Source: Vibrio sp. CB1-14 (GTDB taxonomy: Bacteria > Pseudomonadota > Gammaproteobacteria > Enterobacterales > Vibrionaceae). Taken from it: a DNA stretch of 64,000 bases. A model generated the notes under the pieces. It made no database searches. It worked only from the letters and a program-made list of their open reading frames with translations, and was not told where the DNA came from. Below, piece by piece: positions 1-64,000 of this stretch. A program made the position numbers and the translations under genes. The DNA lies in contig NZ_CP115921.1 in NCBI RefSeq assembly GCF_040412085.2, positions 744,001 through 808,000 on the forward strand, in the 5' to 3' direction. The first letter of the stretch is position 1. Each line of letters begins with the position of its first letter.

Positions 1-1736
1 AGGGAGCCATTAAACTGATTGCGTGCTTCATCTATCCATTCAACACTATCTGCAGATAGAGGCCGAATGAAAGTACTGCTGAAAGTGCCGCTTGCTTTAT
101 CTTTCGCGCTACCAATTCGAACAGGGCCAAACTCATTTGCTTTCCAGAAACGGACAAGCTCTGTTGTCGCGCCAAAGTTTGTAGCTAGATAATCAACATC
201 GCCTTTCGCCACTTGAGACAAGGCGCTCAACATTTCGGTTCCTAACCCTTTACCTTGCAACAATGGGTGAACCGCAATACGCATTACGCGAAAGCAAGTT
301 TGCAACGCAGCAGCCGATAGTCCTAGGTGGTTTGATAATTCCATTGGAACCAGGTGCCCGGCCGGACGAGCTCGACCTAACTGAACACGCTCGATGAGTT
401 CGGTGTCTAGCTCCCCTTCCCTGTTCACCAAGAGACTGCCAACAACGATATCATCGTAGCTCATGATATACAGCTTCATGGTTTTATTGTTTAGCAACCA
501 CATTAGGTCATTCGGCGAAGTTTGATAATGTGCATTAACCAGCAAAGCGAAAGCCGCATCGAGACACTTACGATTAGAAGACGCGCTTGCTGAATCGAAA
601 GATTCCCAAGTTAGAGCTTCTCGTCGGATCGGTTCTGTAACCATAGGCTTTGGCAAAGAAGTAAGCTCTGCATTTAGCAAAAACGTTGATGAAGCCCACG
701 GCTCCAACAAATCAAACTGGCTCCAACGGATTGGCGTGTCGAGATGGTAGCTCTTAGTCCCTTTTCGATTCTCAGTTAACCACGGCAGAAACTTAACACT
801 GAAACCGCGACCACATCCTTCATACCCATGTATGGTGGTACTAATGACCATTCGGTGATAGTGCTCCACCATCTGTTTTAACATCGAGATGGGTAGTGCA
901 GCAGCTTCATCCACGTACAACAAATCACAGTTTGGCTTAGTCTGTAGCAGTTCATCTGGCGCGATAAACTCAAGTGTAACGCTAGAAGCAGATAAACTCT
1001 GTCCAGCCAACTCACTGTTAAAATGCGCTAGCGCCGATACCACCGCCGTTTTGCTTGGTGCGGTAATCAAAACGCGAAGAGGCCGGTAACCATTGAACCT
1101 TGCAGCAGCAATACCCAGGGCGCTGCTTTTCCCGCGGCCGCGATCTGCCGTTAGAACAAGCGGGCGTTTTCTGTGTCCCGAGACAACATGATGAATAAGC
1201 TCAACGGCTTCTTCTTGCTGTTCGAATCGATTAATAGCGCTTTTAGATGCAAGCGATGTAAGACGGGTTTCATCGTCTAAACAAAAACAACTCGGCTGTG
1301 CCACTTCTAAGCTGCTTTCTTCAAGCGTTGGCAACTCAGATATTGCACCTACAAGCCAAGGATGGAGTGACGACTGTTCAGACTGAAGCAAAATAAGCAA
1401 TCCACCGCCAACCAAAGTCCCAAGCGCAGCATTAAAACTGTTAGCGTCAAACTGCTTATCAATGGTGACCACTAACAGCTGCGTATCTTGCCCTAAAAGA
1501 CGTTTACCTTGATTGGGAGGAATATTAACTAGCCCATCAATTTTCGTTGAACCGATATGGAATCGAGATGGCAAAGGAAAGTGGTCAACAAAATGGGAGA
1601 GCAAAGTTTGCTGCCATTGTGACTCGCCTTTTAATACCGTTACAGCGCGTACAAATTGAGCCTGAGCGAGCTGCTGTAATTGAGTTATCGAGCTTAGCTG
1701 TGAGTTAATACGATAGGATAAAGAGTGATTTGCCAT
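1..1736 (-). CDS. tmcA: tRNA(Met) cytidine acetyltransferase TmcA (3' end beyond window)
   Basis: The enzyme makes N4-acetylcytidine at the wobble base of elongator tRNA-Met, using acetyl-CoA and ATP or GTP. Translating the minus strand from the ATG at 1736 gives one open frame to the window edge, about 578 residues (family about 670). Visible elements in order: an N-terminal domain; a Walker A motif in the context TADRGRGKSS; a DEAA-type Walker B motif in LYVDEAAALP, followed by TTIHGYEG; and a GNAT acetyltransferase core with RIAVHPLLQGKGLG. The protein begins MANHSLSYRI. It lies downstream of and codirectional with parA2-parB2, but a strong hairpin separates it, so it is probably transcribed separately. 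The C-terminal tRNA-binding tail is missing only because the window starts here. Confidence 0.93.
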   Translation of the reverse strand, partial: MANHSLSYRINSQLSSITQLQQLAQAQFVRAVTVLKGESQWQQTLLSHFVDHFPLPSRFHIGSTKIDGLVNIPPNQGKRLLGQDTQLLVVTIDKQFDANSFNAALGTLVGGGLLILLQSEQSSLHPWLVGAISELPTLEESSLEVAQPSCFCLDDETRLTSLASKSAINRFEQQEEAVELIHHVVSGHRKRPLVLTADRGRGKSSALGIAAARFNGYRPLRVLITAPSKTAVVSALAHFNSELAGQSLSASSVTLEFIAPDELLQTKPNCDLLYVDEAAALPISMLKQMVEHYHRMVISTTIHGYEGCGRGFSVKFLPWLTENRKGTKSYHLDTPIRWSQFDLLEPWASSTFLLNAELTSLPKPMVTEPIRREALTWESFDSASASSNRKCLDAAFALLVNAHYQTSPNDLMWLLNNKTMKLYIMSYDDIVVGSLLVNREGELDTELIERVQLGRARPAGHLVPMELSNHLGLSAAALQTCFRVMRIAVHPLLQGKGLGTEMLSALSQVAKGDVDYLATNFGATTELVRFWKANEFGPVRIGSAKDKASGTFSSTFIRPLSADSVEWIDEARNQFNGS

Positions 1737-1775
1737 GGCGAAGTCATTGTTAAAAACCTTGGCCAATCTTAGCAC

Positions 1776-1803
1776 AAAAAAATACCCCGCTCTTGCGGGG
1801 TAT
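1776..1803 (-). terminator. Intrinsic terminator after parB2
   Basis: A 9-bp GC-rich stem (ataccccgc at 1782-1790 with gcggggtat at 1795-1803) is followed on the minus strand by a run of seven Ts. It lies 12 bases past the parB2 stop codon and just before the tmcA start. Confidence 0.9.
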
Positions 1804-1814
1804 TGTAGTTGAAT

Positions 1815-2786
1815 TTATTGCATCTTTTGTTTCAGAAACTCTAGGATTTGTTCCATGGTCTGGTCATCGACCTTTTTCAGGTTAATCGCTAGGTTTGGCC
1901 CCTTGCGCGTATAGCTTGCACGGCCTTTAACTAAATCAATCTTAGTCACTTTGGCACGCTTTGGTGGCGACAGCTCATGGATCCAGTTTTCTAGTGTTTC
2001 AGACACATCTTTAGTGATACGAGCGACGCCCTGCGCGTGGCTAGTTTGCCAAACGAAACCATCCGACTGCTGACAACGATCAATGAGTTTAGTCTGGTTG
2101 TCTTTGTCGAGTTCACTGAATTGCTTGTGTAGTCTAACAATCGTTGGGCGACCCAAGTCGCTCACATTTGGATACGCTTGAAGTAGTTCTAATGGCAAGT
2201 CGGCGGCCTTTAGAGCACCACTGACTAGTGCTTCGCTACACTGGAACATTTTTGCTAATGCTTTCTGATCATCTGCTTCACCATTTTCAAGTTTAGCAAG
2301 CATCTCTTTTCCTTTCTCATAAAGTGAAAGAGGCTTATGAGCATTTGCGACGTCAGAAAGGAACTTAGCGTGTTCAGAGTTAATGTTTTCCGCAACGTAA
2401 ATCAAAAACTCTTTTTGCGCCAAAATACATGACATACGACGGCGACTACCATCCAATACCTCGATGGTACCATCAGCTTGACGGCGACCAACTGCTGGGT
2501 ATTGCTGACCTTTGTCGCGCAATGTTGCCAATACATCTGACAGTGCATGCTCGTTTAGAAAGGATTGCTCACGCGCGTTTTCTTGGAAAACAAACGTGTT
2601 AGCTTCTACTTCATTTGCTGGAACGCGAACCAATTCAAACGACACAAGTTCTTCACCCGCTACAGACAGTTCAATCACTTGTGCCTGCTCTTTTGCAGCC
2701 GTTTGTGCTTCTTGTGGTGTCGTTGCACGTCGTTTATTTGCTTTACCAAATAGCTTGGCGTTTAATTCTGAAGTTTTAATTGCCAT
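1815..2786 (-). CDS. parB2: Chromosome 2 partition protein ParB2
   Basis: This centromere-binding protein loads at parS2 sites and works with the ParA2 ATPase to segregate chromosome 2. It has 323 residues, normal for the Vibrio ParB2 family. The N-terminal ParB/Sulfiredoxin-like domain (about 50-180) contains the segment VGRRQADGTIEVLDGSRRRM, which matches the CTP-binding box of ParB proteins. A helix-turn-helix region (about 170-235, KALAKMFQCSEALVSGALKA) follows, then a charged C-terminal domain. The start codon lies 8 bases after the parA2 stop, so the two genes form an operon. Two parS2-type palindromes occur in this window (4231 and 14557). Confidence 0.95.
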   Translation of the reverse strand: MAIKTSELNAKLFGKANKRRATTPQEAQTAAKEQAQVIELSVAGEELVSFELVRVPANEVEANTFVFQENAREQSFLNEHALSDVLATLRDKGQQYPAVGRRQADGTIEVLDGSRRRMSCILAQKEFLIYVAENINSEHAKFLSDVANAHKPLSLYEKGKEMLAKLENGEADDQKALAKMFQCSEALVSGALKAADLPLELLQAYPNVSDLGRPTIVRLHKQFSELDKDNQTKLIDRCQQSDGFVWQTSHAQGVARITKDVSETLENWIHELSPPKRAKVTKIDLVKGRASYTRKGPNLAINLKKVDDQTMEQILEFLKQKMQ

Positions 2787-2794
2787 TTCTTACA

Positions 2795-4018
2795 TTACCC
2801 TTGATTCAGTGAAGCCCAGTTGCTGTGCAATACTCTTTCTAACTCTAGTGCACTTTTTTGAACAGCGTCTTGAGCAACCGCCAACGTTTTCTTACCACCC
2901 TCAAAATCAGACGCCGTCAAATCGAAAACCGTGCTGTAGGTGTCAGCACAAGTCTCAAATGCGCGGCTTCTTGGGATGGTGGCCATCATCACTTGGTCGC
3001 CAAGTAAGTAATTCATTTCAGTTAGTACCGACACTTGCTTCTTGTTGTCATCTTCAAACATAGTAGGCATTAGACGAACAAACTCTAACCCCTTCCAGTC
3101 TTCAGGGAACATCTCATAAACCGTTGGCAAATGCTGGAAGAAGTTGACTGTCGACGCCCAGTCAAGGCGCTTTGCGGCACATGGAATTAGCAGTGCATTC
3201 GATGCGTACATTGCATTCCATACTAATGGATCTACGTGAGGACCGGTATCAATCATAATGACATCGAAGTCTTCAGCAATCTTGTCGATCAGCTTCTCTT
3301 TTAGAAGTTTAACGATGTCGAGAGATTGGCTTTGCGACAGCGTTTGCCATGCTTCAGCGTTAAACATGGCATCTTCTGGAAACGCAGATACCGTTTTAAG
3401 ATTTGGATATTGCGTTGGCAGTAGTACGTTACGACGAAGAAACTCTAAGTCAATCTCTGTACCTTCTGGGACATTTTCCAACATTACATCAACCGCAGAA
3501 TAGATATTCTCATGGTCAGCAACGCTGATTTGCGGGTTTAAGAACAAACGAAGTGAGCCTTGTGGATCAAGGTCAATTAGACAAATACGGTAACGTTTGT
3601 CTAGGTTCAACGCTAAGCAAGCCGCCAGGTGTACAGCACTCATCGACTTACCCGTACCACCTTTTTGGTTCTGTACGTTGATAATCCATGGCTTGTTATT
3701 AGCGCTATTCTTGCGCTCGTGGAACTTAGGCACACCTGCCGCATCCATTAACATATGCGCTTCTTGCAGCGAAATAGAGTAATGATTAGCGTTGTTTTTC
3801 GTAAACTGATGACCGCCCTGCTCTATTTTACTGATGGCATCGTCCAGCTTTCTACGAGTTAGACCAGAGCGCGTTTCCATCATCGCTTTTGACATCGCTG
3901 GGAAGTGATCATCACTGCGCTCTTCCAAAACGATTTCAATACGATCCGCTTGCACTTGCTGAGTTTGCTCTGCAAGTTGGTAGAGATTGTCTATTGTTTG
4001 TTCTCTTTTCATACCCAA
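2795..4018 (-). CDS. parA2: Chromosome 2 partition ATPase ParA2
   Basis: A ParA-family ATPase that polymerises on DNA and positions the chromosome 2 origin. It has 407 residues: an N-terminal extension with a helix-turn-helix-like part (about 1-110), then a deviant Walker A motif in QNQKGGTGKSMSAVHL and a Walker B region in DFDVIMIDTGPHVD. The long N-terminal extension is characteristic of the P1 ParA/type Ia group and fits DNA binding and autoregulation. The gene is read away from the origin; its upstream region contains a parS2 site at 4231 and the rctA segment. Confidence 0.95.
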   Translation of the reverse strand: MGMKREQTIDNLYQLAEQTQQVQADRIEIVLEERSDDHFPAMSKAMMETRSGLTRRKLDDAISKIEQGGHQFTKNNANHYSISLQEAHMLMDAAGVPKFHERKNSANNKPWIINVQNQKGGTGKSMSAVHLAACLALNLDKRYRICLIDLDPQGSLRLFLNPQISVADHENIYSAVDVMLENVPEGTEIDLEFLRRNVLLPTQYPNLKTVSAFPEDAMFNAEAWQTLSQSQSLDIVKLLKEKLIDKIAEDFDVIMIDTGPHVDPLVWNAMYASNALLIPCAAKRLDWASTVNFFQHLPTVYEMFPEDWKGLEFVRLMPTMFEDDNKKQVSVLTEMNYLLGDQVMMATIPRSRAFETCADTYSTVFDLTASDFEGGKKTLAVAQDAVQKSALELERVLHSNWASLNQG

Positions 4019-4230
4019 GTTCCAACCAAGTAACCTAATTGTTTATGTACAGCAATATCGTACAATCTCAAGAAAAAGCTGTCCACTCATCTACATAGAT
4101 TATTTACATTAATTTGACTGGCATCTAGCTCTATGATGATTATTTGCGCAAAGTATCACCAAATAGCGAGTATTTCTGTTAATAAAGTACCCTGAAAACT
4201 AAAAACTTTTAAAGTGTTACCGTGTCACTC

Positions 4231-4245
4231 ATTTACAATGTAAAG
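4231..4245. promoter_or_regulatory. parS2: parS2 centromere site upstream of parA2
   Basis: The 15-bp sequence ATTTACAATGTAAAG has a perfect TTTACA-N-TGTAAA palindrome, which is the ParB2 binding consensus known from V. cholerae chromosome 2. It lies 213 bases upstream of the parA2 start, so ParB2 binding could also affect this operon and rctA. Confidence 0.88.
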
Positions 4246-4408
4246 ACAACTTCTATCGGAACGATACAACTTGGCCTATAAATTACGGAGGTTGCTCATT
4301 TGAAAACAAATTGAGAACAGCCACTTACATCTAAGCATTGATGAGACTCAGAATTTGACTGTTCTGAGTAAAGAGAAAAGCATATCAACCACAAGATAAA
4401 TCAGCATT

Positions 4409-4549
4409 GGAACAATGATCAAGGGATTACCTTGATCATTGTTTCGGGAAACAGCTAGACGATGAAAGCATGATCAAGGAAAATTCTCGAATGAAAGCAA
4501 CTCGACTTAACCCCAAAGGATGATCATCTTTAGCGGAACAATGATCAAG
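4409..4549. repeat. RctB-type iteron cluster in rctA (five sites)
   Basis: Iterons of the TTGATCATNNTTYCG type lie at 4409-4424 (minus), 4430-4448 (plus), 4464-4479 (minus), 4519-4536 (plus, degenerate) and 4534-4549 (minus). The first two face each other across about 5 bases and make an inverted repeat with a potential hairpin. Clusters in this position bind the initiator and restrain replication in V. cholerae; that role here is inferred. Confidence 0.8.
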
Positions 4550-4595
4550 TAAATGAGCTTCACGGAAGCATGTAAAATCTCGGTTAGATTACGGC

Positions 4596-4752
4596 TTAAG
4601 TCCCGCGAAGCAAAGGATAGTGCTCAAATTGGCGTATAAATAGACATAAATCGAAACACGGCAGTTACTGGGCTGAATCACTTGATCATAGTTCCGCAGA
4701 TGCCGTAACCAAATATGTAACAACAATACACTATCCGGATTCGATGACTTAA
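4596..4752. repeat. Possible 39-mer-like inverted pair
   Basis: TTAAGTC and GGATAGTG occur in this order on the plus strand at 4596-4622 and on the minus strand at 4729-4752, with 12 and 9 bases between the two words. V. cholerae rctA carries inhibitory 39-mer RctB sites in a comparable place, but I cannot check the match to their consensus. An iteron (4681) lies between the two arms. Confidence 0.35.
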
Positions 4753-4826
4753 AAAATTGCTTGTATTACAAAGCGACAATTTGATTATTTCTTCTTCAAT
4801 CACACACCACTTGATCATGCTTTCGG
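4681..4826 (+). repeat. Two isolated iterons, 4681-4696 and 4810-4826
   Basis: CTTGATCATAGTTCCG at 4681 and CTTGATCATGCTTTCGG at 4810 match the origin iteron on the plus strand. They lie between the rctA cluster and the DnaA box. Confidence 0.75.
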
Positions 4827-4887
4827 AGTAAAACTAGAGGATTGACCAAGATATTCTCTAATCTACACACAGCTTTTCTACCATTTC

Positions 4888-4896
4888 TGTGGATAA
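4888..4896 (-). promoter_or_regulatory. DnaA box
   Basis: TTATCCACA on the minus strand is a perfect DnaA box. It lies 23 bases before the phased iteron array, as in oriCII origins, where DnaA assists RctB. Confidence 0.88.
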
Positions 4897-4910
4897 CTTG
4901 TCACTAGATG

Positions 4911-5038
4911 ATGATCATTGATCCGAAGCTATGATGATCAAGCTTTCAATAATGCGGTGATCATGCATTCGGGACAAGTTGATCATGCTTTCAAAATATG
5001 ATGATCATGGTTTCGTAATCGTGTTGATCATAGTTCCA
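4911..5038 (+). repeat. oriCII array of six phased RctB iterons
   Basis: Six iteron-like units have GATC at 4913, 4936, 4959, 4981, 5003 and 5026, a spacing of 22-23 bases, or about two helical turns. The last four closely follow TTGATCATNNTTYCG; the first two are less exact. Same-face stacking of the initiator is the expected consequence. The array is directly followed by the AT-rich tract where strand opening is expected. Confidence 0.88.
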
Positions 5039-5040
5039 TA

Positions 5041-5150
5041 GGAGAGCTTAGTGATTTGCTTTAATTTCAGTGGCTTAAAGGCATTTTATTTCACAGATCA
5101 TAAGATCACTTAATCAAATTAGATCAGTATAATCATAAAGATCAGTCTTT
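5041..5150 (+). other. AT-rich unwinding region with ATCA motifs
   Basis: The tract after the iterons is AT-rich and contains repeated GATCA/ATCA words at about 5096, 5104, 5112, 5122, 5131 and 5140. ATCA repeats in the unwinding element bind single-strand RctB in V. cholerae. The assignment here rests on position and motif density. Confidence 0.65.
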
Positions 5151-5230
5151 TTGCCAATAAACAAAATAGCGCTTTATTTATGATCCAAATTTCATTATCC
5201 TATGGAACAATATCGAATTTACGGATAATG
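5151..5230 (+). promoter_or_regulatory. rctB promoter and probable autoregulatory operator
   Basis: TTGCCA at 5151-5156 with TTATTT at 5174-5179 (17-base spacer) is a possible promoter. Downstream, CATTATCC (5193-5200) and GGATAATG (5223-5230) form an 8-bp inverted repeat ending 16 bases before the rctB start. In V. cholerae RctB represses its own promoter through a truncated 39-mer at this position, so the repeat is a candidate operator. Confidence 0.45.
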
Positions 5231-5246
5231 TGATCTAGATCCAACC

Positions 5247-7217
5247 ATGAGCAGTGAAGATAAAATCTTGATTAGATCCCCAAGGGATCACAAAGGCGGA
5301 CACCTTTTTGAAGTCACGGAAACAGCCGTTGATTGGATCGAACAATATCAACATTTCAAAGGGGTAACCAAAAGCATCCTTGAGTTAATGAATCTAATTT
5401 CCCTACGCGGATTCAGCTCTAAAGACGGTTTTGTTTCAACAACCGAACTGATTGACGCAACGGATGGCAAGTTGACTCGTGCAGCGATTCAACAGCGATT
5501 ACGTGCCGCAGTAAACATCGGTTTGTTCAGTCAGCATGGTGTAAGATTTGAAGAAGGATTGGCAGGTAAGACGATGCTTCATCGCTTCATCAATCCCAAT
5601 CAACTTGTGTCAGTACTTGGTGCAACGAGTTTGGTGACAGAATCCGTTAAACAATCCGAAAAGCAGAAAAAATCCAAAGCACTTGCTCAAACTCAAGTAA
5701 ACAAACGCCTTCTCAACGAGCACGGTTTATATACGCCACCAGCTATGCGTGATGAAGCGGATCAGTTTGTTGTCTCCCCCACAAACTGGGCAGGGATCAT
5801 CGATCAAGCGCTCGCACCACCTAGAACTCGTAAAAGTTATCAGAAATCAATGGTCTCGATCTCCGGAACGAAAGCCGTGATCGAAACACGTTCTTCCAAG
5901 AACATCATGACTGTTGATGATCTCATGACACTATTTGCGTTGTTTACTCTTACTGTTCAGTATCATGATCATCATCATGAGGAGTATCATCTTGATGCGA
6001 AGCACGTGCCTAACAAAACGCCACTCTACATTACTGATATCCTGTCATTGCGTGGCAAAAAAGACAGTGGTCCAGCGCGTGACTCGATTCGCGATAGCAT
6101 CGATCGAATTGAATTTACCGACTTTCAGTTACATGAACTGACCGGGCGTTGGCTCAGTGAAAACATGCCGGAAGGCTTTAAAAGTGATCGCTTTAGATTT
6201 TTAGCCAGAACGATCACTGCATCTGAAGAAGCACCTCGCGAAGGCGCGGATGGTGAGATCAAGATCAAGCCAAATCTTTACATTTTGGTATGGGAGCCAT
6301 CATTCTATGAAGAGTTGCTTACTCGTGACTATTTCTTCTTGTTCCCACCAGAGATCTTGAAGCAGCACACGCTCGTTTTCCAACTCTACTCATACTTTCG
6401 TAGCCGTATGGCTCGTCGTCATACCGATTCATTGATGCTGACAGATTTGAATCAGAAATTGGCGCGCAATATTGAATGGCGCCGTTTCTCAATGGATTTG
6501 CTGCGCGAACTTCGTAACCTTGCTGAACATGTGGAGTCTCCGAATAAGTTTGATGTCAATTTATGGGGCTATCACTTGACGCTGACGTGCCACGATCCCG
6601 ATGCAAAACTGCCCGATTTCCAAGTCGATATCCGCTGTGACGTGGAAGAAGTGTTGCGTTATTCACGTGCTCGTACCACCAATGCGGGCAAACGTAATAT
6701 GGCTCCAACGCTACCTAACCCACTACGAAATGAACTCGTGACTCGCAAGCAGCTCGATGAACTGTCGTCCATCATTGATGGTGAGTTTGAGCCTATCCAG
6801 CGTAAAGCGCCCTCTCCTAGAGGCAATTTAGGCCGTCGAGTTAAGCAACGTAAGCATTTAGTAGAGATCAATGCAGATGAGATTACCATCATTCTATCGA
6901 AGTACACCTCACCAGAGGCTCTAGAACGCAGTGTAACCGCTTTGTCTGCCATGACGGGTCATTCTATAGCTTCGATAAAACAAGAGTGTTCTGAGCTCAT
7001 GGAGAAGCTTGATTGGTTGCGTGTAGATGGGGATATCATCGCTTATGAGGTACTGAGCCGCGTGGTAGAGCTTTATAATTCTCGTCAGGAGAATAAGCAC
7101 CTATCTATCGAAAGGTTGATTTCAGCACTCGCGGTACGTAAGAAAGTATGTAAACAAGTGCACGAAGGCCATATCGATGAGTCGGTGTTCCGAGTGTTGG
7201 ACGAGGTTTCGGTTTAA
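5247..7217 (+). CDS. rctB: Chromosome 2 replication initiator RctB
   Basis: RctB binds the oriCII iterons, opens the origin and starts chromosome 2 replication; it is specific to the Vibrionaceae. The protein has 656 residues, about the family length (V. cholerae 658), and starts MSSEDKILIRSPRDHKGGHL. The family has several winged-helix domains resembling plasmid Rep proteins plus a C-terminal part for dimerisation and negative control. The C-terminal 130 residues are charged and less compact. The ATG at 5247 has no clear Shine-Dalgarno sequence (gatctagatccaacc precedes it), so translation may be weak by design. It is flanked by oriCII upstream and a hairpin terminator downstream. Confidence 0.97.
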   Translation: MSSEDKILIRSPRDHKGGHLFEVTETAVDWIEQYQHFKGVTKSILELMNLISLRGFSSKDGFVSTTELIDATDGKLTRAAIQQRLRAAVNIGLFSQHGVRFEEGLAGKTMLHRFINPNQLVSVLGATSLVTESVKQSEKQKKSKALAQTQVNKRLLNEHGLYTPPAMRDEADQFVVSPTNWAGIIDQALAPPRTRKSYQKSMVSISGTKAVIETRSSKNIMTVDDLMTLFALFTLTVQYHDHHHEEYHLDAKHVPNKTPLYITDILSLRGKKDSGPARDSIRDSIDRIEFTDFQLHELTGRWLSENMPEGFKSDRFRFLARTITASEEAPREGADGEIKIKPNLYILVWEPSFYEELLTRDYFFLFPPEILKQHTLVFQLYSYFRSRMARRHTDSLMLTDLNQKLARNIEWRRFSMDLLRELRNLAEHVESPNKFDVNLWGYHLTLTCHDPDAKLPDFQVDIRCDVEEVLRYSRARTTNAGKRNMAPTLPNPLRNELVTRKQLDELSSIIDGEFEPIQRKAPSPRGNLGRRVKQRKHLVEINADEITIILSKYTSPEALERSVTALSAMTGHSIASIKQECSELMEKLDWLRVDGDIIAYEVLSRVVELYNSRQENKHLSIERLISALAVRKKVCKQVHEGHIDESVFRVLDEVSV

Positions 7218-7232
7218 CGATTTCCAATAGTG

Positions 7233-7256
7233 AAAAACCTTGTTACATAGGTTTTT
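7233..7256 (+). terminator. Probable rctB terminator
   Basis: aaaaacct (7233-7240) and aggttttt (7249-7256) form an 8-bp stem 15 bases after the rctB stop, ending in a T-run within the stem. Confidence 0.65.
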
Positions 7257-7719
7257 AGTATTGATGGTATTTACACATAACGCTGACAGTCAGCTGACAT
7301 AATAGACAGTGCCTCTGGCTATTATTTATCCCGAATAGACAACCTTTTGTCCTTTCTAATGAAATAAGTAGATTGGCTCATATTGTTACATTCATTCTGA
7401 TATATTTTTTTGCGAGTTCGTTTGGACTCGCTTTTTTTTATCAAAAACTCACCATTATGCTCAAAGTTGCATTGGGCTTAAGGGCAATAACATCAAGGGA
7501 CTGCGTTAAAAAAAGGAGATCTGGATCAAGTCAATTTTCCGAGGTGGAATCTCCTAAATGTACTGCCGTCTTTTGCGGATTTCAAAGTTTATAAACTCCT
7601 TTCTAATACTTCTGATGAGAATTTCCGAGCCAATCACATTCTGACTCAGTTTTTCTTAACAACAATTTTGTCGTTTGCTACAGATTAGGTGTCCAGACAT
7701 GGTTCATCAGGAGGTAACA
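7257..7719. other. Intergenic region between rctB and a small gene
   Basis: No credible protein gene is seen here; short open frames lack ribosome sites and family likeness. It holds a strong orphan terminator (7412-7438) and a 10-bp palindrome gtcagctgac (7289-7298). A small RNA ending at the terminator is possible. Confidence 0.5.
7412..7438 (+). terminator. Orphan intrinsic terminator
   Basis: gcgagt (7412-7417) and actcgc (7426-7431) pair and are followed by about eight Ts. The rctB terminator candidate lies 156 bases upstream, and no coding gene ends nearby, so the hairpin may end a short non-coding transcript. Confidence 0.75.
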
Positions 7720-7920
7720 ATGTCCATCAATTCAATCGACCATGACCAAATGACATCCATCACCAATAAGTGGGATCAATCTGAGGACTTTCAAGAGGAA
7801 TCTCGTCCTGCAAAACAAGCGAAATCCGCTGATGCACGACGCCGCATTGAAGCATTAAGAGAAATCAGAGAGAGTGGTCTATCGCTGGAAGAAGCGAGAG
7901 ACCTAGGACTCATCCACTAA
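7720..7920 (+). CDS. Small conserved charged protein, function unknown
   Basis: A 66-residue protein, MSINSIDHDQ..., starting at an ATG with a good ribosome site (caggaggtaaca). An upstream in-frame ATG at 7675 has no such site. It has no membrane segment. The C-terminal half contains DARRRIEALREIRESGLSLE and probably forms a short helical hairpin. The arginine-rich RRRIE segment is weakly reminiscent of small PA3496-type proteins, but I would not assign a family. Confidence 0.75.
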   Translation: MSINSIDHDQMTSITNKWDQSEDFQEESRPAKQAKSADARRRIEALREIRESGLSLEEARDLGLIH

Positions 7921-8099
7921 GCTACGGTTGAGTAGCGATGGAGCAAAAGAGTAGGGTGGCAGGCATAAGCCACCCTTAATTCTATCTAACACCTAATTTC
8001 GGCGTAATATCAAAGCGTGTAGTCACGGCTTTCATTTGAGTTTGCTACACCAAGGGTGCTATATTCTCAGCCTTGCCACACTAACCGATATAGAGAACC

Positions 8100-8309
8100 A
8101 TGTCGTATAACCTTTCTTTGCTTCCCCCTGCCGAAAAAAACAAAGTGGAACTTGATAAGCAAGCCTCTTATGTTGTGTGGCAAATGAAGGAAGCCAAAGC
8201 TGGCCCTGAAGCGATTCGCGAACAGCTAGAACGCATTCAGGATGACGCTGAAAAAGCATGGTTTGAGGCGTGTGTCGACAAATACAAAAAGATGATGGGA
8301 GTGATGTAA
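8100..8309 (+). CDS. DUF3283-like small protein
   Basis: A 69-residue soluble protein, MSYNLSLLPPAEKNKVELDK..., lysine- and glutamate-rich with predicted helices and no signal or membrane segment. It resembles the DUF3283 family of small Vibrio proteins, by recall of the N-terminal pattern. Its role is unknown. The yebC-family gene starts 85 bases downstream, with no terminator seen between them. Confidence 0.75.
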   Translation: MSYNLSLLPPAEKNKVELDKQASYVVWQMKEAKAGPEAIREQLERIQDDAEKAWFEACVDKYKKMMGVM

Positions 8310-8394
8310 CACTCTTCGTTGCCGCATAGAATTGAATTGTGACGACGATTTGCTAAAATCCTCCGCGTTAAATTGAATTAGAGAGAACATCCCA

Positions 8395-9111
8395 ATGGGA
8401 AGAAGTTTTGAAGTGCGCAAAGCCTCAATGGCGAAGACACAAGGCGCAAAAATTAAAGTTTATTCCAAGTACGGTAAAGAGATTTACGTTGCTGCTAAAA
8501 ACGGTGGTGCCGATCCTGAAATGAACCTGTCGCTTAAGCACCTGATTGCTAAAGCAAAGAAAGATCAAGTTCCAGCGCATGTTATCGACAAAGCGATAGA
8601 CAAAGCCAGCGGTGGTGGTGGTGAAGACTACCAACCAGCACGTTATGAAGGTTTTGGTCCAGGTGGTGTGAGCGTGATCGTTGACTGTCTAACCGACAAC
8701 GGCAACCGTACTTTCCAGGATGTTCGTCAATGCTTCGTTAAGACGGGCGCTAAAATTGGTAGCCCTGGCACCGTAGCACACATGTTTGATCACCAAGCTG
8801 TAATCCAGTTTAAAGGCGACGATGAAGAGTCGGTACTGGAAGCTTTAATGATGGCCGACGTTGATGTGACCGATATCGAGCTTGAAGATGACGTGATCAC
8901 GGTATTTGCCCCTCACACTGAATTCTTCAAAGCAAAAACAGCGCTGACTGCTGAGTACCCAGAACTGACGCTAGATGTAGAAGAAATCACTTTCGTGCCA
9001 CAAACGCACACTGCAATCGCTGGCGAGGACGCGGAGAAATTCCAGAAGTTCCTTGATATGTTAGACGACTGTGATGATGTTCAGCAGGTTTACCATAACG
9101 CTGAGCAATAA
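8395..9111 (+). CDS. YebC/PmpR family protein (YeeN-like)
   Basis: A 238-residue member of the YebC/TACO1 family. Members act as transcription regulators or, as shown for some, aid translation of difficult peptide stretches. The N terminus [20 protein letters not shown] and the family signature [21 protein letters not shown] are present, as is the middle [18 protein letters not shown]. The start with MGRSFEVRK and the single changed residues are typical of the second, YeeN-like paralogue on Vibrio chromosome 2. A clear terminator follows at 9141. Function here is not established beyond the family. Confidence 0.9.
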
Positions 9112-9140
9112 TTAGGGCACTTTACCCCTAAATAGTGATG

Positions 9141-9172
9141 AAAAGGAGCGAACTTCGGTTGGCTCCTTTTTT
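9141..9172 (+). terminator. Terminator after yebC-family gene
   Basis: aaaaggagc (9141-9149) pairs with gctcctttt (9162-9170) and is followed by more Ts. Confidence 0.88.
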
Positions 9173-9342
9173 GGATCTTGGGGAACGCTAACTCGGTCAA
9201 ATTTACAAAACTCTCCCCACTACCGAGTGTGTGGTTGTTAACACTTTTATCAACCGACACTGCTCGATAGGCACAAAATTTCTTACTGTATGAATGGTCA
9301 GATATCAGGCTAATAACGCAGACAGCAAAAACAATCAATATC

Positions 9343-12300
9343 ATGGACAATACACACACTATGGTCAATGAAGGTCACAAAGTGTTATTTCGTCGCCATC
9401 CCAAGCCGACCATCGGTGTTATTCTACCGATGCTAAGTGGCTTCTACATGGGCGAAATCACCAGCACACTTAGAGCCTACGGTGCGGAACACGGAATCAA
9501 TCTGATATTTCTTCGTGTTGGCCACAATCGCGACTTTGATATTCCCTTTGCTTTTGATCACATCGATGGGCTTATTGTCGTACTGCACGCGTCCGCTAGT
9601 GCATTGGTGGAAAAAGCGGTACAGAGAGGAATACCTGTGATCTCTGTGGCGGCCAGTTACTCCCCATTGGCGGTTGAATCTCTATCGAGTGACCAAGCGA
9701 GTGGCGTAAGCGCGCTGTACGACCACCTAGTTGGGCTTGGACATGTTGATATAGGGTTTTGTGGCGATCTCTCAGTTAACGACGTTAGAATGCGTTTTAA
9801 GGCGTTTCAGAAACGTGCCGAGCGTAATGGTAATGCGATTACGAAACGACACATTCTCAATGTCAGTAATACCGCTTTGCAGGGGGGCAGAGAAGCGTAT
9901 GAGCGCTATTGGCAAGATAATGATCCATGCAGCGCGGTCATCTGTGCCACCGATCATATTGCTGTCGGCCTGATGGAAAGCTTGTCTGAAAACGGCATTC
10001 GCGTTCCCGAACAGGTAGCGATTGTTGGGATTGACAATATTTTCATGGGCGAACGGACGCAGCCAAGATTAACGACAGTGGATCAGCAACTTGAACGCCT
10101 CTCCGTTGCCGCCGTAGAGCGATTGATGATGCGTTTATCAGGTGCACCTTTCGCGAGCGATCTTGGCTTGATTGAGCAGTCCATGGTTGTGCGCCAATCT
10201 TGCGGTGCGACAAGGCCAAGCCACAATCCACACTTTACTATTCGTAATCAATTGCTCAGTCATTCTGAGCGCTCACCCGCTGAACTGCACGAAACACTCT
10301 ATTCACAAGGGCAATCCGGGTTCTCTTCCATCGTGAATGCTAGCTGTTTGTTTGATACACCGGTTGCATGGGCAATCAATGGTGCGAAGTCGGGTATCGA
10401 CAGTTGTGTTGTCGGTTATGCGCACACCGATGGCCGTCACCTCAGTAGCGTTGAACAAGGCATTCACTTTCCGACGGAAACCTTTCCCGTCAGCAGTTTG
10501 TACTCACTCCCTGAGTCATTTGTGATGACCTTACTTTGTGTCACCGATAGGCAAGAGGTTCGCACCGAAGTGATGGCGATTGTAGAGCCGATTGAAGGCC
10601 AGCCTGATCTTGCGAAACTTTCCAGTTATCACAATTACCTCGATATGCTTGCACTGTTCTTGCAGCGTGATTTGCTGTTGCAGAGTTCGCAAAGCCGAGC
10701 GCAGATCTCAAGCGATCTCGCGAATCAATTGCAGGTGGTGAGCCATTCTTCGAACGACGCAATTTGGGATTGGGACTTACTGACTGACAAACTGATATGG
10801 AGTAGCCGGTGGAACGATATTCTCAAGTTCGACAACGGTGAACCGAACACGCAAGTGCTGACCAGTCGCGCATTTTTCGATTTGGTGCACAGCGACGATA
10901 TTGACGATTTAGAGCAGAAATTACTGGCTCAAATCGAGCAAGAAATCCCATTTAAAGTGGAGTTTAGATTGCGACGAACGGATGGTATCTATGTGTGGGT
11001 ATCCTCTACAGGTAAAGTGATTTGCGACAAGTTTAGTCGTCCAGTTCGATTTCTTGGTGCCATGTCGGACATCACTGAGCAAAAGCACTCTGCAGATAGA
11101 ATTCGTCAATTAGCCTATCATGACCCGCTGACTGGGCTTGCCAACCGCCGTATGATGACCGATCGCCTTAAGGCGCATATTGCAGAGAAAACAGAGCGTC
11201 CATTAGCGCTAATGTTGATGGATCTGAACCGTTTTAAGTTCGTCAATGACACCTATGGCCATGATGTGGGCGATGCCTTGCTATTGCATGTCTCCAAACA
11301 GCTCTCAGGAGTTGTGAGACGAAACGATTTGATTGCGAGATTTGGCGGTGATGAGTTTCTATTGATGTGTGATGTAGAGACACCAGCTCAGGCTTTAGAG
11401 CTTGCTAGCCGCATTCTGAGAGCGGTAGAGAAGCCGTTTTTCGTCAATGGCAGTGAGTTCAGCACCCAGGGTAGTTTAGGGATAGCGTTTTATCCTTTTG
11501 ATGCGAATAGCGCGGATGAACTGATTAAAAAGTCCGATATTGCCATGTATCGAGCCAAGCGTTCGAAAAGTCGAAAGGCGGCGCTCTACGACTCGACGCT
11601 GGAGCAAGAAAGTCAGCAACTGCTAACCATTGAGCAGAAACTGCGGCGAGTGATTGGCAATGGCGATCTTGATGTATGGTACCAATCTATCTACAGCTCA
11701 GAAGGAGTAGGGGCGGTCAGTGTTGAAGCACTCGCGCGCTGGAAAGATGAAGACGGGCAATACATTTCACCGCAGCTTTTTATTGGGGTGGCTGAGGAAT
11801 CTGGACTTATCGTTAAACTGAGTGAGTTTGTGCTTAAGCGTGTATGTGAGGATCTAGCAAATAAGTTGATCGATGACGGCATAAGTGTATCGATCAATGT
11901 GAGTTCGAGCTTACTTTGTCGCCCACATTTTGCGATAGAGTTTGTTCAAACCATTCTGTCCCATGAGTTGTCACCGTCTCAGTTTACCGTGGAGATCACT
12001 GAGAGCGTTGCATTGAGTGACTTTGAACAGTGCCTTCGAGCGCTGAACACGCTAAAAACGGCGGGTATTCGTATTTCTCTCGACGATTTTGGTACCGGTT
12101 ACTCTTCACTCTCTATGTTAAAGCAACTCCCTTTAGATGAAGTTAAGATTGACCGCAGTTTTATTGCCGATTTCGAAACCGATTTAGCGCATAGCGCCCT
12201 TGTTGAGTCAGTGATCACCATGTCTCATGCATTTGGCTACGATGTTGTGGCTGAAGGGGTGGAAACCCACGCGCAGTACTTGAAACTCAAGCAGATGAAT

Positions 12301-12381
12301 TGCGATATGTTCCAGGGCTTTTGGTTCGCAAGGCCAGGGCCAATCAGACATGTGGCGCAGCCTTCTTACGCTGATATCTAA
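9343..12381 (+). CDS. LacI-type sensor / PAS / GGDEF / EAL c-di-GMP enzyme
   Basis: A 1012-residue protein predicted to make and/or degrade cyclic di-GMP in response to a ligand. Residues about 20-290 are a LacI/GalR-type periplasmic-binding-fold domain (PTIGVILPMLSGFYMGEI, AVICATDHIAVGLMESL, VAIVGIDNI) without the usual DNA-binding headpiece. A linker region (about 290-460) and a PAS domain with PAC (about 465-585, WDWDLLTDKLIWSSRWNDIL) follow. The GGDEF domain has intact GGDEF at 668-672 and an inhibitory RxxD site (RRND) just before it. The EAL domain has EAL at 795-797, DDFGTGYSS and VAEGVET, so both active sites look competent. There is no signal peptide or membrane segment, so it is cytoplasmic. 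The start at 9343 lacks a clear ribosome site; the ATG at 9361 is an alternative. Confidence 0.92.
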   Translation: MDNTHTMVNEGHKVLFRRHPKPTIGVILPMLSGFYMGEITSTLRAYGAEHGINLIFLRVGHNRDFDIPFAFDHIDGLIVVLHASASALVEKAVQRGIPVISVAASYSPLAVESLSSDQASGVSALYDHLVGLGHVDIGFCGDLSVNDVRMRFKAFQKRAERNGNAITKRHILNVSNTALQGGREAYERYWQDNDPCSAVICATDHIAVGLMESLSENGIRVPEQVAIVGIDNIFMGERTQPRLTTVDQQLERLSVAAVERLMMRLSGAPFASDLGLIEQSMVVRQSCGATRPSHNPHFTIRNQLLSHSERSPAELHETLYSQGQSGFSSIVNASCLFDTPVAWAINGAKSGIDSCVVGYAHTDGRHLSSVEQGIHFPTETFPVSSLYSLPESFVMTLLCVTDRQEVRTEVMAIVEPIEGQPDLAKLSSYHNYLDMLALFLQRDLLLQSSQSRAQISSDLANQLQVVSHSSNDAIWDWDLLTDKLIWSSRWNDILKFDNGEPNTQVLTSRAFFDLVHSDDIDDLEQKLLAQIEQEIPFKVEFRLRRTDGIYVWVSSTGKVICDKFSRPVRFLGAMSDITEQKHSADRIRQLAYHDPLTGLANRRMMTDRLKAHIAEKTERPLALMLMDLNRFKFVNDTYGHDVGDALLLHVSKQLSGVVRRNDLIARFGGDEFLLMCDVETPAQALELASRILRAVEKPFFVNGSEFSTQGSLGIAFYPFDANSADELIKKSDIAMYRAKRSKSRKAALYDSTLEQESQQLLTIEQKLRRVIGNGDLDVWYQSIYSSEGVGAVSVEALARWKDEDGQYISPQLFIGVAEESGLIVKLSEFVLKRVCEDLANKLIDDGISVSINVSSSLLCRPHFAIEFVQTILSHELSPSQFTVEITESVALSDFEQCLRALNTLKTAGIRISLDDFGTGYSSLSMLKQLPLDEVKIDRSFIADFETDLAHSALVESVITMSHAFGYDVVAEGVETHAQYLKLKQMNCDMFQGFWFARPGPIRHVAQPSYADI

Positions 12382-12401
12382 TCAACCTATCTCGAGTTTA
12401 T

Positions 12402-12439
12402 GAAAGCATGATCAAGGTGAATGCCTTGATCATGCTTTC
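12402..12439. repeat. Inverted pair of RctB-type iterons between convergent genes
   Basis: GAAAGCATGATCAAGG (12402-12417) and CCTTGATCATGCTTTC (12424-12439) are a perfect 16-bp inverted repeat with a 6-base loop. Each arm matches the origin iteron. The right arm overlaps the 3' end of the DUF2798 gene. It could act as a transcription terminator, but no T-run follows on either strand. Confidence 0.75.
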
Positions 12440-12672
12440 GACTGTTTGATCGTTTTTGGCTGACAGCACCATGCGGCAAATGCTCGGATTCTTGGCAGTA
12501 CGGTCAGATTCAGTAACAGTGCACATGGCCACGCAACCATAAAACTGCTCGCCCATACGGCAGGCCATTCTGCACTGAAACCCATTTTGTAGCCCGAAAT
12601 GATGCCTGACATCATTGTCGCCATTGTGAGTGACGACAGTAGTGCGGTTAACCAGAATTGTGTTTTGCTCAT
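12430..12672 (-). CDS. DUF2798 small membrane protein
   Basis: An 80-residue inner-membrane protein with two predicted membrane helices (about 7-29 and 38-62) and a short basic tail ending KTIKQSKA. The pattern and length fit DUF2798 family proteins, whose role is unknown. Its last codons lie inside an iteron inverted repeat. Transcription converges on the c-di-GMP enzyme gene and diverges from the LysR gene. Confidence 0.8.
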   Translation of the reverse strand: MSKTQFWLTALLSSLTMATMMSGIISGYKMGFSAEWPAVWASSFMVAWPCALLLNLTVLPRIRAFAAWCCQPKTIKQSKA

Positions 12673-12759
12673 ATTATGTGTCTTCTATTTGTTGCTTGTG
12701 TTTTGATGAGAAAAGTATAAACCTAGTCATTACCTGAAAAAATACGGTTGTTTAGGATT

Positions 12760-13683
12760 ATGGATTCCATATTTGGATACATTGATGACGTTTACTTGTT
12801 TTGTAAAGTCGTCGAGGAGGGCTCTGTACTGGCGGCTGCGAATCGCTTGGGACTCCCTCAGTCGACAGTGTCGAGAAGGATTTCCTCGTTAGAACAAAAG
12901 CTTGGACTAAGACTGCTTGAGAAGCATGGACGTGAGCTTGCGCCGACAGAGGTAGGCAAAATGGCATTCGACCAACTGAGCAGTGGCGTCGAGCAGATAG
13001 AAATCGGGCTAAACAACGTGACGGAGAAAACCGATCTGGTCGCAGGAAGGGTTCGATTAGCGGTACCCCATAGTTTCTACCATTCATTTATTGCACCGAT
13101 TGTGGAACAGTATTTAAAGACCTACCCCAATGTGCATATTGATCTGGCGTTGAATCACGATCAAAGCAAACCAAAAACCGATCGAGAGCTTTTGATCACG
13201 TTTGATACCTCTGACATGGAAGATCTTATTGCCCGTCCACTCTTTACCGCCAAACACGGCTTCTTTGCTAGTGCTTCCTATCTTGATGAGCATGCGCCAA
13301 TTGAAACAATGGAACAGTTAGAGCAAGCCGATTGGCTCACAATTGATGATGCTAGGCGCATCCAAGTGGTCAACGATGGGAGAGTCGTTGGAGATATTGA
13401 GTTGAAACCAAGATTGGTTGTCAATGATATCCAAGCCTTGGTTGATGCTGTCGAGCGCGGGCTTGGAGTGGCGTCATTGCCACTCAAGCACGTGTCGGGA
13501 AACATTAATCTCGTTCATGTTGTTCCTGAATACTACCGTAGTGACCGTCAGGCCTTTTTGGTGTACAAAGGCAGACAGTATCAACCTAAAGCCGTAAAAG
13601 CCCTGATAGAAGCGATTCTTGCAACCGCTCGTCACATGGACACGGCCGTTAATCCGAATCAAATAAACAAGGAGCCGAAATGA
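12760..13683 (+). CDS. LysR-family transcriptional regulator
   Basis: A regulator of about 307 residues. The N-terminal winged helix-turn-helix (about 1-65) reads YLFCKVVEEGSVLAAANRLG...STVSRRISSLEQKLG, and the rest is the LysR substrate-binding domain. I start it at the ATG at 12760 (MDSIFGYIDDV); an in-frame TTG at 12748 is possible, and neither has an ideally spaced ribosome site. Its stop codon overlaps the start of the dehydrogenase gene by four bases (ATGA), so it is co-transcribed with that gene and may regulate it, which is unusual because LysR genes are more often divergent. The effector is unknown. Confidence 0.9.
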   Translation: MDSIFGYIDDVYLFCKVVEEGSVLAAANRLGLPQSTVSRRISSLEQKLGLRLLEKHGRELAPTEVGKMAFDQLSSGVEQIEIGLNNVTEKTDLVAGRVRLAVPHSFYHSFIAPIVEQYLKTYPNVHIDLALNHDQSKPKTDRELLITFDTSDMEDLIARPLFTAKHGFFASASYLDEHAPIETMEQLEQADWLTIDDARRIQVVNDGRVVGDIELKPRLVVNDIQALVDAVERGLGVASLPLKHVSGNINLVHVVPEYYRSDRQAFLVYKGRQYQPKAVKALIEAILATARHMDTAVNPNQINKEPK

Positions 13684-14555
13684 AAGTAAGTTTTATTGGA
13701 CTGGGCGTTATGGGATACCCAATGGCAGGACACCTAGTGAAAGCAGGCTTTGAGGTGTGTGTATTTAATCGCACGACAGAAAAAGCGCAGCGCTGGGCGA
13801 ATGAATACGCAGGACAATATGCAGAGTCAGTTGCGGAATGTGTCAAAGATGCGGATGTTGTGGCTGTCTGTGTGGGTAACGATGATGATGTTCGTCAGAT
13901 GACGACAGCAGAGCAGGGCGCGATCGCATCAATGAAATCGGGTTCGGTGCTCGTTGATCACACTACGACGTCGGCAACCTTGGCTGAAGAATTGGGAGCT
14001 GCATGTGAAAGTGCTGGGATTCGTTTTATGGATGCTCCGGTTTCTGGTGGTCAAGCGGGCGCGGAAAATGGTGTGTTGACCATTATGTGTGGCGGTGACG
14101 CTCAAACCTTCGATGCCCTTCAACCTCTCTTTGATGCTTATGGCAAGTCTTCGGTACTGATGGGAGATGTGGGTCAAGGTCAGCGTGCAAAAATGGTGAA
14201 CCAAGTATGTATTGCTGGCGTGCTTACGGGGCTTTCAGAAGGTTTACTACTGGCTCAAAAGAGTGGCTTAGACATTCCTTCGTTGGTGGATTGCTTGAAA
14301 AATGGTGCAGCAGGCTCCTGGCAGATGGAAAATCGTGCCAAAACCATGGACAAAGACCAATATGATTTTGGCTTTGCCATCGACTGGATGATCAAGGATT
14401 TAGGTTTCTGTCTGGATGAAGCTCAAAAGCAGGGTATAGAGTTGCCATTGACTCTGCAATCTATCGAGCGTTATCGCGCCTTGTCAGAGTCAGGCGAAGG
14501 GCGCTCTGACACGTCGGTATTGTTTAAAGCGGTGCGTGCAGACGCGCACAAATAA
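13680..14555 (+). CDS. 3-hydroxyisobutyrate dehydrogenase-family oxidoreductase
   Basis: A 291-residue beta-hydroxyacid dehydrogenase. The N-terminal Rossmann motif is FIGLGVMGYPMAGHL and the substrate motif DAPVSGGQAGAENG is present. The catalytic lysine is in GQRAKMVNQ. Relatives reduce tartronate semialdehyde or oxidise 3-hydroxyisobutyrate with NAD(P); the exact substrate cannot be fixed. It overlaps the LysR gene by four bases, indicating translational coupling. A parS2 site lies two bases after its stop. Confidence 0.9.
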   Translation: MKVSFIGLGVMGYPMAGHLVKAGFEVCVFNRTTEKAQRWANEYAGQYAESVAECVKDADVVAVCVGNDDDVRQMTTAEQGAIASMKSGSVLVDHTTTSATLAEELGAACESAGIRFMDAPVSGGQAGAENGVLTIMCGGDAQTFDALQPLFDAYGKSSVLMGDVGQGQRAKMVNQVCIAGVLTGLSEGLLLAQKSGLDIPSLVDCLKNGAAGSWQMENRAKTMDKDQYDFGFAIDWMIKDLGFCLDEAQKQGIELPLTLQSIERYRALSESGEGRSDTSVLFKAVRADAHK

Positions 14556-14556
14556 C

Positions 14557-14571
14557 CTTTACAGTGTAAAT
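14557..14571. promoter_or_regulatory. parS2: Second parS2 centromere site
   Basis: CTTTACAGTGTAAAT contains the perfect palindrome TTTACA-N-TGTAAA. It lies between convergent genes, 10.3 kb from the first site, as expected for origin-proximal parS2 clusters. Confidence 0.85.
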
Positions 14572-14612
14572 AGCGTGAGCGGGATGTTGAGAGGCTGTGA
14601 CTTGTCGACTCA

Positions 14613-14999
14613 TCAATCGATGCGACAATTGTCACAGCGCTTTTTGCCTGTTAGCCAGCCCGACACCGTGTAGCGGTGACGGGCAAATTTCAAGTAACAC
14701 CAGTCACATATTGGTTTTAACAGTGGCCAGCGTGTAAAAGCGTAATAGTGTCCTCGGCCGACAAGACGCCATGCTTGATACGTGACGTCTAACCCTTCCA
14801 AAAGTACCCCGTTCTCGTCATAGGCATGCAATCTCTCAGAGGCAGATTTTGGGTCAATGTCTGGGTAGCGTTCAAAGGTCTCAGAGAAAATGTCGACCAA
14901 CTGAATAACATTATCCGTGTCATGCTTCTTCAGAGCGGTCATCTCTTTCACGCAAAGTGGACAGTGACCATCATAAAACAGGATGAGTGATGTCGGCAT
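14613..14999 (-). CDS. DCC-family thiol-disulfide oxidoreductase (DUF393)
   Basis: A 128-residue protein beginning MPTSLILFYDGHCPLCVKEM. The D-G-x-C-P-x-C motif (residues about 10-16) defines the DCC (YuxK/DUF393) family, predicted thiol oxidoreductases with a thioredoxin-like fold. The C-terminal part contains YYAFTRWPLLKPICDWCYLKFARHR and ends with a further cysteine pair. It lies 13 bases downstream of the DUF4344 gene on the same strand, so the two may be co-transcribed. Confidence 0.88.
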   Translation of the reverse strand: MPTSLILFYDGHCPLCVKEMTALKKHDTDNVIQLVDIFSETFERYPDIDPKSASERLHAYDENGVLLEGLDVTYQAWRLVGRGHYYAFTRWPLLKPICDWCYLKFARHRYTVSGWLTGKKRCDNCRID

Positions 15000-15012
15000 A
15001 GAACCTCAATGA

Positions 15013-15777
15013 TTAACTACTGGAATTAGTATCGATATTTAATACTTGCTTCCAGTTGTAATCGATCTCTTGATACGTGGCGATACACTTATCTTTTTGC
15101 TCATCAAGATAGTCTTTTTCAATCTCATCGAGCAGGTTGGCGTGGTTGTCAGGATCGCTACCATAAACTAAGCACAAGGTACTGAAATAGCGCTGCAAGT
15201 CGAAACTGTGCTCGCCAATGTATTCGTAAAAATCATAGTAGTCGGGTCTATCTTCAGACTCAAACGCGAACATGTCTGCGGCACTGATGGTGGCATCGGC
15301 ACCTTGCTCAACGTAATTCAGCATGATGACCGCAGCAAAATTATCAACGGCATCTTCTTCTTTGCCTAAAATAGGAATGCCTTGATCGGCGATGTAAGCA
15401 TGCCCGGCTTCATGAAGTAGAGTGTGGAGTAGAGTGTCGATGGCATCTTGTTGCGCAGGTTTACCAAATCGATTTTGATAGTCATTTTTGGTGAAGTAAT
15501 TGAGAGAATCGGTGTAAAACGCGTACGGCATGTGCACAGTATGCGTTGATGGATCATAGAGGGGACCGTCTTCGCCGCCATATTGGATGGTCAGCGCTTG
15601 ATTGAATGAGAAGTAGTCGTTGGACAGTTCGACTAGCAACTCATTTGCACCGCTTTCTTTGATTGCCTGCTGCGCGGTTTTGTCAGTGGAAGATTGTGGT
15701 TGTTGGTAATTAATAGCGACTTCAGCATACGCCATGTGGGTAAGAAGTAATCCAGTTGCGAGAGCAATTCTTTTCAC
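15013..15777 (-). CDS. DUF4344-type putative secreted metallopeptidase
   Basis: A 254-residue protein with an N-terminal signal peptide (MKRIALATGLLLTHMAYA, cut near residue 18) and an HExxH-like zinc motif in LLHEAGHAY, followed by EEDAVDNFAA, which may supply the third ligand. These fit the DUF4344 family of putative metallopeptidases. It is predicted to act in the periplasm or outside the cell. The substrate is unknown. Confidence 0.82.
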   Translation of the reverse strand: MKRIALATGLLLTHMAYAEVAINYQQPQSSTDKTAQQAIKESGANELLVELSNDYFSFNQALTIQYGGEDGPLYDPSTHTVHMPYAFYTDSLNYFTKNDYQNRFGKPAQQDAIDTLLHTLLHEAGHAYIADQGIPILGKEEDAVDNFAAVIMLNYVEQGADATISAADMFAFESEDRPDYYDFYEYIGEHSFDLQRYFSTLCLVYGSDPDNHANLLDEIEKDYLDEQKDKCIATYQEIDYNWKQVLNIDTNSSS

Positions 15778-16096
15778 AGTAGTCCCTTATTGTTTGTATT
15801 ATTTGTCAAATTAGTCGATCTTGCGAGATTGTGTTACCATCCGGCCTTAACCAGTGTAGTTATTCTTTTGGCCTAAAGCATCTCTCGGTGTCTCAAAGGC
15901 TTCAATACACCCATCGCGAGTCGTTTGGGTTGTCATTATGTCGACGCTTCCTCGGCACTCAAAAAGTTATGGATATAGAAACAAGGTCGTGTGGTGATTT
16001 TGCAGAGATCGCCAGCTATCCTATTTTTACTACACTACAATATCGAATCGAAACCTCATTAAGGAAGATGAGCGATACAGCAAAAAAAGAGGTCAT
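15778..16096. other. Intergenic region upstream of gltS
   Basis: The 319 bases between the divergent DUF4344 gene and gltS should hold both promoters. A short open frame (15831-16100) has no ribosome site or family likeness and I reject it. I see no clear operator. Confidence 0.4.
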
Positions 16097-17323
16097 ATGA
16101 ACAACACCATCTCTGTTGGCACGTTAGAATCTTTTTTGATCGCAATCAGCGTTCTTTTTCTTGGTCACATCATCAACAGTAAGCTACCTGCGCTTCGCAA
16201 GTACAATATTCCAGAGCCCATTGTCGGTGGCTTGATCGTCGCCATCATTATTACTGTGTTGCACTTCAACAATATCAATTTAGAGTTCTCTCTTCCGTTA
16301 CAGAAAACCTTTATGTTGATGTTCTTCGCAACCGTGGGGTTAGCAGCTAATTACACTCAGTTGATGAAAGGCGGTGCCAAAGTCTTTGTGTTCCTGGCGA
16401 TCGCCTCTATTTACATCATTATACAAAACAGTGTCGGTGTTGGCCTTGCCACTATGCTTGGTCTTGAACCTTTGATGGGGTTAATTGCCGGATCTATCAC
16501 TCTTTCTGGTGGTCACGGCACCGGCGCCGCTTGGTCTACGACGTTCACTGAAACTTACGGCATTGCGAATACCCTAGAAATTGCCATGGCTTCAGCTACT
16601 TTTGGTCTCATCATTGGCGGTATTATTGGCAGTCCAGTTGCACAGCGCTTGATAGACAAAAATGATTTTGAGTCAGAATACGGTCGTGGCAATGATACCC
16701 ACGAACGTTTTCCTGAGCTTGTTACTTACAACGAAAATGAACGTGATCGAGTAACTGCTAAAAAAGTGGTTGAGGTTCTGTTTATTCTGCTTATCTGTGT
16801 CACAGGCGCTAAGTATCTACACGAGTGGGTCAACACCTTTGAAATCTCATGGCTGATGATCCCCGACTTTGTTTACGCTCTATTTATTGGTGTGTTCATT
16901 ACTAACGTTTGCGAAGTGACAAAAAGCTATAAAGTGGATGCAGAGACGGTGGATATCCTCGGTACGGTTTCCCTATCTCTATTCCTAGCGATGGCTCTGA
17001 TGAGCTTGCAGTTGTGGAATATCTTTGACTTGGCGATCCCATTCTTAATTATCCTTGGTGTTCAATCTGTCGTTCTGGCTATTTTCGCTTACTACGTTAC
17101 CTTCCGTGTAATGGGTAAAAACTACGATGGTGCTGTGATTGCGGGTGGACATTGTGGTTTCGGCTTAGGTGCGACGCCAACGGCTGTCATGAATATGGGC
17201 TCAATTGTTAACCGCTTCGTCCCATCTCCTCAAGCTTTTATGGTGGTGCCTATTGTTGGTGCGTTCTTTATCGACATCGTTAATCTAGTCATACTTCAAG
17301 GGTTCATTGCTGTGATTGGCTAA
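16097..17323 (+). CDS. gltS: Sodium/glutamate symporter GltS
   Basis: A 408-residue inner-membrane carrier with about ten membrane helices that imports glutamate with sodium. Family signatures include the glycine-rich re-entrant segments GLIAGSITLSGGHGTGAAW (about 130-150) and GGHCGFGLGATPTAVMNM (about 350-370), one in each inverted half. The ATG at 16097 has a good ribosome site (aaaagaggtcat). A strong terminator follows at 17350. Confidence 0.95.
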   Translation: MNNTISVGTLESFLIAISVLFLGHIINSKLPALRKYNIPEPIVGGLIVAIIITVLHFNNINLEFSLPLQKTFMLMFFATVGLAANYTQLMKGGAKVFVFLAIASIYIIIQNSVGVGLATMLGLEPLMGLIAGSITLSGGHGTGAAWSTTFTETYGIANTLEIAMASATFGLIIGGIIGSPVAQRLIDKNDFESEYGRGNDTHERFPELVTYNENERDRVTAKKVVEVLFILLICVTGAKYLHEWVNTFEISWLMIPDFVYALFIGVFITNVCEVTKSYKVDAETVDILGTVSLSLFLAMALMSLQLWNIFDLAIPFLIILGVQSVVLAIFAYYVTFRVMGKNYDGAVIAGGHCGFGLGATPTAVMNMGSIVNRFVPSPQAFMVVPIVGAFFIDIVNLVILQGFIAVIG

Positions 17324-17349
17324 CTCTCTGCTGAACATAGAAAAGTAAT

Positions 17350-17378
17350 AAAAAGTCTCGCTTTTGCGAGACTTTTTT
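17350..17378 (+). terminator. Terminator after gltS
   Basis: aaaaagtctcgc pairs with gcgagactttttt around a short loop (17350-17378), a strong T-tailed hairpin 27 bases after the stop. Confidence 0.9.
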
Positions 17379-17587
17379 CGTTTTTGAGACAACAGCGATT
17401 TAGTTTGGCAGAAAGTTTCATTTTTTTGGCTACTCTGGTATCTAAATGTAAGTACAAAGTAAATTTAATCTGGCAACGCCGCATTCGAACAATAAAGTCA
17501 AGATAGATAACGCGCAGACCAGAAGCAGTTGGCTTGGAACCTATGATCGAACGCCCGGGCGCAAGCGGGTGATTCAAGGAGCAGAAC

Positions 17588-20500
17588 ATGAGTACGATTT
17601 CGTTAGCATCTTTAGTACAGGTATCGGGAACTTTGATTGTCGATGCGCAGGGTAATCTCACGGTATTACCAGAAGGGACTGCTCCGCGTCCTGGGGATGT
17701 AGTTATCGATATTTTGGATAACGTTGAGGTGGGTGAAGAACTCAACATAAAACTGGTTCAACCGGACGGTGAGGGACAAACCGTTAATGTCGGTGATGTC
17801 GACGCCGAGGCAATTATTGCGCAAATTGAACAAGGCGAAGATCCAACTCAAAATGAAGAAGAAGCACCAGCCGCTGGTGAAGAAGGCGGTTCGAGTCCTA
17901 TTGCGATTGGCTCTATTTCCCGCGCAGGGGCACAGACTCTAGCGGCAACGAACTTCGATACGTCGGGGCTTCAAGCTCAAGGTCTCACCGAAACCCAGTC
18001 TCTGACTTTACTTGATGCGCTTGGATTCGTGCCTCCTGTCGTAACCGCAGTGACTATGGCTTCTGATCGGCCTGGAGTTGATGAGGGGACCAACTTCGAC
18101 TTCAACGTCAGCCTTTCTGAAGCCCCTCCTCTTGCCATAAACATTATTATCCAGCTTCCGGAATCTTTAGATGTTGATCTAGAGAGCATCTCTTTTAGTG
18201 AAGGAGTGACTATATCTGGAGGGGTTTTAAACGTTCCTGCTGGTGTTGTTACTTTTAATATCGTTATTCCAACTGTCGATGATGATATTGTTGAAGCGAC
18301 CGAAAACTACACATTTTTTGTTGGTGGTATCGAGGCTTCTGGGGAGATTTATGACAACGACAAGCCAGCAGTTCTCTCTGTCGTTCCTGAGGGTGGAGAA
18401 AATGGTGTTGTAGAAGGTGGAAACCTCGTATTTACTGTCACGCTATCAGAAGAAACGCTTACTGAAGTTCAATACGCACTCAACTTGCCAGAATCGACGG
18501 ATGTCGATCTCACCACCATTTCATTCACGGTCGGTGTCACCCTAGTCGATGGAAATTTAAATGTTCCGATTGGTGTAACGACATTTGATATCATTTTACC
18601 TACCGTTGACGATCAGTTGGTTGAGCCTACTGAAACGTATGTTTTTGATGTTGAGGGTGTAAGCTCAACGGGTACCATTCTGGATAATGACAAGCCGTCG
18701 GTTCAATCTGTCGAAGTGGCTGGCGATGACGATTCAGTCGTCGAGGGCGAAAACCTAGTGTTCAACGTGACACTTTCAGAGCCGACGCTATCGCCAGTTG
18801 AGTATCCGCTCTCGCTCCCGCTATCTCTTGATGTAGATACTGCAGATATCAGCTTTACCAACGGTGTTACGCTGGTTGATGGTATGGTTAACGTTCCGGT
18901 TGGTGTGACTACTTTCGACATTATTTTGCCGACAGTGGACGACAACCTTGTTGAACCCACTGAAACCTACACATTGAATCTTGATGGAGTTGAGTCGACC
19001 GGCAGTATTGTTGATAACGATAAACCTTCAGTGACATCGATTGATGTCGCCGGAGATACCGATTCCGTTGTTGAGGGTGAGAACCTTATCTTTAGTGTGA
19101 CGCTCTCAGAAGAGACCTTGTCACCTGTCGAATATCCACTGACTCTTCCTGATTCCGATGATGTAAACACGTCGGACATTAGCTTCACCAACGATGTAAC
19201 GTTGGTTGATGGCATGCTTAATGTTCCTGTGGGAGTGACTACCTTTGATATTATTCTCCCAACGGTGGATGACCAACTTGTTGAGCCAACAGAAACCTAC
19301 ACGTTAAATGTCGATGGTGTGGAGTCTACTGGCAGCATTTTCGATAACGATAAACCATCGGTGACCTTGATTGATGTGGCGGGTGAGGATGATTCGGTAG
19401 TGGAAGGCAGCAACCTTGTCTTCAGCGTAACCTTATCTGAGCAAACACAATCACCTGTGCAATACCCTTTAACACTGCCTGCTTCCCCCGATGTTGATAC
19501 AACAAACATCAGTTTTAGCAATGGCGTAACTTTGACTGACGGAATGCTCAATGTCCCTGCCGGTATTACGACCTTCAATATCGTTGTGCCAACAGTGGAT
19601 GATGAGCTTGTTGAGCCTACAGAAACGTACACCCTATCTGTTGATGGTATTGATTCTACAGGTACTATCCTAGATAACGATAAGCCATCAATCAGCTCGA
19701 TTGATGTTGCTGGTGGTGATGATTCTGTCGTTGAGGGCAACGATTTAGTTTTTAATGTCACGCTTTCAGAGCAAACCTTGTCACCTGTAAAGTATCCGTT
19801 GTCACTGCCTGTTTCTGAAGACGTAGACACGTCCAACATTAGTTTCACCAACGGTGTGACATTAGTGGATGGTATGGTCAATGTGCCGATCGGTGTGACA
19901 ACGTTTGATATCGTGTTACCAACGGTGGATGACGACATTGTTGAGGCAACTGAAACATATACATTATCGCTAGATAGTGTCGATGCTACAGGCTCTATCC
20001 TAGATAACGACAAGGCAACGGTAACGTCAGTTGCTATTTCAGATGACACTGTGGAAGAAGGTGGAAATCTGATTTTCAACGTGACGTTATCAGAACAGAC
20101 GCTTTCTCCAGTTGAGTATCCACTGACCTTACCAGCATCAGATGATATCAACACTGCGGGTATCACATTCACCAATGATGTCACGTTGGTCGGGGGGATG
20201 ATTAACGTACCAATCGGTGTCACAACATTCGATATTATCTTACCGACAGTGGACGATGAGATTGTAGAGGCGACAGAGTTTTACGATCTTCAAGTTGATG
20301 GTGTTAGCTCAACCGGTACGATCTTAGATAATGACAAGCCAACCATCACATCTATTGATGTTTCTGGTGAGGATGATTCCGTTGTAGAAGGCAATAATCT
20401 TGTCTTCAGTGTGGTGCTTTCTGAAGAGACGCAATCGGCGGTCAACTATCAACTTGACTTGCCATTGTCTCCAGATGTCATTACCTCTGACGTGAGTTTT

Positions 20501-23500
20501 TCTAACGACGTAACGCTTGTGGACGGCGTTCTCAATGTGCCTGCTGGTGTTACTCAGTTTGATATTGTGCTGCCAACCGTAGATGATGAACTTGTTGAGC
20601 CAACTGAAACCTATACCCTGTCAGTCGATGATGTCCAAGCAACGGGCAGTATTCTAGATAACGATAAGCCGTCTATCACTTCGATTGAAGTCGCTGGTGA
20701 CGATGACTCTGTCATTGAGGGCAACGATTTAGTTTTTAATGTCACGTTATCAGAGCAAACCTTATCACCAGTGGAATACCCACTTACCTTACCTGCATCC
20801 CCTGATGTCGACATTGCCAACATCAGTTTTACCAATGGCGTAACGCTTGCCAATGGTATGCTTACCGTACCTGTTGGCGTAACAACGTTTGATATTGTCC
20901 TGCCGACTGAAGACGACACCATCGTCGAGCCGACCGAAACTTACATGTTAACGTTAGATGGCGTGGAGTCGACAGGTACTATCCTCGATAATGATAAACC
21001 TTCGATCGAGTCTATTGATGTTGCTGGTGATGATGATTCAGTCGTAGAGGGCAATGATCTCGTCTTTAATGTGACGTTATCAGAGCAGACGCTATCACCC
21101 GTTGAGTATCCACTTACGTTACCGGCCTCCCTTGATGTCGACATTTCGGGCATTAGCTTCTCCAATGGCGTAACTTTGGTCGATGGCATGCTCAATGTGC
21201 CTATCGGCGTGACGACCTTTAATATCGCTTTGCCAACCGTAGACGATACCCTAGTTGAGCCAACAGAGACGTACACCCTTACCATAGACGGCGTAGACTC
21301 GATGGGCAGCATTCTAGACAACGACAAACCGTTTGTCACTTCTGTTGAGGTAACGAACGAAGATGACTCGGTTACCGAAGGTGAGAGTCTGGTGTTCAGC
21401 GTAACGCTGTCTGAAGCCACTCAATCGCCTGTTGAATACCCACTAGCCTTGCCTGAATCGGTTGATGTTGACTTAGCGAACATCAGCTTCACCAACAACG
21501 TGACCCTCGTTGGTAGCAACCTTAATGTGCCTGTTGGCGTGACGACGTTCGACATTATTTTGCCAACGGTGGATGATGAGCTTGTCGAGCCGACCGAGAC
21601 GTACACCTTGTCGGTCGATGGCGTAGAGTCGACCGGCAGCATTGTTGATAACGATAAACCTTCAGTGATATCGATTGATGTCGGCGGTGATAGTGATTCC
21701 GTTGTTGAGGGTGAGAATCTTATCTTTAGTGTGACGCTCTCTGAAGCGACCTTGTCACCTGTCGAATACCCACTGACGCTGCCTGATTCCGATGATGTAA
21801 ACACGTCAAGTATTAGCTTTACCAATGGTGTGACGCTAGTTGATGGCAAGATCAATGTCCCTGTGGGCGTGACCACCTTTGACATTATCCTCCCAACAGT
21901 GGACGACCAGTTTGTTGAACCAACAGAAAGCTATACGTTAAATGTCGATGGTGTGGAGTCCACTGGCAATATTCTCGATAATGATAAACCATCGGTGACC
22001 TTGATTGATGTGGCGGGTGAGGATGATTCGGTTACCGAAGGGGATAGTCTGGTGTTCAGCGTAACGCTGTCAGAAGCCACTCAATCGCCCGTTGAATACC
22101 CTCTAAGCTTGCCAGATTCTCTTGATGTGGACACAAGCAACGTCAGCTTCAGTAACAATGTGACCTTGGTTGGCGGCAGCCTTAATGTGCCCGTTGGCGT
22201 GACGACGTTCGACATTATTTTGCCAACCGTGGATGATGAGTTTGTTGAGCCTACAGAAACGTACACCCTATCTGTTGATGGTATTGATTCTACAGGTACT
22301 ATCCTAGATAACGATAAGCCGTCTATCACTTCGATTGAAGTCGCTGGTGACGATGACTCTGTCATTGAGGGCAACGATTTAGTTTTTAATGTCACGTTAT
22401 CAGAGCAAACCTTATCACCAGTGGAATACCCACTTACCTTACCTGCATCCCCTGATGTCGACATTGCCAACATCAGTTTTACCAATGGCGTAACGCTTGC
22501 CAATGGTATGCTTACCGTACCTGTTGGCATAACAACGTTTGATATTGTCCTGCCGACTGAAGACGACACCATCGTCGAGCCGACCGAAACTTACATGTTA
22601 ACGTTAGATGGCGTGGAGTCGACAGGTACTATCCTCGATAATGATAAACCTTCGATCGAGTCTATTGATGTTGCTGGTGATGATGATTCAGTCGTAGAGG
22701 GCAATGATCTCGTCTTTAATGTGACGTTATCAGAGCAGACGCTATCACCCGTTGAGTATCCACTTACGCTACCGGCCTCCCTTGATGTCGACATTTCGGG
22801 CATTAGCTTCTCCAATGGCGTAACTTTGGTCGATGGCATGCTCAATGTGCCTATCGGCGTGACGACCTTTAATATCGTTTTGCCAACCGTAGACGATACC
22901 CTAGTTGAGCCAACAGAGACGTACACCCTTACCATAGACGGCGTAGACTCGATGGGCAGCATTCTAGACAATGACAAACCGTTTGTCACTTCTGTTGAGG
23001 TAACGAACGAAGATGACTCGGTTACCGAAGGTGAGAGTCTGGTGTTCAGCGTAACGCTGTCTGAAGCCACTCAATCGCCTGTTGAATATCCTCTGAGCTT
23101 GCCAGATTCCGATGATGTAAACACGTCAAGTATTAGCTTTACCAATGGTGTGACGCTAGTTGATGGCAAGATCAATGTCCCTGTGGGCGTGACCACCTTT
23201 GACATTATCCTCCCAACGGTGGACGACCAGTTTGTTGAACCAACAGAAAGCTATACGTTAAATGTCGATGGTGTGGAGTCCACTGGCAATATTCTCGATA
23301 ATGATAAACCATCGGTGACCTTGATTGATGTGGCGGGTGAGGATGATTCGGTAGTGGAAGGCAGCAACCTTGTCTTCAGCGTAACCTTATCTGAGCAAAC
23401 ACAATCACCCGTGCAGTACCCTTTAACACTGCCTGCTTCTCCCGATGTCGATACAACAAACATCAGTTTTAGCAATGGTGTGAGTTTGACCGACGGAATG

Positions 23501-26500
23501 CTCAATGTCCCTGCCGGTATTACGACCTTCGATATCATTGTGCCAACAGTGGATGATGAGCTTGTTGAGCCTACAGAAACGTACACCCTATCTGTTGATG
23601 GTATTGATTCTACAGGTACTATCCTAGATAACGATAAGCCGTCTATCACTTCGATTGAAGTCGCTGGTGACGATGACTCTGTCATTGAGGGCAACGATTT
23701 AGTTTTTAATGTCACGTTATCAGAGCAAACCTTATCACCAGTGGAATACCCACTTACCTTACCTGCATCCCCTGATGTCGACATTGCCAACATCAGTTTT
23801 ACCAATGGCGTAACGCTTGCCAATGGTATGCTTACCGTACCTGTTGGCATAACAACGTTTGATATTGTCCTGCCGACTGAAGACGACACCATCGTCGAGC
23901 CGACCGAAACTTACATGTTAACGTTAGATGGCGTGGAGTCGACAGGTACTATCCTCGATAATGATAAACCTTCGATCGAGTCTATTGATGTTGCTGGTGA
24001 TGATGATTCAGTCGTAGAGGGCAATGATCTCGTCTTTAATGTGACGTTATCAGAGCAGACGCTATCACCCGTTGAGTATCCACTTACGCTACCGGCCTCC
24101 CTTGATGTCGACATTTCGGGCATTAGCTTCTCCAATGGCGTAACTTTGGTCGATGGCATGCTCAATGTGCCTATCGGCGTGACGACCTTTAATATCGTTT
24201 TGCCAACCGTAGACGATACCCTAGTTGAGCCAACAGAGACGTACACCCTTACCATAGACGGCGTAGACTCGATGGGCAGCATTCTAGACAACGACAAACC
24301 TTCGATCACCTCTATTGAGGTCGCAGGTGATGATGACTCGGTCGTAGAAGGCAATGATCTCGTCTTCAATATAACACTTTCCGAGCAAACTCTGTCCCCA
24401 GTGGAGTATCCACTTAACTTACCGATATCGCCAGATGTCGACACAGCGAACATCAGCTTCACTAATGATGTCACTTTGGTGGACGGCGTGTTGAATGTGC
24501 CCGTTGGCGTGACCACTTTCGACATCGTACTCCCTACCGTAGATGATGCGCTTGTTGAGCCCGTTGAGACCTACACACTGACTTTAGATGGAGTGAGTGC
24601 CACAGGTAGCATCATCGATAACGATAATACCGATCCGATTGCCGAAAATGACCCTGAAGGTCTAGATCGAACAATAGGCACGGTCGGCTCTGAGAAGCCT
24701 GGTTGGACATTTGATACCAATGACTCAGATGACCTAATTGATAGCGTTACTGCCTCTTACGATGGCTCTGACACCGGCTATCAGGTATATGGCAGCGACA
24801 AATTGGGGATCGACGGCACGTCCACCGGTGGCCCTAACGAGCAAATCCAGTATAACCGCAATGAAGGAAAGTCAGAGAAGCTAACTATTGATCTCAAAGC
24901 TCCAGCGGTCGGTGGCTCATTCTCCGTTACGAACTTGTACGCGGATGAAGGGGGAACGGATAACCACGAGCAAGGTAAATGGAGCGCCTATTTGGGTGAT
25001 ACATTGATTGCTTCCGATTACTTTTCAAATGAAGAAGGCAATGCTGGGATTTTCAATATCGATACCGGCGGTTTTGCCTTTGATCGAATTGAATTTGAAG
25101 CCGTTGAGTTCACGGATGGTGCAGCAAGAGGGAATGATTCTTCAGACTATTTCTTGCAGGGTGTTTCGTTCGATGGCGCTGACGCCTATGTATTTGCCCA
25201 GGGACAAGAAGTTCGTATCCCACTAAGTGAAATCCTTGCTAACGATAGCGATCCCGATGGCCATAGCTTTAGCGTGACGTCCATTTTTGGTGAAAGTTTA
25301 GGTGATGCCTACATTGACGGGAATGATGTCGTGTTTGAATTGCCTGATGAGTTTATCGGTAATGCTCAGTTCCAGTACCAAATCACTGATGAGCGGGGCG
25401 GTACTGATACCGCAACGGTTAGCGTGTTAATTAACCCGGCACCAGTAGCTGTGGATATTATTGCCTTTGAGGCTGACAATAACGATGTCACGGAAGGGGA
25501 CAGCTTCATTTATAACGTGACTCTCGATGGCACCACCAGCGTTAAAACCTTTTTTGATATTGCGTTCGGTGCCGGTTCCGACTCAGCTTCGGCAAATGAT
25601 ATTGATTTAAGTAGCTTAGACTTTAGCGATGAAGTGACATACAACGCGGTAACTGGTGAACTAGAAATCCCTGCGGGAGTCTCTTCGTTTTCTATCGAAT
25701 TACCAACCGTTGATGATAACCGCTTCGAGAACACAGAAGACTTCACCTTAACGATTGGTGGGCAGTCTCTCGCAGGTAACATCCTTGATAACGATGACGT
25801 GACACTCACGCTTACCGGTGGTGGTGAAGTAAGTGAAGACGCAGGTTCTGTCGAGTATGTTTTAGGCCTAAGTAATCCATCGGACGTTCCGCTTACAGTC
25901 ACTCTTGAGCGCATTGATGACACGACCGACAGTGGTGACTTTACCACTACGACGGCGAGCTATAACAATGGCAGCGAGGATGTCACACTCGATATCGTCA
26001 ATAATCAAATCGTGATTCCTGCTGGCGTTACCGCAGTGGATATCAATGTCGGCATTGTTGATGACGACGTGTATGAGCAAGATGAAGACTTTAGCCTCAA
26101 AGTCACGGAGCCTGCTGGCCTAACTACCAATGGTGAGACTGGAATCACCGTCGGCGCAACCATTTCTGATGATGGCGAAATTGATGGTGAGTCAGACGGT
26201 GACAATGACAATCTCGCTCCAGTCATTGATCTCGATGATAGTGAAGCGGGTACAGGCTACTTAGCGACGTTTACCGAAGGTGATGACCCCATCATGGTGG
26301 TGGATAGCGATATTGTCATTGATGATGATATTGACGTTATTACCAAAGCGGAAATCAAGCTCACCAACCCACAAGCGAGTGACAGCTTACAAGTTGTTGG
26401 CTCGCTACCAACAGGTTTGGATGTCACTAGAGTGACCATAGCGGGGGCATTGGTACTCACTATTTCAGGTGAGGGTTCCTCGGCTGACTATGAAGCCGCG

Positions 26501-29500
26501 CTACAATTGCTGCAGTTCGATAACGACAGTGAAGATCCAAATTCAGTTGATCGCAATATTGAGATCACTGTGTTTGATGATCAAGGCTTGGCATCTAATG
26601 TTGCCACATCCACGATCAATGTTGTTCCTGTCAACGATCCACCGGAGTCAGAAGACTTCAGCTTCTCTGTTGATGGCAACGATCCAGTCTCTGTTGTGTT
26701 CGATACAGGTACAGGAACTATTGAAGGCGAGGGTAGTGACCATATTTCTGACATCGAAGATGATGCGGATGGTAAACAAGTAAAAGTGACAATTACGGAG
26801 CTTCCGGTCGGCGGGACACTGTTCTACAACGGTGTTGCTATCAACCAATCTAATGTCGAGAACGGTGATGCCTTCGACCCAACACATATCACTTATCAAC
26901 CTGATTCGAATGCTCAAGGCTTTGTGTTGGGTACTAAGGTGATACCAACCGATAGCGACTTAGAGAGCACGAGAGACGAGTTCTATAACTGGGGTGATAA
27001 GGTTGACGGTAAGAACCGCGTACTAGAGTTAGAGAATGGTGATTCGATTACCATTAGCTCGGACAAAGGCAATTTGACTCAGTACCGTGGTGATGTGCAA
27101 GCCAATCATGTAGGGCATGGTTTGGGTATTGGCGGTGGTCACGGCATCAATGAAGGTGAAACGCTTACAATAGATTTTACTCAGCGTCCTGCCACTCATG
27201 TTGAGCTTGGGCTTGACGGTATGGGGGGGTATTTCTTAAGTGGACTTGGTGGTGACAATGAATCTTCGGTCACGGTAGAAGTTATGCTGAGCGATGGTAA
27301 GGCCATCGATTACATTCCAAATGTACAGAAATTTACCTCAGGTAACGATGAGCTGTTCCACGTATTGAACTTCTCAGTCGATGACCTAGTCGGTGCTAGT
27401 GAAGGCGTATTGATTACAGGTGTGAGTTTAGGTACGTACGGCGCGGGCAACTGGGAGCTTCGCTATCTCGATACCGCACTGAATGATAGCTTCAAGTACA
27501 CAGCGGTGGACAGTGATCAAGGTGAGAGCGCAGTCTCAGTTGTGACCATCATCGATGAGCGTGACAACAATGCGCCACCAACGCTTGATCTTGATTTGAG
27601 CGCGGTGGGTACCGGCTTTGATGCCATATTTACTGAGGGTGATGAGCCTTTAACTATTGTTGATACCGACATTACGATTTTCGATGAAAACAACGTGATT
27701 TCGTCAGCGGAGCTTATTTTCACAAACCCACAAACGGGCGATGTGTTTGGGCTAAACGCAACGGACAATCCTCTGCTAAGTGGCATTATGTATACCACTG
27801 AAACGTTAGAGTCTGGTGCGATAAAAATTACCCTTACCGGTGATGCCTCCGCCGAGGATTATGAGGCAGCGATTAGTCTGGTTCAGTTCGAAAACACCAG
27901 TCAGTCGCCATCGCAAGATGATCGAATTATTGAGATTACGACGTTTGATGATGCAAGTGAGCCATCCAATACGGCAGTTTCGACCATCTCGGTGACCGGT
28001 GTTGCTGATGTAACTGTTGCGGCAGCAAGTGGCTTTGAAGATAGCAAAATTGACCTCGATATTAGCCTACCAGCCGGCAGCGCTGCGGAGTCGATTGTCA
28101 TCTCCAACATTCCTACTGGTGCAAAAATCTTCGATGGTAATTCCGAGCTCACAGTGACAGATAACTCGGTGTCTGTCACTCCATTGATGCTTGATACGTT
28201 AACAGTGCAACCACCAGAAGACAGCGATGTTGACTTTACACTGCTGGTGACAGGTCTTGATGCCTTAAACCAAGAGGTTGAAGCTCACGACCTAGAGGTT
28301 GTCGTTAAACCGGTGACGGATACTCCTATTTTGCAAGTGTCCGGTGATGAAATCGTTGCTTCAATAGACTTTGAGAACGTCACGCTTAATCGTTCATGGC
28401 GTGGTGATGTGACAGAGACTGAGCTCAGCTCGAATGGCTCTGTAGGCACTTGGGGCACCAATAATCCAGGCGGCATCGTCGAAGTGAGCCAAGAGGGCGT
28501 TTATCTTGGCGGCAATGCGCAAGATCGAGATAACCAGCTATTTGAAATAGAAGGTCGACGTGGCAAAGATGACTCGTTGTTTACTGAGTTTGACGGCAAA
28601 GGCGGTCAATTCTACGAGCTTAATTTTGACGTAGCAGCGCGACGCGTTAACGACTCACCACTCAAAGTGTTCCTAGTAGACGAAGAGGACAACCGTACAG
28701 AGCTGTTTGAGTTCGATGATTCCGTAAATCGAGACTGGAATGATGTTCAAGAGTTCTTCCAAGTACCGAAAGACGGCACTTATCGTATTGAGTTCGAATC
28801 TGAGCAAGACGATAGCTACGGCGCACTTTTGGATAACATCGTATTGTCAGCGCGCAGCAACGTAGGTTATGAAGATACCTATATCGATATCAGCGATATT
28901 GTTGCCAACCTTACTGATACGGATGGTTCAGAAAGCTTAACCCTGCTGATTCAAGGTCTGCCACAAGGTGCGATTGTCACTAACGGTACGCAAACATCGA
29001 TTGCTGGTGCCAATGGCAAGGTCGATATTTCAGATTGGAGTAATCTGGATGACCTGCAGATTCAAGTGGCTGACAAAGGTACCTATCCGCTGACGATTAC
29101 TGCAACTGCTTCCGAGGGAGATACCACGTTCTCTCCTGCCGATAAGTCAGAGTCTGAACTCATTGATCTTATCGTGCTTGAAGCTCCTACCTCAGTGGAG
29201 CCAAATACGCCACCACTTGTGACGGATTTTGAGTTCTTTGCCCCTGATGACACCATTCCTCTTAACTTTGCGGATTTTGTTACCGATGCAGAGGACGATG
29301 TGAGTAATGATAAGGACAGCTTGGTAGAGATTGTCGGCGAGCCAGAGTTTGGTCAGCTTTACTTCTTATCAGGTACAGGCGAGCGTTTTGATTTAGATGT
29401 CGGAGACCTCGTTGAGGACACCACCAATATCTATTATGACCTAGAGGTTGGTTTTGATGTGTCGGCTCTTGGCTATAACCATCAAGGACAAGATCCATTT

Positions 29501-30517
29501 GGTAACGGCGTTGAAGTGACGGGGGGTACCTATACTGGCGATAAACCGCACATTGGTGTTGAAATGGAAGAGATCGCCTTCGATGGTGCTGGCGCGGCTA
29601 AACAATCAGGCTTCTTTACCAAGCGGGACGATGAGAACGGGCAGGGTAAAGAGACAGAAGCTAAGCAGAACGAGTTTATGTCTATTCGATTTACAGCGGG
29701 TATGATGACTCGAGCCTTGGTTGGTGTTGGCAGCTTAACTGGACAGTTCAGTGCAGCTGCGAATGGTAACGGTGCAGCTCAGATATTCGTTTATCTCTAT
29801 GCGGGCGGTACCTTGCTTGATGAAACGCCGATTGTAATGGACAACAGTACCATCGTTGATCATCAGGCGGTCATCGAGGTCACATCGACTCTTCCTTTTG
29901 ATGAAATGCGAATCATGCCTTACAACGCTGAAGGTCAAGATGCTGGCTTTGTCCTACAGAGCTTAACCGTCACTGATGGCGAAGTTGCCGATGCGTTCGA
30001 TTATCGTGCGGTGGATTCTAATGGGCTGCAAAGCGATGATACAGCAACGGTTAATGTCAATATCGTACCAAACGGTAATGTAGCCGATGTGGAAGAAGTG
30101 GATTATGCTGTGCAGGGTGGCAGCGGAGTGACTGTTATTCACGGCACGGATGGCGACGATGTGCTTGAAGGTGGTTTGGGCAATGATGTCCTCACTGGTG
30201 GTCTAGGTAACGATACCTTTAAATGGGGAGCCGATGACCTCGATGGCAGTTATGATGTCGTCACTGACTTCTCTCAAGTCGATGGAAACCGAGATATTCT
30301 GGACTTAACGGATGTGTTTGAAGGTAGCGGTGAAACTCTTGATGACTTGTTAGATAATAACAACATCACAGTGACGAATACGGCAGATGAAACTGGCACT
30401 CTGGTTAACATCAATAAAGATGGTAAGAGCGTAACCATTGAGCTTGAAGGTGTGACTGGAATATCGTCATTGAGTGTTCCTGAACTAAGCCAGATTATTA
30501 TTGTTCTCGATACGTAG
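17588..30517 (+). CDS. Giant LapA-type surface adhesin with RTX secretion signal
   Basis: A 4309-residue type I-secreted adhesin. Residues 1-90 form a LapA-type retention module (MSTISLASLVQVSGTLIVDA, VVIDILDNVEVGEELNI), which plugs the exporter. A LapG-type cleavage motif PAAG lies at 94-97. About twenty Calx-beta-like repeats, each 110 residues, span about 160-2345; most contain DNDKP at the seam and VDDxxVEPTETYTL. Then come mixed domains: cadherin-like (DSDPDGHSFSVTSIFG), two further Calx-beta-like units, and lectin-like segments around 3130, 3600 and 3980. The C terminus has RTX nonapeptides (GTDGDDVLEGGLGNDVLTGGLGND, about 4187-4210) and a type I secretion tail. The ATG at 17588 has a ribosome site (caaggagcagaac). 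The exporter, LapG and LapD genes are 2.6 kb downstream on the other strand. Predicted role: attachment and biofilm, with ligand unknown. Confidence 0.93.
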   Translation: MSTISLASLVQVSGTLIVDAQGNLTVLPEGTAPRPGDVVIDILDNVEVGEELNIKLVQPDGEGQTVNVGDVDAEAIIAQIEQGEDPTQNEEEAPAAGEEGGSSPIAIGSISRAGAQTLAATNFDTSGLQAQGLTETQSLTLLDALGFVPPVVTAVTMASDRPGVDEGTNFDFNVSLSEAPPLAINIIIQLPESLDVDLESISFSEGVTISGGVLNVPAGVVTFNIVIPTVDDDIVEATENYTFFVGGIEASGEIYDNDKPAVLSVVPEGGENGVVEGGNLVFTVTLSEETLTEVQYALNLPESTDVDLTTISFTVGVTLVDGNLNVPIGVTTFDIILPTVDDQLVEPTETYVFDVEGVSSTGTILDNDKPSVQSVEVAGDDDSVVEGENLVFNVTLSEPTLSPVEYPLSLPLSLDVDTADISFTNGVTLVDGMVNVPVGVTTFDIILPTVDDNLVEPTETYTLNLDGVESTGSIVDNDKPSVTSIDVAGDTDSVVEGENLIFSVTLSEETLSPVEYPLTLPDSDDVNTSDISFTNDVTLVDGMLNVPVGVTTFDIILPTVDDQLVEPTETYTLNVDGVESTGSIFDNDKPSVTLIDVAGEDDSVVEGSNLVFSVTLSEQTQSPVQYPLTLPASPDVDTTNISFSNGVTLTDGMLNVPAGITTFNIVVPTVDDELVEPTETYTLSVDGIDSTGTILDNDKPSISSIDVAGGDDSVVEGNDLVFNVTLSEQTLSPVKYPLSLPVSEDVDTSNISFTNGVTLVDGMVNVPIGVTTFDIVLPTVDDDIVEATETYTLSLDSVDATGSILDNDKATVTSVAISDDTVEEGGNLIFNVTLSEQTLSPVEYPLTLPASDDINTAGITFTNDVTLVGGMINVPIGVTTFDIILPTVDDEIVEATEFYDLQVDGVSSTGTILDNDKPTITSIDVSGEDDSVVEGNNLVFSVVLSEETQSAVNYQLDLPLSPDVITSDVSFSNDVTLVDGVLNVPAGVTQFDIVLPTVDDELVEPTETYTLSVDDVQATGSILDNDKPSITSIEVAGDDDSVIEGNDLVFNVTLSEQTLSPVEYPLTLPASPDVDIANISFTNGVTLANGMLTVPVGVTTFDIVLPTEDDTIVEPTETYMLTLDGVESTGTILDNDKPSIESIDVAGDDDSVVEGNDLVFNVTLSEQTLSPVEYPLTLPASLDVDISGISFSNGVTLVDGMLNVPIGVTTFNIALPTVDDTLVEPTETYTLTIDGVDSMGSILDNDKPFVTSVEVTNEDDSVTEGESLVFSVTLSEATQSPVEYPLALPESVDVDLANISFTNNVTLVGSNLNVPVGVTTFDIILPTVDDELVEPTETYTLSVDGVESTGSIVDNDKPSVISIDVGGDSDSVVEGENLIFSVTLSEATLSPVEYPLTLPDSDDVNTSSISFTNGVTLVDGKINVPVGVTTFDIILPTVDDQFVEPTESYTLNVDGVESTGNILDNDKPSVTLIDVAGEDDSVTEGDSLVFSVTLSEATQSPVEYPLSLPDSLDVDTSNVSFSNNVTLVGGSLNVPVGVTTFDIILPTVDDEFVEPTETYTLSVDGIDSTGTILDNDKPSITSIEVAGDDDSVIEGNDLVFNVTLSEQTLSPVEYPLTLPASPDVDIANISFTNGVTLANGMLTVPVGITTFDIVLPTEDDTIVEPTETYMLTLDGVESTGTILDNDKPSIESIDVAGDDDSVVEGNDLVFNVTLSEQTLSPVEYPLTLPASLDVDISGISFSNGVTLVDGMLNVPIGVTTFNIVLPTVDDTLVEPTETYTLTIDGVDSMGSILDNDKPFVTSVEVTNEDDSVTEGESLVFSVTLSEATQSPVEYPLSLPDSDDVNTSSISFTNGVTLVDGKINVPVGVTTFDIILPTVDDQFVEPTESYTLNVDGVESTGNILDNDKPSVTLIDVAGEDDSVVEGSNLVFSVTLSEQTQSPVQYPLTLPASPDVDTTNISFSNGVSLTDGMLNVPAGITTFDIIVPTVDDELVEPTETYTLSVDGIDSTGTILDNDKPSITSIEVAGDDDSVIEGNDLVFNVTLSEQTLSPVEYPLTLPASPDVDIANISFTNGVTLANGMLTVPVGITTFDIVLPTEDDTIVEPTETYMLTLDGVESTGTILDNDKPSIESIDVAGDDDSVVEGNDLVFNVTLSEQTLSPVEYPLTLPASLDVDISGISFSNGVTLVDGMLNVPIGVTTFNIVLPTVDDTLVEPTETYTLTIDGVDSMGSILDNDKPSITSIEVAGDDDSVVEGNDLVFNITLSEQTLSPVEYPLNLPISPDVDTANISFTNDVTLVDGVLNVPVGVTTFDIVLPTVDDALVEPVETYTLTLDGVSATGSIIDNDNTDPIAENDPEGLDRTIGTVGSEKPGWTFDTNDSDDLIDSVTASYDGSDTGYQVYGSDKLGIDGTSTGGPNEQIQYNRNEGKSEKLTIDLKAPAVGGSFSVTNLYADEGGTDNHEQGKWSAYLGDTLIASDYFSNEEGNAGIFNIDTGGFAFDRIEFEAVEFTDGAARGNDSSDYFLQGVSFDGADAYVFAQGQEVRIPLSEILANDSDPDGHSFSVTSIFGESLGDAYIDGNDVVFELPDEFIGNAQFQYQITDERGGTDTATVSVLINPAPVAVDIIAFEADNNDVTEGDSFIYNVTLDGTTSVKTFFDIAFGAGSDSASANDIDLSSLDFSDEVTYNAVTGELEIPAGVSSFSIELPTVDDNRFENTEDFTLTIGGQSLAGNILDNDDVTLTLTGGGEVSEDAGSVEYVLGLSNPSDVPLTVTLERIDDTTDSGDFTTTTASYNNGSEDVTLDIVNNQIVIPAGVTAVDINVGIVDDDVYEQDEDFSLKVTEPAGLTTNGETGITVGATISDDGEIDGESDGDNDNLAPVIDLDDSEAGTGYLATFTEGDDPIMVVDSDIVIDDDIDVITKAEIKLTNPQASDSLQVVGSLPTGLDVTRVTIAGALVLTISGEGSSADYEAALQLLQFDNDSEDPNSVDRNIEITVFDDQGLASNVATSTINVVPVNDPPESEDFSFSVDGNDPVSVVFDTGTGTIEGEGSDHISDIEDDADGKQVKVTITELPVGGTLFYNGVAINQSNVENGDAFDPTHITYQPDSNAQGFVLGTKVIPTDSDLESTRDEFYNWGDKVDGKNRVLELENGDSITISSDKGNLTQYRGDVQANHVGHGLGIGGGHGINEGETLTIDFTQRPATHVELGLDGMGGYFLSGLGGDNESSVTVEVMLSDGKAIDYIPNVQKFTSGNDELFHVLNFSVDDLVGASEGVLITGVSLGTYGAGNWELRYLDTALNDSFKYTAVDSDQGESAVSVVTIIDERDNNAPPTLDLDLSAVGTGFDAIFTEGDEPLTIVDTDITIFDENNVISSAELIFTNPQTGDVFGLNATDNPLLSGIMYTTETLESGAIKITLTGDASAEDYEAAISLVQFENTSQSPSQDDRIIEITTFDDASEPSNTAVSTISVTGVADVTVAAASGFEDSKIDLDISLPAGSAAESIVISNIPTGAKIFDGNSELTVTDNSVSVTPLMLDTLTVQPPEDSDVDFTLLVTGLDALNQEVEAHDLEVVVKPVTDTPILQVSGDEIVASIDFENVTLNRSWRGDVTETELSSNGSVGTWGTNNPGGIVEVSQEGVYLGGNAQDRDNQLFEIEGRRGKDDSLFTEFDGKGGQFYELNFDVAARRVNDSPLKVFLVDEEDNRTELFEFDDSVNRDWNDVQEFFQVPKDGTYRIEFESEQDDSYGALLDNIVLSARSNVGYEDTYIDISDIVANLTDTDGSESLTLLIQGLPQGAIVTNGTQTSIAGANGKVDISDWSNLDDLQIQVADKGTYPLTITATASEGDTTFSPADKSESELIDLIVLEAPTSVEPNTPPLVTDFEFFAPDDTIPLNFADFVTDAEDDVSNDKDSLVEIVGEPEFGQLYFLSGTGERFDLDVGDLVEDTTNIYYDLEVGFDVSALGYNHQGQDPFGNGVEVTGGTYTGDKPHIGVEMEEIAFDGAGAAKQSGFFTKRDDENGQGKETEAKQNEFMSIRFTAGMMTRALVGVGSLTGQFSAAANGNGAAQIFVYLYAGGTLLDETPIVMDNSTIVDHQAVIEVTSTLPFDEMRIMPYNAEGQDAGFVLQSLTVTDGEVADAFDYRAVDSNGLQSDDTATVNVNIVPNGNVADVEEVDYAVQGGSGVTVIHGTDGDDVLEGGLGNDVLTGGLGNDTFKWGADDLDGSYDVVTDFSQVDGNRDILDLTDVFEGSGETLDDLLDNNNITVTNTADETGTLVNINKDGKSVTIELEGVTGISSLSVPELSQIIIVLDT
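18060..24640 (+). repeat. Tandem 330-bp adhesin repeats (about 20 units)
   Basis: The seam DNDK recurs from 18353 to 24617 with a mean spacing of 330 bases, keeping the reading frame. Units at 20671, 22321 and 23641 begin long near-identical blocks offset by exactly 1650 and 1320 bases; differences are a handful of single bases over 660-770 bases. This suggests recent duplication or gene conversion. Such DNA is likely to vary in copy number and to be misassembled with short reads. Confidence 0.93.
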
Positions 30518-30568
30518 TAACGCTGCGGTAAGCGGCTACCAAAAAATCAAGGCAAAAACCTAGTGTCG

Positions 30569-30604
30569 ACGGGATGATTTGTGTTTACAAATCATCCCGT
30601 TTTT
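30569..30604 (+). terminator. Terminator after the adhesin gene
   Basis: A perfect 14-bp stem (30569-30582 with 30587-30600), a 4-base loop and a T-run lie between the adhesin and the convergent ldhA. Confidence 0.92.
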
Positions 30605-30606
30605 AT

Positions 30607-31599
30607 CTAGTCAATGAAGTTCGCAGAACGCTTTTGTACAGCAAAGTCTTCAACATTACCCAGTGTTGTCTCAGCGATATTTTCGAGTGCGTCAGTGGTT
30701 AAAAACGCTTGGTGACCTGTGAACAGCACATTGTGACACGCCGATAGGCGACGAAAGACATCATCAACAATTACATCGTTGGATTTATCTTGGAAAAACA
30801 GCTCCTTCTCACTCTCGTACACATCTAAGCCTAGAGCGCCTATACGACCCTGCTTGAGCGCTTCTATTGCAGCCGATGCGTCGAGTAGTTCTCCTCGACT
30901 GGTGTTAATAATCATCACGCCATCTTTCATCTTACCGAAAGCAGTAGCATCGAGAAGGTGATAGTTTTCAGGCTGCATAGGGCAGTGCAGAGAAATCACA
31001 TCCGATTTACTGATCAGTTCATCGAGCTCGCAGTATGTAGCTCCGAGTTCTGTCACTGCCTCATTTGGGTACGGGTCATAACAAAGCACGTTCATTCCTA
31101 GCCCTCGAAGGATACGAATGGTTGCAATGCCTATCTTGCCAGTGCCGATAATGCCTGCAGTTCGCCCGTGAAAGTTGAATCCAACCAGGCCTTCCAATGA
31201 AAAGTTCGCGTCTCTAGTGCGCTGAAACGCCTTATGGAAACGGCGGTTTAGCGTCATCATCATGCCGACAGCGTGCTCAGCAATGGCTTCGGGAGAATAA
31301 GCCGGAACGCGCGCCACTTGAATGTTCAGCTCCTTCGCTGCTTCTAGGTCAACGTTGTTGAATCCAGCACAGCGCATGGCAATCATCTGAATGCCTCGAT
31401 GTGCGAGCTGCTCTAGAACTGGTCTTGATAGATCATCATTCACAAAAGCACAGACGACGTCGTGTCCTTTCGCCATCTTTGCCGTCTTTTCATTGAGTCC
31501 AAAGCTATAGAACTGATAGTGCAATGTTCTTGACCCTTTCGCGCTTTCAAAGGCAACTTCGTCGTAAGATTTGGCGCTAAAAAATACAATACTGGTCAT
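30607..31599 (-). CDS. ldhA: D-lactate dehydrogenase LdhA
   Basis: A 330-residue D-2-hydroxyacid dehydrogenase that reduces pyruvate to D-lactate with NADH during fermentation. It has the NAD-binding motif GIIGTGKIG (about 150-158) and the substrate arginine in NTSRGELLD. The catalytic histidine is in LFTGHQAFLT near residue 296. Length and sequence fit E. coli LdhA. It starts at 31599 and converges on the adhesin gene. I see no operon partner. Confidence 0.93.
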   Translation of the reverse strand: MTSIVFFSAKSYDEVAFESAKGSRTLHYQFYSFGLNEKTAKMAKGHDVVCAFVNDDLSRPVLEQLAHRGIQMIAMRCAGFNNVDLEAAKELNIQVARVPAYSPEAIAEHAVGMMMTLNRRFHKAFQRTRDANFSLEGLVGFNFHGRTAGIIGTGKIGIATIRILRGLGMNVLCYDPYPNEAVTELGATYCELDELISKSDVISLHCPMQPENYHLLDATAFGKMKDGVMIINTSRGELLDASAAIEALKQGRIGALGLDVYESEKELFFQDKSNDVIVDDVFRRLSACHNVLFTGHQAFLTTDALENIAETTLGNVEDFAVQKRSANFID

Positions 31600-31832
31600 T
31601 ATTATTCCTCACTCTTGGGCTGACGATAGTGTAGTTGAGCGTGTCTGTTAGCAAAGTATCACACCCTTAATACGTAGATAAACCGAGCACCTGTGTGGGT
31701 ATATAACGTGAGGTGATGAATTTTAATTTTATGTGTCGTCCACTCCGTTATTCAATGTCATCAAATGGCAATTAATAAGTGCTCAGTCGACTAAAATAGA
31801 TGACCAAGCATTCACCTAAAAGAGCGTTATCT

Positions 31833-33078
31833 ATGACCCGAAAGACTTTTTCATTAAGCCCATTATTACTAGGTCTATTTTTTGTCCTATCGGCGAATGC
31901 GGCTAACTTTGAAGGCCCAGACTCCGTTGAGAATACGATTGCTCAGCAAACGGAGCAAAAGAAAGACTGGCGCAATCAGTTAGCGGATAAGGGTTTTACC
32001 TTTGGTGCGGACTATTTTGCTCTGGGGCTAAAATCGCCCAATGGTGTTGATGGCGCTAACGTGAATGCAGTTTCAGGCGTTGCCAGATTTTACGGTTCGT
32101 GGAATCTACTTGGCCATGGCACAGACAATGTGGGCAGCCTAGTGTGGAAGGTTGAACACCGATACCGATCCGAAGAGTTTCGCGTGGCTTGGGCAAGATC
32201 AAGTAGGCTACGCGGGTATGATTGCGCCAGCATTCAGTGACCAAGGTTTTCGCGTCACGGATCTAAACTGGAAGCAGAAAATCAGTGATGGCCGAGGCTC
32301 CATTATTGTCGGTTGGCAAGACGTGACCAACTATGTTGATGTTTATGCCTTAGCAAGTCCTTGGTCTGGTTTTACGAATCTCGCATTTTCAACCGGCGCG
32401 GGCGCGATGGGGTTACCCGATGATGGTGCGTTGGCAATCTCTGCGGGTCATATGTTGGGTGACAACTTTTACATTGTCGGTGGTATTGCCGATGCGAAAG
32501 GTAAATCAGAGGACATTTTTGATGGTTTCGACACGGCATTTGGCGGTGACGGGGCTTACTTTAAAACCTTAGAAATAGGCTGGACTGCTTCTCAAGAGCA
32601 AATTTATACGGATAACTTGCATCTGACCTTTTGGCATATGGATGCTGGCTCTCGTCATAGCTTGTCATCGACAGTATTGGAAGATGGTACGGTCATCGGC
32701 GGCGAATCAGGACAAGGTGTGAACTTCTCTTGGAGTCAATTTGTTACTCCGCAAATTATGCCATTTGTTCGTGGTGGTATTTCTGAGGGGGATGTTGCCT
32801 TGTATGACCGCTCGTTATCAGTCGGCATGGGTTACTTTGGTTTAGGCCAGCCGACCAATAATTTGGGCTTTGCCATTAACTGGTCACAAACCAATGAAGA
32901 TACATTGCAAACGTTCTTAAATGCAGGTGAAAGGCAAGTTGCTGCAGAGCTTTACTACAACATGCAGTGGGGTGATCACGTTCAAATTACACCTGATATC
33001 CAATACATCAAAGACCCTGCGTTTTCGAGTGAAAGTCATGCCTGGGTGTTTGGCATCCGCGCCCGTATCTTTATCTAG
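31833..33078 (+). pseudogene. Carbohydrate-selective porin (OprB-like), frameshifted
   Basis: Two overlapping frames together encode one outer-membrane porin of about 415 residues. The first (signal peptide MTRKTFSLSPLLLGLFFVLSANA, then DWRNQLADKGFTFGADYFALGLKS) reaches LVWKVEH and then runs out of frame to a stop at 32240. The second resumes as TDTDPKSFAWLGQDQVGYAG near 32160 and continues to a beta-barrel end VFGIRARIFI. The break lies at about 32150-32165. A loss of 8 bases (or gain of 1) between CACC repeats would explain it. It may be a real pseudogene, a phase-variable site or a sequencing error. The start at 31833 gives the best signal peptide; 31800 is an alternative. A bidirectional terminator follows. 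Confidence 0.8.
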
Positions 33079-33086
33079 TGTTAGTA

Positions 33087-33121
33087 TAAAAAAATCCCGC
33101 TCAAATCGAGCGGGTTTTTTA
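33087..33121. terminator. Bidirectional terminator between porin and lapB-like genes
   Basis: cccgctc and gagcggg form a stem with A-tract and T-tract on either side, between convergent genes. Confidence 0.9.
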
Positions 33122-33126
33122 TGGGT

Positions 33127-35241
33127 TTAGCTTGCGGCTTTGACTTTGCCTTGTCTCAAATCGCTGAGTACCTGAGCTTTTGGACCATCCGCTATGATGG
33201 TGCCTTTCTCCATGACAATGACTCGATCAACCACATCTAACATGGACGTTTTGTGGGTAATCAGCAGCAGTGTTTCCGACTCTTTGAGCTGCTTGAGCTG
33301 GGTTTTAATGTGCAGCTCTGAGCGGTTATCCATAGAGCTGGTGGGCTCGTCCATAATCAAAATCGGAGGGCGAGCTAAGAATGCTCTGGCAATCGCGACT
33401 GCTTGTCTTTGACCACCAGAGAGGAGCAAGCCACCTTCACCTACTTGTCTTTCAAGACCGGCAGGATCTTGTTGAGTGAAGACGGTCACCCCAGCTCGGT
33501 TTGCTGCGTCCATAACGTCGCGATCATCGACCAGTGGTCGCCCTAGCGTAATGTTGTCGCGAATAGAGCCGTAAAATAGAGCGCAGTCTTGTGGTACACA
33601 GCCAATATTGCGTCTTACGTCCACGTGGTGAAGCTGAGCAATGTCGGTTTCATCAATCCTGACATGACCTTCAGTTGGTTGGTAAAGACCTATTATGAGC
33701 CGCTCAAGCGTGGTCTTCCCTGAACCAATACGACCGATGATAGCCACTTTTTCTCCGGGCTCTATCGTTAGGCTTAAATCCCGAATCGACGCCATGGGTG
33801 AATCTGGGTAGTGGAAGGTGACGCGATCCAGTTCGATTTTGCCGTGAATGATAGGGCGGTGAATGTAGCGCTTGCCTTCTTCTTGCTCGTCGGGCATCGC
33901 CATGACCTGTTCGATAATGGTCATTGACGATTTGGCTTGGTTGTAGCGTGTTGATAGCAGCGAAAGCTGCACTAATGGACCGATTGCACGGCTACTCAAC
34001 ATAGTAGCGGCAATGAGTCCACCCATGGTCAGCTCACCTTCTGCAATTAAGTAAACGCCGAGAATGATCATGCCTATGTTGGAGGATTGCTGCACAAAGC
34101 CAGCGGTATTTTGAATACCATCAGTGATACGTTTGCTTTTAATATTCCAGTTTGCCATGTGAGCGACCGCTTCTTCCCAGCGGTACTGATATTGGCTTTG
34201 GGCGCCAAATATTTTCACAGTTTCTAGTCCTGCTAAGCTCTCGATTAAGTTAGCGTATTTTTGCGAAGCAAGACGCGACCCTTCGTCGATAGTTTTGCGC
34301 AGCGGCCCTTGGATGAGTAGCGAATAAATAATGAGAATCACAACCCCGACAATAGGGATGATCACCAAGTTACCTGCCATTAGCCAAATGATAACTAAGA
34401 ACAGCAGCGCAAACGGTAGATCAATCAGGGAAGCTATGGTTGCTGAGGTGAAAAACTCGCGAATCGATTCAAACTCTTGCAAGTGACGCGCAAACGCTCC
34501 GACCGACGGTGGACGCGACTCCATTCGGATGCCCATCACCTTGCTAAACAGCTTAGATGAAATAAGAATGTCTGACTTTTTACCTGCTACGTCAATAAAG
34601 TAACTGCGCATGAGTTTGAGCAGTAAATCAAAGCCGAAGACGATAAAAATACCCGCAGCCAGTACCCAGAGGGTTTCAAAGGCAAGATTTGGCACCACTT
34701 TGTCGTATACCAAACGAGTGAACAGCGGCGCGGCAATGGCGAAGATATTGATAAGTAGCGAGGCAATCAACACATCGCGGTAGATGCGTTTTGATTCCCA
34801 TAAGGTGCCCCAAAACCAGTGGCCATCTCGGGTCTTAAGTACTTCAGGAGAGCGCTCGTCGTAGCGAAACTGCTTTTTAACCAAGAAGTAACGCCCCGAA
34901 TACTGGGCAATAAGATCGTCTAGGGCAATGGAGATGGGCACCATGCCAGACTCAAGTGTAATGATTTCCGCTTCATTTTTTTCTTGATCGATACTGTTCA
35001 GCACGCACGCATCGCCGCCTTTGAGAAGCAGAATTACAGGAAAAACGATGGTTGGAATAGCATCCAGATCCGCCCGGTTTTCTTTGGCGACCAAACCCGC
35101 ACGCTCGGCTGAGCGTGGTAGTAAGAATGGAGTCAGTTTGCCTGAAGATAGGGGCAGGCCATTAACCAACGCCTCAGGGGAGTTGGCTAAGCCGTAATAT
35201 CGACTGATGTAGATGAGCGAATTGAGTAACGGATCCTTCAT
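33127..35241 (-). CDS. lapB: LapB-like type I secretion ABC exporter
   Basis: A 704-residue permease/ATPase that powers export of the giant adhesin across the inner membrane. An N-terminal C39-like domain (about 1-130) lacks the catalytic cysteine, as in RTX exporters. Six membrane helices follow (about 155-430), then the ATPase with Walker A GRIGSGKTT, signature LLSGGQRQ and Walker B ILIMDEPTSSMD. The gene is the last of a four-gene minus-strand operon; 14 bases separate it from the lapD-like gene. The substrate is inferred to be the 4309-residue adhesin, whose gene lies 2.6 kb away. The gene name is by analogy with Pseudomonas. Confidence 0.92.
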   Translation of the reverse strand: MKDPLLNSLIYISRYYGLANSPEALVNGLPLSSGKLTPFLLPRSAERAGLVAKENRADLDAIPTIVFPVILLLKGGDACVLNSIDQEKNEAEIITLESGMVPISIALDDLIAQYSGRYFLVKKQFRYDERSPEVLKTRDGHWFWGTLWESKRIYRDVLIASLLINIFAIAAPLFTRLVYDKVVPNLAFETLWVLAAGIFIVFGFDLLLKLMRSYFIDVAGKKSDILISSKLFSKVMGIRMESRPPSVGAFARHLQEFESIREFFTSATIASLIDLPFALLFLVIIWLMAGNLVIIPIVGVVILIIYSLLIQGPLRKTIDEGSRLASQKYANLIESLAGLETVKIFGAQSQYQYRWEEAVAHMANWNIKSKRITDGIQNTAGFVQQSSNIGMIILGVYLIAEGELTMGGLIAATMLSSRAIGPLVQLSLLSTRYNQAKSSMTIIEQVMAMPDEQEEGKRYIHRPIIHGKIELDRVTFHYPDSPMASIRDLSLTIEPGEKVAIIGRIGSGKTTLERLIIGLYQPTEGHVRIDETDIAQLHHVDVRRNIGCVPQDCALFYGSIRDNITLGRPLVDDRDVMDAANRAGVTVFTQQDPAGLERQVGEGGLLLSGGQRQAVAIARAFLARPPILIMDEPTSSMDNRSELHIKTQLKQLKESETLLLITHKTSMLDVVDRVIVMEKGTIIADGPKAQVLSDLRQGKVKAAS

Positions 35242-35255
35242 GGATTCTGCACCTA

Positions 35256-37166
35256 TTATTTGTCCACGATAAAGCCTTGGAACACATCAACAAAGTGCTC
35301 AGACAAGAAGTCGAGCTGAGTTTGTGTTTCCACGCGAGAGGCAATGGTTTTGATACCTAAGTTGTGTGCTGTTCTTGAAATAGACGTCAGCGTAAACTTC
35401 TGTTTTTCATCATCAAGTTGATGGGTGTACAAGTAATCCAATTTCACGTAATCGGGTCTAAACTCGTTGAGGTATTCCAAAGATTGGAAGTTGCGTCCGT
35501 AATTATCGACACCAAATTTTGCTCCCGCATTGCGAATGGCATTACAAAATAGGGCGGTGTGATGCGGGTTACTGATAAAGCAGCTCTCTGGTATCTCAAA
35601 GTGCAGCTTCTCACAAATACTGGCGTGTTTACTTAGTTCTAACGATATCCAACGAATGAAGCTTGGCTGAGCAATACTGGTCGGCGTGATGTTGATGGCG
35701 ATGGCATCAGACATTTCTTCACGCTCTAGCTTATTGATGACCGATATAATGACGTGTTCATCGAAGATGTGGCTTGCATCAAGCTGCTCAAGCGCCAATA
35801 GATATTGGTTGGCCGTGTAGCGCTCGCCATCTTTTTCAATCGCCGAGAACACCTCACGGTGATAGGTTTCACCCCAGCTACTATTGGCAGCTTGGAAGCG
35901 GAAAGTCACTTCGTCGTCGTTGATGGCCTCTTCGACCAAGGCGCGCCATTGCTGTTTGCCCATGATGACGCCAGTGTGTTCGTTAGAGATGTAACCATAA
36001 TCTATCTCTGGATTCGATTTAGCTTTGGTGAGCGCGTTATCCAGCACAGACAGCATTTGCGTAGAATTTTTGCGCTCTTCATTAAACACCACACCAAGGG
36101 ATGCTTTTGCTTTGCTAAGACCAGTTGGGTCTGCATTGAGATCTTGAATACAGGTGATGATGCTGTTGGCTGCGAACTTGAGTTCATTTTCATCAATATT
36201 CGGGAATACAAAACCAAACTCATCCGTCGAGATACGAGCGATCACGGTGTTTGGCAAATTAATGGTCATCGACAGTAGATCGGCAAGCTCGCGCACTAGC
36301 CCATCCCCAGCCTCATAACCTTCCCCCTTATAAGTCTGCTTAATAAATTCAGCATGCAAGATGGCGACGCCACCCAATGAAGATTCGCTCAGCCACTGAT
36401 TGAGCTGTCCCATGAAGAAAGCACGGTTACCAAGGTGAGACACGGGATCCATATACGCGCGTTCGCGCAGCTTCTGTGCTTCCTTCGCTTGCTGTTTGAA
36501 GGATTCTTCTACGTGTGCCGACATACTATTGATGCCATCTACGACAGCAATCAAATCTCGGGTTCTAGGTCTAAGCAGCGGTTCACCAAACTGACGATTG
36601 GCCACTTGTTCCATTTTAACCACAATGGCGCGCAGTGGATTCAGCGCTCGGCGTAATATAAACGCGATAGCGAGTAAGCCTAATACGAGAATGCCCAAAA
36701 ATGCCGCTGAAAGACGCTCAAACGCATGCCAAAGCTGAGAATAGGCCTCGCCAGGGTGACTAACAATTTCTACCTCTGCCAACTGTAGCCAGCCACTAGT
36801 GACGACGCGAGAGTCCTGGATTGGCGAAAACAGAGGAAGATTGGTAAACCATGCAGGTACGTCGCTCGGTTTGATTGGATAAGTGCGCAGTATTTCTTCA
36901 TCACTCTCAAGAAATACCAGGCGAACCGTAGAGTAGGTGCTGCCATCAAATAGGGCGTTGATCACCGATTCCACGGCGACCTTGTCTTGAGACTGTAGGT
37001 ACGGCGCCAAGGCAAGTCCGACGGTATTGATGGTGTTATTGACTTCAGAGCGTTGCTGCCGCTCCAAAAAATCTTTGGTGGTGTTAATTTCGATAATAAA
37101 CACCGACGTCAATAACAGTAAAAAAACGGCTATCATGCCGACCACTAGCTGTCTGTATAGTGTCAT
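35256..37166 (-). CDS. lapD: LapD-like c-di-GMP receptor (degenerate GGDEF-EAL)
   Basis: A 636-residue inner-membrane receptor that holds LapG when c-di-GMP is bound and so protects the adhesin from cleavage. A first membrane helix (about 8-26), a periplasmic domain (about 30-150) with a GW pair at 125-126 matching the LapG-docking tryptophan of LapD, a second helix (about 153-171) and HAMP (about 172-225) precede the cytoplasmic part. GGDEF is replaced by STDEF at 313-317, and the EAL motif region (TFRFQAANSSWGE) lacks EAL, so both domains are predicted inactive enzymes that only bind ligand. It starts 7 bases after lapG. Confidence 0.92.
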   Translation of the reverse strand: MTLYRQLVVGMIAVFLLLLTSVFIIEINTTKDFLERQQRSEVNNTINTVGLALAPYLQSQDKVAVESVINALFDGSTYSTVRLVFLESDEEILRTYPIKPSDVPAWFTNLPLFSPIQDSRVVTSGWLQLAEVEIVSHPGEAYSQLWHAFERLSAAFLGILVLGLLAIAFILRRALNPLRAIVVKMEQVANRQFGEPLLRPRTRDLIAVVDGINSMSAHVEESFKQQAKEAQKLRERAYMDPVSHLGNRAFFMGQLNQWLSESSLGGVAILHAEFIKQTYKGEGYEAGDGLVRELADLLSMTINLPNTVIARISTDEFGFVFPNIDENELKFAANSIITCIQDLNADPTGLSKAKASLGVVFNEERKNSTQMLSVLDNALTKAKSNPEIDYGYISNEHTGVIMGKQQWRALVEEAINDDEVTFRFQAANSSWGETYHREVFSAIEKDGERYTANQYLLALEQLDASHIFDEHVIISVINKLEREEMSDAIAINITPTSIAQPSFIRWISLELSKHASICEKLHFEIPESCFISNPHHTALFCNAIRNAGAKFGVDNYGRNFQSLEYLNEFRPDYVKLDYLYTHQLDDEKQKFTLTSISRTAHNLGIKTIASRVETQTQLDFLSEHFVDVFQGFIVDK

Positions 37167-37172
37167 AATTAT

Positions 37173-37883
37173 TTACTCGTCGTAATTTACCTTTGGTTTC
37201 CGTAACGTTAATGAGCGCTCGCGACTGCGCAAATCATTCCATAATTTTAGTCTCGACGACTTTCCGGCTAACTTGCCTTGGGTGGTTTTCATGGTCCACA
37301 AGTTGCGACCATTAAAACTGTATATCGGGAGTAGATCGCCGCGTTTAGACGCGGGTTTTATTTCGCCAATAAGATTGTCTAAGATCAGCGGTTGAGAGCG
37401 TGGTGTTTCGTAGTAGGCAAGCACCATGTGGAATTGATTGAGCTCAATCGCCTTAACGTAGACTAAACGTAGCTTTTTATCGGAGATACCGAGTTCGAGC
37501 AGCGAGAAGTATTTGGCGATGGTAAAGTCTTCACAGTCACCAGCATTGCTCCCTAAAAACTCCAGCGGCGTTGCCCAGTAGTCTTTTCTTCCCCACAATC
37601 GAATATCATCGACAAAGTTGAGCTGGTTGAAGAACTCGTTCACTCCAGACAGTTGTTGTTTCTCGGATTTTCCCTGTAAACCAGCCAGCACAGAACGCCA
37701 TGTCTGAACACGTTTACCCGCCCGCTCTCCGTACGTCTTGGTAACTGTACTAATCCAACGCTGTTCTTGTTTGGTGTAGGCGTCAGTGGTCGTCGCGAGC
37801 GATAAGGTTACCGCTGCGGCACAACCGATTAATGTAAACTTCAATTTGGCGCGCAGACGCCCCATTCGCTCACTCTTTATCAC
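37173..37883 (-). CDS. lapG: LapG-like periplasmic cysteine protease
   Basis: A 236-residue transglutaminase-like (BTLCP) protease that clips the adhesin retention module. It has an N-terminal membrane/signal segment (about 14-36). The catalytic triad is Cys117 (GDCEDF), His152 (FHMVL) and Asp169 (ILDN). It lies between the lapC-like and lapD-like genes, 10 and 7 bases apart. The expected target is the PAAG motif at adhesin residues 94-97. Calcium dependence is known for the family; not visible here. Confidence 0.93.
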   Translation of the reverse strand: MIKSERMGRLRAKLKFTLIGCAAAVTLSLATTTDAYTKQEQRWISTVTKTYGERAGKRVQTWRSVLAGLQGKSEKQQLSGVNEFFNQLNFVDDIRLWGRKDYWATPLEFLGSNAGDCEDFTIAKYFSLLELGISDKKLRLVYVKAIELNQFHMVLAYYETPRSQPLILDNLIGEIKPASKRGDLLPIYSFNGRNLWTMKTTQGKLAGKSSRLKLWNDLRSRERSLTLRKPKVNYDE

Positions 37884-37892
37884 TAAGTCCCT

Positions 37893-39284
37893 TTACTCTT
37901 TTAGAGCGTTGTTTTGTGCGCTTATTATTGGTTTGAGCAGGTAATCTAGTACCGTGCGTTTACCTGTAATAATGTCAACCGATGCGGTCATGCCCGGAAT
38001 AATAGGCAAGGTTTCATCGTGACCAAAGCTAGTCTTTTCGGTTCTGACTCGAACAATATAAAAGCTGTTGCCTTCCTCATCCTGAGTCGTATCCGCGCTG
38101 ATATGTTCTAGCGTTCCATCTAAGCCGCCGTATTTGGTAAAGTCGTAGGCGCTGAACTTGACGATAGCGTGTAATTCTGGGCGTAAAAACGCGATATCTT
38201 GCGGTGCAATTTTCGCCTCAACCAGCAAGGTGTCTTCGGTTGGAACGATCTCAACAATATCCATGCCGGGCTGAATAACACCGCCGACAGTGTTGACGTT
38301 AAGTGTTTTTACCGTGCCGTTTACAGGAGACACCACGACAGTGCGGTTTACTCTATCTTCAAGACCAACAGCGGATTCTGTCATGGAAGAGAGCCGGTCT
38401 TGTGCTTCGTTGAGTTTTTCTTGCTGTTCTGAGCGGAATTTTTGTGCAATGTCGATACGGCTGAGTTTGGATTCCTCGATGGCAGAGCGCAGGGTAGGCA
38501 ATTTAAGCTCCGTTGAAGTAAGCTCTCGTCTAGTGTCGTTGACTTGTCGTTGCAATTTAAGCAGTTCAACTTTTGGGACGACACCTTCATCGGCTAGAGG
38601 TTTGGTGATGTTTAACTCGTCACGGGCTAGGTTGTAGCCGTTTCTTAGATTTCGAACTCGGGCTTGCATCTCAACGAGATCCTGTTGTTTCTGTCTGACC
38701 TGTTGATCAATAACAGAGAGCTCGTTGCGAAGTTCATTGAGATCTTGGCGGTATTCTGCTCTTTGGCGAGACACTAAGTTCTTATTGTTCTCTTCAAATG
38801 TAGGCGGGTAGGCGAGCTTATTGGTATCCAGTGTGACAGATTCTCGCCAGTCATTTCCTGATTTTGACTCATCAATAATAACGCTAGTCAGCGACGCTGA
38901 GAGTTGCAACACGCTCGCTGTAAGATTGAGAACCTGCTGCTCACGCTCGCGAAAGTCCGATCTGAAACGTGTATCATCAATCAGCAGAAGTTGTTGCCCT
39001 TGAGTGACCGAGTCGCCCTCTCGAACGAGAATTTCTTTAACGAGACCACCTTCTAGGTTTTGAATCACCTGTATTTGCGAAGAGGGAACAACTTTACCTT
39101 GGCCGACGGTCACTTTATCGATTTCTGCCCACGCAGCCCAGACCACAGCACAAACAAAAAACAGCAACATCACCCAAAGCATGATTCTGGCACTGGTAGG
39201 AGTATTGAGCAGCAAAGCAGCGGTTTTGTCGTCGATGTAATCCAGCTCGGCGTCCGACACCTTTTTGTATTCTTTATTATCCAT
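37893..39284 (-). CDS. lapC: LapC-like (HlyD family) membrane fusion protein
   Basis: A 463-residue periplasmic adaptor of a type I secretion system. It has one N-terminal membrane helix (about 33-55), a biotinyl-lipoyl half (VGQGKVVPSSQIQVIQNLEGG, about 75-95), a long coiled coil (about 110-300) and a second lipoyl half with beta-barrel. First gene of the operon; its promoter must lie in the 358 bases upstream. The outer-membrane channel is not encoded in the window, so a TolC-type partner elsewhere is required. Confidence 0.92.
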   Translation of the reverse strand: MDNKEYKKVSDAELDYIDDKTAALLLNTPTSARIMLWVMLLFFVCAVVWAAWAEIDKVTVGQGKVVPSSQIQVIQNLEGGLVKEILVREGDSVTQGQQLLLIDDTRFRSDFREREQQVLNLTASVLQLSASLTSVIIDESKSGNDWRESVTLDTNKLAYPPTFEENNKNLVSRQRAEYRQDLNELRNELSVIDQQVRQKQQDLVEMQARVRNLRNGYNLARDELNITKPLADEGVVPKVELLKLQRQVNDTRRELTSTELKLPTLRSAIEESKLSRIDIAQKFRSEQQEKLNEAQDRLSSMTESAVGLEDRVNRTVVVSPVNGTVKTLNVNTVGGVIQPGMDIVEIVPTEDTLLVEAKIAPQDIAFLRPELHAIVKFSAYDFTKYGGLDGTLEHISADTTQDEEGNSFYIVRVRTEKTSFGHDETLPIIPGMTASVDIITGKRTVLDYLLKPIISAQNNALKE

Positions 39285-39642
39285 ATTCCATCCGCAGGGG
39301 TGATGTTCAGGAGTCGACTAATAGTTTGATTCTATTACCAAGATTATCCATCTGTAACCTGTTCTCATAGAAAGAGTCGATCCATCATGCATTATTGGAC
39401 GTAGTTCACGGTGTGACCGTTTGTTAAGGGGGCACTTCGTCACTAGCGTTATCCGAAAGTTTAGCAGCGACGTGGTGAATATAAAGTAATGAATTATCGA
39501 AATATTGTCTGGCTTGAAGAAATTCATCATCCATTAGTGACAAACTAGGCGATAGAATTCAAAAATCGACGTCGAGATAGGGAATTCGGGTTGTTTTCTG
39601 TCACATATCGGCGCAAAATTCACAAAAAAGTGAGGAGTTGTT
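39285..39642. other. Intergenic region between lap operon and pdxH
   Basis: This 358-base divergent region should contain promoters for both units. I saw no gene and no clear operator. pdxH has a ribosome site (gtgaggagttgtt). Confidence 0.4.
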
Positions 39643-40281
39643 ATGGGAATTGAAGATATTCGCCGCGAGTATTCGAAAGGTGGCTTGCGTCGTAAAGATT
39701 TAGAAGACGACCCGATTGATCAATTTAACAAGTGGCTAGCGCAGGCGGTGGAAGCCAAGCTTAGCGACCCAACCGCGATGACTGTGGCAACGGTTGACGA
39801 AAATGGTATGCCATTTCAGCGCATTGTTTTGTTAAAGAGCGTCGATGAGAGCGGCTTCGTGTTTTACACCAACCTTGGTAGCCGTAAAGCGCAGCACATC
39901 GAACATAACAATAAGGTGAGTTTGCATTTCCCTTGGCACACTCTTGAGCGTCAGGTGCATGTTACTGGTGTAGCGGAAAAGTTGACGGCGATGGAAAACA
40001 TGAAGTATTTCACCTCGCGCCCAAAGGAAAGCCAACTTGCAGCGATTGCGAGTAAACAAAGTAGTCGTATTTCGGCACGCGGTGTTCTTGAAGGTAAATT
40101 TCTGGAACTGAAACAGAAGTTTGCTAAAGGCGAGATCCCAGTACCAACGTTTTGGGGTGGCTACCGTATTCGTCCTGAATCGATTGAATTTTGGCAGGGT
40201 GGCGAACACCGACTGCATGACCGTTTCCTGTTTAGCAAAGATGGAACCGGTCAATGGGATGCAGAAAGATTGGCGCCGTAA
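39643..40281 (+). CDS. pdxH: Pyridoxamine/pyridoxine 5'-phosphate oxidase
   Basis: A 212-residue FMN enzyme that oxidises pyridoxamine or pyridoxine 5'-phosphate to pyridoxal 5'-phosphate. Family motifs include [24 protein letters not shown] near the N terminus, FHFPW-like [32 protein letters not shown], and the C-terminal [18 protein letters not shown] ending in LAP. Length matches E. coli PdxH (218). A T-tailed hairpin follows. Confidence 0.95.
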
Positions 40282-40308
40282 CTGCTATTTAGCGTTTAGA
40301 TTTTATCT

Positions 40309-40334
40309 AAGCTGCGGTTTTCGCAGCTTTTTTT
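40309..40334 (+). terminator. Terminator after pdxH
   Basis: aagctgcg and cgcagctt form a stem followed by Ts, 28 bases after the stop. Confidence 0.88.
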
Positions 40335-40385
40335 ATATTTTTGCTTCGATATAGTACAAATTGCAACCACCGTAACTTGTTGGTT

Positions 40386-40794
40386 CATGATCATTGTTCC
40401 GGAAGCTTGATCAAGTAAGGATCCTTTTTTATGCTTCTGTTTCTAGGTGATCTATTCATAGTAAGCCCAATAACGATAAGCGATTGCGCGATTCGCTTTC
40501 CCAAATTCACTGGAAATCGATATACTCCGCGGATCGACATTCCATTTACACTGAGGCTGGAAACATGGTGAAACGCAATAATGACATCCTTGATCATGCT
40601 TCCCCAGTGCCCAGCATCATCAAGCCAGCTGAAATCGTTCGTCTGCCTTCACATATGGACTCTCACGAGCACCATTACACGCAAGTTGTGATTGGACTCA
40701 AAGGTCAATCTGAGTTCGATGTTGGCGGTGTTGGCAACAAGGTAGGCCCTGGACAGGGCTGTGTGGTGACATCTGGCCTTGATCATGCTTTCGG
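40386..40794. repeat. Remote cluster of four RctB-type iterons
   Basis: Sites are CATGATCATTGTTCCGG (40386-40402, plus), CGGAAGCTTGATCAAG (40400-40415, minus, one change in the core), CTTGATCATGCTTCCC (40589-40604, plus) and CCTTGATCATGCTTTCGG (40777-40794, plus). The last two lie inside the AraC gene. They match the origin iterons 35 kb away. Titration or inhibition of the initiator is the inferred role. Confidence 0.75.
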
Positions 40795-41380
40795 TGGCAT
40801 TGTTGATCAACCGGATATTTTGGTGTTGAACATGCCACTGCCAAGTGATGATGATCCAGTACTTCTTCAAAGAATCAATGAGTTATCGAAGAGTAAAACT
40901 TACTTTCAACTTGATATTCAAATTCAAAAACTGATTCAGATGTTGGTGGCAGAAATGAAAAGTAGCCCAGATGATCTGTTACTCAGTCGTGCATGCAACG
41001 ACACTGTGGTGGCGTTATTGCAGCGCCACATTTCAGAGCTTAAGACGTCACTGCGTGACTCTCGTTTCGATCTTGAACAGATTGATCGCTACATCGAGCA
41101 GCATTTAGCCCATAAGATCTCCGTCGCTCAGCTTGCCGGTAGTGTGTTTCTAGGAGAGAGTCAGTTCCATATGCTGTTTAGAGAGCATTTAGGCATTACG
41201 CCACACCAATATGTGCTGAACAAGCGCGTTGATGCAGCCAAGCGATTGATTGAACAAGGCAACTTAAACTTAGGTCAAATTGCAGAACTCACTGGCTTTT
41301 CTGGTCAAAGTACCTTTACTCATGCCTTTTCTAGGTTGCAAGGCATCTCTCCGTCGCAGTATCGCAAGCGTTTCTCTTAA
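40565..41380 (+). CDS. AraC-family transcriptional regulator
   Basis: A regulator of about 271 residues: an N-terminal cupin-type sensor domain (SHEHHYTQVVIGLKGQSEFD...GCVVTSG, about 30-110) and a C-terminal double helix-turn-helix (ISVAQLAGSVFLGESQFHMLF and LGQIAELTGFSGQSTFTHAFSR, about 175-270). The ATG at 40565 follows gaggctggaaac; an upstream in-frame ATG at 40484 lacks a ribosome site. Two origin-type iterons fall inside the coding sequence. Target genes and effector are unknown. Confidence 0.9.
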   Translation: MVKRNNDILDHASPVPSIIKPAEIVRLPSHMDSHEHHYTQVVIGLKGQSEFDVGGVGNKVGPGQGCVVTSGLDHAFGGIVDQPDILVLNMPLPSDDDPVLLQRINELSKSKTYFQLDIQIQKLIQMLVAEMKSSPDDLLLSRACNDTVVALLQRHISELKTSLRDSRFDLEQIDRYIEQHLAHKISVAQLAGSVFLGESQFHMLFREHLGITPHQYVLNKRVDAAKRLIEQGNLNLGQIAELTGFSGQSTFTHAFSRLQGISPSQYRKRFS

Positions 41381-41715
41381 TCTTCATGTCGGAAGACAAT
41401 AAAGCTTGGTCGATTCCAATAAAGTTTGTCACGTCTGCGCAGTTAGTTCACTTGACAGAGATTTATGTGAACCGGTTTTAGCAAACACGCCTTTGCCCCA
41501 AACCTTCACAGAACCGACAAACGGCACACCTGAGCAGTACACCAATAGACCAACTTAATCTAATCCGTACTTTGTTCTCTTATACGGTGTTTTTCCGTAA
41601 TTCAACCCAACATCTATATGTCGATTCACATAACAGGTTGATACCAGTTGAGTTTCATAATAAATGGCTGCAACATAGGCGGAATGCAAAGACGGAAAAA
41701 GTCCGTCTATAAAGC
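41381..41715. other. Non-coding stretch between araC-type gene and IS element
   Basis: These 335 bases hold no credible gene. A small hairpin (agacgg...ccgtct, about 41691-41709) lies just before the insertion. I looked for an upstream attC and found no convincing one; an acccaac word at about 41606 lacks the paired arms. Confidence 0.4.
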
Positions 41716-41730
41716 TACATGGACTCCCTC

Positions 41731-41941
41731 TTTTGTCAACAATAGCTCCCGCTAATAACAGTGGATCTGACAGCAGCTCTACATTCGGTGTTTAATCGGA
41801 GAAACTCCGTCACCCTGATGATATTCGCTTGATGTTGACCTCATTCGTTAGTCAGTATTTGCTACTAGCTTTATAGACAGGTTTAAACATCTCGGTCTGA
41901 TCGTATTGTCATCATTTGCTATTGCTTTGACTCGGTGAGTG
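41731..41941 (-). ncRNA. Candidate bridge RNA of the IS1111-group element
   Basis: The 3' non-coding region of the element, read on the transposase strand. A hairpin at 41891-41831 has a closing stem (GAUGUU with AACAUC, then ACC with GGU), an open loop, and an apical hairpin AGUA-GCAAA-UACU. The loop strands read GUCUAUAAAGCUA (from 41878-41866) and UAACGAAUGA (from 41850-41841). The first equals the 13 bases left of the insertion (41705-41717); the second is complementary to the 10 bases right of it (43042-43051). This is the expected arrangement of left and right target guides. A donor-binding loop should lie in the remaining part (41731-41825), but I could not assign its guides. Confidence 0.75.
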
Positions 41942-42970
41942 TTAACCGTTTACATAGTTAATTTTGTACTCTTTTCCCGTGGTTAATAGTGCCCATATGA
42001 TACGAGCATTCTTTGCTGCTAGGGCGACAGCCGCTCGTTTATAACCTCGTCGTTCAACGAGTTGATTTAACCAAATACTGTTGCGGTCGGTTTTCTCTTT
42101 GCATCGTGCAATAATGGCTCTTGCGCCATGAATAAGTAGAGTACGAATATGTTTTTCGCCTCTTTTGCTGATGCGCCCAAGGTGAACATGACCACCTGTT
42201 GAGTATTGCCTTGGAACCAACCCTATCCATGCGGCGAACTGGCAGCTAGAGCCAAATTGCTTGGCGTCATTGACGGTCGCGACAATGGCACTTGCACTGT
42301 GTTCACCGACACCAGGAATATTCATAAGAGCCCTGGCTGAAGCCATTTCACGGACTAATGCTGATACTCTTCGATCATAGTGCAGGACTTCAAGATTAAG
42401 GCTTTGAATCTTGTTCGACAGATCTTGAAGTAGTTCACGAGCTAGCATGGGTAAACCATTTTCAGCATCCTCAAGGATACTCCCGATAGTGTTTTGGGCT
42501 GAGTAGCGGCCTTTTGGCATGACAAGACCAAATTCAGAAAGTAATCCTCTGAGTTGGTTAATGGTTGCGGTTCTTGTTTTAATTAGGCCTTGACGGATAC
42601 GATGTAGGCAAAGCACTGCTTGTTGTTCTTCACTTTTTATAGAGACAAATCGTGTTTTGGGTCTAGATACTGCTTCGCAGATGGCCTCTGCATCATTGGC
42701 ATCATTCTTTTCATTTTGTCGATACGGAATAACGAATTTGGACGCCATGATTTTAGGGCTATGACCGAGTTTAAGTAACTCCCTTGCCCAGTGGTGCGCA
42801 CCGGAGCAAGCTTCCATACCGATGAGGCAGGGTGGTAATTTTGCGAATGTGTCTAAGAGTTTGTTTCTTTTAACAGTTTTGCGTAGGATACACTTGCCAT
42901 ATGCATCAACGCCGTGAATACTGAACACATTCTTGGCGAGGTCAACGCCAATAGTTTGAATTGTGGACAT
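41942..42970 (-). CDS. IS110/IS1111 transposase (DEDD and serine recombinase)
   Basis: A 342-residue IS110-family recombinase. The N-terminal RuvC-like domain carries the DEDD residues D10 (GVDLAK), E53 (GMEACSG), D90 and D93 (NDANDAEA). The C-terminal Transposase_20 domain contains IPGVGEHSASAIVA and the catalytic serine near 241 (FGSSCQFAAWIGL). Length and motifs look intact, so the element may be active. These enzymes use a structured RNA from the element to pair target and donor DNA; a candidate lies downstream. The ribosome site is ggaggttact. Confidence 0.93.
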   Translation of the reverse strand: MSTIQTIGVDLAKNVFSIHGVDAYGKCILRKTVKRNKLLDTFAKLPPCLIGMEACSGAHHWARELLKLGHSPKIMASKFVIPYRQNEKNDANDAEAICEAVSRPKTRFVSIKSEEQQAVLCLHRIRQGLIKTRTATINQLRGLLSEFGLVMPKGRYSAQNTIGSILEDAENGLPMLARELLQDLSNKIQSLNLEVLHYDRRVSALVREMASARALMNIPGVGEHSASAIVATVNDAKQFGSSCQFAAWIGLVPRQYSTGGHVHLGRISKRGEKHIRTLLIHGARAIIARCKEKTDRNSIWLNQLVERRGYKRAAVALAAKNARIIWALLTTGKEYKINYVNG

Positions 42971-43142
42971 AGTAACCTCCAGTTCTTCAGCGTGTACTGA
43001 GTAAGTATGGCACGCAGAGTGTCAGGGAGAGGGAGTCCATATCATTCGTTAGGCTAATTTCCCACCTCAATCACAAATGGATAATTAACAATTGTGTTAT
43101 TGTCTTTAATGTACTGTTTTTAACAAAAGCGTAGGAATTTCA

Positions 43143-43376
43143 ATGAATCTTGATATAAAAATTTTATCGAAAGGTGACTCGGTTATGAATGTCATGCCTT
43201 TCGGAGCGAGTATCGCTATTGCTGTGAAAAAGAAAAATGGAAAAGTAGAAATTGTTCTTTTAGACAGAAATGATGAAAATATTCCCGAAATAACGGCAAC
43301 ATGGACAATCAGTGAAGGTGAAGGGGAGATAGGTGTATCCAGTTCAGATAATGATGTAAAAATCACCACGTTTTAG
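43143..43376 (+). CDS. Cassette 1 gene A, unknown small protein
   Basis: A 77-residue protein, MNLDIKILSKGDSVMNVMPF..., with a ribosome site (gtaggaatttca). It contains KKKNGKVEIVLLDRNDENIPEITATW and is probably mostly beta strands; there is no signal or membrane segment. I recognise no family. It is the first of three closely spaced genes in one cassette (9 bases to the next), so its function is probably tied to the zinc-knuckle and HNH proteins. Confidence 0.75.
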   Translation: MNLDIKILSKGDSVMNVMPFGASIAIAVKKKNGKVEIVLLDRNDENIPEITATWTISEGEGEIGVSSSDNDVKITTF

Positions 43377-43385
43377 AGGTCACAT

Positions 43386-43661
43386 ATGAAATGTAGTATT
43401 TGTGGGCAAAGTGGGCACAATAAGCGTTCTTGTACTCAAACGGTTTCTGAACCTTCGCCAGATACACGTGATCGTGCGCTGATTTTGCGCATTGATAATA
43501 TGACCCAAACTGAACAGGATGAAATGCACATTGAACTTGTTAGGCTTAAGAAGAGAGTAACGGATAGTGCCGCAAAAGCGACATTAGTTGAAGGTGGCAG
43601 TAAAGAGTTACCGAGTAAAATACGTGCTCTTATTGAAGCACAAGAGGAAAATAATGGTTAA
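43386..43661 (+). CDS. Cassette 1 gene B, CCHC zinc-knuckle protein
   Basis: A 91-residue protein whose N terminus MKCSICGQSGHNKRSCTQ is a perfect CX2CX4HX4C zinc knuckle (C3, C6, H11, C16), a fold that binds single-stranded nucleic acid and is far more common in retroviruses and eukaryotes than in bacteria. The rest (about 30-91) is charged and helical. A ribosome site (agaggtcacat) precedes it. Its last 8 bases overlap the HNH gene, which indicates coupled translation. No further family is recognised. Confidence 0.82.
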   Translation: MKCSICGQSGHNKRSCTQTVSEPSPDTRDRALILRIDNMTQTEQDEMHIELVRLKKRVTDSAAKATLVEGGSKELPSKIRALIEAQEENNG

Positions 43662-43884
43662 GCGCCCTTATTCTCACACAAAACAGCAAAAAAAAATTAA
43701 AGAACTCCAAGAGCATATTTGTATAGTTTGTTGGGATCACGATAGAAAGAAGGCTAGAGGGCATCATCTAATCCCTTTTTCGGAAGAAGGCAGCGATAAT
43801 ATTATTAACTTCGTAACTTTATGTGATGATTGCCACAAAAAATACCACGCAGGAAAGCTGAACCTAGATTTCTATCGATTCTAA
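43654..43884 (+). CDS. Cassette 1 gene C, small HNH endonuclease
   Basis: A 76-residue HNH nuclease domain protein. C23 and C26 (ICIVC) and C57 and C60 (LCDDC) bind structural zinc. The active-site HH is H37-H38 (GHHLIPF), followed by N52 and H61/H65 (CHKKYH). I chose the ATG at 43654, after agaggaaa, because an upstream in-frame ATG at 43588 would place about 22 residues of another frame of gene B in front of the domain. It is a minimal stand-alone nuclease with no other domain. DNA cleavage is inferred from the family. Confidence 0.85.
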   Translation: MVKRPYSHTKQQKKIKELQEHICIVCWDHDRKKARGHHLIPFSEEGSDNIINFVTLCDDCHKKYHAGKLNLDFYRF

Positions 43885-43890
43885 AAATTA

Positions 43891-43995
43891 GCCTAACAAG
43901 GCAATCAAGGTGATGCGTTACACTCGGCGGTTTTGGTATGGAGTTCAGTGTGCTTTGCTGGTTCAGTGGGGCACACCTTATTGCAGGCGTTAACT
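43891..43995 (+). other. attC: attC1 recombination site (VCR-like)
   Basis: R'' is GCCTAAC (43891-43897) and R' is GTTAACT (43989-43995). The inner arms GCAAT(C)AAGGTG and CACCTTATTGC are complementary with one extra-helical C, the hallmark of a foldable attC. Length is 105 bases. Confidence 0.85.
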
Positions 43996-44010
43996 GGCTA
44001 GGAGAGTGAC

Positions 44011-44739
44011 GTGAATTCGTATACAAAGCATCATATACATAAATTTTTTGATAAGTATCTAAAACGTGAATTCGACCAAGATGATGTCGCTCTGTTTATT
44101 GTTTTGGTTAGGGATTACACCCCAAAACCAAGTATATTTCGAGAGTTAGGAGATTTCCTCGCTCATCCAGAACAAAAAAATTGTGGTGTTGTCATTAATA
44201 ATTTCAAGCCAGTAACTTCATATTTTGAACGAAAAACTGAGCGTGTAATGGATGGTGGAAAAATTCCGATGGAACGACCATTAGGCTTAGGTGTGCTTGA
44301 AGATGTTCAACAAAGTTTAGGGGCTATTTTTAAGGAAGTTGAAATCTCAGGCTTTGTGAATGATAAAAATGATCCTTCTTTTCGCGACTTTATTTTTTGT
44401 CTAATTTTTATGCTTAGTAACTTTAGGTTGAAAATCAAGAATCAACTTGTTGATATGAAGGTAAATTTTGGAAATTCATTAAGCTTATCAGTCTCTTACG
44501 AAAGTTCGAAATTTGAGCGAAACTATATATCTTTAACAGTTCTTTGGCTAAATGCTGTTTGGGTAACTTGCCCTAGTGGATTTACCGAAGAACTGAAAGG
44601 CTATATTGCACGTAGATTTTCTAATGGTCTCTTAGGTGCCATTCCATATGAAGCAGATACCAATAGCCTCTCAACGAACATGGAAGATATACCAAAAAGT
44701 CAAATATGGCCTTTAGTTGACAGGCGAGTAGGCATTTAA
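44011..44739 (+). CDS. Cassette 2 protein, function unknown
   Basis: A 242-residue protein, MNSYTKHHIHKFFDKYLKRE..., starting at a GTG preceded by ctaggagagtgac. It has no signal or convincing membrane segment; residues 129-145 (DFIFCLIFMLSNFRL) are hydrophobic but short. Base composition is AT-richer than the core genes. I recognise no family. Its stop codon lies within the left arm of attC2, so the gene runs into its recombination site, unlike the others. Confidence 0.78.
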   Translation: MNSYTKHHIHKFFDKYLKREFDQDDVALFIVLVRDYTPKPSIFRELGDFLAHPEQKNCGVVINNFKPVTSYFERKTERVMDGGKIPMERPLGLGVLEDVQQSLGAIFKEVEISGFVNDKNDPSFRDFIFCLIFMLSNFRLKIKNQLVDMKVNFGNSLSLSVSYESSKFERNYISLTVLWLNAVWVTCPSGFTEELKGYIARRFSNGLLGAIPYEADTNSLSTNMEDIPKSQIWPLVDRRVGI

Positions 44740-44849
44740 GACGGATTCTCAACGCTTGGCATTCTCGGTTTGGGTTGGCTTCAGTGTTGAATGCGGCAAG
44801 GTTTTAGGCTGGGTGGAGGCGTTGTTCACCACTTAATGCGGCGTTAGGT
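44722..44849 (+). other. attC: attC2 recombination site with degenerate left core
   Basis: The right core GTTAGGT (44843-44849) is good, and the arms GCATT(T)AAG (44732-44740) and CTTAATGC pair. The expected left core, complementary to GTTAACT, should be near 44722-44728 but reads aggcgag. The site may fold poorly and recombine weakly. Confidence 0.7.
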
Positions 44850-44887
44850 ATCTAAGTTGGTCGTTATACAAGCAAGAAGGGGGTCGG

Positions 44888-45715
44888 TTGAAACTATATA
44901 AATATTTGCCAGTGGAAAGAGTCGATGTACTGGAGAATTTGCGAGTCAGATTTACTCAACTGAGTTCTTTAAATGACCCATATGAAATGCATCATTCTTT
45001 CAATGTAACTGATCTAGTTAATAATTTGTCCAAGGAATCTCGAGAACTATTGAACGAGTGGTGGTCGGATTTGAGTGATGACAAACGCATTGAGTTGGAG
45101 CCAGAGTATAATCAGGTTCTCAGTGAAATCGAAGAGAACTCAGGTAACCTTATTAGAGAAAACAAAATGACATCTGAAATGTCAAAGTTAATGGATAAAG
45201 TTATTGGGGTGCTTTCGTTATCTCAAACGAATGAGAGTTTGTTAATGTGGTCACATTATGCAGATTCGGGTTGCGGTTACGTTATTGAGTTTGATTCTAA
45301 TCACGAGTTTTTTCATCGGCCCGGGCTGAATGGTGTGAGCACTGACCCAATAGTTATAAAATATGAGGAATCCCCAAACTTGCTAGACATTGGCAAAGTT
45401 TACGATAGTTCGTCGATTCTAGGTGTCAAATCTAGTGAGTGGGCTTATGAAAAGGAAGTGCGATTAACTTTGAATTTTATTGGTATTAAACCTCAAGTAA
45501 ACAGTGATAATCGTCCGATAATTGACCCTTTCGGTAACAAAGTCTATTTGGCAGATATACCCAAAGATGCAATTAAATCTATTTTTTTCGGTCCTAGAAC
45601 CAGTGTGGATACAAAAAATAGAATATTGAAAGCTATAAATGACAATTACATTGAGTGCCAAGTATTTGAGCACGAGGTCGCCGTTAATACTTACAAATTA
45701 ATCCAGCGCGTGTAG
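44888..45715 (+). CDS. Cassette 3 protein, DUF2971 family
   Basis: A 275-residue protein beginning MKLYKYLPVERVDVLENLRVR with a TTG start after aagggggtcgg. The pattern KLYKY...LSSLNDPYEM, the central LLMWSHYADSGCGYVIEFD and the late IKSIFFGPRT match DUF2971, a soluble family of unknown activity often found near defence genes and in cassettes. All elements are present, so the gene looks intact. Its stop codon lies 3 bases before attC3. Confidence 0.88.
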   Translation: MKLYKYLPVERVDVLENLRVRFTQLSSLNDPYEMHHSFNVTDLVNNLSKESRELLNEWWSDLSDDKRIELEPEYNQVLSEIEENSGNLIRENKMTSEMSKLMDKVIGVLSLSQTNESLLMWSHYADSGCGYVIEFDSNHEFFHRPGLNGVSTDPIVIKYEESPNLLDIGKVYDSSSILGVKSSEWAYEKEVRLTLNFIGIKPQVNSDNRPIIDPFGNKVYLADIPKDAIKSIFFGPRTSVDTKNRILKAINDNYIECQVFEHEVAVNTYKLIQRV

Positions 45716-45717
45716 CT

Positions 45718-45843
45718 ACCTAACAATCGCTTCAAGTTGATTCGTAACGCTTGGCGGTTTTGGTGTTAATTTTGGTTTGGGTGATTACGGTTTAAAATTT
45801 GGCTTCAGTGGTGCGTACCTCACAACTTAAGCGGGCGTTACTT
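45718..45843 (+). other. attC: attC3 recombination site, end of array
   Basis: R'' ACCTAAC (45718-45724) and R' GTTACTT (45837-45843). Arms CGCTT(C)AAGTTG and CAACTTAAGCG pair with one extra-helical C. The middle matches V. cholerae repeats (TAACGCTTGGCGGTTTTGG). Host sequence presumably resumes after the G at 45837. Confidence 0.87.
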
Positions 45844-46005
45844 TTCCATACGTGGACTAATCCGTTACATTCTAATTTAGTAATATAACTGAATCAGTTA
45901 TGTCCAAAAACGTTTCAGAAAGTGATCAAACTGTAGCTTTCTATAGTCCAATAATTGCTTGAAAAGGCTAGTTTCCTATGCCTTCCGACACTTCAAATGA
46001 ATCAA

Positions 46006-46719
46006 CTACTGAGACTCGCTGCCGATGCAGATCATCATGGCATCAGGTCGCCAATACTCAAACTCGCAATCCATCAACATACCATCTTGCTTGTAGTTCA
46101 CACGGCATATCTTTAGAACAGGTTGTCCTTCTGCCAAATTGAGGGCTTTGGCGACATGGCTAGGCGCTGATGTTGGAATGACGTCGAAGTGAGAACGCCC
46201 TGTCTCGTAGCCATACGTTTCTTGGTAGCACTGTGTGAGTGACATGGTTAGGTTTTTATCCAAGATGTCGGGGAATAGCGAAGCAATCAGGCAATTCTCC
46301 ACAAACAGCACTACACGTCCATCGATGTATCGCAGTCGCTCTATGACATGAATCGGTGTAATCGTGTCAACCGACAGCGCCTTTGCGTATTCACCACTTG
46401 CCATCTCAGTTCTAACATTCACCAGCTTAGTTTCAGCAATTCGGTCTTGATCGCGAATCATCTGATGAAAGTGATTGCGTGACAGTGGGTTATAGCGGAT
46501 ACGCTGCGGTGAAACATACCAGCCACGACGCTCTTCTCGATAGATCAAACCTTCGGTTTCAAGGGAGGTAAGGGCGTCTTTAATGGTAATTCGAGTGGTT
46601 GAGAAGAGTTCACTCAACTCACGCTCAGAAGGTAGCTTCTGCCCAGCCTGCATTATGTTTCCTGAGATTTGATCTCTTATGGTGGTTTTGATTTTCGCAA
46701 GCTGAGTGAGGGTTTTCAT
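46006..46719 (-). CDS. GntR/HutC-type regulator with UTRA domain
   Basis: A 237-residue repressor: an N-terminal winged helix (GQKLPSERELSELFSTTRITIKDALTSLETEGLIYREERRGWYV, about 26-68) and a UTRA ligand domain (about 85-232). Such proteins sense small acids, sugars or phosphonates; the phosphonate regulators PhnF and PhnR belong here. A 12-bp palindrome-like site TGACCTAGTCCA lies 6 bases upstream of its start (46725-46736) and another just before the transporter operon at 47734, so it probably controls both itself and that operon. An unrelated lipoprotein gene lies between. Confidence 0.9.
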   Translation of the reverse strand: MKTLTQLAKIKTTIRDQISGNIMQAGQKLPSERELSELFSTTRITIKDALTSLETEGLIYREERRGWYVSPQRIRYNPLSRNHFHQMIRDQDRIAETKLVNVRTEMASGEYAKALSVDTITPIHVIERLRYIDGRVVLFVENCLIASLFPDILDKNLTMSLTQCYQETYGYETGRSHFDVIPTSAPSHVAKALNLAEGQPVLKICRVNYKQDGMLMDCEFEYWRPDAMMICIGSESQ

Positions 46720-46724
46720 TGTTG

Positions 46725-46736
46725 TGACCTAGTCCA
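46725..46736. promoter_or_regulatory. Probable GntR operator, regulator side
   Basis: TGACCTAGTCCA is an imperfect palindrome of the HutC operator type. It is repeated, with 15 of 15 bases around it nearly alike (gacctagtcca then aagg or gaagg), at 47734-47745. Autoregulation is inferred. Confidence 0.65.
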
Positions 46737-46931
46737 AAGGCGTATAGATGAACAAGATACGACAGCTTGGTAACAGTTTTATGAAGGCTTCAATCTCATC
46801 TGGCTTTGATTGTAACCTACTCACTTCTAAGTTCTTTCCTAACTATGACGTTGTCAAAACCCAGTTTTTCTCAAAATCAGCAATAATTAAAATTCAATCC
46901 GACTAAATTAATAACCTCATATTTAAACAAC

Positions 46932-47357
46932 ATGAAAAAACTCAACCTCGCTTTTATCGCTCTTGTTCTAACTATCTTAGCTGGTTGTTCTTCAACCGCG
47001 TCCGTCGACAATGCAAAAACCAGCAGCTATGCCCGTTCTCATGAGCTTGTTGGCCAAGCATCGTGGTATGGAAGCAAATACCATGGCAAGCGCACCGCAA
47101 GTGGCGAGCGATATAACATGAGAGCCTATACTGCGGCTCATAAAACGTTACCGTTTGGCACCATCGTTAGGGTGACGAATACCAACAATGGCAAAACTGT
47201 CGATGTGAAAATCAATGACCGTGGTCCCTTTGTGAAAGGTCGTGTTATTGATCTTTCACGAAAGTCGTTTGACCAGATTGGTAACATTAATGCTGGTACT
47301 TTACCGGTTAAGATTGATGTGATTGATGATAGTAATACGTTTAGGTATAAGCACTAA
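46932..47357 (+). CDS. RlpA-like double-psi beta-barrel lipoprotein
   Basis: A 141-residue lipoprotein: signal peptide with lipobox LAGC (cysteine near residue 19), then a double-psi beta-barrel domain (GQASWYGSKYHGKRTASGERYN, LPFGTIVRVTNTNNGKTVDVKINDRGP, GRVIDLSRKSFDQIG). The acid residues of RlpA lytic transglycosylases (E in SGERYN and D in NDRGP) are present. No SPOR domain follows, so it is the short form. Predicted to act on peptidoglycan. It is transcribed apart from the GntR and transporter genes on either side. Confidence 0.88.
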   Translation: MKKLNLAFIALVLTILAGCSSTASVDNAKTSSYARSHELVGQASWYGSKYHGKRTASGERYNMRAYTAAHKTLPFGTIVRVTNTNNGKTVDVKINDRGPFVKGRVIDLSRKSFDQIGNINAGTLPVKIDVIDDSNTFRYKH

Positions 47358-47733
47358 ATCTCCTCTTCCTGCCCAAATATAGCCGTCATCCCACTGGCCG
47401 TGCACCTACGCAGGCAGGGATCTTCTTCAAGCGCGCACCAAGCCTCAAGTAGATTCCTGCCTGCGCAGGAATGACGCGCGTTGCTGGCTCTTCACACTCA
47501 CAATAGTCGTCATCTCACTGGCCGTGCGCCTACGCAGGCAGAGATCTACTCAACGCTCACTCCAAGCCTCAAGTAGATTCCTGTCTTCACAGGAATGACG
47601 TACGTTGAGAGCAAGGTCGTCACCTATTCCCTTCATCAAACTGACGCATTTCTGCCATTTAACCTCCATAAAACCGTCAAAAACTCTGCCCTAAATTGTC
47701 ACATTCGCGAAATAGCATAAAAAGTGAACTTAC
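47358..47733. other. Intergenic region with a duplicated element, before the transporter operon
   Basis: Holds two copies of a 93-base palindrome-ended repeat (47384-47476 and 47508-47600), then about 130 bases that should contain the operon promoter. I see no protein gene. Confidence 0.6.
47384..47600. repeat. Two 93-bp palindrome-ended intergenic repeats
   Basis: Copies at 47384-47476 and 47508-47600 share a run of CTGGCCGTG, CCTACGCAGGCAG, CCAAGCCTCAAGTAGATTCCTG and end in GGAATGACG, mirroring the starting CGTCATC. They differ by about 15 changes. They look like a non-autonomous dispersed element of the CGTCATTCC/GGAATGACG type. Confidence 0.7.
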
Positions 47734-47745
47734 TGACCTAGTCCA
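47734..47745. promoter_or_regulatory. Probable GntR operator, transporter side
   Basis: TGACCTAGTCCA lies 14 bases before the start codon of the binding-protein gene and partly overlaps its ribosome site region (gaaggat). It is the same 12-mer as before the gntR gene. Confidence 0.65.
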
Positions 47746-47759
47746 GAAGGATAGAGACA

Positions 47760-48833
47760 ATGAAAACTTTGCTTAACCGTGCAAGTATCGCAAAACTTGG
47801 CACTGCTACTCTGATTGCAGCGGCGATCTCTTCTACTGCCATGGCTGACGACGGTGTGCAAGCACTGACCGAAGCGGCAAAAAAAGAAGGGGCGGTTTAC
47901 AGTGTGGGTATGCCAGATAGTTGGGCAAACTGGAAAGATACTTGGAATGACCTTGAGTCCACTTACGGCTTGAAGCACCAAGATACTGATATGAGCTCGG
48001 CACAAGAGATCGCTAAGTTTGAAGCAGAAAAGAAAAATGCGACAGCGGATATCGGTGATGTGGGCTTTGCGTTTGCACGCGTAGCGGTACAAAAGGGTGT
48101 GACGCAGCCTTATAAACCAACCACTTGGAGTGATATTCCTGATTGGGCGAAAGACAAAGATGGCCACTGGGCTTTGGCGTATACCGGTACTATCGCGTTT
48201 ATCTCAAACAACAACCTAGTAAAAGATGCACCGACGTCTTGGCAAGATATTCTTGAAGGTGATTATAAAGTTACTGTCGGCGACGTAGGTGTTGCAGCGC
48301 AAGCGAACAATGCGGTACTAGCCGCAGCATTCGCCAATGGTGGTGATGAATCAAACCTTAAGCCTGCTATTGAGTTTTTCTCGAAGCTTGCTAAACAAGG
48401 TCGTTTATCCTTCACTGACCCAAGCATTGCGAACCTGGAAAAAGGCGAAGTCGAAGTCGCTCTCCTTTGGGATTTCAACGCGCTGAACTACCGTGACCAA
48501 ATCGACCGTTCGCGCTTTAGCGTTAACATTCCACAAGATGGTTCGGTTATCTCTGGCTACACAACCATCATCAACAAGTACGCGAAGAACCCGAACGCAG
48601 CTAAATTGGCTCGTGAACACATCTTTAGTGACCGCGGTCAAATCAACCTTGCAGAGGGCTACGCTCGCCCAATCCGCTCTAATGTTGAGCTGCCTGCATC
48701 GATTCAAGAAAAGCTGATTTCAAACGACCAGTACGGCAACGTACACCCAGTGACTGACTTTAAAGCATGGGAAAAATCAGCGCGCCGCCTACCTCGTCAG
48801 TGGCAAGAAAACGTGCTTATCCATCAGCAGTAA
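47760..48833 (+). CDS. ABC transporter substrate-binding protein
   Basis: A 357-residue periplasmic binding protein with a signal peptide (cut near A28, SSTAMADDG). It belongs to the iron/spermidine-type binding-protein class (ADIGDVGFAFA, TSWQDILEGDYKVTVGD, NPNAAKLAREHIFSDRGQINLAEGYARP). First gene of a six-gene operon with two permeases and an ATPase. The neighbours include a phosphodiesterase-like enzyme and a HAD phosphatase, so an organophosphate or phosphonate such as 2-aminoethylphosphonate is a likely ligand; this is an inference from context. Confidence 0.88.
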   Translation: MKTLLNRASIAKLGTATLIAAAISSTAMADDGVQALTEAAKKEGAVYSVGMPDSWANWKDTWNDLESTYGLKHQDTDMSSAQEIAKFEAEKKNATADIGDVGFAFARVAVQKGVTQPYKPTTWSDIPDWAKDKDGHWALAYTGTIAFISNNNLVKDAPTSWQDILEGDYKVTVGDVGVAAQANNAVLAAAFANGGDESNLKPAIEFFSKLAKQGRLSFTDPSIANLEKGEVEVALLWDFNALNYRDQIDRSRFSVNIPQDGSVISGYTTIINKYAKNPNAAKLAREHIFSDRGQINLAEGYARPIRSNVELPASIQEKLISNDQYGNVHPVTDFKAWEKSARRLPRQWQENVLIHQQ

Positions 48834-48859
48834 TTTGAGAACCTAAGTAAGAGGTAAGT

Positions 48860-49666
48860 ATGAGCAATAAGGTCATTCTTGTTGTCCTCGATGGTCTCAA
48901 TTATCAAGTAGCCCGTGATTGCATGGGCTACTTGAACGGCTTAATCGAGCAGAAAAAAGCAACCCTATATCCTATTCAGTGTGAGCTTCCATCAATGTCG
49001 AGACCACTCTATGAGTGCATTTTGACTGGAGTGCCACCTGTTCTGAGCGGCATTGTTAATAATCAAATTGTACGCCTATCGAATCAAGAATCCATCTTTG
49101 GCCTAGCCAAATCGCAGGGCAAGGTAACGGCAGCTGCCGCTTATCACTGGGTGAGTGAACTCTATAACCGAGCGCCTTATGATGCGGTTCGTGACCGTTT
49201 TACCGACGATGAATCACTCAACATTCAGCATGGTCGTTTCTATCATTGGGATCACTACCCTGATGAGGCTTTGTTTATCGACGCAGAATCACTCAGACAG
49301 CAGTTCAATCCAGACTTTCTCCTAATACATCCAATGAATATCGATGACGCAGGGCACAAGCATGGCTTGGATTCGAGGCAATATCGAAACAGCGCGCGCG
49401 CTGCGGATATTTACCTATCCAACTACATCAGTACTTGGATTGATGCGGGTTATCAAGTCATGGTGACCAGTGATCACGGTATGAACGATGACCTTTCGCA
49501 CGGCGGCATCTTGCCTGAAGAGCGTGAAGTCCCACTGTTTGTCATTGGTGATACCTTTACCCACGCCGACACAACCGTGAAGCAAACAGAGCTTTGTGGA
49601 CTGTGTTGTCAGCTTCTCGGGCTTGAGCATCGTAAACCTTATGCACCGGAAATGATCGCGTTATGA
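48860..49666 (+). CDS. Alkaline phosphatase-superfamily phosphodiesterase
   Basis: A 268-residue enzyme of the nucleotide pyrophosphatase/phosphodiesterase type. Metal sites appear as VVLDGLN (D near 10), PSMSRPLYECILTG (nucleophile S/T), HPMNIDDAGHKHG, TSDHGMNDD and SHGG. No signal peptide, so cytoplasmic. Relatives hydrolyse phosphodiesters, pyrophosphates or phosphonates (phosphonoacetate hydrolase). Its stop overlaps the next permease start by four bases. The substrate is presumably what the neighbouring transporter imports. Confidence 0.87.
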   Translation: MSNKVILVVLDGLNYQVARDCMGYLNGLIEQKKATLYPIQCELPSMSRPLYECILTGVPPVLSGIVNNQIVRLSNQESIFGLAKSQGKVTAAAAYHWVSELYNRAPYDAVRDRFTDDESLNIQHGRFYHWDHYPDEALFIDAESLRQQFNPDFLLIHPMNIDDAGHKHGLDSRQYRNSARAADIYLSNYISTWIDAGYQVMVTSDHGMNDDLSHGGILPEEREVPLFVIGDTFTHADTTVKQTELCGLCCQLLGLEHRKPYAPEMIAL

Positions 49667-50556
49667 GTAGTTCAGTAATCGCAACGCCGAGCAACGGCAA
49701 GACGCAGTCTCGTCAGGGCGCGTCTCTGTGGAATCGTTTTAAACCCGTGCTTTGGCTCGCGCCCTTTGTGCTGTTTTTCTATTTGTTCCAGCTCGCCCCA
49801 ATGGTTTGGGTGTTTTTTAATAGCTTTCAATACGATGGCGAGTTTTCGCTGGACAATTACCTTGAGGTATTTGACTCCAGCTTCATGATTCAAGCCTTTA
49901 GCAACAGTATTTGGTTGTCGGTATGGTCGAGTGTGATTGGTCTCGCCATTGCTGCGTTATTGGTGTCATCGCTTCGCAGAGTCGATAGCCGACTGCGCGA
50001 TGGTGTTATTGCCTTTACTAATATGAGCAGTAACTTCGCTGGTGTGCCTCTGGCGTTCGCCTTCATCATTATTCTGGGTGTCAACGGTGCAGTCACGTTG
50101 CTCCTTAAGCAGTATGGTTTGATTGAGGGGTTCAATCTCTATGGTAAATGGGGACTACTGGTCATCTATATTTACTTTCAGATCCCACTGGGTGTGCTGC
50201 TGCTCTATCCCGCGTTTGATGCGCTGCAAGATGATTGGCAGTCAGCGTCGGCGCTGCTTGGTGCGAAAACGCATCAGTATTGGACTCAGGTTGCTCTACC
50301 TGTGCTGTCTCCCGCGCTGCTTGGCACCTTCATTATCTTGATTGCTAACGCAATGGGCGCATACGCCAGTGTCTACGCGCTGACCACGGGCAACTACAAC
50401 GTTATTACCGTGCGCATCGCAAGCTTAGTATCGGGTGATTTGTTCCTTGAGCCGAATCTGGCGGCGGCCATTTCCTTGATTCTAATGGCGATTCTCGCCT
50501 TCATTACGGTTATCAATCAATGGCTATTGTCGAGGAGTTATCATGCTTCAAAATAG
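49663..50556 (+). CDS. ABC transporter permease 1
   Basis: A 297-residue inner-membrane permease with six helices and the EAA-type loop DALQDDWQSASALLGAKTHQYWTQVALPVLSPALLG (about 185-222) that docks the ATPase. Overlaps the genes on both sides (4 bases before, 14 after), showing tight translational coupling. Confidence 0.92.
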   Translation: MSSSVIATPSNGKTQSRQGASLWNRFKPVLWLAPFVLFFYLFQLAPMVWVFFNSFQYDGEFSLDNYLEVFDSSFMIQAFSNSIWLSVWSSVIGLAIAALLVSSLRRVDSRLRDGVIAFTNMSSNFAGVPLAFAFIIILGVNGAVTLLLKQYGLIEGFNLYGKWGLLVIYIYFQIPLGVLLLYPAFDALQDDWQSASALLGAKTHQYWTQVALPVLSPALLGTFIILIANAMGAYASVYALTTGNYNVITVRIASLVSGDLFLEPNLAAAISLILMAILAFITVINQWLLSRSYHASK

Positions 50557-51379
50557 CAAATCTCTCGTGAGTAAAAAGCTAACAAGCAATGTTAGTACTT
50601 ACTATCATAAAGCCGTTGTTTACGGAATCGTTGGACTGATGCTGGTTCCGATTATCGCGACCTTGGTGTACTCCCTGTCATCAAGTTGGGGAGCCACCAT
50701 ATTACCCGACGGCTTTACCTTTAATTGGTATATTCAACTGCTTACCGATTCACGTTTTCTTACGGCATTTGGGCGCTCGCTGTTGGTCTGTTTCGCGGCT
50801 CTAGCATTGAGTGTGGTGTTGATCCTACCGGCGATTTTTGTGGTGTTTTACTACTTTCCAAAACTCGACAAGTTAATGAACGTGCTTATTTTGTTGCCGT
50901 TCGCTGTACCGCCTGTGGTCTCTTCAGTAGGGCTATTACAGATCTATGCCGACAGTGCGGTGCCTTTGATCGGTACGCCATGGATCTTAATTGGTACCTA
51001 CTTCACCATCGCGCTGCCGTTTATGTATCGCGCGATATCCAACAGTTTTGAAGCGATTAATTTGAACGATTTGATGGATGCGGCTCACTTATTAGGCGCA
51101 AGCACAACCAAGGCATTTCTCTTGATTATCGTTCCGAACTTGAAGAAGGGTTTGTTGGCGTCGCTGTTCCTTTCGTTCTCGTTCTTATTGGGTGAGTTTG
51201 TGTTCGCCAATATCTTGGTGGGAACACGTTACGAAACACTGCAAATCTATCTCTATAACATGCGTCAAACCAGCGGTCACTTTACCTCTGCGTTAGTGAT
51301 GACTTACTTTTTCTTTATCTTCCTACTGACATGGCTTGCCAGCCGTTTTAGCAGTCAACAACAAAAGGGCAAATCATGA
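50543..51379 (+). CDS. ABC transporter permease 2
   Basis: A 278-residue partner permease with six helices and the EAA loop SFEAINLNDLMDAAHLLGAS...IIVPNLKKGLLA (about 171-210). Paired with permease 1 to form a heterodimeric channel. Overlaps the ATPase gene by four bases. Confidence 0.92.
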   Translation: MLQNSKSLVSKKLTSNVSTYYHKAVVYGIVGLMLVPIIATLVYSLSSSWGATILPDGFTFNWYIQLLTDSRFLTAFGRSLLVCFAALALSVVLILPAIFVVFYYFPKLDKLMNVLILLPFAVPPVVSSVGLLQIYADSAVPLIGTPWILIGTYFTIALPFMYRAISNSFEAINLNDLMDAAHLLGASTTKAFLLIIVPNLKKGLLASLFLSFSFLLGEFVFANILVGTRYETLQIYLYNMRQTSGHFTSALVMTYFFFIFLLTWLASRFSSQQQKGKS

Positions 51380-52395
51380 GCTACGTATCTGTTAGTCAAC
51401 TTACCAAGCGATTTGGTAATAACACGGTTTTCGAAGACATCGACTTTACGATTGAGAAGGGAGAGTTCATTACTCTGCTCGGACCTAGTGGCTGCGGAAA
51501 GTCAACGTTACTTCGCAGTTTGGCGGGACTCAATCCCGTTGAAGGCGGCCAGGTTTTAGTGGATGGTGTCGATATCACTCACGCCGCACCGCAGCAGCGT
51601 GGCATCGGCATGGTATTTCAATCTTATGCTTTATTCCCGAATATGACGGTAGCCGAAAACATCGCGTTCGGCCTCAAGATGCAAAAGCTGGCTAAGGCAG
51701 AGATAGAGCGCGAGGTTACCAAGGTGATCGACCTGGTGGAATTGACGGGTAAAGAGAGGCAGTACCCGCACCAGCTATCCGGTGGCCAAAGGCAGCGCGT
51801 TGCTCTTGCCAGAGCTTTGGTGGTCAAGCCGCGGATCTTGTTATTGGATGAGCCTTTGTCTGCGCTGGATGCCAAAATCCGCAAGAACCTTCGCCAGCAG
51901 ATCCGCACTATCCAAAAAGAGCTAAACCTGACCACTATCTTTGTCACCCATGACCAAGAAGAGGCGATGATCATGTCTGATCGTATCTTCTTGATGAACA
52001 AAGGCGAGATTGTCCAGCAAGGCGAGCCAGAGGCGATTTATACCCATCCAGTGAATGAGTTCGTCGCCGGTTTTATGGGTCACTATAATCTGGTGGAAGC
52101 AGCACAAGCCAAATCGCTCTTTGATCTCGAAGTGAACAGCAAAGTCGCAATCCGTCCAGAGTCCATCTATGTGCGTGAGCAAGGACGTCAGTATGGTGAG
52201 CACATTTCGGCTCCGAGAACAGGGGTCATTAAGAATCATCAACTGCTTGGCAATGTGATTCGCTACCAAGTGGATGTGGATGATTGCGAACTCACTGTTG
52301 ATCTGCTCAACCGATCCTCAGAGCGCTTGCTGTCTGTTGGTAGTCAATTAGAGCTACTTTTTAACCTAAACGAAATTCAACCTGTGAGAGCCTAG
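51376..52395 (+). CDS. ABC transporter ATPase
   Basis: A 339-residue ATPase: Walker A GPSGCGKST (about 36-44), signature LSGGQRQRVALARAL (about 134-148), Walker B RILLLDEPLSALD (about 155-167), and a C-terminal TOBE domain (about 240-339). The class fits importers of the iron, polyamine and phosphonate type. The HAD gene starts two bases after the stop. Confidence 0.93.
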   Translation: MSYVSVSQLTKRFGNNTVFEDIDFTIEKGEFITLLGPSGCGKSTLLRSLAGLNPVEGGQVLVDGVDITHAAPQQRGIGMVFQSYALFPNMTVAENIAFGLKMQKLAKAEIEREVTKVIDLVELTGKERQYPHQLSGGQRQRVALARALVVKPRILLLDEPLSALDAKIRKNLRQQIRTIQKELNLTTIFVTHDQEEAMIMSDRIFLMNKGEIVQQGEPEAIYTHPVNEFVAGFMGHYNLVEAAQAKSLFDLEVNSKVAIRPESIYVREQGRQYGEHISAPRTGVIKNHQLLGNVIRYQVDVDDCELTVDLLNRSSERLLSVGSQLELLFNLNEIQPVRA

Positions 52396-52396
52396 A

Positions 52397-53059
52397 ATGT
52401 CTAATCCTCTTTATGTATTCGACATGGACGAGACGCTGCTTGATGCCGATTGTGCCATGCTTTGGAACCGATTCTTGGTGGAAAAAGGGATAGCGACGGC
52501 ACCTGACTTTTTGAAAGAAGACGAACGCCTGATGGCACTCTACGCGCAGGGTAATATGGATATGGAAGACTACTTAAAGTTTTCCATGTCGCCATTAGCT
52601 GGCGTGTCGAAAGAGACGGTCTCTTTGCTGGTGGAGCAGTGCATTGACGAGAAGATAATGCCTCGTTTATTTCCTCAAGCCGCCACACTGATTGCACAGC
52701 TTAAGCGTGATAATGTTCAGACGGTAATCATCTCCGCATCCGTGAGCTTTCTGGTGTCGGCTATTGGTAAACGTATTGGTATTGATGAAGCGATGGGGAT
52801 TGATTTGGCGGAAGAAGGCGGCTGTTACACCGCTCGAATCGACGGCATTCCTACTTATCGCGAAGGCAAAGTCGCAAGGCTGGAACAATGGTTGACAGAG
52901 AGTATGACGCAGTACTCGGAGATCCATTTCTATACCGACTCTATCAATGACCGACCACTGTGTGAGTTTGCTGACCATGCTTATTTAGTAAACCCATGTC
53001 CACTGCTAAAAGCACTCGGTGACAAGAAGGATTGGCAGCAGCTTCATTGGTTTTTGTAA
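52397..53059 (+). CDS. HAD-IB family phosphatase
   Basis: A 220-residue haloacid dehalogenase-like hydrolase: motif I VFDMDETLLDAD (D9 and D11), motif II TVIISASVSFL, lysine in YREGKVARLE, and motif IV FYTDSINDRPL. The HAD-IB (SerB-like) subfamily removes phosphate from small molecules. As the last gene of the transport operon it may finish breakdown of the imported compound. Confidence 0.9.
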   Translation: MSNPLYVFDMDETLLDADCAMLWNRFLVEKGIATAPDFLKEDERLMALYAQGNMDMEDYLKFSMSPLAGVSKETVSLLVEQCIDEKIMPRLFPQAATLIAQLKRDNVQTVIISASVSFLVSAIGKRIGIDEAMGIDLAEEGGCYTARIDGIPTYREGKVARLEQWLTESMTQYSEIHFYTDSINDRPLCEFADHAYLVNPCPLLKALGDKKDWQQLHWFL

Positions 53060-53129
53060 TCCATCGATACCTGACGTTTAAGCTCCGAAGGTCGTTTATT
53101 ACGACTCTCGGAGTTTATTGTGACTGTTA

Positions 53130-54086
53130 TTATGGTTCTATCTTTTGGACTTCTTTTACCTCTAAGTCTGCAAACCAGACTTCGTCTTCGCCAGCATTAA
53201 GCCCTGCTTTATCATTAAGAGAGCGATAGATACCCCATTTGGGTCTTACGAAGTTGACGGTACTGCCGTTACTGCCAGAGCGCCAAAGCTCGATATTTTG
53301 TTCATTGACGGTAAACAGCGGTGCTTCAGAGCCAAGTGGTGTCACCGACATTTCCAGCGAGCCTTGTTCACTGAACTGCGCACGAACAAAGACTTCTAGC
53401 CATTGTCCCTGTATTTGTGTTGCCCAGTCGATACCTAGCTGTGAGGTATGAAGCAACATGGTCTTAGCATCCTGACTATCCACATGACGTACTTCTAAGC
53501 CACTGACACCGCTCTTAGTGTTGCCAGTAATAGTCACTAACGGCTGACTAACAGGATCACCAAAATCAGATACGGCTTTTAGCTGAAAAAGATGGGTAAA
53601 GTGGTTGGTGACGCGCAGGTCTTCGTCAATTCGAAATTTCCAGCGGTACTCAAATATGGTGTCCATAAAGCCTTTGAGTGAGTCATTAGATTTATCGTAC
53701 ACCTTAATTTCGTTGCGTTGGCGGTCGGTTTTACCCGTATCTCGATCGCCATCTAGGTCGCGATGAATAGTAAAGCGGAAATAGTCGCCAACCTGATTAT
53801 CGCTGTCCTCGGTGATGTGTCTTACCCCGCTATGGTTGTCCTCACCATACAGGTCGGGCGCCTCGATAGAGCCCACTCCAAGGACACTTTCAATCAAATC
53901 GTAAGTGTCCATATTGGCTGAGCCATCCGAAACTAGTGAAGCGCTACTCAGTACATAGTAGTTTCCGGAATCATCAATATCTGGTGTGTTTGGAATGCTG
54001 GTGTTGCTTGAGCTACTTCCACCGCAAGCGGTCAGAATAAGAGGAATAAGGGTGGAAAGCGCAAGCTTTCTGGCGTGATACATCAT
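53130..54086 (-). CDS. Lipoprotein resembling polysaccharide lyases
   Basis: A 318-residue surface lipoprotein: signal peptide with lipobox LTAC (cysteine near 21) and a serine-rich linker. The body has alternating beta-strand segments such as RNEIKVYDKSNDSLKG, EYRWKFRIDEDLRV, HFTHLFQLK and RPKWGIYRS, reminiscent of concanavalin-fold polysaccharide lyases (heparin lyase I and relatives). Identity is by pattern, and the substrate is unknown. Other minus-strand lipoprotein genes lie upstream, so the group may act on one polysaccharide. Read toward the HAD gene (convergent). Confidence 0.7.
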   Translation of the reverse strand: MMYHARKLALSTLIPLILTACGGSSSSNTSIPNTPDIDDSGNYYVLSSASLVSDGSANMDTYDLIESVLGVGSIEAPDLYGEDNHSGVRHITEDSDNQVGDYFRFTIHRDLDGDRDTGKTDRQRNEIKVYDKSNDSLKGFMDTIFEYRWKFRIDEDLRVTNHFTHLFQLKAVSDFGDPVSQPLVTITGNTKSGVSGLEVRHVDSQDAKTMLLHTSQLGIDWATQIQGQWLEVFVRAQFSEQGSLEMSVTPLGSEAPLFTVNEQNIELWRSGSNGSTVNFVRPKWGIYRSLNDKAGLNAGEDEVWFADLEVKEVQKIEP

Positions 54087-54189
54087 AGGTCACTTCCTAA
54101 AACGAAAAAAACGGGCACCCTACAAGTACCCCAAAATGCAGCTTTGCTTATTACTTACAATGTTAGTGTGGAGTTAGAACCTGTTGTGG

Positions 54190-54211
54190 GGCTCGGCATT
54201 AATGCCGAGCC
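54190..54211. repeat. 22-bp perfect palindrome between lipoprotein genes
   Basis: ggctcggcatt followed by aatgccgagcc is a perfect 22-bp palindrome between two minus-strand lipoprotein genes. No T-run follows, so it may stabilise a transcript or terminate weakly. Confidence 0.6.
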
Positions 54212-54228
54212 GGCTGAAGGTGATGCTG

Positions 54229-55992
54229 TTAAAACAGTTCAGAGTCGACGTTATCGAAATACGCGGTGTTGACTGTGCTGCTGTTGTCACCTGTGTAAAG
54301 TGTTAGCTGTGAAGGTACGATACTAGAATCGAGTCCCGTCGTTGCTTGATCAATGTCTGTTGCGATTTCTTGACCATTCATAGTGACTGTGACTAGTCCT
54401 GCGTCTGTCCATGTAATAGTGAATGAATGCCACGCATCAAGAGCAATATCGCTCGCAATCTCAACATCATCGCTACCAGCTTCATATTTCAATTTAGTGC
54501 CTGACTGATTCAGCTCGAAGTAACGATTTGAGTTGTTTTTGCCATCACCGATGTTGATGTATGTTGACTTGGTGTTGGCTGATGGGAAGTACGCATCCAA
54601 AGATACCGAACCTGCAGCCGTCGGTGCAGTAAATTCGCGCATCGCAAATGGTTTAGTCGCCGAGTTACTGTCTGCTAGATACAGAGACTTCTCTTCACTG
54701 TTGTCTGGGTCGACCGCAACTTCTGCGGTTGTTGTGCCATCGGCGTCATCTTTGATGTTGGCTGTTGTCCAAGCGCTGCTTGCTGAGCTGATGAGTTCGC
54801 CAACCGTATAGGATTCAAAGTCATCGGTAACATCGGTTGGCTCAGACGGCTCAGATGGTTCTGAAGAGTTGCCATCGCCAATGATGGTCGCCTCCGATGT
54901 GCTGCTATTGTATGGGTTTCCTGACAGGTTTTGCCCTGCTGCATAGTTGTCGAAATCGTCTTCAAATACGAGAGCTTCGGTACCTGTGTCACTTGAATAG
55001 ACCGCTAGATTGTCACCGATAAACTCAAAGTTTGTTGTATTACTTGTGTCACCAATCTTCAATGAGATAACGGTAACTGCCGCATCTTCAGTGATTTCGC
55101 CAGTAAACTCTTCGCCATTTACCGTAAATTTGAATTCGTCGTTGCCCCATGTCACCTCGATAGCCAGTTTGTCACCATTAGCAAAGGTGCCGCCAGCATC
55201 CGTTATTGAACCGCCGCTGACACCGCCAACACCTGCACCGCGATATTGCACTTTTCCTTCGCTGAGAATGACTTCACCATATAGGTTTTTATTGGATGTA
55301 CCGTTGGTGTAAAGAGAGATGTATGCGTTATCACCCGTACCGTCAGCATCTTGTATTGTGTCTCCATCTTCTTGATAAATAACATCAACAGTCAAACGAC
55401 CTGATGCAATGCTATCGACAGTGGCGCCTGTAGATGAGTCTAAAAGCTTAAGTCTAAGCTCACCAACATCGTTATCCAAAGCGTCCAAGATTTGAACCGA
55501 GTTGTTGTAGCCAGCGCTATCATTAGCTTTGGTTACCGCATCGGCTACGGAGCTAGTTTCTGATTGGTCTGTGCCTGAAAGCTTCCCGTAGTTATCGGTA
55601 TCAATGGTCAATGCACCATTAGTCACGGAATAACTGCCTGTCGTGACTGTTTCTCCACTTGTATCGTAGTAAGTGAAAGAAAGCGTTTCTTCATCGATAT
55701 CGTCAGTATAAGTGGTGGTATAAATGGTGTAGGTGCCATGATTGTCATCATCATTGTAATAGTGTTGAGATGTTCCATCAAAAACATACACATTAGGTAA
55801 ATCTGCGCTTGATTGTGCCGCTACGTCCCCTTCTTCGATGAGCTGCCAATAGTGACCCACCAGTTTTGATGTTGGAGTTGTACCGCCCCCACTATTACCC
55901 TCTCCAGTGTTCTCATTAATAACTTCAGGGTTACAACCCATTAGAAGCCCCGTTGAGAGGGTGATCGCTGCTGCAATTTTTGATACTCGCAT
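54229..55992 (-). CDS. Lipoprotein with two LamG/jelly-roll-like domains
   Basis: A 587-residue secreted lipoprotein: lipobox LLMGC (cysteine near 20), a beta-strand domain (about 45-135), a lectin-like domain (about 165-345, with TVDVIYQEDGDTIQDADGTGDN) and a C-terminal LamG-like domain (about 390-587, FESYTVGELIS...AYFDNVDSEL), joined by a Ser-Glu-Pro linker. Such modules bind carbohydrate. I see no catalytic motif. Its function may be glycan capture or display next to the lyase-like lipoprotein. Confidence 0.72.
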   Translation of the reverse strand: MRVSKIAAAITLSTGLLMGCNPEVINENTGEGNSGGGTTPTSKLVGHYWQLIEEGDVAAQSSADLPNVYVFDGTSQHYYNDDDNHGTYTIYTTTYTDDIDEETLSFTYYDTSGETVTTGSYSVTNGALTIDTDNYGKLSGTDQSETSSVADAVTKANDSAGYNNSVQILDALDNDVGELRLKLLDSSTGATVDSIASGRLTVDVIYQEDGDTIQDADGTGDNAYISLYTNGTSNKNLYGEVILSEGKVQYRGAGVGGVSGGSITDAGGTFANGDKLAIEVTWGNDEFKFTVNGEEFTGEITEDAAVTVISLKIGDTSNTTNFEFIGDNLAVYSSDTGTEALVFEDDFDNYAAGQNLSGNPYNSSTSEATIIGDGNSSEPSEPSEPTDVTDDFESYTVGELISSASSAWTTANIKDDADGTTTAEVAVDPDNSEEKSLYLADSNSATKPFAMREFTAPTAAGSVSLDAYFPSANTKSTYINIGDGKNNSNRYFELNQSGTKLKYEAGSDDVEIASDIALDAWHSFTITWTDAGLVTVTMNGQEIATDIDQATTGLDSSIVPSQLTLYTGDNSSTVNTAYFDNVDSELF

Positions 55993-56429
55993 AATTTAAC
56001 TCTCTTTCATGTCCCTTTATATTGGATGTCAATATTATTGTATTATAAATAGAGATGTTGCTAGTTGTAACATTTGGTAGCTTGATTGCAGTCACTGAAG
56101 TGGAGATAAATTATACGATTTTTGTGACGTAACTGGCGATTATTGATGGTGATATCGATCTTAGTGATTGAATTGTATTGGTATTGGATGGTTGAGAAGG
56201 GGGTGAGAACGAAGGGGTATATGTGGAAAAAAGAGCGGCTACTGCTGACTAGGTTTGTTAGACAGCTTTCAAATATACTTCTCTTGATTGTCGATAGGTG
56301 ATTAGTTTGTAGGACAAAATTGTGACTATAAAGCGTTCTAGTAACGGAACAATGGACATCGATTCTTGCGATAATTTCACCCGCTAGCTTCATCGATATG
56401 CAGCTAGCGAGTGATTCAAAGCAGGTTAT
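55993..56429. other. AT-rich gap between lipoprotein genes
   Basis: These 437 bases hold no gene with a ribosome site or family likeness. The promoter of the 54229-55992 gene should be at the left end (minus strand). Confidence 0.4.
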
Positions 56430-57806
56430 TTACTTTGCGTTTTCCCACTTCTCGACGATGTTTAACGCTAATGATTCGTCTTGAGTCATCATCGCATAAA
56501 CATCAGCGTGTTGATCCATGTCGTTAACTATCATTATCTCGCCATTCGTCGTAGCGTAGCGAATTACAAGTGGATTGTCGCCAGCTTGCTGGTCAAATTC
56601 AATGCGCAAGTTGCCACTTGGAAGCGTCCAAGTTGTTTTGTATTCTTCACCATCTTCAATGAGGGTTACTTCACCAACTTTTGTTTCTGAGTTGAACACG
56701 CCAAAACGGAATTCACCGTAAACCGGCACTGAAGTCGAGTCTTTTGAGTCATCCATCACAATGAACCAAGTCTTGTTTTCAAAGTCTTTTTCTGTGAAGT
56801 TTATAGATGTTGTTAGGTCGCTTGTTGTCCATAGCGTCAAATCGCCTTCATCTGGTACAGCAAAAGCTAGTTCAGTTGATGTGTAAATGAAGGCATTGTT
56901 CTCTTCTTTGCCATTTTCTGAAGGAATAGAAAGCACATCGCCATTAACACTGTAACTCATGCACTCAGATTGGCTATTTTCTTCTACACATAGGCTATCT
57001 TTAGTTAACCAAGCACTAAATACACCTTCCTCTGCTGCCCAATGCTTACTGAAATTAGCAAGGTTCCATGTTGACGTTGGTGAATCCTTATCTTCATTAC
57101 CTTTGATCAAATAGCTCTGAAGGTTGTTGATTACCTCTACTGCTTTATAATCACCATCTTCATTTTTGACGATATCATAATCTTCGATTTCTTTAATATC
57201 ACCATTGTGTTGATTGATGATGTCATTAATTTCAGTTGCAGTTTTCTCTAACTCGTCACCTTTAATATTCGCTGATTCTGTCGGTAGTTCTTGCACTAAA
57301 CTACGGGCAATCGCATGCCCCTTAATTGCATCTTCAGCTTTATCTATATCACCTTTCAGTGAGACATAATCTCCAGAGATTACACTGCTGTCCAGATTGA
57401 GTACGGCTGCCAAATCTTCAATTGACATATCGTTAGCATTCGCTAGAGTCGTGAAGGGTGTAACCACGCTAGAGTCAGAACTTGCCGTCATTTCAAAGCT
57501 TTGAGTTAGGTATCCGACGCGATCTGCATCTTTGGTGCTACCCGCGATTGAACGGATGATGACCGGGTGATCCTTGTCTGAGGCAGGGATAGTAAATTGG
57601 CCATTGGCATTAGTTTTGCCTATTACTTCACCGTCGTCACATACGCCATTTTCATTTCGGTCTACACAAACTTGTGCATTTTCCAAATAACCATCGATAA
57701 CGGTAATAGTGCGGCCTTGAATAGTTCCGCCTTCATCACTAGAGCCACCACAGCCCGATAATACAATTGCAGATAGAATTGCAGTGCTTAATACTGACTT
57801 TTTCAC
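56430..57806 (-). CDS. Lipoprotein with N-terminal carboxypeptidase-regulatory-like domain
   Basis: A surface lipoprotein of about 458 residues: I start it at the GTG at 57806 (VKKSVLSTAILSAIVLSGCGG), which follows a purine-rich stretch and gives a classic signal with lipobox; an ATG at 57833 would add nine residues. A beta-sandwich domain (ITVIDGYLENAQVCVDRNENGVCDDGEVIGKTNANGQFTI, about 30-75) looks like those with Ca-binding DxNxNGxCDxGE motifs. The remainder is mixed and I recognise no family. It shares direction with the other two lipoprotein genes but not tight spacing. Confidence 0.72.
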   Translation of the reverse strand: MKKSVLSTAILSAIVLSGCGGSSDEGGTIQGRTITVIDGYLENAQVCVDRNENGVCDDGEVIGKTNANGQFTIPASDKDHPVIIRSIAGSTKDADRVGYLTQSFEMTASSDSSVVTPFTTLANANDMSIEDLAAVLNLDSSVISGDYVSLKGDIDKAEDAIKGHAIARSLVQELPTESANIKGDELEKTATEINDIINQHNGDIKEIEDYDIVKNEDGDYKAVEVINNLQSYLIKGNEDKDSPTSTWNLANFSKHWAAEEGVFSAWLTKDSLCVEENSQSECMSYSVNGDVLSIPSENGKEENNAFIYTSTELAFAVPDEGDLTLWTTSDLTTSINFTEKDFENKTWFIVMDDSKDSTSVPVYGEFRFGVFNSETKVGEVTLIEDGEEYKTTWTLPSGNLRIEFDQQAGDNPLVIRYATTNGEIMIVNDMDQHADVYAMMTQDESLALNIVEKWENAK

Positions 57807-58254
57807 TTGATTTTCTCTTTTATTGAACAACATTAGAATAATTTTTGTGATTCTATTTCAAAAAATAAAAAGTAAAATCATTTATTTACAACTGTTTAGT
57901 GATCTAGGTAACAAAAGTAAAAATATTGTTTTATGATTATATTGCTTGAATTTATAAACTCAACAATGACATTGAGATTGATATATTGTCTTCATGGTTT
58001 TGTGTGTAAATTATATATTTTTAATTAATGTTAATTTCCAAAAGTTTCTGAGTAACAAGTTGTAAAATATGTCCCAATAATGATTCCTTGTGTCGCATTA
58101 TAATTGTGAACATGTTCTTGAATTGTTACAAAGCGTAGAAAAGTGCAAAAACAACGGAGTTTTTGACAAGTAATTCTCAAGCACTCAAAATACACTGCCT
58201 GCCATTGTAGTAGTTCAGTCGATTTTTCGGCTGAGTAGAGATTGAGGAACACAC
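57807..58254. other. Divergent regulatory region before putA
   Basis: This 448-base AT-rich stretch should hold the putA promoter (plus) and the promoter of the 56430 lipoprotein gene (minus). I found no gene. The putA ribosome site is gaggaacacac. Confidence 0.5.
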
Positions 58255-61200
58255 ATGTTTACAGCAACAGATGTGCTAAAAACGGAGTTTGTCGAGCAGC
58301 CGCTTGCGAAGCTCTGGTCACTGATCTCTCCACTCTATATGGTGGATGAGTCTCAATGGTTGAAACAGCTTTTACCTCTGGCAACACCGCAAGGTGAGGA
58401 AGCCCAGCGGATCCCACAGAACACCACTCAGCTCATTGAAGCCATTCGTGCTGACAAAAATGCGATTCAGATGATTGATGCCTTGCTGCTTGAGTACAGT
58501 TTAGATACTCAAGAAGGCATTTTGCTGATGTGTCTTGCGGAAGCCTTGATGCGTATTCCTGATTCTGCGACGGCAGATGCGCTTATCCGCGACAAGCTCA
58601 GTGTGGCTGACTGGAAGTCACACCTTAAGAATTCTGACTCTGTGTTTGTCAATGCCTCAACTTGGGGCTTGATGCTGACGGGTAAAGTGGTGGGTCTACC
58701 AGATTCACAATCGCAAAGCCCAGCAAAAGCGGTGAACCGTTTAGTAAATAAATTCTCTGAACCTGTGATTCGCAAAGCCATGTATCAGGCAATGAAGGTC
58801 ATGGGGCATCAGTTTGTATTAGGCCGTAACATTGGTGAAGCTCAAAAGAACGGTAAGAAAATGCGTGACCGTGGCTTTACCTATTCGTTTGATATGTTGG
58901 GTGAAGCAGCGCTAACCAAAGCTGATGGCGATAAGTACTTCAAAGATTACCTAATGGCAATTGAGGCGGTTGGTAGTGATCAATATGGTTTAGATACCAG
59001 TCCTGCGCCATCGGTTTCTATTAAGCTTTCTGCTTTGCATCCTCGTTATGAAGTCGCGAACGAAGAACGCGTACTGACTGAGTTATGCGAGACGCTGACT
59101 CAGCTACTGACTCGCGCTCGTGAACTCAATGTTGCCATTACTATTGATGCGGAAGAAGCTGACCGTCTTGAGCTTTCTCTCAAGCTTTTTGAAAAGGTTT
59201 ACCGCAGCGATGTTGCGAAAGGTTGGGGTAAGTTTGGTCTGGTAATTCAGGCGTATTCTAAACGTGCACTGCCTGTGTTGGTTTGGGTCAATGCAATGGC
59301 GAAACAACAGGGCGATTTGATCCCGCTTCGTCTTGTGAAAGGCGCTTATTGGGACAGTGAGATCAAGTGGTCTCAGCAAGCGGGTTACGATAACTACCCT
59401 GTCTATACGCGTAAAGAAGCGACTGACGTGGCATACCTAGCCTGTGCTCGCTTCCTACTGAGTGACAATGTACGTGGAAACATCTTCCCGCAGTTTGCTA
59501 GCCACAATGCGCACACGGTGACTGCGATTGCGACTATGGCGCAGCACACCGATTACGAATTCCAACGCCTGCATGGTATGGGTGATTCCCTGTATGACCA
59601 TGTGATGGATACCTATAAGCAACCGGTTCGAATCTATGCACCGGTGGGTAGCCACAAAGATCTGTTGCCATATTTGGTACGCCGACTGCTAGAGAATGGC
59701 GCGAATAGCAGCTTTGTACATCGTTTGGTGGATGCTCGTTGCCCTGTTGAGAGTCTGACGGTTCACCCTGTCGATGCACTCAACGCTAACGACACCCTGC
59801 ATAACGACAATATTGAACTGCCACCGTCTATCTTTAGCGATCGCAAAAACTCGATTGGCGTTAACGTTGATATCGAGAGCGAAGTGAAAGAGTACGAACA
59901 CAAAGTGGACGTATTTCGTAGCAAGCAGTGGCTGGGTGCGCCAATCATCAATGGACAGTCCCAATACGAAAGCATGATCAAAGCAGGCGCTGCGATAGAT
60001 ACGATTACTGCACCTTATGATCGTCGAATCGTCGTTGGTCAGGTCGCTATGGCGAACCTTGATCATGTTTCCGAAGCTATCAAGGTTGCTGAGGAAGGAT
60101 TCGTATCTTGGTCAACGCTTCCTTATGCCGAACGTAGTCAGTGCTTACTAAACCTGGCAGACAAGCTAGAAGATAACCTGCATGAGCTGGTGGCAATTTG
60201 TCATCAAGAGGCTGGAAAAACTATTCACGATAGTATTGATGAAGTGCGCGAAGCGGTCGATTTCTGTCGTTACTATGCAAAACAACCACACATCTTCAAG
60301 ACACAATCGGTACTGGGTTTCGATGGTCAGTCTAAGTCGATGACTCGCGGTGGGCGCGGTGTGTTTGTCTGTATTAGCCCATGGAACTTCCCACTGGCGA
60401 TTTTCCTTGGTCAAGTGACCGCAGCTTTGGTTGCTGGTAATACCGTAGTTGCTAAACCAGCAGAACAAACTTCTCTAATTGCTGTACGTGCGGTTGAGCT
60501 GATGCTTGAAGCAGGTTTCCCTGCAAGCGCTATTCAGCTCATTACTGGTCGTGGTGCGGATGTGGGTCATGCTCTAACCTCTCACAGCGCGATTGCAGGT
60601 GTTGCTTTTACCGGCTCGACACCAACAGCGCAGCGCATCAATAGCACCTTGGCCGCACGCCAAGTGGCACCCGTGCCATTTATCGCTGAAACCGGCGGTC
60701 AAAATGCAATGATTGTGGACTCTACTGCTCTCCCTGAGCAGGTGGTGCGTGATGTGGTTCGCTCAGCGTTTGCGTCGGCGGGTCAGCGCTGTAGTGCTCT
60801 GCGCGTATTGTACATTCAAGAAGATATCGCCGAGCGCGTGATTAATCTGATTCAAGGTGCAATGGATGAGCTAAAAGTTGGCTTGCCATACCTGCATTCG
60901 ACCGATGTTGGCCCTGTGATTGATGCCAACGCGAAGCAAAAGCTTCTTGCTCATATTGAAGCTATGACTAAACAAGGCAAGAAAGTGGCCCAGCTATCTC
61001 TTGATGATGAATGTGCTGAGGGCGATTTTGTACCGCCATGTGCGTTTGAAATCTCTGATATCTCGGTACTGACTGAAGAGCACTTTGGTCCAATTTTGCA
61101 CATAGTGCGCTTTAAAGCGTCTGAACTGCCGAAAGTTGTCGACAGTATTAATGCGACAGGCTTTGGCCTAACTCTTGGCGTACATAGCCGCAATGAGTCT

Positions 61201-61392
61201 ACTTACGAATGGATTGAGAAACACGTTCGTGTTGGTAACTGCTACATCAACCGTGACCAAGTCGGTGCCGTAGTCGGTGTTCAACCGTTTGGTGGACAAG
61301 GGCTGTCGGGCACAGGTCCAAAAGCAGGTGGCCCTCACTATCTGTATCGTTTTACTGATGTCGTTAACGACACCGCTTCCATTTCAAAGTAA
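58255..61392 (+). CDS. putA: Bifunctional proline dehydrogenase / P5C dehydrogenase PutA
   Basis: A 1045-residue enzyme that oxidises proline to glutamate in two steps. The FAD-dependent proline dehydrogenase barrel covers about 90-480 (TIDAEEADRLEL, LRLVKGAYWDSEI). The NAD-dependent aldehyde dehydrogenase covers about 560-1040, with catalytic Cys846 in SAGQRCSALR and the glutamate in ETGGQNAMIV. It lacks the ribbon-helix-helix DNA-binding domain of enterobacterial PutA (1320 residues), so it should not repress its own operon. The C-terminal domain of long PutA proteins is encoded separately downstream, 12 bases away. Two origin-type iterons lie in its coding sequence. Confidence 0.95.
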   Translation: MFTATDVLKTEFVEQPLAKLWSLISPLYMVDESQWLKQLLPLATPQGEEAQRIPQNTTQLIEAIRADKNAIQMIDALLLEYSLDTQEGILLMCLAEALMRIPDSATADALIRDKLSVADWKSHLKNSDSVFVNASTWGLMLTGKVVGLPDSQSQSPAKAVNRLVNKFSEPVIRKAMYQAMKVMGHQFVLGRNIGEAQKNGKKMRDRGFTYSFDMLGEAALTKADGDKYFKDYLMAIEAVGSDQYGLDTSPAPSVSIKLSALHPRYEVANEERVLTELCETLTQLLTRARELNVAITIDAEEADRLELSLKLFEKVYRSDVAKGWGKFGLVIQAYSKRALPVLVWVNAMAKQQGDLIPLRLVKGAYWDSEIKWSQQAGYDNYPVYTRKEATDVAYLACARFLLSDNVRGNIFPQFASHNAHTVTAIATMAQHTDYEFQRLHGMGDSLYDHVMDTYKQPVRIYAPVGSHKDLLPYLVRRLLENGANSSFVHRLVDARCPVESLTVHPVDALNANDTLHNDNIELPPSIFSDRKNSIGVNVDIESEVKEYEHKVDVFRSKQWLGAPIINGQSQYESMIKAGAAIDTITAPYDRRIVVGQVAMANLDHVSEAIKVAEEGFVSWSTLPYAERSQCLLNLADKLEDNLHELVAICHQEAGKTIHDSIDEVREAVDFCRYYAKQPHIFKTQSVLGFDGQSKSMTRGGRGVFVCISPWNFPLAIFLGQVTAALVAGNTVVAKPAEQTSLIAVRAVELMLEAGFPASAIQLITGRGADVGHALTSHSAIAGVAFTGSTPTAQRINSTLAARQVAPVPFIAETGGQNAMIVDSTALPEQVVRDVVRSAFASAGQRCSALRVLYIQEDIAERVINLIQGAMDELKVGLPYLHSTDVGPVIDANAKQKLLAHIEAMTKQGKKVAQLSLDDECAEGDFVPPCAFEISDISVLTEEHFGPILHIVRFKASELPKVVDSINATGFGLTLGVHSRNESTYEWIEKHVRVGNCYINRDQVGAVVGVQPFGGQGLSGTGPKAGGPHYLYRFTDVVNDTASISK
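59967..60073. repeat. Two RctB-type iterons inside putA
   Basis: CGAAAGCATGATCAAA (59967-59982, minus sense) and CCTTGATCATGTTTCCG (60057-60073, plus) face each other 75 bases apart. The match to the origin iteron is nearly full, although coding constraint could produce it by chance. Confidence 0.5.
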
Positions 61393-61404
61393 GGAGAAAG
61401 AGTC

Positions 61405-62094
61405 ATGGTTAATAACGCAACAATTTTCTCTGATGTTTTGAGTGCATGGGAGAGCTGGAATATCACCGATTTTGCTGAGCAACGTGAGTGCTTACTTTCT
61501 GTTCAGCGCAACATGGCAGAGCTAAATGCGACGCTGGCAAGCGTGATGGCGTTTCACGTTCAACAAGCCAATATCCTGCTGGCTAACCCGCATGTGATGC
61601 CAGGACCAACAGGTGAAACCAATGAGCTTTACGCGGCAGGTCGTGGTGTGGCCTTGGTCGTGCTTGAGAGCATCGAAGCGCAAGCAAAAATAGCGGCGGT
61701 TGCTCAGATAACAGCAGCGCTGATTGCTGGCAATGGCGTCATTGTTTGCTCTGGTAATGAGAAGTTTAATCAAATTTTAATTTCGGCAGTCGAGCGTTCT
61801 CAATTGCCGTCTAACCTAGTCCAGATTGTCGCTTTAGAAGAAGCCACTACCTTCATCGACTTCGATGTTCGTGTCGTCGGTCTTGTAGGCTCTGAAGAAA
61901 CACAATGGCAGGTTAACCATCAACTGGCTAATCGCGATGGAGCGATAGGTCTTTTGGTATCTGAAACGGATCTGGCGTCACTTCCAACGTCGCACGATCC
62001 GAATCTAGTGTTGAGGTTCATAACGGAAAGAACAAGAACCATCAACATCACAGCAGTGGGGGGCAACGCTACTTTGCTTGAACTTGGTAGCTAG
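61405..62094 (+). CDS. Stand-alone PutA C-terminal domain protein
   Basis: A 229-residue protein related to the C-terminal part of long PutA enzymes, not a full aldehyde dehydrogenase. It has MPGPTGETNELYAAGRGVALVV near residue 68, matching the GPTGERN...R segment of E. coli PutA, and ends NITAVGGNATLLELG, matching its NTAAAGGNASLMTIG end. That domain packs on the substrate tunnel and helps assembly of the two active sites. It has no catalytic cysteine. It starts 12 bases after putA (aaggagaaagagtc) and is followed by putP, so it likely binds PutA. Confidence 0.85.
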   Translation: MVNNATIFSDVLSAWESWNITDFAEQRECLLSVQRNMAELNATLASVMAFHVQQANILLANPHVMPGPTGETNELYAAGRGVALVVLESIEAQAKIAAVAQITAALIAGNGVIVCSGNEKFNQILISAVERSQLPSNLVQIVALEEATTFIDFDVRVVGLVGSEETQWQVNHQLANRDGAIGLLVSETDLASLPTSHDPNLVLRFITERTRTINITAVGGNATLLELGS

Positions 62095-62130
62095 TGGCTA
62101 AGGTCTTCGACCCGCTCCACGCCGCCCTAC

Positions 62131-62161
62131 CAGCCTCCAGCACTAAGCATGTTGGAGGCTG
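62131..62161 (+). promoter_or_regulatory. Hairpin before putP
   Basis: cagcctcca (62131-62139) pairs with tggaggctg (62153-62161) in the 90-base gap before putP. No T-run follows, so it may adjust relative expression or be an attenuator. Confidence 0.5.
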
Positions 62162-62184
62162 AATTCTAGGATGAGGAAATAATA

Positions 62185-63678
62185 ATGATTCAAAATAGCT
62201 TCGCTATTACGACAACTTTTATCGCTTACTTGGCGATGATGCTTGCTATCGGCGTGATCGCTTATAAGCGCACGGCGAGTTCAAGCGACTACTTTCTTGG
62301 TGGACGCTCTTTAGGCCCTTGGCCTGCGGCGCTATCTGCTGGTGCATCAGACATGAGTGGATGGCTGCTACTTGGTTTGCCGGGCTACGCCTATGCAGCG
62401 GGTATTGAGGCATTTTGGTTAGCGGGTGGCCTATTGGTGGGTACTTGGCTTAACTGGCTTATCTGCGCGAAACGACTACGTACTTACAGTATTACGACTG
62501 ACGCTCTGACTCTTCCTGAATACTTATCTCGTCGTTTTAACGACAACTCTAAGGTTATTCAGGTTGTATCTGCGTTCTTCATTTTGCTTTTCTTCCTTTT
62601 CTATACCAGTTCTGGTCTAGTGGCAGGCGGTAAACTGTTTGAAACGGTATTTGGTTTGGACTACACCATCGCAGTTATCATCGGTACTGTGTGTGTTGTG
62701 TCTTACACGCTATTTGGTGGCTTCCTTGCGGTATCTTGGACTGACTTAGTTCAAGGCCTACTAATGGCAGCAGCGCTAATGATTGTACCGGTGATCGGTA
62801 TGCAAGGTGGTCTTGGTCAGCTAACGGCAGACCTCAAAGCGATTAACCCTGAACTGCTGACACTTTGGAATGACGCGAAAGGTCAGCCTTTGTCTGCAGT
62901 TGCCATCATTTCATTGGTCGCATGGGGCTTAGGTTACTTTGGCCAGCCACACATTTTGGCGCGTTTTAAAGCATCACGTAGCAACAAAGATCTAACGACG
63001 GCGCGCCGCATTGCGGTCATTTGGTCTGGCCTTTCTATGATTGGTGCATTGCTAGTGGGCGTGGTTGGTCTTGTATACATCACTAATACCGGCGGTGACG
63101 TTCTAGCAGATGGTGAGAAGATCTTCATGCTGCTTGTGAACGCGCTATTCCATCCTGTGATTGCGGGTATCTTGCTTGCGGCAATTTTAGCAGCAATCAT
63201 GAGTACGGCGGATTCACAGCTATTGGTGTCATCTTCAGCATTGGCAGAAGATTTCTACAAGCAAGTCATCAACAAAGATGCGACTTCTGAGCAAGTTGTG
63301 ATGGTTGGTCGTGTTGGTGTTGTTTTGCTATCTGTTATCGCGCTGGTGCTTGCCATGACGCCAGACAGTTCGGTGCTTGGTCTAGTCTCTTACGCTTGGG
63401 CAGGCTTTGGTGCGGCGTTTGGTCCTGCAATCCTACTTAGCCTTTACTGGGCAGGTATGAACCGTAATGGTGCTATCGCAGGTATCATCGTTGGTGGTGT
63501 GACCATCGTTGTATGGAAGCAGCTTTCTGGCGGTATCTTTGATATCTACGAAATCGTCCCTGGATTCATTCTATCTTGGATTTCAATCATGGTAGTGAGC
63601 TCAATGACGGGCGGCCCTGATAAAGCGGTTCAGGCGCAACATGCGACGTTTGAGAAGAACTTGGTTGAGTTAGACTAA
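62185..63678 (+). CDS. putP: Sodium/proline symporter PutP
   Basis: A 497-residue solute/sodium symporter with about 13 membrane helices that imports proline for PutA. Family segments include SDYFLGGRSLGPWPAALSAGASDMSGWLLLGLPGYAY (about 32-70) and GYFGQPHILARFKASRS (about 251-267), and ADSQLLVSSSALAEDFYK (about 345). The ribosome site is tgaggaaataat. It is the last gene of the put operon and is followed by a strong terminator. Confidence 0.95.
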   Translation: MIQNSFAITTTFIAYLAMMLAIGVIAYKRTASSSDYFLGGRSLGPWPAALSAGASDMSGWLLLGLPGYAYAAGIEAFWLAGGLLVGTWLNWLICAKRLRTYSITTDALTLPEYLSRRFNDNSKVIQVVSAFFILLFFLFYTSSGLVAGGKLFETVFGLDYTIAVIIGTVCVVSYTLFGGFLAVSWTDLVQGLLMAAALMIVPVIGMQGGLGQLTADLKAINPELLTLWNDAKGQPLSAVAIISLVAWGLGYFGQPHILARFKASRSNKDLTTARRIAVIWSGLSMIGALLVGVVGLVYITNTGGDVLADGEKIFMLLVNALFHPVIAGILLAAILAAIMSTADSQLLVSSSALAEDFYKQVINKDATSEQVVMVGRVGVVLLSVIALVLAMTPDSSVLGLVSYAWAGFGAAFGPAILLSLYWAGMNRNGAIAGIIVGGVTIVVWKQLSGGIFDIYEIVPGFILSWISIMVVSSMTGGPDKAVQAQHATFEKNLVELD

Positions 63679-63715
63679 GTTAGCTTCAACATCGATGTTA
63701 TTACGATAGCCCCGA

Positions 63716-63745
63716 CTAAGTCGGGGCTATTTTTATCCATACCTT
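63716..63745 (+). terminator. Terminator after putP
   Basis: atagccccga (63716-63725) pairs with tcggggctat (63731-63740) and is followed by Ts. Confidence 0.92.
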
Positions 63746-63768
63746 TATCAAGTTTCAACCGAGAGTTT

Positions 63769-64000
63769 TAGAAGCAATACGCCACACCCACTTCAAATTT
63801 ATGATCATTATCGTTAGGTAAGGCGATGCCTTGTGAGTTCGATTTCATCTCCATATTTGACCTAGTATAGGTGTGTGAAGCTTTACCCACCACAAGCCAT
63901 ATTTGGAAATCGGCTGGCCGTAGTTTTCACCTGCAAGACATCGCCATCTTCCCAAAATAGCTTTCGATTCGCCTCTGCTGAGGCACTCAGATAATTTTGG
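63769..64000 (-). pseudogene. 3' end of an outer-membrane protein-like gene, possibly frameshifted
   Basis: The minus strand encodes a beta-barrel-like end, DFQIWLVVGKASHTYTRSN...HKFEVGVAYCF, stopping at 63769-63771 and ending in Phe as outer-membrane proteins do. Upstream the coherent-looking frame (QNYLSASAEANRKLFWEDGDVLQVKT) is a different one, so a frameshift near 63910-63950 is likely, or only one part is real. The 5' part lies outside the window. I cannot name a family. Confidence 0.35.

Follow-up and report, generated by a model that had tools for sequence, protein, structure and literature searches.

The insertion sequence

The window, by which we mean the whole stretch of 64,000 nucleotides that was analysed, carries within an array of gene cassettes an insertion sequence (IS) whose ends were placed by comparison with 19 related elements. 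The element comprises the following features.

41716..43047, minus strand: IS1111-type insertion sequence, 1332 bp
43041..43047, minus strand: left extension GAATGAT, 7 bp, the outer left end of the IS (GAATGAT or GAATGAA in 19/19 relatives)
43028..43040, minus strand: left subterminal inverted repeat (sTIR) ATGGACTCCCTCT, 13 bp
41942..42970, minus strand: DEDD transposase ORF, 342 aa, with the motif GLVPRQYSTG, assigned by Pfam domains
41731..41941, minus strand: 3' non-coding region (NCR), predicted seekRNA/bridge RNA, from the fold and the relatives
41886..41891, minus strand: closing stem, 5' arm GATGTT, changing together with the 3' arm among relatives
41868..41878, minus strand: predicted guide strand 1, GTCTATAAAGC, which can base-pair with the transposase strand of the right target half
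41841..41851, minus strand: predicted guide strand 2, CTAACGAATGA, five target bases (CTAAC) and six bases that equal the IS left end (GAATGA)
41831..41836, minus strand: closing stem, 3' arm AACATC, changing together with the 5' arm among relatives
41719..41731, minus strand: right sTIR AGAGGGAGTCCAT (read on the transposase strand), 13 bp
41716..41718, minus strand: right extension GTA, 3 bp (GTA in 17/19 relatives)

The transposase matched PF02371 at 2.2e-25 and PF01548 at 2.3e-15, and among solved structures its C-terminal part alone found matches, ISCro4 (E 1.4e-08) and IS621 (E 1.5e-08). Only one full-length match to the element was found in its own genome, and it is thus present as a single copy. 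As described for the IS1111 family (PMC11187229), the transposases have a C-terminal GL-P----S(t)G motif, and the ends carry a 7-bp left and a 3-bp right extension outside the sTIRs. The focal element has a DEDD transposase with PF01548 and PF02371, the GL-P----S(t)G motif, perfect left and right sTIRs of 13 bp, the 7/3 extensions and a long downstream non-coding region. Judged from these features it is an IS1111-group insertion sequence, for which a seekRNA (bridge RNA) is predicted downstream of the transposase gene. The IS1111-type class of such RNAs was described in 2024. An initial annotation of this DNA had proposed an IS1111-group element with a guide RNA in its 3' non-coding region, and the domains, the motif, the sTIRs, the extensions and the NCR support this assignment.

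Related elements were drawn from 100 relative genomes (20 of which had any match), from a scan of genome contigs in which 80 loci were taken among 562 confirmed, and from two plasmid records, of Vibrio maritimus (85.0%) and V. parahaemolyticus (76.9%). The set holds 27 elements at or above 58% transposase identity, including the copy in the window, and both ends were located in 19 of them; L034 was counted with a re-located right end, and L004 (96% identity) was excluded from the counts for a mismatch in its sTIR, although its visible ends agree. With the focal copy counted, the left extension is GAATGAT in 17/19 and GAATGAA in 2/19, and the right extension is GTA in 17/19, GTG in 1/19 and ATA in 1/19. 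The four bases outside the left extension are TAAC in 18/19 relatives and TAGC in L035, and the right flank is variable. Three copies of one and the same element in a single genome (L008, L022 and L030) have identical extensions and differing outer flanks. Since the extensions are constant while the sequence outside them varies, the extension bases belong to the IS.

The element occupies the end of an attC-like site

The sequences on both sides of the IS were compared with other genomes of the genus and with each other.

41481..41715, plus strand: main part of the interrupted attC-like repeat, left of the IS (repeat in 43/196 genus genomes)
43048..43054, plus strand: GTTAGGC, R'-like core completing the site on the right side of the IS, from the sequence and from GTTA after the repeat in other loci
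43887..45845, plus strand: continuation of the cassette array, two cassette genes and three attC-like sites, read from the sequence and by comparison of cores
about 43887-43997, 44749-44850 and 45716-45842, plus strand: the three further attC-like sites of the same array

The 158 bases left of the IS lie within a repeat that is present in 43/196 genus genomes and three times in its own genome. In all 14 aligned loci from other genomes, which have differing genes on both sides, the stretch in common begins at 41481-41498 and extends to 41710-41715; the bases right after it are GTTA in 11 of the 14 loci and GTAA, ATTA and TATC in the remaining three. Because GTTA follows the repeat in most of the other-genome loci, and GTTAGGC and an attC-like array lie right of the IS, the interrupted repeat was identified as an attC-like site. 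The junction AAAGC|GTTAGGC shows the IS inserted at the end of this site in the cassette array, a setting that the initial annotation had missed. In attC nomenclature (R', R'', L' and L''), the sequence places the IS at the L'/R' junction. The bottom strands of the three further sites of the array begin TAAC|GCC. The site is called attC-like because the textbook R''/R' pairing was absent from the minimum free energy (MFE) DNA fold of the rejoined site on both strands and the AAC at the left edge of the repeat is not constant in the alignment. The target sequence of the focal element is CTAACGCTTTATAGAC, and the ordinary attC half is TAACGCCCAATTAAG.

The element's own genome has two further copies of the attC-like repeat (L134), at G000:C1 1236441-1236539 and 1248605-1248759, 12 kb apart and in opposite orientation. 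The cassette gene at 43588-43884 encodes an HNH endonuclease domain protein (Pfam 2.7e-11) and that at 44888-45715 a DUF2971 protein (Pfam 3.1e-08); the cassette ORF at 44011-44739 had no Pfam match.

The non-coding region contains two predicted guide strands

The initial annotation had pointed to two strands within a hairpin loop of the NCR that match the flanks, and both matches were confirmed. The first strand, GTCTATAAAGCTA (minus 41878-41866), has the same bases as plus 41705-41717; it consists of guide 1 and two further bases (TA, 41867-41866), which match the right extension of the IS. The second strand, TAACGAATGA (minus 41850-41841), shows full complementarity to plus 43042-43051, and this match reaches 11 bases (CTAACGAATGA, minus 41851-41841 = minus 43052-43042). 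In 5000 dinucleotide shuffles of the NCR, a run of at least 13 bases to the left flank never occurred (0/5000), a run of at least 11 bases to the right flank occurred four times (4/5000), and runs of at least 10 bases to both flanks jointly were absent (0/5000), in agreement with the earlier claim that the matches lie beyond chance. Guide 1 matches the occupied site at 11/11 bases, and the three other attC-like sites of the array at 5, 5 and 4 of 11 bases. As described for IS1111 seekRNAs (PMC11187229), the complement of the top strand lies 5' of the match to the bottom strand, and the target-guide arrangement proposed for the focal element has this same order. The published RNA is 70-100 nt long and co-purifies with the transposase (PMC11187229).

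The loop was said to be closed by a stem, and in the MFE fold of the region GATGTT (minus 41891-41886) does pair with AACATC (minus 41836-41831). The arms change in step among relatives, which supports the proposed two-stranded guide loop: in 17 distinct NCRs the summed stem length was 106 with each element's own arms, compared to 71.2 (sd 5.0) when the arms were swapped (0/50000 permutations, which treat the elements without regard to relatedness), and 4-8 pairs form in 16 of the 17. For this comparison the arms were paired by anchor motifs, with L035 mis-parsed and included at its low value. RNAalifold, run on the 17 NCRs after MAFFT alignment, failed to find the closing stem (energy -13.8, with a covariation term of +1.8). 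Only about half of the 17 NCRs have the inner hairpin as their best local pairing; this and the RNAalifold result count against the guide-RNA reading. No Rfam family reached its gathering score for the NCR, and no convincing donor-binding loop of the IS621 style was found among matches of at least 7 bases.

Empty sites support the corrected boundaries

The initial annotation had divided the matched bases into 13 left and 10 right of the element with a TA core, and had predicted a 23-base target before insertion. The relatives instead place the IS at 41716-43047. Searching 196 genus genomes for an uninterrupted site with the joined 13+10 bases, with up to one mismatch, returned no place for TATAAAGCTATCATTCGTTA, which covers 20 of the 23 joined bases (0/196). 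The corrected empty junction GTCTATAAAGCGTTA was found at 27 places in 22/196 genus genomes. As a control, the reversed pattern was found at 1 place. For the attC-type targets of relatives, the uninterrupted TAACGCCCANTTAAG occurs at 12 places in 4/6 genomes, and TAACGAATGATAGC, which follows from the earlier split, in 0/6 genomes.

These results bear on an alternative in which the bridge RNA is IS621-like, the core is TA and the target has 23 bases (GTCTATAAAGC-TA-TCATTCGTTA), both guides being wholly target guides. Such an arrangement would account for the perfect match of both guide strands to the occupied flanks under the TA split. However, it does not fit with GAATGA(T/A) in 19/19 relatives whatever the outer flank, nor with the absence of the joined string and of TAACGAATGATAGC; this arrangement, which expects GAATGATA between TAAC and GCTTT in the uninterrupted site, is refuted by the boundary and junction searches. 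The 7/3 rule for IS1111 ends, as stated in PMC11187229, and the promoter-like sequence at the joined ends also fit the corrected boundaries. We therefore ruled out the TA-core target on the extensions of the relatives and the empty-site searches, and regard this alternative as extremely improbable.

With the corrected 7/3 boundaries, the sequence expected at the joint of the circular form is GTAGAATGAT. When the right IS end is joined to the left, a promoter-like TTGACA-16-TAGAAT arises whose -10 spans the joint, and the junction-spanning -10 is the best match in 16/19 elements, both being raw matches scored without a shuffle control. A promoter at the joined ends of the circular form has been described for IS1111 elements (PMC11187229).

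Guide 1 follows the right flank and guide 2 matches a conserved half

In relatives, guide 1 was associated with the element's own right flank. The longest runs summed to 97 for own flanks, compared to a permuted mean of 58.6 (sd 6.2; 0/100000), in a test on 15 distinct guide/flank pairs from 19 elements that gave own and permuted flanks the same freedom of register and ignored relatedness among the elements. An earlier test in a fixed register gave 79 matches against a mean of 59.7 (1/20000). The own flank was best or tied in only 7/15 pairs by runs and 8/15 by matches, and the guide 1 match is poor, with a longest run of 3-4, in 7/19 elements. The initial annotation had expected both guides to vary with the flanks; this held for guide 1 (0/100000, with poor matches in 7/19) and failed for guide 2. 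Guide 2 does not track the outer flank because its target part TAAC is conserved, and so uninformative in this comparison, and the rest is the IS's own left end, TAACGAATGA being four target bases and six bases of that end.

The two parts of guide 2 were surveyed in 58 elements, of which 47 were used; the 11 dropped were four duplicates, five without an anchor and two with a doubtful right end. Among the 31 IS1111 elements outside the focal group, RNA and target share base 2 past the boundary in 25/31, and bases 3 and 4 of the RNA agree with the IS end in 27/31 and 26/31. Among the 16 elements of the focal group, each of bases 1-6 of the RNA agrees with the IS end in 15 or 16; here the anchor preferred RNA continuing with GA and so biased bases 1-2, leaving bases 3-6 and the 31 other elements unaffected. 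The IS end and the RNA motif both hardly vary, so this agreement is a lead and not covariation. In the focal copy, guide 2 fits the integrated junction with 11 bases compared to 6 for the empty target.

The conserved left half would also be expected if target recognition depended chiefly on the transposase or on attC folding into a hairpin, the RNA matches being a by-product: TAAC in 18/19 relatives would suit a fixed core, and the poor guide 1 matches in 7/19 elements point in the same direction. Against this, guide 1 follows the variable right half, the closing stem covaries, and in other IS1111 elements the RNA is reported as required and reprogrammable (PMC11187229). We consider recognition without a guiding RNA very unlikely.

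The guide segment appears to come from another lineage

The similarity of the window copy to its relatives changes along the element, and one segment stands apart.

41716..41877, minus strand: putative imported part of the mosaic, running from guide 1 up to the right end and resembling L007/L021, the rest of the element resembling L002/L003

The transposase gene of the window copy is closest to L002 (90.3%) and L003 (89.9%), and L007 and L021 are 72% alike in this gene. At NCR positions 46-150, in contrast, L007 (93.3%) and L021 (88.6%) are closest, compared to 79.0 and 78.1% for L002 and L003. The targets are GCTTTATATACGG and GCTTTATAGACGG for L007 and L021, and GCCCTGTTAAGG and GCCCAATTAAG for L002 and L003. 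The transposase gene and the early NCR thus resemble copies at ordinary Vibrio attC sites, and the stretch that begins with guide 1 and runs to the right end is closer to diverged elements at another attC type. At the 290 sites informative between L003 and L007, the window copy sides with L003 232:37 to the left of the break and with L007 20:1 to its right (13:1 without guide 1). The break lies at element position 1170 (window about 41877), its statistic was reached by 0/2000 permutations, and the L002/L007 and L003/L021 comparisons gave the same break position.

Stepwise mutation or convergence around guide 1 in an L003-like lineage, with no exchange of segments, would give a similar picture if selection for a new target altered the guide bases in place, and the informative sites on the right are few (21). 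However, right-hand sites outside guide 1 also follow L007 (13:1; for L021, 14:2), and permutation did not reproduce the break, so we hold this explanation to be unlikely. The mosaic pattern points instead to natural retargeting by exchange of a guide module, an apparent recombinant origin of the guide segment that the initial annotation also missed. The focal copy probably came to its present attC type through a swap of the stretch from guide 1 to the right end, taken from a lineage already there. Natural redirection is known for ISEc11/ISXne4 and ISEc21/ISMch6 from the published account (PMC11187229), to which the mosaic would add a visible route and an indication of how such elements may change target.

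A model for RNA-guided insertion and its relation to known systems

Taken together, these results are best explained by an IS1111 seekRNA element that inserted by RNA guidance at an attC-like junction and whose guide segment was probably exchanged, a reading to which we give a probability of about 0.9. The anatomy, the boundaries, the covariation of the stem, the association of guide 1 with the flank, the uninterrupted sites and the promoter-like sequence, present only where the ends are joined, all read from the sequence, carry this explanation. The NCR of 41716-43047 would encode a seekRNA/bridge RNA that presents two guide strands in an internal loop. On the transposase strand, guide strand 1 would pair with the right target half (GCTTTATAGAC). 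Guide strand 2 would pair on the opposite strand with the left half (CTAAC and the junction G) and continue into the IS left end (AATGA). The transposase-RNA complex would insert the circular IS at the C|G boundary in CTAAC|GCTTTATAGAC, without target duplication. Transcription and processing of the RNA, its binding by the protein, circle formation and strand exchange are steps that we infer.

More tentatively, and at somewhat less than even odds, guide specificity may move as a recombination module and guide 2 may at the same time be composite, reading the left half of the target and then the IS left end. If guide 2 is composite, a single RNA strand could read the target as well as the product or donor. 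As far as the literature consulted goes, module exchange and a composite guide 2 would go a little beyond published accounts.

The focal element resembles the IS1111 seekRNA elements ISEc11, ISPa11, ISKpn4 and ISPst6, as described in PMC11187229, in its sTIRs (11-13 bp in the class), 7/3 extensions, downstream NCR, guide order, promoter-like sequence at the joined ends and lack of target duplication. Compared to the descriptions given there, it differs in that its RNA is predicted from the sequence, its target is a Vibrio-type cassette site and its guide segment appears to have changed lineage. With the IS1111-attC group (ISKpn4, ISPst6 and ISPa25), as presented in the same source (PMC11187229), it shares insertion at one attC end of integron cassettes; the focal target, by contrast, belongs to an attC-like repeat that is long, at about 240 bp, and the likeness noted here concerns the target. 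IS621 of the IS110 group, in the published description (PMC11208160), likewise has a DEDD recombinase and a non-coding guide RNA. By comparison with that description (PMC11208160), the focal RNA lies on the other side of the gene, its guide order is reversed, and the element has a long sTIR, no recognised donor loop and no CT core.

IS1111 seekRNA elements at attC-like sites are already known, and no new class is opened here; this element adds corrected boundaries and a well-supported module exchange. The IS1111-attC group is reportedly the subject of works by Tetu and Holmes (2008) and Post and Hall (2009). The locus offers a natural case of RNA-guided insertion in which the guide, the target, the uninterrupted sites and the guide's donor lineage may all be read from sequence, and in which guide RNAs would let insertion sequences settle in gene-cassette arrays. 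The corrected boundaries would be needed by anyone reprogramming such an RNA.

The surrounding island and other loci

The cassette array and the IS lie within 41387-45990, which is bounded by 9-bp inverted repeats (TGTCGGAAG/CTTCCGACA) and directly flanked by a 5-bp direct repeat, CTTCA (41382-41386 and 45991-45995). This segment appears to be a mobile cassette island, with no integron integrase gene inside. Ends matching its left end (41387-41480) were found in 15/99 genus genomes and four times in its own genome. Inward of one matching end (L153), weak Phage_integrase and DUF6262 matches were found, both below the Pfam cut-off, and a clear Phage_integrase gene lies near another (L156). The island ends recall SE/Tn554-like elements as described in PMC10214605. 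A Tn7-like nature of the ends was considered and dropped, since these results point rather to elements with tyrosine recombinases.

A full integron integrase (L111; 474.6 bits, over the cut-off) is encoded on the other chromosome at G000:C1 2125299-2126240, and the ORFs downstream of it resemble, by eye, genes for a ribosomal protein and a translation factor. Elsewhere in the window, 17588-30517 holds a repetitive, adhesin-like ORF of 4309 aa, and the genes downstream of it (33127-39284) resemble, by eye, a type I secretion system.
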